Origin: a virus
Direction: 5' to 3' (one strand)
Virus record (IMG/VR): IMGVR_UViG_3300027861_000076
Span: 1-38,810 of that record
DNA length: 38,810 nucleotides
Position 1 is the stretch's first letter. Each line of letters begins with the position of its first letter. The translations under genes were made by a program, and so were the position numbers. Below the pieces are notes generated by a model. The model did no database searches, had not been told where the DNA came from, and saw nothing but the letters and a program-made list of their open reading frames with translations. Below are positions 1 through 38,810 of the stretch, piece after piece.

Positions 1-360
1 AAGAAACCGCAGAAGCTGAAGACAGGTCAGGAATACATGGTTGAAGTCAAGCAGCCAAGGAACCTGAAGCATCACAAGAAATTCTTTGCTCTTATCAACC
101 TGGTGTTTCAGAACCAGGAACGATACAGCAGCGAAGACGAACTGCTTGATATGATTAAAATTGCGGCAGGCCATGTTAATGTCAGGGTTTCGCCTTCGGG
201 GCAGGAATATAAGGTGCCGATGTCGATTAACTTTGCCAGCATGGGGCAAGATGCCTTTGACAAGTTCTACCAGTCAGTGGTTGACGTCGTTGTAAAATAT
301 TTCATTCCGGGGCTGGATGAGAGCGCCCTTAAACGTGAACTTATGGAGTTTGGGAAATGA
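1..360 (+). CDS. DUF1367 family phage protein, C-terminal part (gene crosses the contig join)
   Basis: This is the C-terminal part of a DUF1367-type protein; its start lies at 38614 at the other end of the window. Joining 38614-38810 to 135-360 gives an uninterrupted 140-residue protein, the usual size for the family. The segment KQPRNLKHHKKFF followed by a conserved valine-rich C-terminal half is typical of DUF1367, known from many phage early regions but without a proven function. The ATG at 37 is internal. Bases 1-8 match the other end only if a 2-base gap (AT missing after base 8) is allowed, so the reading frame upstream of base 9 is wrong in this copy. Its stop overlaps the next start (ATGA). 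Confidence 0.85.
   Translation, partial: KKPQKLKTGQEYMVEVKQPRNLKHHKKFFALINLVFQNQERYSSEDELLDMIKIAAGHVNVRVSPSGQEYKVPMSINFASMGQDAFDKFYQSVVDVVVKYFIPGLDESALKRELMEFGK
9..134. repeat. Left copy of terminal direct repeat
   Basis: These 126 bases are identical to 38685-38810. With a 2-base gap the match extends left to base 1 (38675). The repeat lies inside a single gene that is intact only when the ends are joined, so it marks contig circularity (an assembly overlap or terminal redundancy) rather than a gene-flanking repeat. Confidence 0.95.
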
Positions 361-527
361 TGCTATATCCTCAGATACTAGCTGCTGAAGTCAGACACGG
401 ACGCCTTGGCTTCGCTGCTGCAATTCACCGCCTTGTTGGTATGGCTGGACCCGAAGGCAATGAAGGCGAAGGCATGGACCTGTTGACCGCTAAACGCCTG
501 ATCCATGAGGCAATGAACAATGATTAG
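357..527 (+). CDS. Small hypothetical protein, 56 aa
   Basis: A 56-residue frame begins MMLYPQ and ends MNND at TAG 525-527. Its ATG overlaps the TGA of the DUF1367 gene (ATGA), which implies translational coupling. The protein is helical and hydrophilic, with a Gly/Glu-rich centre (GPEGNEGEG). I do not recognise a family. It is the last gene before a stem-loop at 564-618, so it probably closes this transcription segment. Support is positional (tight overlap, same strand, no competing frame). Confidence 0.6.
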   Translation: MMLYPQILAAEVRHGRLGFAAAIHRLVGMAGPEGNEGEGMDLLTAKRLIHEAMNND

Positions 528-563
528 TCTCACAGCCTTGGTCTTCCCCAGGCTAAGGCACTT

Positions 564-626
564 GACCGCCCGTGGCCTCGTAATCCACAGGATCATGGTA
601 CCAGCGACACGGGCGGTCCTTTTATT
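564..626 (+). terminator. Stem-loop with T-rich tail in the gap 528-664
   Basis: A perfect 11-bp inverted repeat (GACCGCCCGTG at 564-574, CACGGGCGGTC at 608-618) encloses a 33-base loop and is followed by CCTTTTATT. A weaker hairpin (AGCC/GGCT arms) precedes it at about 533-554. It lies between two rightward genes, so it may stop or attenuate early transcription. The long loop is unusual for an intrinsic terminator. I looked for a tRNA here and found none. Confidence 0.5.
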
Positions 627-664
627 CTCCCTTTCCCACACCCCCGATCAGGAGACAAAAACCG

Positions 665-1075
665 ATGGCTGAATATTCAGACGCCTGGGAGTGGATCAAC
701 CTGCAAACAGGCCAGCAGTGCAGCGAACTTGCAAAACGGGTTTGTCATGTTCTGGCAAAAGCCGGTCGCGGCATCCACAACGCGCCTATCACCTATCAGA
801 ACGCCGACTGGACACATAGACGCCTGATCGAAGTCACATGGCGTGGTGAAATGAACAATTGGGACGGTTATGCCCTTACTGCTTTATGGGGTCATTCCGC
901 AGACCAGATGCTGCGGTTTGGTGTGGCCCCCTGCGGCCCCCGGCACCTCAAACTCCGCTTCTGGCAACGACATTCACGGGAAGGCGGAATATGTGACCGG
1001 CTTCCTGATGCTCTTGGCCAGCTTGAGTTTGTTGGGGCGCTACCCGGCTCCGATTTATCCGGTGGCAAAGGATGA
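665..1075 (+). CDS. Hypothetical early protein, 136 aa
   Basis: A 136-residue protein rich in Trp, His and Arg, with an N-terminal helical half and a basic centre (about residues 85-110). It has several Cys residues but no clear zinc motif. AGGAG lies 10 bases before the ATG. Its TGA overlaps the next start (ATGA), so it is coupled to the following Cys-rich protein. I do not recognise a family and assign no function. It starts the distal part of the rightward block, beyond the 564-618 stem-loop. Confidence 0.65.
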   Translation: MAEYSDAWEWINLQTGQQCSELAKRVCHVLAKAGRGIHNAPITYQNADWTHRRLIEVTWRGEMNNWDGYALTALWGHSADQMLRFGVAPCGPRHLKLRFWQRHSREGGICDRLPDALGQLEFVGALPGSDLSGGKG

Positions 1076-1425
1076 ACAAGCAGGGAATTGAAGCGGGAGC
1101 GCGGATTATCTGCAAAGGGTCAGAGCCAAGGCCATGCTGTGAAACGCTTTGCGAAGGGTGCCTTGATGAAGCGGAGCGCGTTATCGCTGCATACAAGGGC
1201 GTTGAAACTCTATCAACCGAAACAGCCGAAGACACGCAGCCAGTAACGGACACAGACGCCAGCCCTGTAGAAACACCTGTAGATATGGGGTCTGAAAAAG
1301 GGTTGGGAAAAATCTACCCCGGCAATACAGACGATTGGGATATGGACGGCGACCTTGAGCGAAGCAAACGCAACGTGGGGCGGTTCGTCGAACTGTTTCA
1401 CGAAGCCGTCAACAAACAGAAATAA
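1072..1425 (+). CDS. Hypothetical protein with N-terminal Cys cluster, 117 aa
   Basis: A Cys cluster at residues 22-30 (CCETLCEGC), plus Cys14, could bind zinc. After it the protein becomes acidic and Thr/Pro/Asp-rich, about residues 45-90, probably disordered. A short helical tail (RFVELFHEAV) ends it. It overlaps the upstream gene by 4 bp and is followed by a 15-bp gap holding a GAGG-type ribosome-binding site for the next gene. The family is not recognised; a small metal-binding adaptor or host-takeover protein would fit, but that is a guess. Confidence 0.65.
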   Translation: MNKQGIEAGARIICKGSEPRPCCETLCEGCLDEAERVIAAYKGVETLSTETAEDTQPVTDTDASPVETPVDMGSEKGLGKIYPGNTDDWDMDGDLERSKRNVGRFVELFHEAVNKQK

Positions 1426-1440
1426 ACGAGGCTTAGGCAG

Positions 1441-1671
1441 ATGGACAGAACATTACTTCAAGAGCCGGTCAGCCCCGGCAAGCCGAAGAGCAAGCACAAG
1501 AAACGCTTTGGGCTGGCTGTGACGTACAAGGGTATCGGCAAGCCGTGGGTCTGGACGAAATGGTACAGGACAGAAGTCGCCCGTTTGGCAGCGAAGGCTG
1601 ATGCCGAAAAGAAATTGAACGTCGGTTATGGGTTTCGACCAGTCAAGGTCGCGATCTGTGAACGTCCGTAG
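1441..1671 (+). CDS. Small basic hypothetical protein, 76 aa
   Basis: A 76-residue, strongly basic protein; residues 14-22 are KPKSKHKKR, followed by a Trp-rich stretch (PWVWTKWY) and an alanine-lysine helix. The ribosome-binding site is GAGGCTTAGGCAG just before the ATG. The charge suggests nucleic-acid binding, but no family is recognised. It begins a run of small genes separated by short, recurring boundary sequences. Confidence 0.6.
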   Translation: MDRTLLQEPVSPGKPKSKHKKRFGLAVTYKGIGKPWVWTKWYRTEVARLAAKADAEKKLNVGYGFRPVKVAICERP

Positions 1672-1673
1672 AA

Positions 1674-1691
1674 AATCAGGGATTTGATATG
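1674..1691 (+). repeat. Small-gene boundary sequence, class B (AATCAGGGAT)
   Basis: AATCAGGGATTT lies directly before an ATG here. The same block is at 2101-2112 (AATCAGGGATAA) and, as GACCAGGGATTT, at 3668-3679. Each follows a stop codon, and the first two supply the AGGGA ribosome-binding site of the next gene. The third leads into no gene. At 2094 and 3660 the shared segment also includes the end of the preceding gene (TCTACTTA). Confidence 0.6.
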
Positions 1692-1880
1692 GCCGAAATC
1701 AATGGCGTGAAGATTTATGACGCAATGTTTTACAGCAATCCAGCCTTTGCAATCGAGTTGGACGGGCAGGTGTTTTTTCAGCGCAAGGGTATCAACAGTG
1801 CAACGGAGACGCCGCTGTCTATGACTGAACAGGTGTTGGTGCGGGTGTGCGATTTTGTCACCAGCCAAGACCCTATTTAA
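1689..1880 (+). CDS. Small hypothetical protein, 63 aa
   Basis: A 63-residue protein starting MAEINGVKIYDAMFY, with alternating hydrophobic residues consistent with a small beta-sheet fold followed by a helix (MTEQVLVRVCDFV). AGGGATTTGAT precedes the ATG. The family is unknown. It sits between boundary sequences of the recurrent type, and its product, like its neighbours, is too small for an enzyme, so a regulatory or host-inhibitory role is possible but untested. Confidence 0.6.
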   Translation: MAEINGVKIYDAMFYSNPAFAIELDGQVFFQRKGINSATETPLSMTEQVLVRVCDFVTSQDPI

Positions 1881-1895
1881 CCAGGAATTTTTATC

Positions 1896-2102
1896 ATGCC
1901 AAAACGAGAACAAGTCTACCCCGCCATTGCCAAGTCCCTTGTGGAATTTGGATACCCTGACGTGACCGCTGAAATGATACGCGAAATCCACTTGGCGAAG
2001 ATCGACGGCAAGTCCGGTGATGATCTGCCGCACGGCGTTATCGGGATGTTTGCGGAAAGCCAACTTGATGAAGCTGTGAAAATGAAACTGCTGTCTACTT
2101 AA
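1896..2102 (+). CDS. Small hypothetical protein, 68 aa
   Basis: A 68-residue helical protein with YPAIAKSLVEFGYPDVT near the N-terminus and acidic and basic residues interspersed. AGGAATTTTTATC precedes the ATG. It ends LLST at TAA inside a class B boundary sequence shared with the end of the array at 3660. The family is not recognised. Confidence 0.6.
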   Translation: MPKREQVYPAIAKSLVEFGYPDVTAEMIREIHLAKIDGKSGDDLPHGVIGMFAESQLDEAVKMKLLST

Positions 2103-2118
2103 TCAGGGATAAAATTCA

Positions 2119-2553
2119 ATGACAGAATACACCGTTACCGTAAGTTGCTGTCTCTGTAGCAACGACCACAAGGTAGTTCTTGACCTTCCGGCAGGTTGGG
2201 GTAGCCGCTACGGGGCCGTTGATGATGAACAAGGATTTTGCCCTGAACACTCTCAGGTCGCCGGGTTTTCCGATGAGCAGTGCCCCGGCTGTGTTGGTGG
2301 GTGGGGAGATTGTGACTTGTGGAGCAGCTTCGCATACTCACACCCAAGAGAGCCAATTACAGCGGCAGAAATAAGCGCGATCCGAACAGGACTGTGCCCC
2401 CGGCGAACGAACGGCACTTTTACTTTCTCTCGCGAAACCGGAATGGTTTCAGAAGATTTATCAAAACAGTCGGAGAGCGAAGCCGGTGCAGCTTTTGCCG
2501 ATGGAATAATTGCGTATCTGGAAAAATACGGTCCAGACCGCATCCCTGTGTAA
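2119..2553 (+). CDS. Cys-rich (probable zinc-binding) hypothetical protein, 144 aa
   Basis: Several metal-ligand-like pairs are visible: CCLC near residue 10, CPEH near 42, CPGCVGGWGDC near 55-66, and a later Cys in GLCPRR. The second half is helical (AGAAFADGIIAYLEKY). I recall uncharacterised phage and prophage proteins with the GCVGGWGDC pattern but cannot name a family with certainty. AGGGATAAAATTCA precedes the ATG. It ends IPV at TAA in the 17-bp boundary sequence described at 2544. Confidence 0.65.
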   Translation: MTEYTVTVSCCLCSNDHKVVLDLPAGWGSRYGAVDDEQGFCPEHSQVAGFSDEQCPGCVGGWGDCDLWSSFAYSHPREPITAAEISAIRTGLCPRRTNGTFTFSRETGMVSEDLSKQSESEAGAAFADGIIAYLEKYGPDRIPV

Positions 2554-2560
2554 ATGGAGC
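2544..2560 (+). repeat. Small-gene boundary sequence, class A, copy 1
   Basis: CCCTGTGTAAATGGAGC spans the end of one gene (codons for Pro-Val plus TAA) and the GGAG of the next gene's leader. An identical 17-mer is at 3476-3492 and a 15/17 match (GAG conserved) at 3048-3064. The three upstream genes are otherwise unrelated but all end in Pro-Val. Confidence 0.7.
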
Positions 2561-2571
2561 GAGGTATCCAG

Positions 2572-2772
2572 ATGGCAGAGAAGGCAACAAAGCTGGTGTT
2601 TGAAAAACACTATGACGACAACTCAGGCGTCCGCGCCGCCGTCAGTTATGACAGCACGAAAGACAACGCAATCAAGATCATGAGCGTGTCGGAAGAATGG
2701 GAGGCAGGCTTCCCTATTACCGACCTTGACTGGCTGATTAGTAGCCTCCAGCGCGTTCGCGACGAACTGTAA
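2572..2772 (+). CDS. Small hypothetical protein, 66 aa
   Basis: I start at 2572 (MAEKATKLVFEKHY) because GAGGTATCCAG lies just before it; an upstream ATG at 2554 is part of the boundary sequence. The 66-residue product has an N-terminal beta-like half and a C-terminal helix (DLDWLISSLQRVRDEL). The family is not recognised. It is the third member of the small-gene array by boundary type. Confidence 0.6.
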   Translation: MAEKATKLVFEKHYDDNSGVRAAVSYDSTKDNAIKIMSVSEEWEAGFPITDLDWLISSLQRVRDEL

Positions 2773-2803
2773 AAACAGGAGCCTTAAACCGGAAGGAAAG
2801 ACG

Positions 2804-3058
2804 ATGGGATTAGCTACAGAAAGCATTTTCAATAACGGCGACCACATTATTGCTATGGCTCTGGTAGATCACATTGAGGCCAGACCAAATGGAATATTTG
2901 TCGTGACTTCAAACACCACTTGGAACCGCGAATGCGACGAATACAACAACGCAATCTACATGCCGGATGGTGACAAAGCTGACGCCTTCAAGGCTGCTTG
3001 GTGTCGCTACCGATCTGAGATTGAAGCCGACACACTGGTCGACTTGGCCCCTGTGTAA
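2804..3058 (+). CDS. Small hypothetical protein, 84 aa
   Basis: An 84-residue product with an alternating N-terminal half (HIIAMALVDHIEARPNGIFVV) suggesting beta strands, then an acidic C-terminal helix. AAGGAAAGACG precedes the ATG. It ends LAPV at TAA inside the imperfect class A boundary copy (3048-3064). I do not recognise a family. Confidence 0.6.
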   Translation: MGLATESIFNNGDHIIAMALVDHIEARPNGIFVVTSNTTWNRECDEYNNAIYMPDGDKADAFKAAWCRYRSEIEADTLVDLAPV

Positions 3059-3076
3059 ATCGAGGATTTGTTGACC

Positions 3077-3271
3077 ATGATCGTACTGACGCCAGAAGAA
3101 CGCGACCGCTTTGCGGCATACCTTGAGCAAGATTTGGCGTCAAAAGAAATGATGCTTGAACAGCTAAAAAAGATCGGTCCTCAAGCAATGGAAAAACACT
3201 ATTCGGCAGAAATCATGGCGTCGAAAATTGTCTGCCAGATGCTTCGAAACACTGAAACAGAAACTCTATAA
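3077..3271 (+). CDS. Small helical hypothetical protein, 64 aa
   Basis: The start is placed at 3077 (MIVLTPEERDRFAAYLEQ), 11 bases after GAGG; an in-frame TTG at 3068 is less likely. The protein is almost wholly amphipathic helix (EERDRFAAYLEQDL, MMLEQLKKI) and could dimerise as a short coiled coil. The family is unknown. Confidence 0.6.
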   Translation: MIVLTPEERDRFAAYLEQDLASKEMMLEQLKKIGPQAMEKHYSAEIMASKIVCQMLRNTETETL

Positions 3272-3287
3272 ACCCAGAGGAAACGAG

Positions 3288-3485
3288 ATGGAAAATAGAT
3301 GTTGGAACTGTGATTTCTGGGCAACAGAAGCTGCCAGAGTACCGGAACTGGATGCACCGGGGCTGTGCCAGCGCCATTCACCACAAATCTTTGAGGGTGT
3401 TTCTACCGCTTGGCCGACAACAGACGGGTTCGACGGGTGCGGCGATTTCAAAGAGTTCACTGGTGACTTTGAAGACCCTGTGTAA
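3288..3485 (+). CDS. Small Cys-rich hypothetical protein, 65 aa
   Basis: The start at 3288 follows GAGGAAACGAG. The 65-residue protein begins MENRCWNCDFW and contains a later LCQRHSP, giving a CxxC plus CxxH set that could bind one zinc. A further Cys (GCGDF) lies near the C-terminus. It ends DPV at TAA in the exact second copy of the 17-bp class A boundary. The family is not recognised; small single-zinc proteins are frequent in phage accessory regions. Confidence 0.6.
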   Translation: MENRCWNCDFWATEAARVPELDAPGLCQRHSPQIFEGVSTAWPTTDGFDGCGDFKEFTGDFEDPV

Positions 3486-3492
3486 ATGGAGC
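3476..3492 (+). repeat. Small-gene boundary sequence, class A, copy 2
   Basis: This 17-base sequence is identical to 2544-2560. It again covers the last codons and stop of one gene and the GGAG ribosome-binding site of the next. Confidence 0.7.
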
Positions 3493-3497
3493 CAATT

Positions 3498-3668
3498 ATG
3501 CCCAAAGTTGAAATCACCTTGAACGAAAAGCAGATGGAAATTGTTGATCATCTTGCCGACACATTCGGGTTTTCAAGGGCAGAAGCGGCAAAGCATTTGT
3601 TATTACGTGACGCTTGGGACTGGTACGCAAAAGTAATGGTTCCAGAGCTTCGCAAAGACTCTACTTAG
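3498..3668 (+). CDS. Possible ribbon-helix-helix protein, 56 aa
   Basis: The start at 3498 (MPKVEITLNEKQ) is 6 bases after GGAG. The layout is a short N-terminal strand (KVEITL), helix (EKQMEIVDHLADTF), a turn with G-F-S, then helix (RAEAAKHLLLRDAW). That matches the size and order of a CopG/MetJ-type DNA-binding domain, followed by a Trp-rich tail. It is the last rightward gene, 26 bp from the end of the convergent lysis operon. It might be a transcriptional repressor; this rests on pattern only. Confidence 0.55.
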   Translation: MPKVEITLNEKQMEIVDHLADTFGFSRAEAAKHLLLRDAWDWYAKVMVPELRKDST

Positions 3669-3694
3669 ACCAGGGATTTACCCACTCCTGAACA

Positions 3695-4108
3695 TCAAGG
3701 CTTCTTGCGCTTGTCCCAAGACCGAGCGCCTGTATAGCCAAGGTAGCCTGTTCCGAACAGATACCACATAGGCTCCGGGATAGCCGCCAGCAGGTTCGTG
3801 ATGTTGCTGGCGGCAGTCGCCACATGGTCAGGCCACCAGATACCAAGGACGCCACCGAAGAAGCACAGACCGATAACAGCATACATCAGATAAAGGAAGC
3901 TTGGTCGCGCCCGGCTTGTCCAGGGGTCTTTGCTGTTGGCCTCTGCCATGATGGCACCCATAGAGATTTCCAATTCCTGTAACTCACCGGACTGTTGCTG
4001 TCGGGCAAATTCAAGTTTGGCAGCGGCTGCGGCCTTTGGGTCAGGAATAACCTTGTCGATAATACCAAGAACACTTGGCGCAAGGGCTGTGATAAGTGTA
4101 CCGATCAT
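3695..4108 (-). CDS. Holin, 3-TM GTA type
   Basis: This 137-residue protein resembles the GTA_holin_3TM family (holins of gene-transfer agents and related phages). It has an N-terminal hydrophobic helix (GTLITALAPSVLGIIDKVI), a Gln/Glu-rich amphipathic linker, the family-typical SKDPWTSRARPSF, then two membrane segments (about residues 70-90 and 110-128), and a basic end (DKRKKP). It would form inner-membrane lesions that release the endolysin. GGAGG lies 8 bases before the ATG at 4108, which overlaps the endolysin stop by one base. It is the last gene of the leftward late operon. Confidence 0.8.
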   Translation of the reverse strand: MIGTLITALAPSVLGIIDKVIPDPKAAAAAKLEFARQQQSGELQELEISMGAIMAEANSKDPWTSRARPSFLYLMYAVIGLCFFGGVLGIWWPDHVATAASNITNLLAAIPEPMWYLFGTGYLGYTGARSWDKRKKP

Positions 4109-4557
4109 CAAAATTCCTCCGGCTCGTAAAGTTCGAAGTGCGGCCCGTCAAAAAAGCCTTCATCAGGGTCTTTATCAACCCGGACGCCATCCATATCCCA
4201 ATCGGCACCCCATCTGACAAGGTGCTTGATTTCACCCGTCGCGTGAAGGCGTTCAGCCGTGCCAATAACGAACAGTGCAAAGTCTTCCATGTCGTCCTTG
4301 TCGGACCAGTGCAGGTGTGGTCTGTCTGGATAATACTTCATCACATCGACAGCCATTGACGGATATTCATTGTGCTTGCTGTCAGGGTACTGCACTTCTG
4401 ATTTGTTCAGGCGAAAGTATTCGTTCTGCGTTTCCATGTCCCGCCAACCCTCGACAATGGTACAATCGACAATCCAGCCAACCTCTCTGAATATAAGTTG
4501 CAGGTCGTCGTGGCAGGTAACAAGCCTGGCCTCTGAGGCTGCGCTAAACTTTGGCAT
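4108..4557 (-). CDS. Endolysin, M15 family L,D-peptidase
   Basis: A 149-residue zinc peptidase of the M15/VanY-like endolysin group (T5 endolysin type), cutting the peptide stem of peptidoglycan. Expected zinc ligands are His62 in SKHN, Asp71 in SMAVD and His140 in DGPHFEL, with Asp138 placed as the catalytic acid. No signal peptide is visible, so export depends on the holin. AAGGAAATCAG precedes the ATG at 4557, and the start overlaps the upstream gene by 14 bp. The in-frame extension to 4608 lacks a ribosome-binding site. It sits between a TM-plus-coiled-coil protein and the holin, a classic lysis cassette. Confidence 0.88.
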   Translation of the reverse strand: MPKFSAASEARLVTCHDDLQLIFREVGWIVDCTIVEGWRDMETQNEYFRLNKSEVQYPDSKHNEYPSMAVDVMKYYPDRPHLHWSDKDDMEDFALFVIGTAERLHATGEIKHLVRWGADWDMDGVRVDKDPDEGFFDGPHFELYEPEEF

Positions 4558-4837
4558 CTGATTTCCTTCGCTGATATTTCGCTTCTTCGCGAAGTTCTTC
4601 AACGTCACGGGCGATGTATTTTAACTGGTGTTTGGCCTCTGCCATTTCCTCAACAGAGGCGTCCTTCTTCTCCCACAGGGATTTGATCTGCCGCAGGATA
4701 CCATGAATGGCCTCGTCCTGGTCAGCGTTCTTTTGTGCCAGTGCCGCCTGCCCATACTTGACGGCGAACCACGCTGACAGTGCAGCAAACAGGATGCCGC
4801 CGACAGAAATCATTCCGTTGAAAGTAATATCAGGCAT
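4544..4837 (-). CDS. Membrane-anchored coiled-coil protein, possible inner-membrane spanin
   Basis: A 97-residue protein with one N-terminal membrane segment (about residues 10-28, SVGGILFAALSAWFAVKYG) and a long charged coiled coil to the C-terminus (heptad-like from about 35 to 90, ending KYQRRKSDAKV). In a lysis cassette next to endolysin and holin this layout matches an i-spanin (Rz-like). I see no embedded or downstream lipoprotein partner, so a DUF2730-like phage membrane protein is the alternative. It overlaps both neighbours. Confidence 0.55.
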   Translation of the reverse strand: MPDITFNGMISVGGILFAALSAWFAVKYGQAALAQKNADQDEAIHGILRQIKSLWEKKDASVEEMAEAKHQLKYIARDVEELREEAKYQRRKSDAKV

Positions 4838-5993
4838 CAATCATCTGCGGCGAGAACGTGTGACGTTCCACCTCTCCATATTCATCATGCAAGACGATAG
4901 CCTTCATAGACTGCTGCGCTCTCCATCCGTTGTTGGCTGCATAGCTGTCCTTTGGTGCAAGTATCCGGTGACTTTCGCAAACGGCCCCACTGTGTTCTTT
5001 CAGCAACACCTGGTCATGGTGAACGTGGCCCGTGTGGATCGTGCGGTGTTCTGTGGCCCCCCATATTTCCGGGTAATCTGTGGCGAACAGGAGAGGCAGC
5101 GCCCCAAGCTTCACCTTGTCCCCGTGATGTGTGCCAATCATGTTCTTGCCGAACTGATGGCAGCTAAACGGCTTCGGGTCAGTGTCTACAGTCAGCCTGG
5201 CTTCGTTGTCATAGATGTGGCTCATGGCTTCCCGCAGAAAGATTGTGCTGCTTGGGTCATGGTTGCCCTGCTGTATCACCATAGTAACCTTCTGGTGGCG
5301 GCGCAGGGCTGCTGTGACGAGGTAACGGAGCAACCGCATAGCAACACGCACCATACGGGGGAAACGGCTGTCAGCGTCCAGCAGGTGCCCACTGGCAGGG
5401 GTTAAAGCTGCATAGCTGTCATAATGCAGGAAATCACCAAGGGTGACTATCATGGCGTGTTCACTGTCAGGGCCAACAGATACAAGATGATCCATTGCCC
5501 CCATCAAGACTTCTTCAGCAATGTCCAGATTGTAATTGCCGTCTGTCTCAGGCTTCCAGCTATACATTCCCAGGTGGTGGTCTGACACAGGTATTACCGT
5601 CATCAGGTTGGCGTTGTTCGATTTTGGCCCGACAGTTGGCCTGGCTTTCGGCACAGGGCTAATCATGCCCTCAATGGCCTCGCGGAATATTTCCTCTTGC
5701 TGTTCCTGGTCGACCTGCGACTTGACCCACTGTTGCTTTACCTGCCCGTCGTCACCGTAGAGTGTTGAAGTCCCCTTGACATAAAAGCCCCTTGGGACGG
5801 TGTGGACCATATCATTTTCAGGGCTGTAGCCTGCCTTCGCGGCTTTCACCCGGACGGATGCAAGCACTTGGCTGATTACATTCCGGGTAACGCCCAACGC
5901 TTCTGCCGCCTGGCGCTGTGTCTTGCCGTCCAGAACGCACAAGACCTCCCACTGTCTCTCTGTGGAAAACGCCCTTAACAGGTCATCTGGCAT
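4830..5993 (-). CDS. Metallophosphoesterase with N-terminal helix-turn-helix
   Basis: A 387-residue calcineurin-like phosphoesterase. Metal-ligand motifs appear in order: SDHH (Asp138/His140), GDFLH (187), GNHD (243-246), HHGD (about 289) and TGHVHHD (321-327). Residues 1-55 form a LuxR/sigma70-region-4-like helix-turn-helix (QRQAAEALGVTRNVISQVLASVRVKA would be the recognition region), joined by a charged linker. Such fusions are found in many phages. The substrate is unknown; DNA or nucleotide phosphodiesterase activity is likely. It starts immediately after the stop of the upstream holin-like gene, within the lysis cassette, which is an odd place for a nucleic-acid enzyme. Confidence 0.85.
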   Translation of the reverse strand: MPDDLLRAFSTERQWEVLCVLDGKTQRQAAEALGVTRNVISQVLASVRVKAAKAGYSPENDMVHTVPRGFYVKGTSTLYGDDGQVKQQWVKSQVDQEQQEEIFREAIEGMISPVPKARPTVGPKSNNANLMTVIPVSDHHLGMYSWKPETDGNYNLDIAEEVLMGAMDHLVSVGPDSEHAMIVTLGDFLHYDSYAALTPASGHLLDADSRFPRMVRVAMRLLRYLVTAALRRHQKVTMVIQQGNHDPSSTIFLREAMSHIYDNEARLTVDTDPKPFSCHQFGKNMIGTHHGDKVKLGALPLLFATDYPEIWGATEHRTIHTGHVHHDQVLLKEHSGAVCESHRILAPKDSYAANNGWRAQQSMKAIVLHDEYGEVERHTFSPQMIDA

Positions 5994-6194
5994 TTATTTT
6001 CCGGCCCGGCGGGCGTTTCGGATGTTGTAGAACGTCAGGACAAGACCGCCAAGGACAAGCAGACCAGACCCCATCTGTATGGCAACGCCAAGATGCTCCT
6101 GGAACATTTGCAGGGTGTAGCCTGTCGTCCCTACTGCCGTGGCAATGGGACCAGCGACCTTTGACACAGCGACGGTTTGAATATGTTCACTCAC
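5994..6194 (-). CDS. Small single-TM protein, candidate class II holin
   Basis: I start at GTG 6194 (reads VSEHIQTVAVSK), which overlaps the upstream stop (GTGA) and has AAGGA 8 bases before it; longer in-frame starts run into the upstream gene. The 66-residue product has an N-terminal amphipathic part, one clear membrane segment (about residues 39-57, GSGLLVLGGLVLTFYNI) and a basic tail (RNARRAGK). The layout resembles T7-type holins. With the 3TM holin at 3695 it would be a second holin or an antiholin. Confidence 0.55.
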   Translation of the reverse strand: MSEHIQTVAVSKVAGPIATAVGTTGYTLQMFQEHLGVAIQMGSGLLVLGGLVLTFYNIRNARRAGK

Positions 6195-6520
6195 GTTTTT
6201 GGTCCTTGTGGCTTCAGGTGAAATATCACGTTCTGGAAGTCTGTGCCGTCGGCAATGACACACATTGTCTTTGACGTCGGGTTAATGAGCGTTACGGTCC
6301 AGCGTTCACCCTTTGCATCCCGCCAGATGTTCATGCCAACCTGGCCTTTGTTGACGACACCGAAAGCCACCGGAGCCTGTTCACGTTCCTTGATCTTTTC
6401 GACCAGGACAGGGGCAGGGGCGCAAAACATTTGCAGTGTCCTGTACTCCTGCGCCACACCAGCACCGGACCATATTACCGTCATAACGATAGCTGATAGA
6501 AAGATGCTGATATGCTTCAT
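6191..6520 (-). CDS. Secreted (periplasmic) hypothetical protein, 109 aa
   Basis: A clear signal peptide (residues 1-23: Lys, hydrophobic core FLSAIVMTVIW, cleavage after GVA or AQE) leads to a ~86-residue mature domain with two Cys (33 and about 87), able to form one disulfide, and a Gly-x-Trp-Thr-Val-Thr strand. It resembles in outline small uncharacterised periplasmic proteins of alphaproteobacteria that share a Cys...GxWTxT...C pattern; this is from memory. GAGGGTAATCCC precedes the ATG. Being in the lysis region it may act in the periplasm at lysis or in superinfection exclusion. Confidence 0.65.
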   Translation of the reverse strand: MKHISIFLSAIVMTVIWSGAGVAQEYRTLQMFCAPAPVLVEKIKEREQAPVAFGVVNKGQVGMNIWRDAKGERWTVTLINPTSKTMCVIADGTDFQNVIFHLKPQGPKT

Positions 6521-6524
6521 GGGA

Positions 6525-6815
6525 TTACCCTCTTATCCAAACGAGAACGTGAACGTTCCATGCGACAATGCCTGCATAGATAACAGCGAAAGCCACGCCA
6601 CCCCAAAAGACGGCAGGCTCTTGCACAAACATGACGACGGAAGCCACACCTGCATGAACGAGAAATTTGACAATCGTCCAGTCAAGCGGGCTGTATTCCA
6701 TCAACCAGCGCATGATGGGATTTACCTCAACACCGCCACGCCGCAGCACTTCACGGGTCAGTGCGATGTCAGCAAGGCCAAGCAAGACGATGGCAAGGGC
6801 GACGAGGATGGTCAT
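6525..6815 (-). CDS. DUF5658-like integral membrane protein, 96 aa
   Basis: Three membrane segments are visible (residues 2-17, about 45-63, about 68-93), with the motif GGVEVNPIMRWLM after the first, which is characteristic of DUF5658 small membrane proteins (a Gly-x-x-Glu-x-Asn-Pro pattern). The function of the family is unknown. It lies between the tail-fibre module and the lysis genes. Its ATG overlaps no gene, but its start region meets the upstream TGA (ATGA), and GAGGG precedes it. Confidence 0.7.
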   Translation of the reverse strand: MTILVALAIVLLGLADIALTREVLRRGGVEVNPIMRWLMEYSPLDWTIVKFLVHAGVASVVMFVQEPAVFWGGVAFAVIYAGIVAWNVHVLVWIRG

Positions 6816-7162
6816 AGCTGTACCCTCAAGGCTTTCTTGGCGGCGGCTTTGGCCTTGGTTTCTGCGGAAACAGAAATGCCGTTCGCCTCCAGCGCGTCCA
6901 GAATATCCTCACCCCAACGAGGCAGCAGCGCGTCAGAGGCGGCAAGTTGTTGCGCTATTGTTAAAGGCGTATTACGCTCTGCTTCATCGGCTGCATCACG
7001 TTCGGCCTTGGTGTTTGTGTGCTTGCCTTCCCACCGCGCCAGCTTGGCAGCAAGTGCTGCTTCTTCATCGACGCGGCTTGCCGTTGCGTTCGCCCACCAT
7101 GCAACCGGGTCAGTAACGATCTTTGCCAAGGCGTCATGTTCTTGTGTTGTAAGTTCTCGCAT
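6812..7162 (-). CDS. Hypothetical protein downstream of the tail fibre, 116 aa
   Basis: A mostly helical, Ala-rich protein (about a quarter alanine) with a conserved-looking WWANATASR segment near residue 22 and heptad-like helices afterwards. It follows the tail fibre gene by 7 bp with AGGTGAAAC before the ATG. In many phages a small helical protein here is a fibre-assembly chaperone, which is a reasonable but unproven role. No family is recognised. Confidence 0.6.
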   Translation of the reverse strand: MRELTTQEHDALAKIVTDPVAWWANATASRVDEEAALAAKLARWEGKHTNTKAERDAADEAERNTPLTIAQQLAASDALLPRWGEDILDALEANGISVSAETKAKAAAKKALRVQL

Positions 7163-7169
7163 GTTTCAC

Positions 7170-8867
7170 CTATGTAAGTTGCACGATGGACAGATAACTT
7201 TCAGTCGTTACATCATCGTCCTTGGCCCCGCCAGACGTGACAACCGCAATCGAAGCCGTATCTGAGGCGTCCATGTCAAGTACAGCAGCAAACGGCAAGT
7301 TAATTTGAGTAGAACTGTCAGCCATATTATTCGGGTTGCCCCGAAAATATAACGTCCTGTTGGATGTGACTAACCGAACGCCCATAGATGTAGATGTACC
7401 AGCTATTATTGAAATAACCCCGGAAAAAAGATATTTGCCTGTGGTCGGCGCAGTAAATGTAGGACTAGCCCAATCCCCGCCCACATCAGTTATTTCGGTA
7501 TCAAACACAATCGTATATACTGTATTATCACCAGTCACGTTGTTTAGTTGGGATGCCAGGGATGCTTGCACCAAAGCGTCACCGACGACGCCGCTTGCTG
7601 GTACAAGATCAAGAATGCCCTGCACGGCGTCTTTTTTGGATTTGTTGCTGTCGGTGGCGTCTGCAAATAATATTTCGTCGGCGGCAGTGATTACTGTGTC
7701 CGGCTTACCGTTCACAAAGGCGTCAAGCGTTGCCGGAGTGATTGATCGGGCTGTGTCTGTGCCAGCGTCCACTTCGGCCTGTGTAGCGAGTTCAACGATA
7801 CCTTCTGTTGTGGCTGTCGCTGTGTTGTAAGAACCTGCGCCATCGTCACCTGTGCGTGACCATGCAAAATAACCTTTATCGGCTGCGGTCCATGTTCCAT
7901 TGCTGTCAACGTGCGTGACGGTTAATTGTAGCCAGCCTGTGTTATCCGTAACGGCAGCGGTAATAGCAAAGGTTGCGAACGTGGCGGGTGTGCCACTTTT
8001 CTTGATCGTGATGTAACCCTTGTTCGTCGCAGTTGACGCGCCCCATACTGCAATGAAGTCAGAAACGTCGGGGTTGCCTGTGTCTGCACTGGTGGCGTCC
8101 ACAGCGATAGCCGTGACTGACGACACTGTTGCATTGTTAAACCGGAAGTCGCCTGTGCCGGGGTCGCCCATTGTGGTCGAGTTATCGAATGTGAATGGAA
8201 CGGCAACGGCACCGGCTGCGGCTTCTGCACTTACAACGTCGGCGGCTGTTAATACCGCATCGGCGTTCGTGCTGGTAACGTCATTCCCGGTCGAAACAAC
8301 GTCTGCATTGGTGCTTGTTACGTCATTGCCGGTAGATACTACATCGGCGGCAGTCAGAACAACGTCAGCGTTCGTCGTTACAACGTCGGCATTGGTGGAA
8401 ACGACATCAGCGGCGGTTGAAACAGCATCGGCAGCCGTCGAGGCTACAGCAGAAGCGGGGTCAAATCCGGTCGGTGACATAAGCTGGAAGTTCGTGCCGT
8501 CATAGACGATCCGCACCAGCGCACCGCTTTCAATGTCACCAGTGACCAAAGCCTGGTCGTGCGCCTTCAGGATGCTCTTTGCGCCCACACCGTCAACGTC
8601 GATTGTGACCCCGGAAGTGTTGGCAAAATTGGCCTTGAATGCAAACTCATCACCCTGGGCATATGCCGTCAGGGTGGCGTTTGCTGCCAACACATAAGCG
8701 TTCGCAGAGCCTGTTGAACTCAGGGAGCCGTTGCGGTCGCCAAACTCACGGGCGACCATAGCCTCCAGTTCACGCAGTTGGTTGTTCAGGGCATTGACCC
8801 GCATTCCTTCAGGGAAACGGGCAGTGTTGTTTGCCGCTGCAACGTCTAGGTCTTTGAACTCAGCCAT
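7170..8867 (-). CDS. Tail fibre protein with heptad repeats and C1q-like tip
   Basis: A 565-residue receptor-binding fibre. Residues 1-135 form the N-terminal attachment part. Residues 145-214 are ten consecutive 7-residue repeats (consensus xADVVST), typical of a trimeric stalk. A segment at 354-385 (TEGIVELATQAEVDAG followed by ARSITPATL) is a motif common in tail fibres. Residues about 445-565 (YTIVFDTEITD, FTAPTTGKYLFSGV) match a C1q/TNF-like jelly roll, a likely trimer-forming receptor-binding head. AAGGATAG precedes the ATG. It lies next to the ejection-protein genes, as expected for a podovirus fibre. Confidence 0.85.
   Translation of the reverse strand: MAEFKDLDVAAANNTARFPEGMRVNALNNQLRELEAMVAREFGDRNGSLSSTGSANAYVLAANATLTAYAQGDEFAFKANFANTSGVTIDVDGVGAKSILKAHDQALVTGDIESGALVRIVYDGTNFQLMSPTGFDPASAVASTAADAVSTAADVVSTNADVVTTNADVVLTAADVVSTGNDVTSTNADVVSTGNDVTSTNADAVLTAADVVSAEAAAGAVAVPFTFDNSTTMGDPGTGDFRFNNATVSSVTAIAVDATSADTGNPDVSDFIAVWGASTATNKGYITIKKSGTPATFATFAITAAVTDNTGWLQLTVTHVDSNGTWTAADKGYFAWSRTGDDGAGSYNTATATTEGIVELATQAEVDAGTDTARSITPATLDAFVNGKPDTVITAADEILFADATDSNKSKKDAVQGILDLVPASGVVGDALVQASLASQLNNVTGDNTVYTIVFDTEITDVGGDWASPTFTAPTTGKYLFSGVISIIAGTSTSMGVRLVTSNRTLYFRGNPNNMADSSTQINLPFAAVLDMDASDTASIAVVTSGGAKDDDVTTESYLSIVQLT
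8226..8435 (-). repeat. Ten tandem 21-bp units in the tail fibre gene
   Basis: The ten 7-residue repeats at fibre residues 145-214 correspond to ten 21-bp units. Units 5-8 also form two 42-bp super-repeats (AADVVST GNDVTST / NADVVST GNDVTST). Codon choice differs between units, so the array is old or under selection. Copy-number change would alter stalk length. Confidence 0.85.
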
Positions 8868-8879
8868 TTTTTACTATCC

Positions 8880-10211
8880 TTAAATCAGGTCGCCGGATTG
8901 AATACGGCGGTTGATTTCTTCATCTTTCACCCGCTGCTGTGCAGCCGCTTCATTTGTCGGGCCTAGCAGGCCATGTGTGACTGCTGCCGCGCCGTAAGGG
9001 ACGGCCATAGGGTTAATCAGCCCTTGCAGTTTCGGCAGCTTGCCGCCCTGCGCGGCCATAGCTAGCATTAAATCGGCTGCCCGCTTCGTCATTTGCCCTG
9101 AAGCAGCGTTTGCTGCTGTCCCAAGGGCTAAAGCCGTAGCTGCACCTGGAACGCCACCAGCAGCGGCGCCAGCGGCACCGCCAAGAAATGACCCAAGACC
9201 ACGGTTTGTCCCAAGGCCGAACTTACCAAGATACCGAAGGATTTTGTTTGGCAATGTGCCATTAACAACCTGCTTCATCACTTCTATTTCATCAGCAGAG
9301 AATTTGTTTTGTTTCATCTTTTTTTCGCTATTGAGAATTTTGCGGAACTCAATGCGCAACCCGTTCTCAAATCCGCTTGCTGTGTCTCTGGCTTTCTCAA
9401 TAGCCTTTTCAATGACTTCTGTGCGTTTGCTTGCAAAAGTCGCAGCCCGTGCCGTACTCCACGTTTTAGCAAATTCAGGCGGCGTGTTCTGTATCACAAA
9501 GTCGTCAAAGTCATCGACCATAGTGCGGCCAAAGCGTTTCTCTGCTGCCTTTTGAGCATCCGGAGCAACGTCTTTCACATAAGCACGAATGATTTTAAGC
9601 TTGTTTACATCAAGTTCTGTGTCTATCTGCTTTTCCATTGATTTGAGAGTTGATGTGACTGTCGGATGCAGGTCACCGTCTGCGTCAAATCCTTTGTTGG
9701 TCAATTTATCACGCAGACTGATTAGAAAATCTGCATAGGCGTTGCCCGACACAGAAACGTCAGAACTATCAACTTTTGCGAAGTGCTTGCCAGCTTCTTT
9801 GCCAAGCTGTTCCGAAGTAGGCGCGCCGCGAACAAACTCTGACCGCTTCATATGCTGCGGCAAATTTGTCTTTGACGCCCCCGGCACTGCCCACGATCCA
9901 ACTAGGTTCGCAACGTCTTCACCTGTATAGCGCCCGCCACCCAAAACATGCCCCGGCAAAGCCGCGCCTTCAACCATTCCAGTAAAGGCTTTAGGCGCAA
10001 CCCAGTCAGTCCAATCAATATCACCCTCGTCGCCCTTCAGTGCGCCTTTAGGATAGGGCAGCAAGCCAAGGCGTTTAACATCGGGATCAAAGCCCACACG
10101 TTCCTGAAGTGTCGGCGCAAGCGCCTCCGGGTCTTTCGGTAAATATTTATCGAAGACAGACGGACCCTTAGATGGCTCTTTGGCCGGAAGGTATTTGTCA
10201 AAGACACCCAT
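8880..10211 (-). CDS. Probable DNA-ejection (internal virion) protein, 443 aa
   Basis: A 443-residue protein with a short motif FDKYLP repeated at residues 4-9 and 20-25, a charged helical body (about 150-320), and a hydrophobic Gly/Ala-rich stretch (about 335-375: LGSFLGGAAGAAAGGVPGA) that looks membrane-active. In podoviruses proteins of this build are carried in the capsid and form the trans-envelope channel. It is the third of three such genes placed between the tail accessory factor and the fibre. GAGGC precedes the ATG. Assignment is by layout and composition, not by a named domain. Confidence 0.6.
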   Translation of the reverse strand: MGVFDKYLPAKEPSKGPSVFDKYLPKDPEALAPTLQERVGFDPDVKRLGLLPYPKGALKGDEGDIDWTDWVAPKAFTGMVEGAALPGHVLGGGRYTGEDVANLVGSWAVPGASKTNLPQHMKRSEFVRGAPTSEQLGKEAGKHFAKVDSSDVSVSGNAYADFLISLRDKLTNKGFDADGDLHPTVTSTLKSMEKQIDTELDVNKLKIIRAYVKDVAPDAQKAAEKRFGRTMVDDFDDFVIQNTPPEFAKTWSTARAATFASKRTEVIEKAIEKARDTASGFENGLRIEFRKILNSEKKMKQNKFSADEIEVMKQVVNGTLPNKILRYLGKFGLGTNRGLGSFLGGAAGAAAGGVPGAATALALGTAANAASGQMTKRAADLMLAMAAQGGKLPKLQGLINPMAVPYGAAAVTHGLLGPTNEAAAQQRVKDEEINRRIQSGDLI

Positions 10212-10212
10212 G

Positions 10213-11508
10213 TTATTTTTGCCTCAGAAGATTAGGGCTCAGACCGCGTTTAATAAATTCTTCCTGAATGGCTTTGCGGTTTTCTTCTGTTTGTCCTGGT
10301 GCATTATAGGCGTTGCGACCATCAGCAATAAACACAGCGTCAGGAACTTTATCTGGGTCGTCGCCAACCTCAAAAGTAAATTTTGACTTTTCCCAATTCA
10401 GGAGCCTGTCACGCTGCTTGTCCGTAATGATTTTTGACCTGCGAACGCCTTTGTAGTTGTCGGCGCGGTCAATCGTGTCAGTCAGGTTTGGCATGACCTG
10501 CTGTTCCATCGTGATAGACAGGATTTCATTAGCCATCTGCTGCATTTCAGACCGGGTTGTGTCACTCAACAGGTCGCCCTCTTTCCAGTTCGCCAAGAAC
10601 TGCATGGCCCTGTCCCTAAGACCGACAGCGCCCGCCTGCATGGCAACATCATCAGACCTGACAACACTCTTTTCGATCATCCTCTCAAACGATTTAATAG
10701 CCACAATGTCAGACGGGCCTGTGCGCTTTTCCAGCGCAGTCCCGACAATATGAGCGCCCCGTAAGACTTCCTCACCCATTGTTTTGTAAGGCTTCCATCC
10801 ATCAGAAAGGTTTGATTCAATTTCAAACGCACCTTTGCCGCCAGATTGGCGCTTGGGCGTGACACCTTTGTCATCCCAATGATAACTTTCGTATGCTGTG
10901 GCGTTTGGATAATATTTAGCCATTTCAGCCTGTGTTAGCGGTAGACCTGCACGGGCAAAATGGTCAACGCCACCTTCAGCAGCGTCTGAACCGTCTACCT
11001 TGGCGATAACTTCACCTGGCTTTTTGACGTATTTGCCATACATAGGGTCGCGCATCTTCATAACTTCAGCCATAAACTGACTGTCAGGCAAAGAGGCCAG
11101 GTCTTTATAATCAGGATTGGCGCGAAGATTGGCAACCATTGCACGTTGCCCGGCAGCTTGTTGCGCCGCGACCTGCGCGGCCTTCATCTGCGCCTGAATT
11201 TGCTGTATTTTCAAGTTTTTGGCCTGCATGTTCTGCATCTGCCCGCCAGCCATCATATTCTGCATCATGGCTTGATTACGGCCCTGCTGATAACCGCCAC
11301 CAGCAGCCCCTAGAACCTGCCCCATGCTTACGGGGGTCTTGGTGTACCCGGACATCGGCGCAATGGCCTGTGCGGCACCCAGAAGGCCACCCTGCATAGG
11401 AGATTGGTAGTTATTGCCAAGCAATCCCTTCATGGTGTTCTGAGCGCCGGGTTGACTGCCTGCCATGTTCTGCATCATGGCTTGTTGAAGCATTTTCTGG
11501 TAATCCAT
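10213..11508 (-). CDS. Probable DNA-ejection (internal virion) protein, 431 aa
   Basis: Residues 1-115 are very rich in Met, Gln and Gly (MMQNMMAGGQMQNMQ and similar). The remainder is a charged, helical globular part with several Trp and Lys (about 170-431). Met/Gln-rich N-termini are common in internal virion proteins of podoviruses. It follows the preceding ejection protein by 4 bp and precedes the next by 1 bp, with GGGGTAAGCTG before its ATG. The exact homologue is not known to me. Confidence 0.55.
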   Translation of the reverse strand: MDYQKMLQQAMMQNMAGSQPGAQNTMKGLLGNNYQSPMQGGLLGAAQAIAPMSGYTKTPVSMGQVLGAAGGGYQQGRNQAMMQNMMAGGQMQNMQAKNLKIQQIQAQMKAAQVAAQQAAGQRAMVANLRANPDYKDLASLPDSQFMAEVMKMRDPMYGKYVKKPGEVIAKVDGSDAAEGGVDHFARAGLPLTQAEMAKYYPNATAYESYHWDDKGVTPKRQSGGKGAFEIESNLSDGWKPYKTMGEEVLRGAHIVGTALEKRTGPSDIVAIKSFERMIEKSVVRSDDVAMQAGAVGLRDRAMQFLANWKEGDLLSDTTRSEMQQMANEILSITMEQQVMPNLTDTIDRADNYKGVRRSKIITDKQRDRLLNWEKSKFTFEVGDDPDKVPDAVFIADGRNAYNAPGQTEENRKAIQEEFIKRGLSPNLLRQK

Positions 11509-11512
11509 CAGC

Positions 11513-12400
11513 TTACCCCATCAGCCCAAGGATGCCGCCACCAATCGCACCCATGCCGGGACTGCCCATCATGTTACCGATTGTCGCGCCACCCAAGGCA
11601 CCAGAGAGGAAGTTTGCGCCGGGGTTTGAATACAGTGGCGTGTTGCTGGTGGTCGTGCCGCCATAGCCGCCCTGCACCAGACCGGAATACCGGGCCAGTT
11701 GGTCCCAGGGCTGAGACTGCTCAAAGTTAAAGCGGCTGATTTGGTCTTGAAGCTGTGCCTGTTGCTGTCCCTCGCGGGCTGCACCAACGGCCATAAGTTT
11801 ATTCAGGTCGCCATAGTCTTCCTGCGCCATCTGCCCGGACTGCTGCGCCATATTAAGCTGGTTTTGACGCTCTTGGGCGTAGTTTGAATATGCCATCTTG
11901 GAAGACATGTCAGTCAGGTTGCGGCCAAGGGTGCTTTCTGCCGTGTTTCGCGCCTGTGCGTACAGTCCAGAGCCAAGGCGACCAGCGCCCGCAAAAGAAC
12001 TGTCAATACCCGGAGCAATCTGCTGCTGCCACTGGTCAATAACCGGCTGCGATGCGGCCTGATATGCACCCTGAAGGAAAGGGTTGGCGTTCAGGTAGTC
12101 ACCCTGGACGGTTTGAAGCGCCTGTTGCTGTCCTGCCTGCTGTAACGGGGAACCGGCAAGGGCACGGGCTTCGATGCCACCCAAAGCGCCTTCCGTTTGT
12201 GGACTGAAGCCGACAACGGACGATCCTGGGAAATATTGCTGTGGCGCGTTTTGGAAAGCCGTTTGTGCCCCAGACATAATGTTCCGCAAGTGGGGCTGTT
12301 GACCTTCCCACGGCTCAGAACTCTGTGTTGTTGTCTGGATTGTGGACGGGGTTGAACCACCGCCGCCTAACCCTAAAAACCCGCCATCAAGGAAACCCAT
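11513..12400 (-). CDS. Probable DNA-ejection (internal virion) protein, 295 aa
   Basis: A low-complexity Gly/Gln/Ala-rich protein. The N-terminus (GFLDGGFLGLGGGGS) and the C-terminus (from about 260, SGALGGATIGNMMG then MGAIGGGILGLMG) are both hydrophobic Gly-zipper-like segments. The centre is Gln-rich helix. Proteins with this layout between the tail tube factor and larger internal proteins are often the smallest of three ejection proteins. AGAGGTGG precedes the ATG. Function inferred from position. Confidence 0.55.
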   Translation of the reverse strand: MGFLDGGFLGLGGGGSTPSTIQTTTQSSEPWEGQQPHLRNIMSGAQTAFQNAPQQYFPGSSVVGFSPQTEGALGGIEARALAGSPLQQAGQQQALQTVQGDYLNANPFLQGAYQAASQPVIDQWQQQIAPGIDSSFAGAGRLGSGLYAQARNTAESTLGRNLTDMSSKMAYSNYAQERQNQLNMAQQSGQMAQEDYGDLNKLMAVGAAREGQQQAQLQDQISRFNFEQSQPWDQLARYSGLVQGGYGGTTTSNTPLYSNPGANFLSGALGGATIGNMMGSPGMGAIGGGILGLMG

Positions 12401-12412
12401 ATCAAACCACCT

Positions 12413-12727
12413 CTAACTTATTGCTGCATATTTAAACGTTCGGTCTGTTGGCGCTGAATTATTGTGCGTCACAGTGAACGTCTGCTTTCCTACTGATGAG
12501 ACATACATCGCACCAGAGGCCCATTCCGTAGCAGCGGAGGCGGTTGTTGGTGACACAAGTATAACACTATCTGCGCCAACTCTCAAGTCAGTCACTGCCG
12601 TACTCGCCGCGCTCGCCGTAATCGTAAAACTTCCGGTGTTGTTGCTCTTGCCGTCCATAAGCTGTCGAACAATCTCGACAATCTTTCTGACGTTGCTTTC
12701 GTTCGGCGCAAGTGTCCTGAATGCCAT
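12413..12727 (-). CDS. Small structural protein, 104 aa
   Basis: A 104-residue protein with a short N-terminal helix (NVRKIVEIVRQLMDG) and a Thr/Ala/Val-rich beta domain. It recalls small conserved virion proteins found next to the P22 gp10-like gene in several podoviruses, with a structure like short tail or head decoration proteins. Its ATG overlaps the upstream TAA (TAATG). A neck or tail-associated role is likely. No named family. Confidence 0.6.
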   Translation of the reverse strand: MAFRTLAPNESNVRKIVEIVRQLMDGKSNNTGSFTITASAASTAVTDLRVGADSVILVSPTTASAATEWASGAMYVSSVGKQTFTVTHNNSAPTDRTFKYAAIS

Positions 12728-14178
12728 TAGAACCTGCCGCGTTTCTTGGCGGTAACGTCAGAACCCTGGCTCTCTGACCATTCGCCGGAAATATTCATCC
12801 TGACCCTGTGGTAGCGCCCTTCAGCGTCAACCGGGGCAAACCCGGTATCATTAACCGCGACGGCATCAGACCAGCTATATGTGTCCTGCTGCCTGTCTCT
12901 GGTGCCAATCTGGACTGTTGCTGTGCCGCCATCATTCATGGGCCACACTTCGCTTACATGCGAACGCCTGCCCTGTGCTGGCTGCATTTCCTTGCTTTCA
13001 ACAACGGCTGTCAGTGGTGCGCCCTGGTTCGACGTCAGAATGTCCTGGTCCATAATGCCAAGGATGCGTGAGCCTTCATAAAGCATCCGGCTATCAACGC
13101 TCATATCAAGTTCGTCAACATCGTTCTGGAAGCTGTCCAGCGTTTCCAGTGTGAAATCAGACGTCAAATATGGCAGAAGAATATCGTGATCGACCCGCGC
13201 ATAGGACCAGCGATTGATTTCAAAGTTGAAAATCAGGATGGTGTTTGGCTTGCCGGACGAATTGATCTGTGAGGGGTACCCCCAACAAACGCATTTGTTG
13301 TCATGGTCAATGGCGCATGACAGTCTTTCTGGATAGCTGGCGTCGAAGTCAGACCAGAAGAAACGGTCAACCCGTTCGTTGCCAATCGGCTGGACCCCGT
13401 TGCCGTCAAAGGCATAAAACCCGGACCCGTCAAGCAGGTAAACCATGTGACCGTGTTGTGCAGCGGCACCGATAGACCAGAGGCCAATCTCAGGAACCAC
13501 CTGGTCAAAATCCCAAACATTTGGACTGCCCACATAATTCCCGCGATATATGCTGTTCTCAAACAGGACTGTGGCATATTCCCCGCCGAACACACGCTGG
13601 ATGATACCGCCACCCGGTGTGTCCTGATAATCCGATTGCGTGGTGGCTGAAATCGTGTAATCCGTGTGGTCCGTAATAGACGACCATCTAAGGCGGTTCG
13701 GCACATCGCCGTCCGTGGCGTCATTGGTATTGCCGAACATCACAAAGTCACGAACGACAGCAACTGTCCGGGCTTTAAAGTCTGTCGTCAGGTCTGCGAA
13801 GTTTGTACCACTCGCCGCAGACATTGTGATTTCCTGCGGATTGTCCGCAAAGTTGGTGGCAATGCACTGGTCGCCAAAGGCTGCGAAGTCCCAAAAGGTC
13901 GCCGTGTTGGTGTATGTGGCCCCGCTGCGGTCCTCAACAGCGCCTGCCTCCATTGAATACAGCTTTGTGGCATTGCCGCTGTAGACCTTGCTGGTGCCGT
14001 CGTCGCTTGTGAATGACGTTGCCCCAAGGGCTGTGCTGTCGATAGCATCAGAGATGTTGACAAGTTGCCCAAACGGACGAAACCCGCGAGGCGACGGGTA
14101 GCAGTTTTCTGCAATGGTGCTGCCGGGGTTGCCCAAGGCGGGCTGGTCCGGCATGAACTCGCCATTTTCAAAAATCAT
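12727..14178 (-). CDS. Tail accessory factor, P22 gp10-like (packaged DNA stabilisation)
   Basis: A 483-residue beta-rich protein, the size and composition of P22 gp10-like hub/nozzle proteins. Repeated short segments such as RDFVMFGNT, ATVLFENSIYRG, MVYLLDGSGFYAF and LIFNFEINRWSY look like blades of a beta-propeller. It would sit beneath the portal and adaptor and hold packaged DNA. Its ATG overlaps the adaptor stop (ATGA), matching the usual adaptor-gp10 order. Confidence 0.75.
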   Translation of the reverse strand: MIFENGEFMPDQPALGNPGSTIAENCYPSPRGFRPFGQLVNISDAIDSTALGATSFTSDDGTSKVYSGNATKLYSMEAGAVEDRSGATYTNTATFWDFAAFGDQCIATNFADNPQEITMSAASGTNFADLTTDFKARTVAVVRDFVMFGNTNDATDGDVPNRLRWSSITDHTDYTISATTQSDYQDTPGGGIIQRVFGGEYATVLFENSIYRGNYVGSPNVWDFDQVVPEIGLWSIGAAAQHGHMVYLLDGSGFYAFDGNGVQPIGNERVDRFFWSDFDASYPERLSCAIDHDNKCVCWGYPSQINSSGKPNTILIFNFEINRWSYARVDHDILLPYLTSDFTLETLDSFQNDVDELDMSVDSRMLYEGSRILGIMDQDILTSNQGAPLTAVVESKEMQPAQGRRSHVSEVWPMNDGGTATVQIGTRDRQQDTYSWSDAVAVNDTGFAPVDAEGRYHRVRMNISGEWSESQGSDVTAKKRGRF

Positions 14179-14807
14179 GCTACGGTAACTCCAACGCGAG
14201 AATAAAGCGGCCCGCCAGAATATGAAGACCTGTCGGCGTCACCCTTCAGCGACTTCACAGCGTTTTCATAGTATGAAGCCCACACCGGCACCCGTTCGTC
14301 GTCACCAAGGAACGGTGCTGCCATCAGCAAAGAGCCGAAAAGGTACATATCAGGGTGGCTTGTCAGCAGCCAGTTTGTCGAATTTGAGGCCAAGGCCGGG
14401 ATTTTCTCATAATAGACAAGTTCAATGTCATATGCGCTGTCAGGAATTATGCCGACCTTCATGTTCGCGCCGACGGTTGTGAACTCTGTCGGAATGCCGG
14501 TGGCGGTGGTGGGCCAGTTAGTCGCAAGCTGTGACTGCGTAACAAATGACATGACCCGCCTGGGGTCTGTTTGAAGAATTGCGGTCTTTACCTCAATAAA
14601 GTCCGAAGGAAGCGCCACAGTAGCCGTCCCGCCCGTCAGGGACAGTGTTGCAGTCTCTTCCATATCCCGGTGACGCAATTCCCTGTTTAGATTTGCCTCC
14701 AGCAGCAAAATCAGGTCTGGGGCTGTCGCGACAAGGTTTGTGTCACCGTCCCGGCGTAGCCAGTTCGTGATACTGCTCTGAAGTTCTGTGTAGGTGCTAA
14801 GAGACAT
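14175..14807 (-). CDS. Phage adaptor protein (head-tail connector, P22 gp4 position)
   Basis: A 210-residue protein. Its N-terminal half is helical (TELQSSITNWLRR, LILLLEANLNRELRHRDM), then a beta segment (ATLSLTGGTATVALPSDFIEVK), then a Tyr/Leu-rich helix (TSHPDMYLFGSLLMAAPFL). This profile is typical of proteins annotated as phage adaptor, which join portal to tail. GGGAAC precedes the ATG. It overlaps both neighbours, fixing the order adaptor-gp10. Confidence 0.75.
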   Translation of the reverse strand: MSLSTYTELQSSITNWLRRDGDTNLVATAPDLILLLEANLNRELRHRDMEETATLSLTGGTATVALPSDFIEVKTAILQTDPRRVMSFVTQSQLATNWPTTATGIPTEFTTVGANMKVGIIPDSAYDIELVYYEKIPALASNSTNWLLTSHPDMYLFGSLLMAAPFLGDDERVPVWASYYENAVKSLKGDADRSSYSGGPLYSRVGVTVA

Positions 14808-15324
14808 ATTCTGTTCCCGGCCTCAAATTGGCCTTGTCAAAGCCGTATATTCCGGCGTCCCAATGTGACTGCAACAATTCGCTGCAATCCTGAATTTCAA
14901 CCTTTGTGCCTCGCGCCCTGGCAAAGCCGATCAGATATTCAAGGTTTGACCGCTGCGCCACATAATGACTGTCGAACGGAGCGCCAACACCGTAGATAGC
15001 GACCTTGTCGACAGCCTCATAAATGGCGTATGCCAACATGTAGGCGATACTGCTCTCAAGGTAGCCGCCAACCATATTCACAGCGCCCATCGGGAATGCT
15101 TCACTGTTGTGGATGCCTTCCATTTCATGCTGCATGACGACAGGCATATCAAGATCATTCAGCTTGTCCTTGTAGTTCTGCGTATAGGGCCGGACGTCGG
15201 GGTGGTGAACCTCAAAATACAGGTCATATGAACTGTCCCCGGACCACGGCAACCCCCAACGCTCAACATCCATTGGCGCGTCTTCCATGCCGCCACCAAG
15301 CCCTATGATGGCAACCTCCCTCAC
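14797..15324 (-). CDS. Rossmann-like hypothetical protein in the head-tail module, 175 aa
   Basis: This 175-residue protein begins VREVAIIGLGGG, a beta-alpha nucleotide-binding-like start, followed by WGLPW, a Tyr/His-rich segment (YDLYFEVHHPD) and a helix-strand pattern (VDKVAIYGVGAP, KVEIQDCSELL). Such proteins are recurrent in phage structural regions with no proven role. The start is GTG at 15324, overlapping the upstream TGA. An enzymatic modification of virion or DNA is possible; I assign nothing. Confidence 0.6.
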   Translation of the reverse strand: MREVAIIGLGGGMEDAPMDVERWGLPWSGDSSYDLYFEVHHPDVRPYTQNYKDKLNDLDMPVVMQHEMEGIHNSEAFPMGAVNMVGGYLESSIAYMLAYAIYEAVDKVAIYGVGAPFDSHYVAQRSNLEYLIGFARARGTKVEIQDCSELLQSHWDAGIYGFDKANLRPGTEYVS

Positions 15325-15659
15325 TTGGCTACAGCCTTGAGAGTGAAAGTCACCGTAGGTGTTGACGATCCGCCGATTGTAGCAACGCAGCGGATATACC
15401 GCCCGAAGCTGGTAATGGACTTCAGTTCAGTTGCTGCCGCCGTCACCTGTGTAAAAGCGGTGTGACTGATCCAGACAGTGCCGTCAGCACTTGACCAGAT
15501 AACAGCGTCAAGCGTCGGGCTGGTGCCTGAAACGGCAGTCGCTGACATATAAATATCAAGACCGGAAGCCCCGCCAACGTCAATGGCGTTACCTGTTGTC
15601 GTCGTACCCAAGGCACCGCCCGGAGTAATAACGTCGAATTGTTGGTTTTTGTCTGCCAT
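15321..15659 (-). CDS. Small structural protein, 112 aa
   Basis: A 112-residue beta-rich, Thr/Ser/Ala-rich protein (GLDIYMSATAVSG, VTFTLKAVAK). The composition matches head decoration or minor virion proteins. AAGGAGCCGTC precedes the ATG at 15659. It lies between conserved small head proteins. Its role is inferred from composition and place. Confidence 0.6.
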   Translation of the reverse strand: MADKNQQFDVITPGGALGTTTTGNAIDVGGASGLDIYMSATAVSGTSPTLDAVIWSSADGTVWISHTAFTQVTAAATELKSITSFGRYIRCVATIGGSSTPTVTFTLKAVAK

Positions 15660-15668
15660 GACGGCTCC

Positions 15669-15983
15669 TTAAAGACGGCTTCCGCCATCGGTTCTGAAAA
15701 ATCTCAAGTCCGGGTCATTCAGCTTGCGCCGAAAGGCCACTGGGTCTTTTGTCGGGCTGATACCCATGCTGTCCCACAAGTGAAGCAGGGCAATCGGGAC
15801 GTTTGCCACCTTGCGAATATTTCTGGACTTTGACCACCCGCCTGTGCCGTCGTTTGATGCCGCCTTGTTGGCCTCAATAATAGGCTCGGCGTCGAACTCA
15901 TTGACCAGCGTCAGGGTGCCGTCGTGGTCAAGGTGCCCGTAGGTATCGATGCCGTGACTTGAGGTGATAAGTTCCTTTTTCAC
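15669..15983 (-). CDS. Conserved-looking phage head-module protein, 104 aa
   Basis: A 104-residue protein with a GIDTYGHLDHDGTLTLVNEF strand region and a C-terminal helix (RRKLNDPDLRFFRTDGG). Similar short proteins ending in a basic aromatic motif are found next to capsid genes of many phages; no function known. Its GTG start at 15983 overlaps the upstream TGA. The GTG and weak ribosome-binding site suggest translational coupling. Confidence 0.55.
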   Translation of the reverse strand: MKKELITSSHGIDTYGHLDHDGTLTLVNEFDAEPIIEANKAASNDGTGGWSKSRNIRKVANVPIALLHLWDSMGISPTKDPVAFRRKLNDPDLRFFRTDGGSRL

Positions 15984-16222
15984 AGCGCAACCCGATTGCC
16001 TTCAGGGTCTTTGCCATGCGTGGCGTCGTCCTTGGTGGCCTTGGCCCGGTTGTTCTTGCAGGCAATGTCAGCTTCTTCAGATGTCATTTCGACAACATCA
16101 TACTGAAGCCATTTAACGTCTTTCATCCACATATTGCCGCACATAATCATAACATTGATATTAGCGGCGACAGCTTCAGCAACGGTTTCGACTGCTTCTG
16201 TGTATTTAGGCTTGCGAGCCAT
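15980..16222 (-). CDS. Small head-module protein, 80 aa
   Basis: An 80-residue protein with an Ala/Val-rich helix (EAVETVAEAVAANINVMIM) and a second half carrying two Cys and many charged residues. GGAGAATAAAC precedes the ATG. It follows a folded intergenic stretch (16241-16303) after the 209-aa structural gene. The family is not recognised. Confidence 0.55.
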   Translation of the reverse strand: MARKPKYTEAVETVAEAVAANINVMIMCGNMWMKDVKWLQYDVVEMTSEEADIACKNNRAKATKDDATHGKDPEGNRVAL

Positions 16223-16240
16223 GTTTATTCTCCAAAGAAA

Positions 16241-16303
16241 GTGCAGGACAGGCCCACCGCAGCCCCCATTTTAGTGGGACCGCAGAGGCACCTGCCCCGT
16301 CAC
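16241..16303 (-). other. Structured intergenic stem-loop
   Basis: In the 81-bp gap 16223-16303, GTGACGGGGCAGG (16303-16291, minus strand) can pair imperfectly with CCTGTCCTGCAC (16252-16241), and inside lies a CCCA/TGGG hairpin (16265-16278). No T-run follows, so it is more likely a processing or attenuation structure than a terminator. Folding was done by eye. Confidence 0.35.
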
Positions 16304-16933
16304 TTAGTCGTCGCCCAACAGAACGCCAGTTACCGTGATGGTCCCTGTAACGTCGATGGTGCTTGTCGCGTCGATTGTGGCAGCAGTGCCAGACCAGTTC
16401 AGGTTAATGTCAGTGGCAGTTGTGGTGCCGTCGACAATCTTCTGAGTGGAGGTCATAGCTGTGCCCGTACCCGTTCCGCCAGAAAGCGTTACGTTTACAT
16501 CGCCACCAATGTCGTCATTGGCGGTTGCCAGAGTGCCGTCAGCGGCAGCGGCAATCAAAGCAGAGCCGACACCGATTTCAAACACTGCATCACCAGCGGC
16601 GCCCGTCAGGGCAGCGCCTTCAGCAAATGCTGTGTAGTTCTGACGACATGCCAGATATTGAACACCGTTTGCAGAGAAATCAAACAGTTTCAGCGGGCCA
16701 TGAGAGCCAGAGCCAGCGGCGTCAGTTACCGTGATTTCAACAGCGGTCAAAGTGAAGGTGATACTGAAGAATGGGCCATAACGCTCAATCTTCGTGACAA
16801 GGCCACTCACGGCGCTGTCGCGTGTATCACCAAGCGAACCGGGGGCGTTGCTCATACGAACTTGAGCGACCCCGGTAGCGTGGTCAACGAAATCGGCAGA
16901 ACCGTCTTCGTTTTGTTTCAGGTTATAACCCAT
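16304..16933 (-). CDS. Probable head decoration or minor capsid protein, 209 aa
   Basis: A 209-residue protein rich in Thr, Ala, Gly and Asp with two parts: an N-terminal mixed domain (residues 1-120) and a C-terminal beta repeat-like domain (GDVNVTLSGGTGTGTAM, TIDVTGTITVTGV). It directly follows the major capsid gene but after a strong terminator-like hairpin (16950-16992). AAGGACAATAGCCG precedes the ATG. Decoration protein is the most likely role, from position and composition only. Confidence 0.6.
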   Translation of the reverse strand: MGYNLKQNEDGSADFVDHATGVAQVRMSNAPGSLGDTRDSAVSGLVTKIERYGPFFSITFTLTAVEITVTDAAGSGSHGPLKLFDFSANGVQYLACRQNYTAFAEGAALTGAAGDAVFEIGVGSALIAAAADGTLATANDDIGGDVNVTLSGGTGTGTAMTSTQKIVDGTTTATDINLNWSGTAATIDATSTIDVTGTITVTGVLLGDD

Positions 16934-16949
16934 CGGCTATTGTCCTTTC

Positions 16950-16992
16950 AAAAGAGGCGGGGGTCAGGCAAACATACTCAAGCCCGACCCCC
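16950..16992 (-). terminator. Intrinsic terminator after the major capsid gene
   Basis: On the minus strand GGGGGTCGGGC (16992-16982) pairs with GCCTGACCCCC (16969-16959) with one mismatch, a 12-base loop, then GCCTCTTTTG (T run 16953-16950). It lies 9 bp after the capsid stop, so it would reduce, not abolish, transcription of the distal tail and lysis genes. Confidence 0.75.
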
Positions 16993-17000
16993 TAACCGGA

Positions 17001-17939
17001 TCAGGAAGTGGTCAAGTCAGCAACAAGGCCGTGGGCGGCTTCGTTGCGGCACTCAATAGTCCACTCGCAAATGATCTGCTTGCGCTCGCTGTCGCCGGTC
17101 TTGGCAAGGTCAACAGTTTCCATGTTCCGCAGGGTGCTGAAGGCAACCATGTTGTGGTCGATCAGCATTGCAGTACGGGACCGGATGTGCCGTGACGGAA
17201 CGATTGACAGTTCACCGAAGTCCGAAACGTAGACATCGGCAGACGCGACGATTTTCTTGTCGTCAACGTCCTTGAACTTGGTGGCAACGCCTGTGAAGCC
17301 AGAGGCCACACGTTTGTTGAACGAACCGACATAGAGGGTGTCAGGCTCGCCACCAGCATCCCATGCAGCCTGGTGAACGTCCAGCAGCAGGCTTTCAGTG
17401 AAAGCGCGTTGCGTTCCGTCCGTGCGGGCTGTCGTACCAAGGGAACCGTCAGAACCACCAGCACCGGCTGACGTATTCGTGTCAATCCAGCTTTCCAGGC
17501 CACCAACTTCGCGGGCCAGCGTGTCGTTACCGGCGACCTTGATGTTGTTGGCAAAGATTGACAGTTCAATGTCAGTCTTCAGTTCACGGCCACGCTTGAC
17601 CAGTTGATAAGCCATGCGGCCAGAGCCACCAGCGTTGTCAACAGCTTCCTGAGTGCCGGTGATACGAGCCACCTTGTCAGAAATACCGCAGTAGTTGGTC
17701 AACCGTGTGGTCGCAACTTCAGCGTCCGTGGTTGCGTCGTCGCCTTCAATCACCCAGTTCTGGGCGGCTGAACCAAGGCTGTCAGTCTGCCATTCATGCA
17801 GAGTGCCGGTTGCCTTGTTGTTTGGCATTTTGGACATCATGGGGGTTTCCCAAGGTGCCACGTTGTAAATCACATCGGAAAGGTCTTCACGGTTTCCGAT
17901 TGTGCCATAGGTTGATTGTGTATTGCTAGGCTGTGCCAT
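17001..17939 (-). CDS. Major capsid protein, DUF5309 type
   Basis: A 312-residue HK97-fold-like capsid protein of the DUF5309 (SU10 capsid-like) type. Recognisable parts are the N-terminal YNVAPWETPMMSKMPNN, the VARITGTQEAVDNAG segment, the helix KRGRELKTDIELSIFANN, and the C-terminal ADVYVSDFGELSIVPSRHI with EWTIECRNEAAHGLV. It assembles the icosahedral shell. AAGGAATTGCAATC precedes the ATG. It is directly downstream of the scaffold gene and is followed by a terminator, as expected for the most abundant product. Confidence 0.88.
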   Translation of the reverse strand: MAQPSNTQSTYGTIGNREDLSDVIYNVAPWETPMMSKMPNNKATGTLHEWQTDSLGSAAQNWVIEGDDATTDAEVATTRLTNYCGISDKVARITGTQEAVDNAGGSGRMAYQLVKRGRELKTDIELSIFANNIKVAGNDTLAREVGGLESWIDTNTSAGAGGSDGSLGTTARTDGTQRAFTESLLLDVHQAAWDAGGEPDTLYVGSFNKRVASGFTGVATKFKDVDDKKIVASADVYVSDFGELSIVPSRHIRSRTAMLIDHNMVAFSTLRNMETVDLAKTGDSERKQIICEWTIECRNEAAHGLVADLTTS

Positions 17940-17956
17940 GATTGCAATTCCTTATT

Positions 17957-18913
17957 TTAACCCGTCAACAATGCTACAGCATCCTCGACGGAACCAGATT
18001 TACGGAGCCTTTCGACACCCTTCATCCGCTGGTCAGCCTTCATTGCGCTCTTGCCCTTTTTTGCACCCGGACGGATAACCTTCGCCTTGCCCTTGACTTT
18101 CTTCGCTGCCGTTTTGCTTTTGGCCTGCAATTCCCGCCATTGACGGGCGTCATGTGCCATAACGACAACTCTGTGGTCAAAGAGTTGTTCAAGTTCCTGT
18201 GCCGTGTACCCGATGCCTTGCATGTAAGTGCCTGCTGCGGCCTTTACTTGCGCGGCATTTTCCCCACCAAGTTCAGGGATGGCTTCAACCATCTTTGCCT
18301 GTTCCGCTTGAACGTAGCGTTGCAGGTTCTGCTGTTGTTCCACTTGCTCCTGTTGAGCCAGGCGCTGCCTTTCGGCAGTCATTGCGTCTTGCTCTGCCTT
18401 GGTGGCCTCATGGATAGCCCGCAAGCGGGTGTATTCAAGAGGGTCGTCGTTTGCAAGCTGAACCCAATCCGGCTCATCCTGCGGGGCCTTCTGCGCGGCT
18501 TCCAGCATCTGTGCAAGATGTTGGCGCTCCGCTGCGATTGACGCTTGCATGTCTGCCATTTGCTTTCGCTCGACAGCCATTGCTTGCGTCTTTTCAGTGT
18601 AATCCTTGTGCTGCATCATCGACTTTTCGACTTCAGCCAGGGTTATCTGCTGCCCTTTAATCTCAAGCAGTAGTTCCCCGTCTTCGTCGTCGTCTTCGTC
18701 AGCATCTTCATACACTTCCTCGTCAGCGTCCGTTTCTTCCGAAACTTCTTCATCAGAGGCCATAGCTTCAGTTTCTTCTTCATCAGCTACGGTCTCGCTT
18801 TCAGGTTCGTCGGTTGTCCCTTCGGGTTCCATTGATCCAGCAAGCAGTGAAACGGCATCATCAATTGACACCGGGCCTTCATGTGCATTCCCTTCCGGGT
18901 TATTGCCAGCCAT
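17957..18913 (-). CDS. Capsid scaffolding protein
   Basis: A 318-residue protein: an acidic, disordered N-terminal third (Glu/Asp-rich, residues 30-85), a long charged coiled coil (95-250, Gln-rich near 185-200: QQEQVEQQQNLQ), and a basic C-terminus (KVKGKAKVIRPGAKKGK). This is the usual architecture of phage scaffolds whose basic tail binds the capsid protein. It lies just upstream of the major capsid gene. GGAGATTTTAGACG precedes the ATG. Confidence 0.8.
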   Translation of the reverse strand: MAGNNPEGNAHEGPVSIDDAVSLLAGSMEPEGTTDEPESETVADEEETEAMASDEEVSEETDADEEVYEDADEDDDEDGELLLEIKGQQITLAEVEKSMMQHKDYTEKTQAMAVERKQMADMQASIAAERQHLAQMLEAAQKAPQDEPDWVQLANDDPLEYTRLRAIHEATKAEQDAMTAERQRLAQQEQVEQQQNLQRYVQAEQAKMVEAIPELGGENAAQVKAAAGTYMQGIGYTAQELEQLFDHRVVVMAHDARQWRELQAKSKTAAKKVKGKAKVIRPGAKKGKSAMKADQRMKGVERLRKSGSVEDAVALLTG

Positions 18914-18926
18914 CGTCTAAAATCTC

Positions 18927-19211
18927 CTAGTGAATGGCCTTCATGACACCGTTCATGGCGTCAAGTTCAGCCTGTGAGAGTTTCCCGTTCTGGATCGTGA
19001 TTTCCAGTTGTCGGGCCACCAATCTGACGACCTTGATTGCTTCCGCAAAACGGAAACGCGCAACGTCATCGTCAACGTCTGTTCCAAGTAGTGCCTCAAG
19101 ATACCGGCTTTCGACGGTTTCAAAGGCTGCTTTCAGTTCCTGGTTGTCCAGTAGCTGCTTTGCGCGGCCTGCCTTGTTGGTCGCTTCCTTCAGCTTTGTT
19201 TCTTTATCCAT
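18927..19211 (-). CDS. Small helical head-module protein, 94 aa
   Basis: The start at 19211 (MDKETKLKEATNKAG) overlaps the upstream TAA (TAATG). Highly helical and charged, with KAAFETVESRYLEALLG and FAEAIKVVRLVARQLE segments. Conserved-looking small protein between portal/head genes and scaffold. The family is unnamed. Possibly a chaperone or minor head protein. Confidence 0.6.
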   Translation of the reverse strand: MDKETKLKEATNKAGRAKQLLDNQELKAAFETVESRYLEALLGTDVDDDVARFRFAEAIKVVRLVARQLEITIQNGKLSQAELDAMNGVMKAIH

Positions 19212-20410
19212 TACCAATCTGCTCCTGATGGGCTTCCCTGGCCTTCTCCGCCACCTCCGCCACTGTACCCGCCGCCAGCGCCATCAGCGCCTGAATTATA
19301 TGCGGCGACGTCTGCTGCCGTGCCTGTGTAACCTAGGTTCCCAAAACCCATAGCCGCAGCATTTGCCGCCATTGCGGCCACGCCCGCCTGATGAGCCGCT
19401 GCAATTTGATCTGCGGGTGTTGGTTGTGCCGTATCAATCGCGTTAAGAATGCTCTGCATCGAAGTGCTGACAGGGGCAGCGGGTGTTGCCAAAGGCCCAA
19501 CTGGGCCTGAAGTTGGCTGCGGCCCTGGTGTCGGCAAGTTGCCCACCGTGGGGCCGATGTTGCCCTGGTTTGCCCTGCTCATAGAGATACCCGGCGAAGA
19601 CCTGTCTGCCATTGTTGCCAGCGCACCCTGCATTTCAGGCTGAGACATACCGAACATCGTTGCTGGCGACAGCGCCGCCATAGCGACCTGACTAGCAGAC
19701 ATTGGGCCTAACCCAACACTGGCGCGGGCGTTGTTAATCGCCCCCAACTCTGCCACACCAGCGCCAAGCGCAAACGGCGCGGCATATGTCGAAACGAGAT
19801 TTGAAATCGGGCCTGCAATATTGCCAATCGCCCGCGCCGTCGATCCTGCTTGACCAAAGCCACCTGTCGGGCGTCCGGTAAAGTATCCGTCAAACATCCC
19901 AGGGCTTACGGGGTTGCCCTGATTGTCAATACCGACAACCCCAGGGCCGTCGTCAAAGAGCGAGCCTGACGGAACCTGCCCGGCAGACACTTCGCCGCCC
20001 AAAAGGCCAGACAACCCTGCGCCGAAATCTCCGAAATAGTCAGGCATTTGGAAATCAAAACCACTCCCGCCCTGCATCGTGTCCGATCCGCCAGAACCGT
20101 AAACATCGCCGCCCGCGCCATCACCCTGATACTGTGGCCGGGGCTGGTAAACGTCATCATTACCTGCAAGACCGCCAGAAAGACCTATTCCAGGCTTCTG
20201 AGAGGGGGCAGGAGAGCCATTGGCCCCACCTTGCCAGTGGTAGCGGGTAAATTGGTTCTGAGGCGCCTGAAACGCAGCCTCGCGGGGCGCGTAGCTTTGG
20301 GCATAATCTGCAAGCCAGGGGTTATTCACAGGCGTAGTTGGGGCGGTGCCGAAAATCCCCTGCGAGATTTCGGGCTGTGCCTCTTGCGTCTGAAGTAATC
20401 CATATGCCAT
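19211..20410 (-). CDS. Gly/Pro/Ala-rich structural protein, 399 aa
   Basis: A low-complexity 399-residue protein rich in Gly, Pro, Ala, Gln and Asn, with a hydrophobic Ala-rich centre (YAAPFALGAGVAELGAINN) and a Gly-rich end (GAGGGYSGGGGGEGQG). The start at 20410 (MAYGLLQ) has AAGGTAAC just before it, 11 bases downstream of the predicted start point of the second late promoter (20428-20456). It lies in the head module before the scaffold. Internal virion or tail-associated role is possible; no family. Confidence 0.55.
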   Translation of the reverse strand: MAYGLLQTQEAQPEISQGIFGTAPTTPVNNPWLADYAQSYAPREAAFQAPQNQFTRYHWQGGANGSPAPSQKPGIGLSGGLAGNDDVYQPRPQYQGDGAGGDVYGSGGSDTMQGGSGFDFQMPDYFGDFGAGLSGLLGGEVSAGQVPSGSLFDDGPGVVGIDNQGNPVSPGMFDGYFTGRPTGGFGQAGSTARAIGNIAGPISNLVSTYAAPFALGAGVAELGAINNARASVGLGPMSASQVAMAALSPATMFGMSQPEMQGALATMADRSSPGISMSRANQGNIGPTVGNLPTPGPQPTSGPVGPLATPAAPVSTSMQSILNAIDTAQPTPADQIAAAHQAGVAAMAANAAAMGFGNLGYTGTAADVAAYNSGADGAGGGYSGGGGGEGQGSPSGADW

Positions 20411-20427
20411 TTTGTTACCTTGGTACA

Positions 20428-20456
20428 ATGATAACCGAAATCCGGTTAATTTACAA
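20428..20456 (-). promoter_or_regulatory. Late promoter copy 2, with inverted repeat in the spacer
   Basis: On the minus strand TTGTAA (20456-20451), a 17-base spacer and TATCAT (20433-20428) make a sigma70-like promoter. The spacer contains AACC...GGTT in inverted orientation (centre about 20441). The 30-base block, one base past the -10, is 25/30 identical to the one at 25990-26018, counting both hexamers. It would drive the 399-aa gene, scaffold and capsid. Confidence 0.65.
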
Positions 20457-20462
20457 TGTTCT

Positions 20463-20825
20463 TTATTCCGCCATCAACATAGCCATAACAAGGGCCATCT
20501 GTTCTTCTTCCTGCGCGTGGGCTATCAGGATGTCTACCAGCCTTGTGTAAGCCACATAATCCGCCGCCAGCAGGCTGTAATCGGCCTCTTTTGGCTCTGT
20601 CCAGGGTAAAATCTGCTGAACTTCTACCCTGGTTTCTTCCGGCAGGTTCAGTTTGATAACCTGCTTGACGATTTCCTTCGCAATGGCCTCTTGCGGCTTC
20701 TCACGCTCAAGGTCTTTAGCGTATCCAGCGACCATCAGGAATTTGCCGCCAACTATGCCACTCTCACGTTTACGGATCGGCGGGGCTGTCGCAAAAACCT
20801 CGTTTGTCAGCAGGCTTGCCAGCAT
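20463..20825 (-). CDS. Hypothetical head-module protein, 120 aa
   Basis: A 120-residue helical, acidic protein with KEIVKQVIKLNLPEETRVEV in the centre and a Glu/Met-rich end (EEEQMALVMAMLMAE). The ATG overlaps the preceding TAA (TAATG). It is the last gene before the second late promoter. The family is not recognised. Confidence 0.6.
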   Translation of the reverse strand: MLASLLTNEVFATAPPIRKRESGIVGGKFLMVAGYAKDLEREKPQEAIAKEIVKQVIKLNLPEETRVEVQQILPWTEPKEADYSLLAADYVAYTRLVDILIAHAQEEEQMALVMAMLMAE

Positions 20826-22216
20826 TAGACCAACTCACGCCACGACACACCGCCGTCGATGTCTGCGCCGTTTGTCAGCGGTCGGACACACAACACAATC
20901 TCGTCAAGGGTGCCGTCAATGGCAGCACCAAGACGCAAGGCATTGCTTATCTCGACGGATATAGAACCAGTTGTATTCCCCGACTTTACGAAGCCGCCGT
21001 TCATTTCATGGCCCCCGGTTACTGTGTTCGCCGTTGCGCCTACTGCCGTCTGAATGGCGCTGTTTACGTGGTCAGTGTACGTGAACGTCCCGACAACGGT
21101 CGGGTTCCACATCACAATCCACTCAAAGTCATCTGCCGCAGCGTTAATCAGGGATATGTTTGTCAGGTCAACCACCTGCCCGATCTTGGCGGCTTGCAGA
21201 CGGATGCCGACAACCGCATAGAGGGTGTTGGCAGTATCTGCATCGATGTGCGTGCCTTCTGTCGAGTGATAATGCAGATTACCAATGCGTTCAACGCCGC
21301 CTTCACTGATTACCGTCGAACAAATATGTTGCAGGGTCGTCGCCGCACCTGTCCCGTCGTTCTCAAGCCAATACCGCAAGGGCAGGTTAGGCGTTGACAT
21401 GTAGACATTGCCGACAAGGTTAGCGTGGTGGAACGAGTGACACAGGATGAACTCGCCGTTGATAACAAACCCTGTGCGGACGGTCCCCACGCCGAGCCAC
21501 TCCATATCCATCCACCAGATTTGCGTCTGGGTCGGGTCCAGTGTCAGGCCAGACGGCCCGGTGCCGTCAAGGTTGTCTCCGTTGAAGCTGCCCTGGCTAA
21601 CGCTGTCCTCGACAACGGAACCAGACACGCCACTTGAAACAAACAACTGAAGGACGCCATCAACAGAGCGGACAGCGACGCCATCAGTTCCGTTGTACAA
21701 GCCCATGCCTGCGTCAATGCCGGACCCGCCGCCGCTATCCCCTATATTGCCTGTCATCATCACAAGCTGAGACTTGCCCGGCTGGTAATTAAACCGCTGA
21801 AATGTCTGGCGCACCCGCTTGCCTGCGGTGTTCAGGGCAACTCCGAGGGTGGAAGACGCCTTTAGCGTTGAATGAACGCTTGTTGTGCCGCCACCGCTGA
21901 CCTCTTGGTCATCCCAGTACAGGGGCGCGTTGTCGAATAGCTGTTTGCTGTCGAACAGCGTTGTCGGTGCGCTTACACGAAGCCAGCCGAAAGCACCACG
22001 CGACGCAGGATGCTCTATCTGTCGGACCAGCCCGCCGTAATCTGTTGAAGATGGTGTTGAGTTTGTGACTTTTGCGCGGGCGTCCGTGTCTTCAGGGTCA
22101 GCCAGAAACACAGCTTCACGGTGCGCCTGGGTTGAGCCGTCATCTTGCGTGATAACAGTCGTGTCAAGGTTCTTGCCTGATACGCCTACCGGAAGAAAGC
22201 CGTCTTCAACCGCCAT
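20825..22216 (-). CDS. Virion surface protein, lectin-like, 463 aa
   Basis: A 463-residue beta-rich protein. A central segment (IWWMDMEWLGVGTVRTGFVI, then a HSFHHANL strand) resembles a virion protein seen in several podoviruses directly after portal, with a concanavalin-like fold; I recall this pattern but not a family number. It may be a head fibre or decoration. AGGAAGTATGACAG precedes the ATG, and the start overlaps the portal stop by 11 bp. Confidence 0.6.
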   Translation of the reverse strand: MAVEDGFLPVGVSGKNLDTTVITQDDGSTQAHREAVFLADPEDTDARAKVTNSTPSSTDYGGLVRQIEHPASRGAFGWLRVSAPTTLFDSKQLFDNAPLYWDDQEVSGGGTTSVHSTLKASSTLGVALNTAGKRVRQTFQRFNYQPGKSQLVMMTGNIGDSGGGSGIDAGMGLYNGTDGVAVRSVDGVLQLFVSSGVSGSVVEDSVSQGSFNGDNLDGTGPSGLTLDPTQTQIWWMDMEWLGVGTVRTGFVINGEFILCHSFHHANLVGNVYMSTPNLPLRYWLENDGTGAATTLQHICSTVISEGGVERIGNLHYHSTEGTHIDADTANTLYAVVGIRLQAAKIGQVVDLTNISLINAAADDFEWIVMWNPTVVGTFTYTDHVNSAIQTAVGATANTVTGGHEMNGGFVKSGNTTGSISVEISNALRLGAAIDGTLDEIVLCVRPLTNGADIDGGVSWRELV

Positions 22217-24425
22217 CTGTCATACTTCCTGTCAGTGAACCATCAGCGTTGCGCTGGACGTTGATCTCGCGTGATCCGCCGCCGACGTTGACAGTAACAG
22301 GGTCTTTGGCTTCAGCCCTTGCGTTCGCACCGTCTGCAATCTTGGCAAGTTCCAAATCAGCTTTGGCATCAAGCTGCGCGGCTGATTGGGCCTCGTCGCT
22401 TCTGATTTTGGCTGCGGTCTGCTGCATATCTGCGGCAATCTTCTCGCGTTCAATGTCCAGCTTTTCGGCCTCAAGTTCCAGCTTCTGCATGGCCTCGTGG
22501 TGCGACAACTTGACCTGCTCTTGTTTGGTCTGGTTGTCCATCTGGGCCTTCTGCATGGCAATCTGGCCCTTCTGCTGTTCAATCTGCATCTGAGCCTGAA
22601 TAAGCGCCTGCTGTGGGTCTGGTCCTTGCTCTTGTTGCTGTGCCTGTCCATCGCCTGGATCAGAGAATGCAAAATCAGCAGACTTAAAGCCGACTGTGGT
22701 TATCATCTTTTCCATAACGTTGTAGATATGTTTCGGCGTGACCATCGGCCCCTTGGAGCCGGGAACGCCACCAGAGGCCAGTATTTCCTTCTGCCACATG
22801 AGAATGTTGTTCAGGTGGCTAACCTGCTGGTCGCGGTTGCCGTGGCCCAACCCGACTTCAATGGAAACGTCCATTTCAGGGTTCCAGCCGCTTGTATCCA
22901 TCTGCACCCATTCACCGCGCATCTTCAGCGTCCGGGGCTTGTCCTGATGCTCGACCAGCAGGTTAAGAATACGCCTGAACAGGTGCTTGACGCCTGTCTC
23001 TGCGAAGATGCGGGCAATCATTTCGACCCGCTGGTTCTTCTGCGCCATGTTGTTGTTGGACGCCGTGGCTGTTTCGTTCGCCAGCACATCAGCGTCAAGG
23101 GCAGCAGACATATCCGAAACGCCTGTGCGCTTCGACCCCATGTTGTCCAGGCCGTCAATCATCATGTATGACTTTTCAGCCACGAACGGGTAAGCGATTT
23201 CACGGCTTGCACCGATCTGCTCGACGCGCTTGATGCCACCGGGGCGCGTTGTCAGGAAGTCGTCAAGGTCAACAACCTTGTTAATGTCGACTTCACGTTC
23301 TGGATTGTTTGAAAGGTAAAGGTTGTTCAGGGTCTGGCGGAACAGGGTTGTCTTGATGCGTTCAAGGTCTGACATCAAGTCAGCAAGCGACAGCCCATAA
23401 GCCCGGTGCGGCAACGGGATCGGGCAAATCGTGCTAAACGGCTGGCCTTTAACTTCCGTCTTCTCAAGGATGTGTTCGCCAACCCAGACGATATTCCACC
23501 ACTCGGCAATGCCGTCGTCGTTCGTGTCAATGAACACATAGCTGTCGTGAACAATGACCTCTTTCATTGTGCTGTCAGCGTGTTCGTCTGTGTGGGTTGT
23601 GCCCATTCGGGCCTGTTCTTCGCCGTTCTCGTCGTTGCTGTCACCGCCAGGCAGGCTGTCAACAACTTTCTTGTCAAAGCCTTCCTCGACCAGCTTTGAC
23701 CTGGTCTTGCTTACCCGATGTTCAAGGTAAGCTGCCTTGTCCGGGTCTGCGCTGTCGTATGACTGATAAAATTCTTCGGGCGGGACAGGCAGGATTTCAA
23801 TGCGGCCCTTGGTGACTGTGCGCGTCACCTTGACGTTGTGGAATACTTCCGGCGACATGCCCTGCTCATCAACAAGCAGGTCAACGGCAGGGTCGTACTC
23901 AGAGCCGTCTGCCAGCACACTGGTATGTTCATCCACCTCAACGCTGTCGTCATACAGCAGGTTGGTAAGTTCCGGCAGTGACAAGCCGGTGTATTCTGTG
24001 GTGGTGGTGCTTTCGTCTTCGTTGTAGTCAGTCTTCAGAACGCCCATTTTCTGGAGCAATGCGTCCTTAAACCACGTATTCAGGATCAGAAAGCCGTTGT
24101 TATCCTTGTTGAACACCACGTTTGCAAGGTCTGTCGCCTGTTCTGCAAACTGCTCGTCTTCGGGGGTTTCCGGCTCATAGCGGATAATGTCATCGCCCGC
24201 AACGAAGATACGCAGCAGGCTTGGCATAATCCATTCAACAGTTTCAAGCGTTGACCGGGTGACGACTGTTGACTGACCGGCAACCTCATCACCAAATGGC
24301 AGGCCAAGGTACCTGTCCATAGCGTTTTCACGGTCGTCGGATATTTCTGATGTGACGTAACTCTGCGCCTGGGTGCTTTCCTGGCGGCAGATACTTAGAA
24401 TTTCGTTGTCTTTGAGTTTAGCCAT
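22206..24425 (-). CDS. Portal protein, P22/podovirus type
   Basis: A 739-residue portal. N-terminal helices and strands (residues 1-150), a mixed domain with the stem/clip region around 300-450 (PHRAYGLSLADLM, TTLFRQTLNNLYLSNNPER), then a Gln-rich coiled coil from about 575 to 715 (QALIQAQMQIEQQKGQ, alternating Lys/Glu helix) that could form a barrel like that of P22 portal. It forms the dodecameric DNA channel. Start overlaps the terminase stop (TAATG), the usual terL-portal order. Confidence 0.85.
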   Translation of the reverse strand: MAKLKDNEILSICRQESTQAQSYVTSEISDDRENAMDRYLGLPFGDEVAGQSTVVTRSTLETVEWIMPSLLRIFVAGDDIIRYEPETPEDEQFAEQATDLANVVFNKDNNGFLILNTWFKDALLQKMGVLKTDYNEDESTTTTEYTGLSLPELTNLLYDDSVEVDEHTSVLADGSEYDPAVDLLVDEQGMSPEVFHNVKVTRTVTKGRIEILPVPPEEFYQSYDSADPDKAAYLEHRVSKTRSKLVEEGFDKKVVDSLPGGDSNDENGEEQARMGTTHTDEHADSTMKEVIVHDSYVFIDTNDDGIAEWWNIVWVGEHILEKTEVKGQPFSTICPIPLPHRAYGLSLADLMSDLERIKTTLFRQTLNNLYLSNNPEREVDINKVVDLDDFLTTRPGGIKRVEQIGASREIAYPFVAEKSYMMIDGLDNMGSKRTGVSDMSAALDADVLANETATASNNNMAQKNQRVEMIARIFAETGVKHLFRRILNLLVEHQDKPRTLKMRGEWVQMDTSGWNPEMDVSIEVGLGHGNRDQQVSHLNNILMWQKEILASGGVPGSKGPMVTPKHIYNVMEKMITTVGFKSADFAFSDPGDGQAQQQEQGPDPQQALIQAQMQIEQQKGQIAMQKAQMDNQTKQEQVKLSHHEAMQKLELEAEKLDIEREKIAADMQQTAAKIRSDEAQSAAQLDAKADLELAKIADGANARAEAKDPVTVNVGGGSREINVQRNADGSLTGSMTDGG

Positions 24426-25690
24426 TAAACAATCCCGCTGTTATTATACTTTAGCGGCTCGGCCTTGGACTTCTCCTTGAGGCTGACCGCCAGGTATCTG
24501 AAGGCGTCGGCGTGATCCGACGTCCAATCATGCAGCGGGTTGTTGCGGAACGTCTTGCGTTTATCGTCGTACTCAGTCCGATATTGTCGCAAGGCTCGCA
24601 TTCCCGGAGCCGTCTTTTCTTTATCGAACCAACACCGCGACAGGATACGTCGGACAGCGTTAATTCCATCTTCAACAGACAGCTTGGGAGCAATTTTAAC
24701 ACGGATACCAAGTTCACGCAATGTTTCTTCCCTTGACTTGCCCGTGCCCAGTTCCCTGACCGCCACATCATGCGGGAAATTGTGCGTCCCGTAGCGATAG
24801 CCAAGGTCATCAGACCAAACCTTCAGAACGCCTGCGTAATGGCCCAAGCCCTGCCCTGTGCCTGCATAGTGGTTGATTATGTGTATCTCTTTGCCAACAA
24901 GCTGATAGGCCCAGATAACTGTGGCGTCATTAACACCCAAATCCCAGGCGGTGTGGACGTCAAGTTCGCTTTCAAACGGGACGGATGATATGCGACCGTC
25001 CTTGTCTGCGTCTTCCATGTAACTGCCGTAATATGCGCCGACGATGGCAGAACGGAAGCTGCACTCCATTTCCTGATTGTATTGTTCAGCAGACATTGCC
25101 TTCCGCATCTCGACCAGTTCGTCTTTTGGCACAATGTTTGTTTCACTGGCCTTCAGGATCGAAGTGAACCAGGTGTCGTCGTCAAGCCCTTCAGCGTATT
25201 TCTGGTAAAAGTCGTTCTCGCCCTTTGGTGTGCCAATCATGCAGCACCAGCCGTTGCGGTCTGCCAGACACGCTCTAAGCACTTCAGGCCAGGCTCGGGG
25301 GTCCATGTCCCCATATTCGTCCAGGACCATTCCATCAACGTATATGCCCCGCAGAGCGTCGTAATTGTCAGCGCCGTACAGTCTTATGCGCCTGTCGCCT
25401 ATATCAACCCGCAATTCACTCTCGTTGACAGTCACCTTGTCACCAAACGGACGGACAGCATCCTTCAGGATTTGCCAGGCAACGTCTTTAGCCTGCCTGA
25501 AGAATGGCGCGAGGTACACAAAGCGGGGGTTTGGTTTGTCACAGCGTATTGCAGCGTCTACAAGGTCGTTGATACAGGCTACAGTCTTGCCTGCGCGTCT
25601 GTGGGCTACAATGACGGACCAGCGTTGTGTTCGCATGTGGAAGTCAACGAACTGCTTGCGGGGGACATATCCTGTGTCAATCGTCGGCAC
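24425..25690 (-). CDS. Terminase large subunit
   Basis: A 421-residue packaging motor. ATPase: Walker A at 30-37 (HRRAGKTV), Walker B at 121-125 (MVLDE), coupling motif GTPKG at 153-157. Nuclease: Asp250 in AWDLGVNDA and Asp395 in SDHADAFRY, the RuvC-like acidic residues. It cuts concatemers and drives DNA into the prohead. The start is GTG at 25690, overlapping the small-subunit stop by 14 bp, without a strong ribosome-binding site, so translation is probably coupled. Confidence 0.93.
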   Translation of the reverse strand: MPTIDTGYVPRKQFVDFHMRTQRWSVIVAHRRAGKTVACINDLVDAAIRCDKPNPRFVYLAPFFRQAKDVAWQILKDAVRPFGDKVTVNESELRVDIGDRRIRLYGADNYDALRGIYVDGMVLDEYGDMDPRAWPEVLRACLADRNGWCCMIGTPKGENDFYQKYAEGLDDDTWFTSILKASETNIVPKDELVEMRKAMSAEQYNQEMECSFRSAIVGAYYGSYMEDADKDGRISSVPFESELDVHTAWDLGVNDATVIWAYQLVGKEIHIINHYAGTGQGLGHYAGVLKVWSDDLGYRYGTHNFPHDVAVRELGTGKSREETLRELGIRVKIAPKLSVEDGINAVRRILSRCWFDKEKTAPGMRALRQYRTEYDDKRKTFRNNPLHDWTSDHADAFRYLAVSLKEKSKAEPLKYNNSGIV

Positions 25691-25937
25691 GAGGTACGTT
25701 CGTTACTACGTTAAGGACAAGCTCGCCTTCAACGGTGGCTTTAATCTCGTTTGGTATAATCTTGCCCACAAGGCCCGCAAAGGTTCTAGGATCGTCCTGT
25801 GACAGCTTTACAAGCCACTCGACGCCTCCAGCCTTGTCAAAGGCTTCAACCATAGCTGCCCGCATGTCAGCGGTTTGCTTGTTTGGGGTGCCTTTTTTTC
25901 GCCCGCCTTTTTTGGGCTGTCCTTTTGGTGCTGCCAT
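25677..25937 (-). CDS. Probable terminase small subunit, 86 aa
   Basis: An 86-residue protein beginning MAAPKGQPKKGGRKKGTPNK, then a helix-rich core (MRAAMVEAFDKAGGVEWLV, TFAGLVGKIIP) that matches the short terminase-small-subunit-like proteins placed before large terminases. It binds packaging DNA; the basic start may contact DNA. Leader from the first late promoter (about 46 bases). Identity comes from position plus pattern; I did not compare sequences. Confidence 0.7.
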   Translation of the reverse strand: MAAPKGQPKKGGRKKGTPNKQTADMRAAMVEAFDKAGGVEWLVKLSQDDPRTFAGLVGKIIPNEIKATVEGELVLNVVTNVPRADD

Positions 25938-25989
25938 TCTATTTAAAACTGTTTTAGTATTGCTCTGGACCGGGTGCGTCCATTCCCAA

Positions 25990-26018
25990 ATGATAACCGA
26001 TTTCTGGTTATTTCACAA
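25990..26018 (-). promoter_or_regulatory. Late promoter copy 1, with inverted repeat in the spacer
   Basis: On the minus strand TTGTGA (26018-26013), a 17-base spacer and TATCAT (25995-25990). The spacer region has ATAACC (25993-25998, plus strand) and GGTTAT (26006-26011) as a perfect inverted repeat with 7 bases between. It is 25/30 identical to 20428-20456. It lies in the 70-bp gap upstream of the terminase small subunit and would drive packaging and head genes. Confidence 0.7.
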
Positions 26019-26214
26019 CCTTCATGCTTTCCCGCGACATCTGCCTGCGGACATATTCGACATTGCAGGCTGGTATTCCGCAGAGGCCAAGGCCAGCGTC
26101 AATGTCTACCCACAGCCAAGCCATGCACTGTGATGTGTGGCACTGGACCTCAACATTCTGGCAACAGACGACTTCTTCCAGGCTGTCTATGATGTTGGGC
26201 AGGACTTCAGTCAT
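26008..26214 (-). CDS. Small Cys-rich hypothetical protein, 68 aa
   Basis: A 68-residue protein with five Cys plus His (VVCCQNVEVQCHTSQC and later LCGIPAC), able to bind a zinc ion. Its start overlaps the upstream stop by 8 bp. It is the last gene before the first late promoter. No family. It may belong functionally to the IbrAB-like group upstream because it is co-transcribed. Confidence 0.5.
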   Translation of the reverse strand: MTEVLPNIIDSLEEVVCCQNVEVQCHTSQCMAWLWVDIDAGLGLCGIPACNVEYVRRQMSRESMKVVK

Positions 26215-26467
26215 GTGTCAGCCGTGTAGCCTGGATTTCCTGCTCCTTGATTTTGAGCCGAAGTGCATCGATCTCGTTGAAAGCGTCTGCGTTGTCCTCT
26301 AACAGTTCCTTGTTAATTTCCATATATGAATTAATATCAGCCTTTAGGGCATCAATCTCATGCAGGCGCTTGAGTGTTTCGCTCAGCTTGCCGGGCGGGT
26401 TAAATGCCTCCGTCAGAACAGACATTATGGCAGGCAGTTTAGGGGCTGAAGGCACAACAAGCATCAT
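26207..26467 (-). CDS. Short coiled-coil protein, 86 aa
   Basis: An 86-residue, almost all-helical protein (residues 27-82 form continuous heptads: KLSETLKRLHEIDALKADIN and on). Begins directly after the IbrA-like stop. Oligomerisation is likely. The family is not recognised. It is part of the same transcript as the IbrB/IbrA-like pair. Confidence 0.6.
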   Translation of the reverse strand: MMLVVPSAPKLPAIMSVLTEAFNPPGKLSETLKRLHEIDALKADINSYMEINKELLEDNADAFNEIDALRLKIKEQEIQATRLTHD

Positions 26468-27715
26468 TTAGGCGGTTAGTTCCATTTGCACTTGATCTTC
26501 CGTAACGTCCTTCAGCGCCTCCTTACGCCGTTTTTTAATGTCATGATACCTTTTCCACGCATCACTTTTTGGTTGCCCTTGCCCTAAGCCCTTGCACCAA
26601 TAATCATTCCTTAACAACACCTTACACATTCTGCGCCATGATGGCGCCCAACATTTTGCCTCAAGTTCAGGCGGCGCTTCTTCAGGTATGACCTCGTATC
26701 CGCGCTGGTGCCAACCATGAATGAATTTCTTGAACCGGGTTGTGTAATGCTTCCTCGTTTTGGGGGGAAGGGTCTGCAAAAGCATGTTGCAAAAACTCCG
26801 CCACGTATGGCCTTCTGGCTTCGTCACCTTGTTGTATCCAGTCATGTTGCCGTTTTCTTTGATGTAAAGCGCACCTGAATTTGCACCGTTCACCCTTGAG
26901 ATTAACTTATACCACGTTTCCGGCTCAAGTATATGATACAACCACAAACCCCGCCTTTGGTCGTCACCAAATGGCTGGCACAGGCGTTGCTGACTTAACG
27001 GAACACCGGCCATCTGCATTTTGTCGTAAATGTTATTGTGCGGCTTGTCCGGGAACATTGCATGGTAACGCCAAATGTCTTCTGTAAGCCAGTCGTATAT
27101 TGGGTAAACATTATAAACCTGATCAACAATCTTTGTCGTCCAGCGCCATTCATTCAACATCAAGTCACGCTTTTCCCAGGTTGCAATCGCACAATACCGA
27201 TGAAGGCTTTCTTGCGCCCTGATCCCAATAAACCCGGCTGTCTTTTTGCCTTGGCCATACCACTTGCCGAACAGAACAATAAATTCCTCAAACTCCATTT
27301 CAGGCAAAGCAAATGGATAATGGTCAACACCCTTGGCATTAACTGGCTTTTTCCTTACCCAATCATCCTTGCTGTCCTCGTCCCAACAAACCCAATGCGG
27401 TTCGTAATTGGTCAATGCGTTGCGAAGCCTCATCGGAACGCAAATCCAGTGAAGATCAATATTATCCCGGTACAGGGCGAACATCTCTTTCGCGTGGTCA
27501 ATCGTATCCTTGTATTGCGCTTCCATGTCAATCAGCATAACGCCAACCTTCATATCCCGCTTCACAGCCTCTTCCATGACAAGATGGAACATAACACTGC
27601 TGTCTTTGCCGCCTGAAAACGCAATATATGCACGGTCAACGGCATCCAGGGTTTTGTTGATCCGATGCCTTGCAGCATCCAGAACACTCACATCATTGAA
27701 TTTCTTAACTCCCAC
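26468..27715 (-). CDS. PAPS reductase-family protein, IbrA-like
   Basis: A 415-residue protein from GTG 27715 (AGGGAG 7 bases upstream, inside the end of the previous gene). PP-loop SGGKDSS at residues 34-40 places it in the PAPS reductase/ATP pyrophosphatase family; the long C-terminal half with WRRMCKVLLRNDYWCKGLG looks like DUF3440, as in E. coli IbrA. It lacks an obvious sulfonucleotide-reductase active-site Cys in the usual end motif. Its partner gene just upstream is ParB-like (IbrB type). IbrA/IbrB in E. coli prophages regulate eib genes; the biochemical role is unknown. An earlier ATG start at 27799 lacks a good ribosome-binding site. Confidence 0.8.
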   Translation of the reverse strand: MGVKKFNDVSVLDAARHRINKTLDAVDRAYIAFSGGKDSSVMFHLVMEEAVKRDMKVGVMLIDMEAQYKDTIDHAKEMFALYRDNIDLHWICVPMRLRNALTNYEPHWVCWDEDSKDDWVRKKPVNAKGVDHYPFALPEMEFEEFIVLFGKWYGQGKKTAGFIGIRAQESLHRYCAIATWEKRDLMLNEWRWTTKIVDQVYNVYPIYDWLTEDIWRYHAMFPDKPHNNIYDKMQMAGVPLSQQRLCQPFGDDQRRGLWLYHILEPETWYKLISRVNGANSGALYIKENGNMTGYNKVTKPEGHTWRSFCNMLLQTLPPKTRKHYTTRFKKFIHGWHQRGYEVIPEEAPPELEAKCWAPSWRRMCKVLLRNDYWCKGLGQGQPKSDAWKRYHDIKKRRKEALKDVTEDQVQMELTA

Positions 27716-27728
27716 AGCATTGCTCCCT

Positions 27729-28871
27729 TTAATAAATTTCAGACTGTCTGGATGGAATAGCGTCAGACATTTCGACAGCCGGAAGATTGTTCTCAACAAG
27801 CCACTTATTCAGATACTTCAAGGCCATCTCGTTAGCATCTTCCTGTTGGCCCTCTGTCAACAACCCGAAACCGCCACGGAACTCTGATGGTATTCCTTCA
27901 GAATAGCACAAAGCAGCCTGGCCAAGCCAGGCAATTCTATTCATCGCAGTATTTGTGAGATAATGCTCACATGAGCGTTTCCACTCACCAGTGACGCCAG
28001 ACAATCCAGCCTCAAACCGGGTTAAGTCAGCCAGAAAATCACGGTAGACCGCCTTGCAATCATCCTTTGTCATCCCGGATGGTGGCTTTGATGAATAAAA
28101 TCCGGCCTTGTTGCACTCCCATTTGTCAAATGTATGGAATATGCGGTCTTTGTCTCCAGTGTTTACCGTTCTGGACAATTCAGCCTCATCATATCCAGTT
28201 ATGTCGTCTGTCAACTCTTCAAAATCATCTTCAGTAATTGCACCCTCGACATCCCATGATTTTGAAAACTCCTGGTCACTGAAAATATCAGTAAGACCTG
28301 AAATTTGGCATAGACGCAAAATCTCGTCCTGCTCCATGCCAAGCTCCCGCCCTATTCTGGTGTCGGTCCAGTTGCGCTTTTTTAACTCAATGACAATATC
28401 AGACATGCTTTCAATCGCATGCTTGCCCCTTGCCCGGTTGTGACGGATAGTAGACGCCATCCGGTCGCTGCGGCCTTCATGAGACGGCCTGATCTTAACT
28501 ACCGGCAAATACCCCAAAACCCTTGACTGGATGTCAGGGCATTCCTTCCCAACCCGGTGACGATGAAACCCGTCGATAACCTCAACAGTTCCGTCATCCT
28601 GCGGCCAGGAAACAATCGGCTGAGTATATCCATCGTTTGATATTGATTTCCGCAACAATTCCATTTCGGGCGGCGCAACGCTGTTTGGGTTGTAGTCATT
28701 AGCAACAACCATATCGTTTTTCATCCAGAACACACAATCAACAGGCTCCGACGAAAACGGGCTGTATTCCCCAAGAGACGCCCTGATTTCATTTATAGCG
28801 TCAATCCTTTCCGGCAACTCCATCCCGGAAAGCGCTTTAAAAATACCCGAACACTCATCAACTATTGACAT
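27729..28871 (-). CDS. ParB-like protein, IbrB-like
   Basis: I start at 28871 (MSIVDECSG) because AGGGAGAG lies 6 bases before it; a start at 28907 gives 12 more residues. The 380-residue product has a ParB/sulfiredoxin-like N-terminal domain (DGFHRHR at about 100-106, with QPIVSWPQDDGTVEVIDGF leading into it) and a helix-turn-helix (WTDTRIGRELGMEQDEILR, about 168-186). A C-terminal domain of about 170 residues is unassigned. It sits directly before the PAPS reductase-like gene, 13 bp apart. The pair matches IbrB/IbrA. No centromere-like repeats or ParA gene were found, so partition is unlikely. Confidence 0.8.
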   Translation of the reverse strand: MSIVDECSGIFKALSGMELPERIDAINEIRASLGEYSPFSSEPVDCVFWMKNDMVVANDYNPNSVAPPEMELLRKSISNDGYTQPIVSWPQDDGTVEVIDGFHRHRVGKECPDIQSRVLGYLPVVKIRPSHEGRSDRMASTIRHNRARGKHAIESMSDIVIELKKRNWTDTRIGRELGMEQDEILRLCQISGLTDIFSDQEFSKSWDVEGAITEDDFEELTDDITGYDEAELSRTVNTGDKDRIFHTFDKWECNKAGFYSSKPPSGMTKDDCKAVYRDFLADLTRFEAGLSGVTGEWKRSCEHYLTNTAMNRIAWLGQAALCYSEGIPSEFRGGFGLLTEGQQEDANEMALKYLNKWLVENNLPAVEMSDAIPSRQSEIY

Positions 28872-28884
28872 TTTTCTCTCCCTG

Positions 28885-29049
28885 TTAAGATCGTGCAATG
28901 TTGCCATATGCGTCACTCCTTGTCAAGCGCTGCTCGAGGTTTTTTATTTTTTCCAAAGCAGAGGCAAGCATCCTCTTGGTGCTGGCATGGCTCTTCTTCT
29001 CCAGTTTTAACTGCAATTCAGCGGCTTTAGCAACGGGGTTTGATTTCAT
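28885..29049 (-). CDS. Small coiled-coil protein, 54 aa
   Basis: An intact 54-residue frame (MKSNPVAKAAELQLKLEKK, then a second helix to NIARS at TAA 28885). Its ATG overlaps the upstream TGA (ATGA), and the IbrB-like start follows 13 bases after its stop, so it fills the gap exactly. Two amphipathic helices are rich in Lys and Leu. The family is unknown; it is too short for a length filter of 60 residues. Confidence 0.6.
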   Translation of the reverse strand: MKSNPVAKAAELQLKLEKKSHASTKRMLASALEKIKNLEQRLTRSDAYGNIARS

Positions 29050-29366
29050 TTTCCGATTTCCCTGTATTCAACAATAATCCCTGACTTTTCGGCGGCAGCT
29101 ATGCCGTACTTCATCCCACTTGAAATACCAAAATCCGTATACACAACGGAGGCGTCGGCAACCTTGCGCCACGCTAACCCCGCATCAATCCCCTGCTTTC
29201 TTTCGGCGGGGTCCAGGTCATCCAATACTCCTGGCTGTGTGTATAGCAGGTGGCTGGCAATCGGGGCTTCACCCCGGCGCAGGCTATCCCGCACACAGGC
29301 GCGGGCGTATTCTGTGTTTTCCTGTACGTTCCCGGCGTAAGGGCTTTCAATTATTACACAGCGCAT
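29046..29366 (-). CDS. DUF7768-like (nucleoside deoxyribosyltransferase-fold) protein, 106 aa
   Basis: Start at 29366 (MRCVIIESPYAGNV), overlapping the upstream TAA (TAATG). The pattern of an N-terminal strand-Pro-Tyr, two Arg-rich helices (ARACVRDSLRRGEAPIAS), WRKVADASVVY and a GMKYGIAAAE helix matches small phage proteins of the DUF7768/DUF4406 type, related in fold to nucleoside 2-deoxyribosyltransferases. A role in nucleotide metabolism or base handling is plausible. I did not check the catalytic Glu position beyond sight. Confidence 0.65.
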   Translation of the reverse strand: MRCVIIESPYAGNVQENTEYARACVRDSLRRGEAPIASHLLYTQPGVLDDLDPAERKQGIDAGLAWRKVADASVVYTDFGISSGMKYGIAAAEKSGIIVEYREIGK

Positions 29367-29686
29367 TATGCTTTTCCTGCAATCTCTGCGCCCAATGAAG
29401 CATATCCGCATATATCGGTCCAATGGTCCGGTTCCGTGTAGTCACCACCAATAACCCGCACCTGCTTTAGCTGCTGCATTGCAATTGACACCTGCCACGC
29501 TTCAACTGGAATTCCAAATGTAACACTCCACAGAGTAGCCACGCTTTCGAATGTTACCGCTGCATCGCCGTGTGTCTGTTCACGGTCATTACAGACAGCT
29601 TGTGTTGCGGCCTTCAGTATGTCTTCACGGTTCATTGGTTGCTGTTCCTTTACGAATTGCTGTCGCATTTGCTTGGCTGTTGTCAT
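29366..29686 (-). CDS. DUF6378 domain protein, 106 aa
   Basis: From MNREDILKAATQAV the sequence follows the DUF6378 pattern: DREQTHGDAAVTFESVATLWS and a C-terminal GDYTEPDHWTDICGYASLG. DUF6378 proteins are common in phages and related by pattern to MazG-like helical folds, but no function is proven. Two starts fit: 29686 (ATGA overlap with the upstream gene) or 29635 (AAAGGA upstream). It may act in nucleotide pool control. Confidence 0.75.
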   Translation of the reverse strand: MTTAKQMRQQFVKEQQPMNREDILKAATQAVCNDREQTHGDAAVTFESVATLWSVTFGIPVEAWQVSIAMQQLKQVRVIGGDYTEPDHWTDICGYASLGAEIAGKA

Positions 29687-30264
29687 CGTCTTACCGCCCC
29701 GCTTGCGTATGATGCTGATATTGTCTGCCCAAATATCGAAAGGTCAACAAAATCATAGAGGTCTTCAAATATTTCCGTTACTGGAATTTTCTCTACATCA
29801 TGCTTTTTGAAATATGAAATTGCAATTTTCTTTGGGATGCCAATTTTCTCAGCTTGCCGCGCATTTATTTTAATTTCCTTTAGTTGCCTATTATGCCGTT
29901 TTTGCATTTCAGTTTTACGGTCAAAATAGATTTCATCGCCTGCTGTTCTATACATCCATGAAACATTCACATTCGCCTTTTCCATATTTTTCAGGCAGGC
30001 GAACCGATCAATACCCCTATTGTGTCGAGCATGAGTTCTGTTGCATTTCGGCATCAATGTTTGTATAGCAAATTTCTCAGCCGATAATGCAGCATCTTTC
30101 GACTTGTGAATTGTTACCTTGACGCAACTAACGAACGGAAACCAATTTGCCTGTTTGTGGGCAAGAAACCGATTTTGTGAATGTATTGAAACTCCGACAT
30201 ATAGCAAAACACCACAAGACGAATAATGCTCATAAGTTTCATAAGGCTGATAAAATTCAGTCAT
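29683..30264 (-). CDS. GIY-YIG family endonuclease
   Basis: A 193-residue protein. Near the N-terminus are a GVLLYVG pair (residues 18-24, the GIY/YIG strands), Arg32, His36, Glu63 (SAEKF) and Asn75 (KCN), which match the catalytic set of GIY-YIG nucleases. The C-terminal part has a basic helical region and an IGIPKKIAISY helix that could be a DNA-binding module. The coding sequence is visibly AT-richer than its neighbours, suggesting recent entry. ATGA overlap with the upstream gene shows it is nonetheless in register with the operon. Likely a free-standing homing endonuclease. Confidence 0.75.
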   Translation of the reverse strand: MTEFYQPYETYEHYSSCGVLLYVGVSIHSQNRFLAHKQANWFPFVSCVKVTIHKSKDAALSAEKFAIQTLMPKCNRTHARHNRGIDRFACLKNMEKANVNVSWMYRTAGDEIYFDRKTEMQKRHNRQLKEIKINARQAEKIGIPKKIAISYFKKHDVEKIPVTEIFEDLYDFVDLSIFGQTISASYASGAVRR

Positions 30265-30701
30265 CGCCTCAATGCTCCGCTTGCCAGTGCAGACAGCTTT
30301 GCCTGCATCTCCGGGTTTGTTTCAGTGTCTTCAACGGGCTTTTCTGGTCGCCCGCTGTCTGTGCCACTCATCCACCGCTGTTTTTGTTCTGCAATAATCG
30401 CCAATAATTCAGCGGGTTTTGGGAACCACTTGCAGGTCTTTGCCGCTGAAGCAAGGCCACGCTGCAACAGGTGGCGCTGTGTTCCTGCCAAAGCCGCAGC
30501 ATAGACTTCATAAAACGCCTCACGCTCAAATGGCGCAAGGTCACGAACCGCCTCGGGGAACAGGACCAACAAACCCGCTAGTGATTTCAGGATTTCCTCC
30601 TCCGTCGCTGGCTTCACTGTTTCCGCCGTCAGCACCGCCTTTTCTGGCAATGATGTTATTGATTGCGGATAAATTGGCTGAGAGATTAGATCGTTGCCCA
30701 T
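30261..30701 (-). CDS. Probable helicase loader or replication accessory protein, 146 aa
   Basis: From ATG 30701 (AAAGGAAA upstream) the protein is 146 residues: a variable N-terminus, then helices with PEAVRDLAPFEREAFYEVYA and the segment TCKWFPKPAELLAII. The KWFPxPAEL pattern is typical of phage proteins next to initiator genes, usually seen as P-like or DnaC-like loaders that bring host DnaB to the origin. It overlaps the initiator gene by 161 bp in another frame. It lacks an ATPase motif. Confidence 0.65.
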   Translation of the reverse strand: MGNDLISQPIYPQSITSLPEKAVLTAETVKPATEEEILKSLAGLLVLFPEAVRDLAPFEREAFYEVYAAALAGTQRHLLQRGLASAAKTCKWFPKPAELLAIIAEQKQRWMSGTDSGRPEKPVEDTETNPEMQAKLSALASGALRR

Positions 30702-31458
30702 TGGGATTTCCTTTCTTGTTCGTGTAATTACCCTCAATAATCTTAGTCAGGTTCGCAGGCTTCAGCACCCAATCAAAACTTGCAGACCACTTGGTTTCCC
30801 TACCCGCCAGAAAGTCACTGGCCTGTATTCGCTCGCAACACCGTCGCCATTGCTCAATATCGCCTTCGAAGGTGTCTGCAAAGCGTTTGTTGATATTCCT
30901 GCACCTTGTCGGGTTTATGGACTTGATCCTTGGCAAATCCACAACAGTTTCATGCCAGACATCAACGAACCGCTGCGGGGCATCAATCCCCCCTTGGGGG
31001 TTAGGGGGTTTTTCTTTATTACCTTCATTACCTTTATTAACCTTAGTTCTAGTTTGTCCCGCCTCTGTCCCGTTGGTGTCCCGTTGGTGTCCCGGTTCTG
31101 CGTCATGTGGTGTCCCGGTTTCAATATGACCGTTCTGATATTGCCCGTAGTTACAAATAGTTATCAGCGTTCCTGCTGTCCCTGTTTGTGTCCCGATCAT
31201 GGCCGCTTTTTCGAGCCGTTTTAGAAAATTGTTGACCTTGTTTTTGTTCCAGCCCCACGCTTGGGCCATAAAACGCAAGGAATGGACGACTTGCCCGACC
31301 TCAAGTTCAAAGATTTCGTTACCCATTCTGGTGTGGTGTTCGCGGTATGCGGCCTCTGAGATTAGCCACTCCCACGCCAGCAATTCGCAATATATTTTGG
31401 GTTGTTTGAAGACCGGATTGGACATCCAGCCTCTATGCATTTTGTAGTATCCACGCAT
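30541..31458 (-). CDS. Phage replication initiator (O-like) with embedded origin
   Basis: A 305-residue initiator. Residues 1-110 (GYYKMHRGWMSNPVF, FMAQAWGWNKNKVNNFLKRL) are the N-terminal winged-helix domain of phage replication proteins. Residues 88-148 are encoded by the iteron and AT-rich array and are low-complexity (RDTNGTEAGQTRT, KGNEGNKEK). Residues 150-246 end with WVLKPANLTKIIEGNYTN, a family-typical C-terminus. The last 53 residues overlap the next gene in another frame and look like an added tail. A perfect-looking promoter lies at 31551-31579 and hairpins can block its ribosome-binding site. It probably recruits host replication proteins at the origin. Confidence 0.82.
   Translation of the reverse strand: MRGYYKMHRGWMSNPVFKQPKIYCELLAWEWLISEAAYREHHTRMGNEIFELEVGQVVHSLRFMAQAWGWNKNKVNNFLKRLEKAAMIGTQTGTAGTLITICNYGQYQNGHIETGTPHDAEPGHQRDTNGTEAGQTRTKVNKGNEGNKEKPPNPQGGIDAPQRFVDVWHETVVDLPRIKSINPTRCRNINKRFADTFEGDIEQWRRCCERIQASDFLAGRETKWSASFDWVLKPANLTKIIEGNYTNKKGNPNGQRSNLSANLSAINNIIARKGGADGGNSEASDGGGNPEITSGFVGPVPRGGS
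30988..31013 (+). terminator. G-run stem with T tract, rightward, beside the origin
   Basis: On the + strand six C (30988-30993) are followed by GGGGG (30996-31000) and GGGGG (31004-31008), then TTTTTCTTTATT. A C5/G5 stem with an 8-10 base loop plus T run would terminate transcription coming from the left into the origin. It is inside the initiator gene on the antisense strand; alternatively the G-runs are just low-complexity coding sequence. Confidence 0.35.
31013..31195. repeat. Candidate replication origin: iterons plus AT-rich repeats
   Basis: TGTCCCG occurs on the + strand at 31055, 31066, 31077 and 31088 (exactly 11 bp apart), then 31111, 31189, with TGTCCCT at 31177. On the minus strand these are 11-base units starting CGGGACA (two exact: CGGGACACCAA). 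Immediately beside them lies an AT-rich stretch (31014-31046) built of three 9-10 base repeats (minus strand AAGGTTAATA, AAGGTAATG, AAGGTAATA). An 11-bp period is not a multiple of 3, so codons alone do not explain it. Lambda carries its origin in the O gene in the same way. Confidence 0.72.
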
Positions 31459-31463
31459 GTTAT

Positions 31464-31504
31464 ATCATCCTTTGTTGCGGAAGGGATGATGCGGGACAAA
31501 GGAT
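31464..31504 (-). promoter_or_regulatory. Hairpins able to mask the initiator ribosome-binding site
   Basis: In the mRNA, ATCCTTTGT (31504-31496) can pair with ACAAAGGAT (31475-31467), a 9-bp stem whose 3' arm holds the AAAGGA ribosome-binding site. Alternatively ATCATCC (31490-31484) pairs with GGATGAT (31470-31464), overlapping the same site. Both structures exclude each other and both block translation start at 31458. Confidence 0.5.
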
Positions 31505-31518
31505 TAAACCCGGATCGG

Positions 31519-31530
31519 CAGTTGCAACTG
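31519..31530. promoter_or_regulatory. 12-bp palindrome CAGTTGCAACTG, possible operator
   Basis: A perfect palindrome in the initiator leader, 14-25 bases after the predicted start point. It shares the TTGCAA core and GTTGCA/TGCAAC half-sites with the operator at 34548-34567, so the small HTH regulator may bind here too. Confidence 0.4.
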
Positions 31531-31550
31531 CGCTGTCCCTTCCGCTGCTG

Positions 31551-31579
31551 ATTATAGCGAGTGGGTTCGCCACAATCAA
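31551..31579 (-). promoter_or_regulatory. Promoter of the replication operon
   Basis: Minus strand TTGATT (31579-31574), 17-base spacer, TATAAT (31556-31551, perfect -10). It lies in the 125-bp gap between the methylase-like gene and the initiator gene and gives an 80-90-base leader. Confidence 0.78.
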
Positions 31580-31583
31580 CAAT

Positions 31584-32174
31584 TTATATTCCCCATTGGT
31601 TAGCCATCGCATCAGCAATGCCCTGATAAGTTATTGACCGCAACATGCCGCGATATTCTGACGGCGGTAGACTATGTATCCGGCCTTCGCGACCTTCCAC
31701 GATGCCCGTCGGCTCTAACGGCGGCAGGTTCTTTAGCCACAACCCCGTTGCCTTTGTCTCACCATGCCCGAACATCCACGGCTGGACTATCTGGGTCTGT
31801 TCGACGCCAATCAATTCCTTGGCGTAGCGGTGCATTATAGGGTTTTCGACACAGACACGATCTGCCGGGGAATTGAGCATCGCCTTGAAGAAGTCAGCAC
31901 CACGTACCATGTCAGCCCACCTGTGGGCATCAGGGCCATTCTTAGCTGCACCGCCTTTATAAAGCCACCTGACCCCCGAATTGCAAAGGTAAGTGCATGG
32001 TGGGTGCGCGATGATTAAGTCCCAATCCTTGTGGATAATGTCCATCACATCGCCTTGATAGTGATGCTCAAATTTATCTGACGGCAGGATGTCACATGAT
32101 ATAGCAACATGCCCCCGCTTCAGGAACGCATCGCGCACGACGCCGGAGAACTCACAGGCTACCAGCACTCTCAT
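31584..32174 (-). CDS. DNA methylase-like protein (HPPC motif), 196 aa
   Basis: From ATG 32174, one base after the upstream stop, with GGAATATAAC before it. The 196-residue protein has a Rossmann-type start (MRVLVACEFSGVVRDAF, GHVAISCDILP), then IIAHPPCTYLCNSG (residues 54-67; Cys60 in the PPC position of cytosine methylases), CVENPIMH and a C-terminal ITYQGIADAMANQWG. Members are usually annotated as DNA cytosine methyltransferases or methylases in phages. No target-recognition domain is visible, so activity and target are unknown. Confidence 0.7.
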   Translation of the reverse strand: MRVLVACEFSGVVRDAFLKRGHVAISCDILPSDKFEHHYQGDVMDIIHKDWDLIIAHPPCTYLCNSGVRWLYKGGAAKNGPDAHRWADMVRGADFFKAMLNSPADRVCVENPIMHRYAKELIGVEQTQIVQPWMFGHGETKATGLWLKNLPPLEPTGIVEGREGRIHSLPPSEYRGMLRSITYQGIADAMANQWGI

Positions 32175-32175
32175 G

Positions 32176-32577
32176 TTATATTCCAATCACATTCTCAAGA
32201 GGGATGCCAGCCTTATGCGCGAACTTTGCCCTGGCATTGAAGCCGTCAAGCGTGGCCCTGTCGGCTGTGACAAGCCGTTGTATTTTTGCCACAGTCAGGC
32301 TGATAGGCTTATCGTCTGCAATCATCCTGTCGATGCGGTTAATAGCATGCAGAACGCTTGTGTGGTCCCTTTCAAGGGCTTTGCCGACCTGTGTGCTGGA
32401 ATACCCAAGATGCTCTGTAAGCACCCACATAGCGGCGTGGCGGGCGTTGACGACCTTCCTGCGGCGAGACTTGCCAAGCAACAATGCGCGGTTCATTCCT
32501 GTCGCCTCATAAGTGGCGTTCAGGACTTTGTTTGTGATTTCGTCTGGCAGTGTCTTTGACCAGTGATTAGTCGGCAT
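32176..32577 (-). CDS. Stand-alone DnaA domain IV (DnaA C-terminal) protein, 133 aa
   Basis: Residues 44-83 (NARHAAMWVLTEHLGYSSTQ then GKALERDHTSVLHAINRI) match the DnaA domain IV signature, with the conserved D-H-T-S-V helix. No AAA+ module is present, so it can bind DNA but not oligomerise with ATP like DnaA. A C-terminal helix of about 50 residues is extra. It could bind DnaA boxes, block host DnaA, or regulate the phage. AGGGAGTTGAAAG precedes the ATG. Overlaps the HNH gene by 11 bp. Confidence 0.85.
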   Translation of the reverse strand: MPTNHWSKTLPDEITNKVLNATYEATGMNRALLLGKSRRRKVVNARHAAMWVLTEHLGYSSTQVGKALERDHTSVLHAINRIDRMIADDKPISLTVAKIQRLVTADRATLDGFNARAKFAHKAGIPLENVIGI

Positions 32578-33124
32578 CTTTCAACTCCCTTATTCTTGCG
32601 TCAATCGCTTCAGCATCGTCAATATAACCCCAGGTCTTGCGGTTAATTATGCTGCTGATATTACTTTTGGATGTTTTGTATAGCGCACAGATAATATTGT
32701 ACGACTGACCAGATTTGTTTCTGGCTCTAATATCGATAACGTCATCTTCTGTGAACCTTCGGTTGCCCTGACGGTGTGTGCCATGGCGCATTTTATCTGC
32801 GGTGTTCTCTGCTGCCGTGGCCCATCGCAAGTTTGAATAATGGTTATTGGCGGGGTTGCCATCCCAATGCGCTGCTTGATGGTCGTCAGTAGGTGGCGGA
32901 CCTATAAATGCAAACAGAACCATCCTGTGAGCAGAACAGTGCATCTTCTTTGCGCCCCGTCCATGTTCGTCAGGGTGGACTAGATTATACATGGTATAAC
33001 CCTCTTTTTGCTTGTGGCCCTTCACAACAGTTCCGATTGGCCTGCTGTACCGTTCTGTTATAGCCCGCATATCCCCGAATTCACTAACCTCAAACTCAGG
33101 GTGTTGGCTTTGTCTCCATTCCAT
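32567..33124 (-). CDS. HNH endonuclease (NUMOD4/HNH_3 type)
   Basis: From 33124 (MEWRQSQHPEFEVSEFGDM) the N-terminus matches a NUMOD4-like module; then HWDGNPANNHYSNLRWATAAEN is the HNH core (His/Asn in HQAAHWDGN and NNHYSNLRW). A C-terminal helix-turn-helix-like part (NIICALYKTSKSNISSIIN) completes a homing-endonuclease architecture, 185 residues. The start overlaps the upstream TAA (TAATG). It may be a selfish endonuclease or a packaging helper. Confidence 0.82.
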   Translation of the reverse strand: MEWRQSQHPEFEVSEFGDMRAITERYSRPIGTVVKGHKQKEGYTMYNLVHPDEHGRGAKKMHCSAHRMVLFAFIGPPPTDDHQAAHWDGNPANNHYSNLRWATAAENTADKMRHGTHRQGNRRFTEDDVIDIRARNKSGQSYNIICALYKTSKSNISSIINRKTWGYIDDAEAIDARIRELKDAD

Positions 33125-33465
33125 TATTCTAACTCCCATTCCTGCAAAATTTCCCTAACGTCCTCAATGGATCGTGCGATTTCATATTTTACGCTTTCAG
33201 CAATACAGTGCTTTTCAAATTCTTTCTGAATGGCAGACTGCTTGCCGCCCTCAATCTTCAGTTCAATAAAACCGCAGCCACGGTTCCACATGAACGCCCA
33301 ATCAGGGACGCCCGCCTTGCGCACACCTGAAGCCTTGAGCATACCGCCCCGGCGTTTGCCAAGGTTGCCTGTGGCGTTGGGAACCGGAAACCAGATACAA
33401 GGCGGGTTTGTGGCTGTCAGGTAAGCGTTGACAGTAGAGTGCAGTTGCGCTTCAGTCTGTTTCAT
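33124..33465 (-). CDS. VRR-NUC domain nuclease, 113 aa
   Basis: From 33465 (MKQTEAQLHSTV) after GGAGG. The segment NATGNLGKRRGGMLKASGVR, then KAGVPDWAF and IELKIEGGKQSAIQKEF, matches VRR-NUC proteins (GxPD and ELK motifs; predicted catalytic Asp in PDW, Glu-x-Lys in ELK). These are often replication/repair or junction-processing nucleases in phages. It overlaps the methyltransferase end by 14 bp. Confidence 0.85.
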   Translation of the reverse strand: MKQTEAQLHSTVNAYLTATNPPCIWFPVPNATGNLGKRRGGMLKASGVRKAGVPDWAFMWNRGCGFIELKIEGGKQSAIQKEFEKHCIAESVKYEIARSIEDVREILQEWELE

Positions 33466-34336
33466 TCTCAGCCTCCAGAATTGCGTTGCCAATCATTTCG
33501 GGAATTTGCGGGATGACGGCGTTGCCTAATCCTTTAAGTCGGTCCACCCTTCTGGGTATCCCATGAGCCACTCGACCCACTGGGGGTTCAGTCGGCCAGT
33601 GTCCTTCAGGGCCGTTTGGACTGGGCGACCCGTTTTTTTGCTGTGCGGCTTCCCTGTCCCGTCCCACGGGTTGCCTTGACTGTCTACCAGTTACCCGCTT
33701 TGTGTTATCTTCCCCGCTGATGGTGTCGGCCACATCCTCACCGTGTCTGCTAAATTCAAACTGTGGCTGGTTTTTCCGTCCTTTGATTTGCGCCGACCTG
33801 TTTTTGTTAATTCTGCTGCCGGATGCTCTATCTCTTGCGTTGTCATCGTGGGCAATAACCCAAACCCTGTCTCTGCGGTGCGGGGCATCGACGGCACAAG
33901 CTGGAATAACAACCGGCCAGCAGGTGTATTCTTCGCCTTCCAAGTCAGAAAGCACTTCGTCGAGGCCCATTGTGATGTGTCCAGAAACATTCTCAAACAC
34001 GCACCAACGGGGCCGGATGGAAGCCACGATCCTTTTAACTTCAGGCCAGATGTGACGGTCATCTTCCGCGCCATCGCGCTTCCCGGCGTAGCTGAAGGGC
34101 TGGCAGGGGTATCCGCCTGTGATGACGTCAATTCTTCCAAGTCCATCTGCCTCAAGTCTGTCACGGCTTAACTCCCTCACATCCTCATATATTGGCACAT
34201 CGGGCCAGTGTTTTTTCAATACCTTTTGCGGGAATGGCTCAATCTCGCAAAAGGCGACGGTTTCAAAGCCGGCCGCTCTTTCAAGGCCAAGGCTAAAGCC
34301 GCCAATGCCTGAGAACAGGTCAAGAACTTTCAGCAT
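33452..34336 (-). CDS. DNA cytosine-5 methyltransferase
   Basis: A 294-residue C5 methylase from ATG 34336, overlapping the HTH gene end by 17 bp. Motif I DLFSGIGGF (6-14), motif IV GGYPCQPFS with catalytic Cys78, motif VI ENV (115-117), motif VIII-like RRDRVW (154-159), and the C-terminal GLGNAVIPQI. The region between 165 and 250 is the target-recognition part. It probably protects phage DNA from host restriction or regulates phage genes. GGTGGAAG lies just before the start. Confidence 0.92.
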   Translation of the reverse strand: MLKVLDLFSGIGGFSLGLERAAGFETVAFCEIEPFPQKVLKKHWPDVPIYEDVRELSRDRLEADGLGRIDVITGGYPCQPFSYAGKRDGAEDDRHIWPEVKRIVASIRPRWCVFENVSGHITMGLDEVLSDLEGEEYTCWPVVIPACAVDAPHRRDRVWVIAHDDNARDRASGSRINKNRSAQIKGRKNQPQFEFSRHGEDVADTISGEDNTKRVTGRQSRQPVGRDREAAQQKNGSPSPNGPEGHWPTEPPVGRVAHGIPRRVDRLKGLGNAVIPQIPEMIGNAILEAENETD

Positions 34337-34517
34337 CTTCCACCACCTTGATTTCAACAGCCGCAGCAACAGCGTCTGGCGTTGTCCTGTACCGCTTGGC
34401 AAGAACAACCTGCCACTTGTAAGGGATGCCGCGCCGTTTCCAGCTTCTAACCGTGCTTGGCGGGACGCCCATTCCTTCGCTATCCCGCCGCACCTTTGTC
34501 CATTCGATTTTCTTCAT
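34320..34517 (-). CDS. Small Cro/CI-like HTH regulator, probably leaderless mRNA
   Basis: A 65-residue protein with a helix-turn-helix of Cro-like type (EWTKVRRDSEGMGVPPSTVRSWKRRGIPYK, recognition helix near STVRSWKRR; shown here in parts). It has an acidic C-terminal tail. There is no ribosome-binding site: the -10 box (34529-34524) lies six bases before the ATG, so transcription starts at or one base from the AUG. It is the first gene of the leftward transcript and divergent from the rightward early promoter. Likely the switch regulator of the divergent control region. It does not contain a CI-like dimerisation domain. Confidence 0.75.
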   Translation of the reverse strand: MKKIEWTKVRRDSEGMGVPPSTVRSWKRRGIPYKWQVVLAKRYRTTPDAVAAAVEIKVVEDAESS

Positions 34518-34523
34518 GGGTAG

Positions 34524-34552
34524 GTTATATTAAATTAAATTACGTTTTGCAA
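34524..34552 (-). promoter_or_regulatory. Leftward promoter in the divergent control region
   Basis: TTGCAA (34552-34547), a 17-base spacer and TATAAC (34529-34524) on the minus strand. The -35 lies in the left half of the operator. Transcription starts about 34517, at the AUG of the HTH gene. Confidence 0.75.
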
Positions 34553-34567
34553 CATTATTCTGTTGCA
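34548..34567. promoter_or_regulatory. 20-bp palindromic operator between divergent promoters
   Basis: TGCAACA (34548-34554), six bases TTATTC, then TGTTGCA (34561-34567) form a perfect 7-bp inverted repeat. The left arm overlaps the -35 box of the leftward promoter and the right arm the -35 box (TTGCAT, 34563-34568) of the rightward promoter. A dimer bound here would block both. It is the best candidate target of the small HTH protein. Confidence 0.72.
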
Positions 34568-34591
34568 TTAGTCGTCAATATAAAATACTGT
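34563..34591 (+). promoter_or_regulatory. Rightward early promoter (weaker -10)
   Basis: TTGCAT (34563-34568), 17-base spacer, TACTGT (34586-34591). The -10 is poor, but geometry matches the second rightward promoter: the -10 to leader-repeat distance is 21 here and 20 there. Confidence 0.5.
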
Positions 34592-34606
34592 GGCTTTATT
34601 GAAGCG

Positions 34607-34637
34607 AAACAGACTTACAAAGGAAAACACCATGACA
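34607..34637 (+). repeat. 31-bp leader repeat, copy 1
   Basis: Identical to 38003-38033. It covers the end of the mRNA leader, the ribosome-binding site (AAAGGAAAACACC) and the start codon plus ACA of the first gene after each rightward promoter. Confidence 0.85.
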
Positions 34638-34865
34638 AACGTCAACAGCATCGAAAACCACATTCGCAGGCTGGTCGAGGAATTCCCGGCAAACAAAGTT
34701 CACATTAAAAACCCGCGCCTTGCATTTGAACTGAAAATGCCGGTTGCAATTTATAGCCCATACGCTGCGGTGGTTGGTGGCGAACGGTTTCCTACGGTCC
34801 TGACATTTGATGGCGTCATCAAGCAGACCACCCATGCAGACGCTTTCGGCGGGGGTGCAAGCTAA
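34632..34865 (+). CDS. First rightward early protein, 77 aa, unknown
   Basis: A 77-residue protein starting MTNVNSIENHIRRLVEEF; AAAGGAAAACACC precedes the ATG. It has a helical N-terminus and a beta-rich second half (NPRLAFELKMPVAIY). Being the first early gene it may act in host takeover or regulation; the family is not recognised. Its start region is the 31-bp duplicated block. Confidence 0.65.
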   Translation: MTNVNSIENHIRRLVEEFPANKVHIKNPRLAFELKMPVAIYSPYAAVVGGERFPTVLTFDGVIKQTTHADAFGGGAS

Positions 34866-35185
34866 TGTTCACATATGAAGACACTATTGAATTGAACGGG
34901 CCTGAAGGTTCTGACATAGACAGGGGTTTCCGTGATTACGAGGTCAGGTTCATTTACAACGTGAACTGGGGCGCACCAGAGCAAGGCCCGACGATGGCAG
35001 ACAGTGGCGGTCAACCTGCTGAACACCCAAGTATTGAAATGGTCAACGTGCACGTTCTGACCCGCACGATGTCCGGCAAGGATCGGTGGTTTGACGCAAC
35101 AGAAACCGAATATAACGACTTTTGCGATTACCCGTCAGACGATGACCTGATTGCACACGCCCGCGCAGAGTTGTCAAATGAGTGA
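34865..35185 (+). CDS. Hypothetical early protein, 106 aa
   Basis: Start overlaps the upstream TAA (TAATG). Acidic, beta-rich 106-residue protein (IELNGPEGSDIDRG, VRFIYNVNWGAPEQG). I recall similar unclassified early proteins in phages but no named family. It overlaps the next gene by 8 bp. Confidence 0.65.
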   Translation: MFTYEDTIELNGPEGSDIDRGFRDYEVRFIYNVNWGAPEQGPTMADSGGQPAEHPSIEMVNVHVLTRTMSGKDRWFDATETEYNDFCDYPSDDDLIAHARAELSNE

Positions 35186-35438
35186 AGTCTATCGGCAATA
35201 CATCGAGCATCAGAACCACTATGTCAGGATTGTCATGCAGTCTGACCGCTGGATTTATCTGGCGAAGGCATGGCCCCAAAAGCAGGATGGCAAGATAGTC
35301 GGCTTCAGTGAAATCAGGGAGTTTGCGGAGGGTGGCTGTGGATCAGATAATTTCCGTTGCCGCCCCGATAAGTTCAAGAAAAACCGGATGGTCAAAACTG
35401 AAATGGGGTTTATCCCGGAGAGGAAATACGTGCGATGA
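35178..35438 (+). CDS. Hypothetical early protein, 86 aa
   Basis: From ATG 35178 (MSEVYRQYIEHQNHY), overlapping the previous gene by 8 bp. 86 residues with aromatic-rich core and basic C-terminus (RPDKFKKNRMVKTEMG). GAG is the only ribosome-binding trace, so coupling is likely. The family is unknown. Confidence 0.6.
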   Translation: MSEVYRQYIEHQNHYVRIVMQSDRWIYLAKAWPQKQDGKIVGFSEIREFAEGGCGSDNFRCRPDKFKKNRMVKTEMGFIPERKYVR

Positions 35439-35539
35439 TTTACAAAATAAACCGTGTTCTTTCTTATGTGGCGCAAGTGGCAATATTTACCGTATCCATG
35501 TATTTGCTTGCGCTAACTATCTACGCTTTCGGGGGCTGA
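35435..35539 (+). CDS. Membrane micro-protein, 34 aa
   Basis: A 34-residue protein (MIYKINRVLSYVAQVAIFTV start, then SMYLLALTIYAFGG) with one long membrane helix after a short basic N-terminus. The ATG overlaps the upstream TGA (ATGA), supporting real translation. Small single-helix phage proteins often act on host membranes; no family assigned. Confidence 0.5.
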   Translation: MIYKINRVLSYVAQVAIFTVSMYLLALTIYAFGG

Positions 35540-35540
35540 T

Positions 35541-35594
35541 ATGGACGGTGGAATTATCGGCCTGATAATCAAATTCATTTTGGGAGTTTTATAA
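35541..35594 (+). CDS. Membrane micro-protein, 17 aa
   Basis: A 17-residue frame (MDGGIIGLIIKFILGVL) that is entirely hydrophobic. It begins one base after the previous stop, with GGGGGCTGAT upstream, and its stop overlaps the next ATG (TAATG). It is plausible only because it is perfectly nested. Confidence 0.35.
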   Translation: MDGGIIGLIIKFILGVL

Positions 35595-35779
35595 TGGCGT
35601 TGTCTGAGATTGAAATACTGTTTGATGCCAAGGTGAACGCATACCAGCGATATGAATTCATCGGGGCAACAAACACTGTTGGGCTTTCGCCTGAACAGCA
35701 GATTGATTTAGACCGGCAATACAATGCTGCTTTCAATGATTATATCGCGGCAAAATCAGCTTATGAAAGGGCGTTATAA
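35594..35779 (+). CDS. Small helical protein, 61 aa
   Basis: A 61-residue helical protein (ALSEIEILFDAKVNAYQRYE, NAAFNDYIAAKSAYERAL). Its start overlaps the previous stop, its stop overlaps the next start, so it sits in a tightly coupled run. The family is not recognised. Confidence 0.65.
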   Translation: MALSEIEILFDAKVNAYQRYEFIGATNTVGLSPEQQIDLDRQYNAAFNDYIAAKSAYERAL

Positions 35780-36507
35780 TGGGAGAGTTTGACATAGCAG
35801 CGGCAGGGCACAATAGCCCGCCATCGGCCTTTGACGAGCTGTCACAAGCGGTTGAAGACCATTACCTTGAGGCCCGGAACTGGCTTGACGGGGAGCCTGT
35901 GCAATCCCCTGAAATTGCCGAAGGTGTTGTCACCCTTATGCGCGACCTGCAAGCAAAGGGTAAGCTGGCGGAAGGAATGCGGAAGGCTGAAAAGCAACCG
36001 CACCTGGACGCCGGAAAGGCTGTGGACGCCAAATTCAAACCGCTGTCCGAACAAGTCAAGCGGGCAGTCGATGCCTGCAAGGAAGCCCTTTTGCCCTGGG
36101 AGAAAAAACAGCATGAGTTACAACAAGCAAAAGCAGAAGAAGCGCGGCGTGTGGCTGCTGAGAAGGAAGCAGAAGCGTTCGCAGCGGTCCGATCCGCAGA
36201 CAAATCCAATATCGCGGAGGCAGAGGCTGCTGAAGATGGCCTTAAAGTCGCAAAGGCTTTTAAGGAAACCGCAAACCGGGAAGCAAGAAAGACCGGCACA
36301 ACAAAAGTTGAAGGCGAACGGGCAGTAGGCATCCGCACTGACTATATCCCGCACATTGAAAACCGGCTGGATGCCTTGATGCACTACTATTCAACCGCGC
36401 CAGACACTTTTGACAGTTTGCTGTTGCAATTAGCGCGTCAGGATGTATTATCCGGCGTGAGGACGTTACCCGGATTTACCATTGAAAAGAAGGAACAAGT
36501 GATATGA
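35779..36507 (+). CDS. Coiled-coil early protein upstream of ERF, 242 aa
   Basis: A 242-residue protein with GHNSPP near the N-terminus, helices, and a long Ala/Glu/Lys coiled coil (residues 95-165). Proteins of this type, with GHNSPP, occur just before ERF-type recombinase genes in rhizobial and related phages, with no defined function. It probably works with the recombinase, e.g. as a partner. ATGA-type overlap with the next gene. Confidence 0.65.
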   Translation: MGEFDIAAAGHNSPPSAFDELSQAVEDHYLEARNWLDGEPVQSPEIAEGVVTLMRDLQAKGKLAEGMRKAEKQPHLDAGKAVDAKFKPLSEQVKRAVDACKEALLPWEKKQHELQQAKAEEARRVAAEKEAEAFAAVRSADKSNIAEAEAAEDGLKVAKAFKETANREARKTGTTKVEGERAVGIRTDYIPHIENRLDALMHYYSTAPDTFDSLLLQLARQDVLSGVRTLPGFTIEKKEQVI

Positions 36508-37154
36508 CAGGCCACAAAACACTGGCTGCCGCGATGGTCGCAGCGCAAGGCGAAATGTCAAACGCGACAATCAACGCCAAAAACCCACATTTCAAAAATG
36601 AATACGCTGACCTCCCGGCAGTCATTGCCGCTGTTGTGCCTGCATTGAACAGCAACGGGGTTCATATGAGCCAGCCGACTTGTTACGAGGGGGAAACGCT
36701 GGTCGTCAAAACCATGTTTACCCATGCGGCAAGTGGTGAAAGTGAATGCGCTGTCCTGCCTATCCCGTCAACAGGGAAAATGCAGGATATTGGCTCAGCT
36801 ATCACATACGCCAGGCGGTACACGCTTTCATGCCTGGCAGGTATTGGCACGGAAAAAGACGACGACGGGCAATCTGCTGCCCCTGTCAGCAAGCCTGAGA
36901 CAAACAGCGCAGGCAGGCCAAAGGCTGACCCCACAAAGTCCTGGACTATCCCGGTCAATGACGGCGACTTTGACGACTTCATTAAACGCTTCTGCAATGG
37001 CCTGAAGCAAATGGACGACCTCGACCATATCAACAAGCTATGCCGGGATAACAACGAAACGATTGTATCACTTGGCTTGCTTGACAGCAAAAAGCTGGAT
37101 TACATCAACAACCAATGTGACGCCCGCCGTCACTTCCTCGCAAATAAACCATGA
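36504..37154 (+). CDS. ERF family single-strand annealing recombinase
   Basis: A 216-residue protein. Residues 1-125 match the ERF family: NPHFKNEYADLPAVIAAV and the conserved block from IPSTGKMQDIGSAITYARR to YTLSCLAGIGTEKDDDG. It binds single strands and anneals them, functioning in genome circularisation or repair of ends, together with SSB downstream. The C-terminal part (130-216) is specific and may contact SSB. Start overlaps the upstream gene. Confidence 0.9.
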   Translation: MTGHKTLAAAMVAAQGEMSNATINAKNPHFKNEYADLPAVIAAVVPALNSNGVHMSQPTCYEGETLVVKTMFTHAASGESECAVLPIPSTGKMQDIGSAITYARRYTLSCLAGIGTEKDDDGQSAAPVSKPETNSAGRPKADPTKSWTIPVNDGDFDDFIKRFCNGLKQMDDLDHINKLCRDNNETIVSLGLLDSKKLDYINNQCDARRHFLANKP

Positions 37155-37435
37155 TTATTCAGTTTCGGGAAAACTGGCGCCTCCGATCCGGCGACGACCA
37201 ATGGGTTCTGGAAAAGGGCAATATCGCCAAAAAAGGACCAGACAAGGGCAAAATGGTCTGGCGAACGATAGGCTTCTTCACAGACCCGCGCAGGGCTGTT
37301 GTGGCAAGTTGGCGGCTTCAGGTGCTTGAACAGGATGAAACACCTTCAGGGACGCTCTCAGACGTGCTTAACCGCCTTGATGATCTATATGAAGGCTTTC
37401 AGAAAACACTCGACGAAGTGAAAGGTAAAATGTAA
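37151..37435 (+). CDS. Hypothetical protein between ERF and SSB, 94 aa
   Basis: A 94-residue protein with a Trp/Arg-rich first half (NWRLRSGDDQWVLEKG, DPRRAVVASWRLQVLEQ) and a helical end (VLNRLDDLYEGFQKTLDEVK). A DNA-binding accessory to the recombinase is possible. Overlaps both neighbours. Confidence 0.65.
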   Translation: MIIQFRENWRLRSGDDQWVLEKGNIAKKGPDKGKMVWRTIGFFTDPRRAVVASWRLQVLEQDETPSGTLSDVLNRLDDLYEGFQKTLDEVKGKM

Positions 37436-37863
37436 TGGGTTCTGTAAACAAAGTAATTATCATCGGACGCCTGGGCGCAGACCCGGAAGTCCGCACCACG
37501 CAATCCGGTGTAAATGTGTGCAATCTCCGGGTTGCCACCAGTGAAAGCTGGAAAGATAACACAGGGGAAAGGCAGGAACGAACTGACTGGCATCGCGCAG
37601 TGTTGTGGGACAACAAGAACGGTGGCGGTATGGCTACAATCGCGTCCAAGTACCTAAGGAAAGGCAGTCTGGTTTTCCTTGAGGGCCAGAATCAAACCCG
37701 TAAATGGCAAGACAGCGAAGGCAGGAGCCAGTATTCCACTGAAGTCGTCTTGCGGCCATTCAACGGCACCCTGACGCTGCTGGACAAGCTGCCTGAACCG
37801 GGAAGCCATGAGCCGGATAATAACGCTGGCGCAGTCGATATAGACGACGACGTGCCTTGGTGA
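37435..37863 (+). CDS. ssb: Single-stranded DNA-binding protein
   Basis: A 142-residue SSB. The OB fold is clear: SVNKVIIIGRLGADPEVRTT, ERQERTDWHRAVLW and a strand near KGSLVFLEGQ. It ends DIDDDVPW, close to the DDDIPF interaction tip. It coats phage single strands during replication and annealing by ERF. TAATG overlap with the upstream gene. It is followed by a stem-loop and a fresh promoter. Confidence 0.93.
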   Translation: MGSVNKVIIIGRLGADPEVRTTQSGVNVCNLRVATSESWKDNTGERQERTDWHRAVLWDNKNGGGMATIASKYLRKGSLVFLEGQNQTRKWQDSEGRSQYSTEVVLRPFNGTLTLLDKLPEPGSHEPDNNAGAVDIDDDVPW

Positions 37864-37906
37864 TTGTTGCTCCCGCATGGCGCTACACATGACGGTTGAG
37901 CGACAA

Positions 37907-37941
37907 GGCGGGGTGTTTGGCTCCTCCCCCGAACCCCCGCC
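37907..37941 (+). terminator. Stem-loop after ssb
   Basis: GGCGGGG (37907-37913) pairs with CCCCGCC (37935-37941), with a 21-base loop. It is followed by ACTTATTTAATTAA, AT-rich but not a true T run. Placed 44 bp after ssb and just before a promoter, it probably separates two rightward transcripts. Confidence 0.5.
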
Positions 37942-37959
37942 ACTTATTTAATTAACCAC

Positions 37960-37988
37960 TTGACGCATTGCGCAACATGCCCTATATT
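37960..37988 (+). promoter_or_regulatory. Second rightward promoter, with operator-like core
   Basis: TTGACG (37960-37965), 17-base spacer, TATATT (37983-37988). The spacer contains the palindrome TTGCGCAA (37968-37975) followed by CA, i.e. the GCAACA half-site (37972-37977) found in the divergent operator. Confidence 0.75.
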
Positions 37989-38002
37989 CTGATTACGGAC
38001 TT

Positions 38003-38033
38003 AAACAGACTTACAAAGGAAAACACCATGACA
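38003..38033 (+). repeat. 31-bp leader repeat, copy 2
   Basis: Identical to 34607-34637; spans the leader end, ribosome-binding site and start of the gene at 38028. Confidence 0.85.
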
Positions 38034-38297
38034 CACACACCAGCCCCTTGGAATGTAACCCCCGGCGGATCGGTTCAAGTAGGAACAAGCTATTTCGTTG
38101 ATCACACCAGCGATGATCAATTTCAAACAATCCCACCCGCAGACGCCAACATGATGGCAGCGGCTCCTGATTTGTTTGACGCCCTCGTTAATGTTCTGAG
38201 CCAGATTAACCACCCTGACGGCTGGAACGCAACGCACCCGCATGTGATAGATGCCAAAAATGCCGCATATGCCGCAATCGATAAGGCTCGCGGTTAA
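38028..38297 (+). CDS. MTHTPxPW-type phage protein, 89 aa
   Basis: An 89-residue protein starting MTHTPAPWNVTPGG and containing the segment ADANMMAAAPDLFDALVNVL. The pattern (N-terminal THTPGPW, then NAxLIAAAPDLLEAL) is a very common phage/prophage early family with unknown function. AAAGGA precedes the ATG. It is the first gene after the second rightward promoter. Confidence 0.75.
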   Translation: MTHTPAPWNVTPGGSVQVGTSYFVDHTSDDQFQTIPPADANMMAAAPDLFDALVNVLSQINHPDGWNATHPHVIDAKNAAYAAIDKARG

Positions 38298-38617
38298 TGT
38301 TCCAGAAACCACCCAAGCCCATCAGGGATAAAAAGCACCTGCAATTCGTTGCAGGGCTTCCCTGCTGCGTTTGTGGGACAGAGCCTGTTCAAGCGCACCA
38401 CCTGCTAAGAAGCGGCGAACATGGCATGGGGCGAAAGTCTGGCGACAATTGGGCAATACCTCTCTGCTTTGACGACCACCGCTGGCTCCATATGGACGGC
38501 GACGAGACTGCTTGGCTGTCTGACAGGGGGATTGACGGCAAATCACTCGCAAAGGCTCTGTACGCCGCTAATATGGACACTGAGGCCGCATTAAACGCCA
38601 TAGTGGGGATCAAATGA
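38297..38617 (+). CDS. HNH-like DUF968-type protein, 106 aa
   Basis: A 106-residue protein with LPCCVCGTEPVQAHHLLRSG, GMGRKSGDNWAIPLC and DDHRWLHMDGDE: a Cys-x-x-Cys...His-His...Cys...His set of an HNH-like zinc fold, close to DUF968-type phage proteins. It may act as an endonuclease in recombination or packaging. TAATG overlap with the upstream gene, ATGA with the next. Confidence 0.8.
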   Translation: MFQKPPKPIRDKKHLQFVAGLPCCVCGTEPVQAHHLLRSGEHGMGRKSGDNWAIPLCFDDHRWLHMDGDETAWLSDRGIDGKSLAKALYAANMDTEAALNAIVGIK

Positions 38618-38810
38618 GCAAGTTCTACGTTGTGAAGACCCTGACAGGGCTTTTACCATCAAACAGGACATCTGAAGAAACCATGCAGAAGCTGAAGACA
38701 GGTCAGGAATACATGGTTGAAGTCAAGCAGCCAAGGAACCTGAAGCATCACAAGAAATTCTTTGCTCTTATCAACCTGGTGTTTCAGAACCAGGAACGAT
38801 ACAGCAGCGA
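38614..38810 (+). CDS. DUF1367 family protein, N-terminal part (continues at 135)
   Basis: The frame starts at ATG 38614 (MSKFYVVKTLTGLLPSN) and is open to the window end; it continues at base 135 of the window and ends at 360, giving 140 residues. The start overlaps the upstream TGA (ATGA). MSKFYVVKTLTG is a typical DUF1367 N-terminus. Confidence 0.88.
   Translation, partial: MSKFYVVKTLTGLLPSNRTSEETMQKLKTGQEYMVEVKQPRNLKHHKKFFALINLVFQNQERYSS
38685..38810. repeat. Right copy of terminal direct repeat
   Basis: Identical to 9-134 over 126 bases. Upstream of it, 38675-38682 equals 1-8 but the next two bases (AT) are absent in the left copy. Confidence 0.95.

Follow-up and report, generated by a model that had tools for sequence, protein, structure and literature searches.

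The window analysed here, the whole 38,810-nt virus record IMGVR_UViG_3300027861_000076, carries two copies of a promoter-like unit in which an inverted repeat spans the spacer between the -35-like and -10-like hexamers (copies A and B; Table 1). This duplicated unit with its spacer-spanning dyad is a real feature of the genome, and it is probably functional, although the type of switch would be an ordinary one. We would give roughly even odds to the reading that the copies are two sigma70-type late promoters with a spacer operator for a dimeric regulator, which most likely represses them.

The record looks complete, and is probably a whole genome, because a 126-base direct repeat lies at both of its ends (1-134 and 38685-38810); in a relative, G001, the end repeat is 127 bases long. 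The head genes (portal phrog_1216, capsid phrog_1328, scaffold phrog_3927) are podophage-like as a set. Leftward genes occupy the stretch between 34.5 and 4.8 kb; the rightward early genes begin at 34.6 kb, continue past the end of the record and finish at about 3.7 kb. Terminase and capsid are less than 50% identical to those of the closest isolated phages, and the phage group is therefore uncultivated; judged from relatives, its hosts would be proteobacterial, possibly alphaproteobacterial. To our knowledge, late-gene timing has not been studied in uncultivated phages of this head type. Upstream of the packaging block, a PAPS reductase-like auxiliary gene (26468-27799) has a ParB-like gene as its neighbour.

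The duplicated promoter-like unit

Copies A and B are identical at 25 of 30 positions, in agreement with the initial annotation, which had matched a site before terminase with one before a structural sub-operon; both were recovered on the minus strand. Each pairs the hexamers TTGTRA and TATCAT at the N17 spacing of sigma70-type promoters, with 9 of 12 positions matching sigma70. Both TAACC/GGTTA arms and the -10 are invariant, and the five differences fall in the -35, the 5' part of the spacer and the loop. Sequence agreement sets in at the -35-like hexamer, upstream of which it is patchy, and stops one base beyond the -10. As in spacer operators, the centres of the arms lie 11-12 bp apart, about one helical turn; the dyad extends across the 17-bp spacer and reaches the -10, its centre falling at approximately -19 from the inferred start. 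The AACC and GGTT arms had been placed in the spacer, and the dyad is indeed present, but its right arm extends out of the spacer into the -10, since the final T of GGTT is the first -10 base. No third copy had been found by eye, and our scan of the genome likewise located TAACC-N7-GGTTA at copies A and B only.

Table 1. Features of the window and of the relative G002 that are discussed in the text. Positions are those of the window unless a record is named.
Feature	Positions	Strand	Sequence or basis of assignment
Copy A, TTGTAA-N17-TATCAT promoter-like sequence with inverted repeat, upstream of scaffold/capsid sub-operon	20427-20456	-	TTGTAAATTAACCGGATTTCGGTTATCATT
Inverted repeat of copy A, 6-bp arms TAACCG/CGGTTA	20432-20448	-	TAACCGGATTTCGGTTA
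Copy B, TTGTGA-N17-TATCAT promoter-like sequence with TAACC-N7-GGTTA inverted repeat, upstream of small terminase	25989-26018	-	TTGTGAAATAACCAGAAATCGGTTATCATT
Inverted repeat of copy B	25994-26010	-	TAACCAGAAATCGGTTA
Small terminase-like gene, 86 aa, first after copy B	25677-25937	-	Position and similar G001 gene; phrog_11043, function unknown
Terminase large subunit	24425-25690	-	
Portal protein	22206-24425	-	phrog_1216, 5e-147
Gene of unknown function, start MAYGLL, first after copy A	19211-20410	-	Start and upstream gap recur in relatives
Head scaffolding protein	17957-18913	-	phrog_3927
Major capsid protein	17001-17939	-	phrog_1328
Candidate regulator 1, 65-aa carph-isopro/Cro-like HTH, first gene of leftward operon, divergent from early operon	34320-34517	-	Domain match below cut-off
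Candidate regulator 2, 60-aa RHH-like protein, near end of rightward early operon	3486-3668	+	phrog_4738 transcriptional repressor, 2.6e-4
Candidate regulator 3, DnaA domain-IV-only protein, 133 aa	32176-32577	-	Pfam PF08299, 4.2e-17
8-mer sites in relative G002	L104:1500-8020 and position 16863 of record G002		AATGTACC

Such a pair is not expected by chance. Surrogate genomes from a second-order Markov model (n = 24) contained on average 0.08 direct pairs at 25/30 identity or better, against two in the real genome, namely copies A/B and an apparent duplicated early leader. The pattern shared by A and B, with up to three mismatches allowed, had no match in dinucleotide shuffles. From 17.0 to 26.2 kb, moreover, no gap other than the two that house these copies reaches 20 bp. 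Within these limits the earlier statement that they fill the only sizeable gaps of the head/packaging region stands, but two other gaps adjoin the capsid gene (16223-16303 and 16934-17000). These two look GC-rich and terminator-like. Plain sigma70 sites (9/12) are not above chance in that half of the window (18 against 17.2 expected), and the inverted repeat alone is not significant in either copy (p 0.17 and 0.13). The case for the A/B unit is made by its duplication, exact boundaries and placement, not by promoter score or dyad alone.

Those p values would suit two ordinary sigma70 promoters that arose by recent duplication and carry an incidental, unbound dyad, as would the duplicated promoters without a conspicuous dyad in two related contigs (L072 and L073) and a promoter-like site lacking a dyad at the same place in another relative (L089). 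However, a recent duplication would not be expected to end at the hexamers, vary the loop and the -35 and yet spare both arms, and G001 retains the dyad with a paired change; an incidental dyad is therefore an explanation to which we give some weight while thinking it rather unlikely. One automated screen of related contigs for gap elements present in duplicate is no clean negative, since it failed to pick up the A/B pair itself, one of whose gaps was masked by a long antisense ORF.

The existence of an inverted repeat could also point to a single-stranded hairpin or RNA element, such as an N4-type hairpin promoter, an attenuator or a terminator. This is highly improbable, since RNA folding of the two copies is no better than that of shuffles (z -0.66 and -0.09), Rfam returned no match, and the repeat has a loop of 5-7, lacks a U-tract and is located before the inferred start. 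The end of a small Cys-rich ORF (26008-26214, 68 aa, two CX4C pairs), for which we found no relatives among annotated phages, overlaps copy B.

Recurrence in relatives and in unrelated phages

Records from IMG/VR whose capsid genes are related (49-88% identity) were compared with the window wherever the record reaches the gap in question. A promoter position recurs in the gap before the MAYGLL-type gene, which starts the scaffold/capsid block: this gap has a promoter-like sequence in the window, G001, L089, L094/L095/G002, L096 and L097. In G001, AATTAACnnGATTTnnGTTA is retained immediately ahead of the orthologous gene, though the upstream gene differs, and the arms read TAACT/AGTTA where those of the window read TAACC/GGTTA, which amounts to one compensatory change (a C-G to a T-A pair), the only one seen. 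Among relatives, G001 alone aligns with the window element at this position; L089, L095/G002, L096 and L097 differ, L096 having a dyad of its own. Across relatives the dyad at the capsid position is not significant overall, with low values only in G001 (0.043) and L096 (0.066). In the gap before the small terminase of G001, a promoter-like site carries another dyad, TTCAATA-TGT-TATTGAA, and a search of terminase relatives found the exact motif in none of them. The initial annotation had named lack of conservation of the pair in related phages as evidence against its proposal, and the identical pair did prove private to this phage; what is conserved is the element at the capsid position of G001, and it is not conserved in the other relatives.

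The dyad was also sought throughout IMG/VR with the pattern TTG-N2-A-N2-TAACC-N7-GGTTATNAT, which itself sets the register to the hexamers. It occurred in 14 records representing 11 distinct sequences, all 11 outside genes (three touch the end of the upstream gene). A control with a scrambled left arm gave 10 records and seven distinct sequences, six of them inside genes and one outside. The raw record count is not far above that of the control and only location differs (11/11 against 1/7 outside genes; Fisher p 0.0004), in a comparison that uses one scrambled control and mechanical gene calls. The sequences are mostly full-consensus sigma70 promoters (TTGACA in 9 of 11), and three of the loci adjoin HTH regulator genes. 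Their location supports the dyad as a putative working operator in promoter spacers generally, without proving the case of this phage.

TAACC-N7-GGTTA spacer promoters occur in T4-like and other unrelated contigs, a recurrence of half-sites that would be explained if a conserved host regulator bound the dyad. Against such a host factor, a stricter 20-base pattern matched only once in 84,980 bacterial and archaeal genomes (a Rikenellaceae MAG), which is about chance level, and three phage loci have their own adjoining HTH gene; we regard it as improbable. A wider proposal is that TAACC-N7-GGTTA in strong sigma70 spacers forms an operator class of many unrelated phages, read either by a widespread family of small HTH repressors encoded by phages or by a conserved host factor, and here holding back the packaging and capsid blocks together. 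We consider a class of this breadth quite unlikely, and the recurrence of the dyad at unrelated-phage promoters makes it testable.

Candidate regulators and the early region

The initial annotation saw no obvious late activator gene, and in doing so overlooked at least three candidate DNA-binding proteins, an HTH protein, an RHH-like protein and a DnaA domain-IV protein (candidates 1 to 3 in Table 1). The structure model of the HTH protein is of low confidence (pLDDT 60) and gave no basis for a fold search; the RHH-like protein matches RHH_1 below cut-off, and its model (pLDDT 83) has two helices. Neither protein has relatives among annotated phages, and the DnaA-IV protein has none in IMG/VR. 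The late dyad may be bound by the phage HTH protein, the phage RHH protein or a host factor, all of them candidates only. A perfect DnaA box, TTATCCACA, lies at 32030-32038, inside the gene adjoining the DnaA-IV gene. We rejected a DnaA-box reading of the late dyad, as its arms mismatch TTATCCACA and boxes are present elsewhere than at the late sites.

The HTH gene and the early operon diverge from a region with a perfect inverted repeat, TGCAACA-TTATTC-TGTTGCA (34548-34567), which is probably the early operator. As the site of the late regulator, TGCAACA-N6-TGTTGCA was discarded, being present in a single copy, in the early region and with a different half-site; conversely, the late dyad is absent from the early region of the window. 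Similar GCAACA/TGTTGC pairs were seen in gaps of G002 (5881) and G003 (15143-15163), and single GCAACA matches mean little because GCAACA is over-represented genome-wide. A lone ATAACC half-site overlaps a -10-like sequence before the HTH gene and may be due to chance. The duplicated leader, AAACAGACTTACAAAGGAAAACACCATGACA, stands before two early genes (34607-34640 and 38003-38036, 97% identical), and its copy at 38003-38036 is preceded by a promoter-like TTGACG-N17-TATATT (37960-37988).

In the relative G002 (IMGVR_UViG_3300025759_000472), the 8-mer AATGTACC occurs seven times against 0.4 expected. Its sites surround a carph-isopro HTH gene in the divergent early region, and also occur within an early-promoter spacer (TTGACG-GCAAAAATGTACCGCGC-TACTAT) and beside the capsid-operon promoter. 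The HTH proteins of the window and of G002 have 11 of 17 residues in common in the predicted recognition region, and both match the same NCBIfam domain below cut-off. This phage group probably has an operator common to its early and late genes. Given the placement of the 8-mer and the likeness of the HTH proteins, it is plausible that in this group a phage regulator reads one short early and late operator, the sequence of which changes between lineages.

A putative spacer operator and known systems

For copies A and B we infer promoter activity, late firing and repression alike. In the mechanism that we favour, the copy B promoter would start the packaging/portal block and the copy A promoter the scaffold/capsid block. 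TAACC-N7-GGTTA in each spacer would act as a dyad operator, both arms of which could be taken, on one face of the helix, by a dimeric DNA-binding protein, and one shared regulator would thereby control the two blocks together. The bound protein would compete with RNA polymerase and keep the late genes off while it is present; they would open once it disappears or is outcompeted. If this is true, a spacer operator coordinates the switching of packaging and capsid genes, and the two 30-bp sites offer a direct handle on the regulator.

That one regulator serves both copies, as first proposed, is in keeping with their positions before terminase/portal and scaffold/capsid and with the recurrence of a promoter-like site at the capsid position in relatives. 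The late activator that had been implied fits less well, for the dyad is centred in a normal 17-bp spacer, where bound proteins usually block polymerase (PMC7804116). In E. coli promoter libraries, operators in the 17-bp spacer repress by direct competition with polymerase (PMC7804116). Repression is most likely here, given a spacer of canonical length (17 bp) and a site that would compete with RNA polymerase, and the regulator is more likely a repressor than an activator. It is conceivable that a protein bound to the same promoter-operator pair activates late transcription, by MerR-like distortion or by contacting sigma from the spacer, since both copies drive blocks that must fire late and the -35 (TTGTRA) is imperfect. 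Activation nevertheless appears unlikely, as MerR-type sites have spacers of 19-20 bp and most of the unrelated-phage promoters with the same dyad are full-consensus and need no activator.

Several known systems resemble this arrangement in part. First, in P2 (Ogr/Delta), Mu (C) and phi29 (p4), one phage regulator serves several late promoters through sites with dyad symmetry. Those sites are at or upstream of the -35, whereas the site here is in the spacer and touches the -10. The late-gene activator system of phi29 p4 has been described (PMC3100819). Second, an N4-type hairpin promoter combines a short-loop hairpin with a phage virion RNA polymerase, unlike the present loop of 5-7 nt, which folds no better than shuffles; a non-exhaustive search found no RNA polymerase among the genes annotated in the window. 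MerR-type promoters likewise have a dyad, but in a spacer longer than the 17 bp seen here. Third, the MqsA operator is 5'-AACCT(N)3AGGTT-3' (PMC4894380), and its AACC/GGTT half-sites, situated in promoters and bound by the helix-turn-helix domain of the repressor, are like those found here (PMC4894380). However, AACC and GGTT are separated by 5 bp in the MqsA operator and by 7 here, and no MqsA-like protein was recognised among the proteins scanned.

Fourth, GroEL-adjacent and other uncultivated-phage promoters of the form TTGACA-N2-TAACC-N7-GGTTATAAT (L083-L088, L195-L203) have the same arms and register as copies A and B; they belong to unrelated phages, with a single copy per record and other downstream genes, whereas this phage has two copies. 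Finally, in the spacer operators of phage and bacterial repressors, and in the tested lacO constructs (PMC7804116), a dyad lies in the 17-bp spacer with its arms about one turn apart and the bound protein competes with polymerase, as would be the case here. The present pair differs from them in that its regulator is only a candidate and that one operator stands on two late blocks of one phage. The spacer-operator switch is already known in kind, and the A/B pair adds another case to it.

Follow-up and report, generated by a model that had tools for sequence, protein, structure and literature searches.

A phased iteron array inside a phage initiator gene, partly written in wing codons, is a probable replication origin

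Does a cluster of short direct repeats inside a phage initiator gene mark the place where replication of that phage begins? The question is raised by a 38,810-base virus record (IMGVR_UViG_3300027861_000076), the whole of which is called the window below and for which a preliminary description had proposed an iteron-type origin within the initiator gene. Our analyses support this proposal, and we estimate a probability of about 0.87 that the array is a theta-replication origin embedded in the phage's own initiator gene. The repeats are regularly phased, are selected as DNA, co-vary with the predicted recognition helix of the encoded protein and adjoin an AT-rich stretch; from this anatomy, the co-variation and precedent, we infer that replication most likely starts at the array. 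Over a hundred related phages have the same layout, and sequence comparison shows that the repeated word and the part of the protein that presumably reads it change together.

The array lies in a minus-strand gene (30541–31458) that encodes a DnaD-like/O-like initiator of 305 amino acids with homologues in phages and proviruses. The heptamer TGTCCCG occurs on the plus strand at 31055, 31066, 31077, 31088, 31111 and 31189, and a single variant, TGTCCCT, at 31177; all seven positions had been given correctly to the base. In the coding direction the word reads CGGGACA, at gene positions 264, 342, 365, 376, 387 and 398, and AGGGACA, at 276. Five minus-strand copies of CGGGACA encode the linker of the protein (31055–31061, 31066–31072, 31077–31083, 31088–31094 and 31111–31117). 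The other two minus-strand copies encode wing residues, CGGGACA at 31189–31195 specifying Gly-Thr in codons 89–90 and AGGGACA at 31177–31183 specifying Gly-Thr in codons 93–94. From low to high coordinate, the copies follow one another in steps of 11, 11, 11, 23, 66 and 12 bp, the three 11-bp steps falling between 31055 and 31088 as previously noticed. Offsets and frames of the linker copies relative to an anchor codon are 33/0, 56/2, 67/1, 78/0 and 89/2, and the period thus crosses the reading frame, as had been claimed, with all three frames occupied. No other 185-nt stretch of the window holds as many copies of a single 6-mer (7) or 7-mer (6), and in 20 Markov genomes of window length the copy number of a 7-mer never exceeded three. 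When synonymous codons were shuffled with the protein unchanged, none of 20,000 shuffles yielded seven copies of any hexamer in the wing and linker. The second-densest repeat cluster of the window (8211–8395) contains AACGTC five times and ACAACGT four times in 185 nt.

Profile searches identified the protein as a replication factor, with PHROG matches to a DnaD-like helicase loader (2.5e-23) and to an O-like replication initiation protein (4.4e-22); the DnaD-like profile, PHROG 2514, was also matched by 53 of 53 homologues. We modelled the protein with AlphaFold2 from an alignment of the 53 homologues, leaving out rows from annotated records. The model has a mean pLDDT of 78, with high values at about residues 31–110 and 161–240, and contains a winged helix-turn-helix composed of a helix at 61–68, a recognition helix at 72–84 (31207–31245, minus strand) and wing strands at 88–92 and 97–101. 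The predicted wing hairpin, codons 88–101 (31156–31197, minus strand), includes two iterons. The linker, at about 111–157, was modelled with low confidence and is followed by a predicted helical C-terminal domain (codons 160–241; 30736–30981, minus strand) that is spanned by the O-like and DnaD-like PHROG matches. The preliminary description had explained the low complexity of the encoded segment by the constraint of DNA sites, which agrees with the five linker copies but is limited to them, because the other two of the seven sit in the folded wing of the model. Among structural matches of the N-terminal domain were 4pt7 and 4pql (Z 7.8 each), which were equalled or exceeded by CRP-type winged helix-turn-helix proteins with Z up to 9.3, CAP being the best match at that score.

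Other replication-related candidates in the window were also considered. The gene at 30261–30737 was rejected as a helicase loader, as its one match, to an unknown PHROG, was weak and tblastn gave none in phages, and DnaA boxes were rejected, with five TTWTNCACA sites in the window versus 3.9 expected, one of them perfect (TTATCCACA, at 32030). Two genes upstream of the initiator, a stand-alone DnaA domain IV protein is encoded at 32176–32577 on the minus strand (Bac_DnaA_C, 4.2e-17); tblastn found 28 matches to short proteins of this kind among the fetched loci, often near the initiator. At 26468–28916 on the minus strand, a PAPS-reductase-like open reading frame lies beside a ParB-like one, as judged by eye from their translations.

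We scanned phages, plasmids, genomes and viral contigs and retained 173 non-redundant homologues of the initiator, anchoring their alignment at the conserved Tyr codon of the motif ITICNY. Under a strict definition, an array had four or more copies of the same hexamer, of which one or more fell in the wing and two or more in the linker; 144 of the 173 carried such an array, and the other 29 for the most part were AT-rich or lacked an exact wing copy. The 144 genes use 52 different gene-private hexamers, including GGGACA, GAGACA, GACGCA, GATACA, GCGACA, GGACAG, AACCCA and ACATCA. A GGGAC-type word is found in about 41 of these 144 relatives, and the repeat unit, which had been regarded as new, is hence not unique to the window; Sulfitobacter phage pCB2047-A, a cultured relative, has eight copies of the word seen in the window. 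Whatever the word, its copies occupy the same grid, at about −57, −46, −34 and −23 relative to the Tyr codon and then at +21, +33, +45, +56, +67, +78 and +89. Linker steps measure 11 bp (310 cases) or 12 bp (102), the wing-to-linker gap is most often 66 bp, and wing and linker copies together fit best to a common period of 11.2 bp with a mean coherence of 0.92. The sole break in the grid is the site of the invariant NY..Y codons. Iteron density reached 31.7 per kb on one strand of this stretch, compared with 0.2 per kb elsewhere or on the opposite strand. Related initiators that kept the protein sequence and lost the 11-bp phasing had been named as evidence that would speak against an origin; we found the phasing retained in 144 of the 173 homologues.

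Could the repeats be a mere by-product of the protein, whose linker and wing might favour Gly-Thr, Glu-Thr or Asp-Thr motifs? The wing copies do encode GT, ET, DT or DA dipeptides in frame. However, the linker copies are spread almost equally over the three frames (254, 252 and 215 copies), with all three in use in 123 of 166 genes, and therefore one DNA word gives different peptides (GT, GQ and RD). This frame use already contradicts a protein-level origin of the repeats. Moreover, 131 of 166 genes repeat their linker word in their own wing codons, compared with 22 expected when words were exchanged between genes (maximum 39 in 20,000 permutations). Synonymous shuffling preserved part of this signal, leaving 53 of 166 matches (maximum 64 in 100), but the observed values lay above every shuffle, and a smaller first set behaved alike (70 of 83, versus 13.6 by permutation and 28 by synonymous shuffling). 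Codon choice in the window argues in the same direction: in the initiator gene, each of the four GT pairs coded by GGGACA is an iteron, while the other long open reading frames of the window most often encode GT as GGCACA. Given the wing matches, the equal frame use and the phasing kept across homologues, the earlier claim of DNA-level selection holds, and we regard a protein by-product as extremely improbable. Functionless slippage or recent tandem duplication of an 11-bp unit is just as hard to credit. Two adjacent units of the window are indeed identical over 11 bp (CCCGTTGGTGT), but only the 7-bp core is common to most copies. Such a history is also at odds with the constancy of the positions in 144 diverged genes that use 52 different words, and with the way in which the words track the recognition helix.

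The tracking became apparent when we compared protein columns with iteron differences in a partial Mantel analysis that removed overall protein distance; its permutations treat taxa as exchangeable after this distance correction. The five top columns were 93, 94, 72, 77 and 73, and none of their values was reached in 500 permutations. Columns 93 and 94 rank high trivially, because an iteron encodes these residues. Columns 72, 77 and 73, by contrast, form the start of the predicted recognition helix. Among unique helix–iteron combinations that fit a YGNNACA-like core, base 4 was G in 31 of 33 cases with Lys72, C in 12 of 13 with Glu72 and C in three of four with Asp72, and at the same base Arg76 occurred mostly with C and Gln76 mostly with T. 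Close pairs of genes with equal residues 72, 76 and 77 had the same iteron in 63 of 72 cases, and those with unequal residues had different iterons in 81 of 114; for pairs below 40% identity, 97 of 165 with equal residues shared the iteron, versus 318 of 6,100 with unequal ones. These helix and pair counts are descriptive, given the interdependence of the pairs and the simple rule used to align the core. Since the iteron is best tracked by residues 72, 73 and 77 together with the wing residues that it encodes, the initiator almost certainly reads the repeats of its own gene, as far as can be judged from sequence co-variation. In CAP, the base-contacting residues are 180, 181 and 185, spaced i, i+1 and i+5; residues 72, 73 and 77 have the same spacing, and the likeness is one of spacing alone.

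Past the array, the run TTTATTACCTTCATTACCTTTATTAACCTTA lies at about 31014–31046, where the preliminary description had placed an AT-rich stretch. It belongs to a 70–80% AT region with 9-bp repeats (31010–31049, minus strand), a candidate DNA unwinding element. The family shows the same arrangement: over 126 genes, the AT fraction peaks at 0.67 right after the last iteron, versus 0.44 for the loci. Beyond the AT-rich stretch of the window is a GC element, C5-TAA-C5-AA-G6 on the coding strand (30988–31008, minus strand), at which a terminator-like hairpin was detected on the plus strand. Six relatives whose iterons differ from that of the window (L044, L071, L097, L100, L328 and L350) have a closely similar element, and its general form in the window and these six is C5–6, a short spacer, C5–6, A or AA, and G5–6. 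One may speculate that this geometry allows a hairpin or an intramolecular C-G-C triplex.

At the corresponding place, perfect hairpins are enriched in the family. A search by stem alone returned mostly tetraloops, namely TAAC, TAAA, TGAC, TAGC and TATC, closed by C-G. Past the AT-rich stretch, hairpins of the form C(T[AGT]N[CA])G reach a density of 3.2 per kb, compared with 0.04 per kb elsewhere, a difference of about 70-fold, and they are present in 44 of 144 loci (L348, L030, L034, L057, L225, L067 and 38 others), mostly 28–80 nt after the last iteron. Their tetraloop is conserved, and their stems are private and fully complementary; the pair statistics arise partly by construction, because the inner six pairs were selected as paired, and the outer pairs, which lie outside this selection, also co-vary. 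No Rfam family matched in the window, and among eight relatives Rfam matched only int-alpA in L225 and a sub-threshold entry in L082, neither of them at the hairpin. A covariance model of the hairpin (R1) had no credible match in the window, and the C5-TAA-C5-AA-G6 element therefore takes the place of the hairpin there.

These features are consistent with the following order of events. The winged helix-turn-helix of the initiator, with its recognition helix starting at residue 72, would bind CGGGACA, the 7-bp iteron. The seven copies, which share a strand and a helical face and keep a pitch of about 11 bp through the wing codons, would permit a cooperative line-up of initiators, with one winged helix-turn-helix per about 11 bp. 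The assembly would melt the adjacent AT-rich stretch at 31010–31049, and the C-terminal domain would be expected to recruit a helicase or its loader. GC skew, a check that had been suggested, changes sign near 34.5 kb and does not turn at the array; it follows gene orientation and was rejected as an origin marker.

The same binding might instead serve an autoregulatory operator or a partition-type site, given that co-variation speaks for recognition and is silent on what recognition leads to. Two near-copies of the iteron do occur in the intergenic stretch that precedes the initiator gene, in opposite orientations (31492–31498, minus strand; 31534–31539, plus strand), adjoining inverted repeats and a promoter-like match at 31579–31551, and could form an autoregulatory site in this phage only. 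In the family, however, upstream copies are at about background (six in 126 genes), and they were rejected as a family-wide operator. The start codon is more than 250 bp upstream of the array, which runs into an AT-rich stretch and a hairpin or GC element, an origin-like arrangement, and the protein matches replication initiator families. We therefore consider an operator or partition-type site improbable and retain the reading of the array as a replication origin.

An origin of this design can be read from the gene, as the conserved NY codon locates the iterons on a fixed grid around it, and most phage origins are unmapped. The more than 50 natural iteron words with their paired recognition helices also constitute a data set for predicting origin specificity and phage incompatibility, and they are suited to tests of co-evolution between a binding site in coding sequence and the domain encoded by that site. 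Tentatively, and with somewhat more doubt than conviction, we propose a self-encoding origin whose site lies in the wing codons of its reader, combined with a readable protein–DNA code and, after the unwinding element, a single-strand hairpin module that has private stems and a loop of the type C-TNN(C/A)-G and would be recognised by a conserved replication factor. Because the site lies in wing codons, a change of specificity would under this proposal demand concerted changes of recognition helix, wing and linker.

Origins within initiator genes are an established kind, known from lambda O, SPP1 gene 38, lactococcal phages and pSK41. What is new here is the placement of iterons in the codons of a folded wing, the readable recognition-helix code and, beyond the AT-rich stretch, a conserved hairpin or GC element. 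Keyword searches of open-access papers returned no report of wing-codon iterons, of a helix code for such origins or of the hairpin; earlier notice is possible.

The lambda O gene, to which the array had been likened, also carries its iterons just after the DNA-binding domain, and these likewise cross reading frames (0, 2, 2, 1). In ori-lambda the iterons are followed by an AT-rich neighbour and an inverted repeat, the order that is also found in the family. The origin-in-gene layout is thus alike, whereas the proteins have no detectable homology in the DNA-binding domain: the N-domain profile did not match lambda O even with all filters off, and lambda iterons are 18 bp long, are spaced by 20–24 bp and are absent from the folded domain. 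In SPP1, oriL lies in gene 38, where gp38 binds direct repeats beside an AT-rich unwinding element (PMC6316719), a layout like that of the window, likened here by description; SPP1 has a second origin, oriR. Origins have also been placed inside the initiator genes of TP901-1 (ORF13) and Tuc2009 (ORF16) (PMC8965321) and, from the lack of trans complementation, of 80alpha (ORF20) (PMC5499656). These three resemble the window in placing an established or proposed origin within the gene for a DnaD-like or replisome-organizer protein; homology was rejected, as the N-domain profile did not match the TP901-1 and Tuc2009 Rep proteins or ORF20 of 80alpha and the grid is absent from them.

In pSK41-type RepA_N plasmids, a winged helix-turn-helix N-domain binds boxes located midway along the gene that encodes it, the origin encodes the linker and the proteins have DnaD-like domains (PMC5703833). 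Their N-domain structures are the 4pt7 and 4pql matches mentioned above. Unlike these plasmids, the window has 7-bp iterons, an 11-bp pitch and wing-codon copies, and none of the 53 homologues matched PF06970 (RepA_N) at E 0.01. Orf46 of Staphylococcus phage PVL is a homologue (N-domain profile E 1.6e-38), with a BLAST match that covers only the N-terminal 131 residues. Its word, ACATCAA, differs from that of the window and occupies seven places of the same grid, one of them in the wing at −33; no experimental origin is known for it. Given that homology to the DNA-binding domains of lambda O, TP901-1, Tuc2009 and 80alpha is not detectable, that RepA_N is not matched and that PVL orf46 is homologous and has the same layout, we place the array of the window as a variant among in-gene origins.
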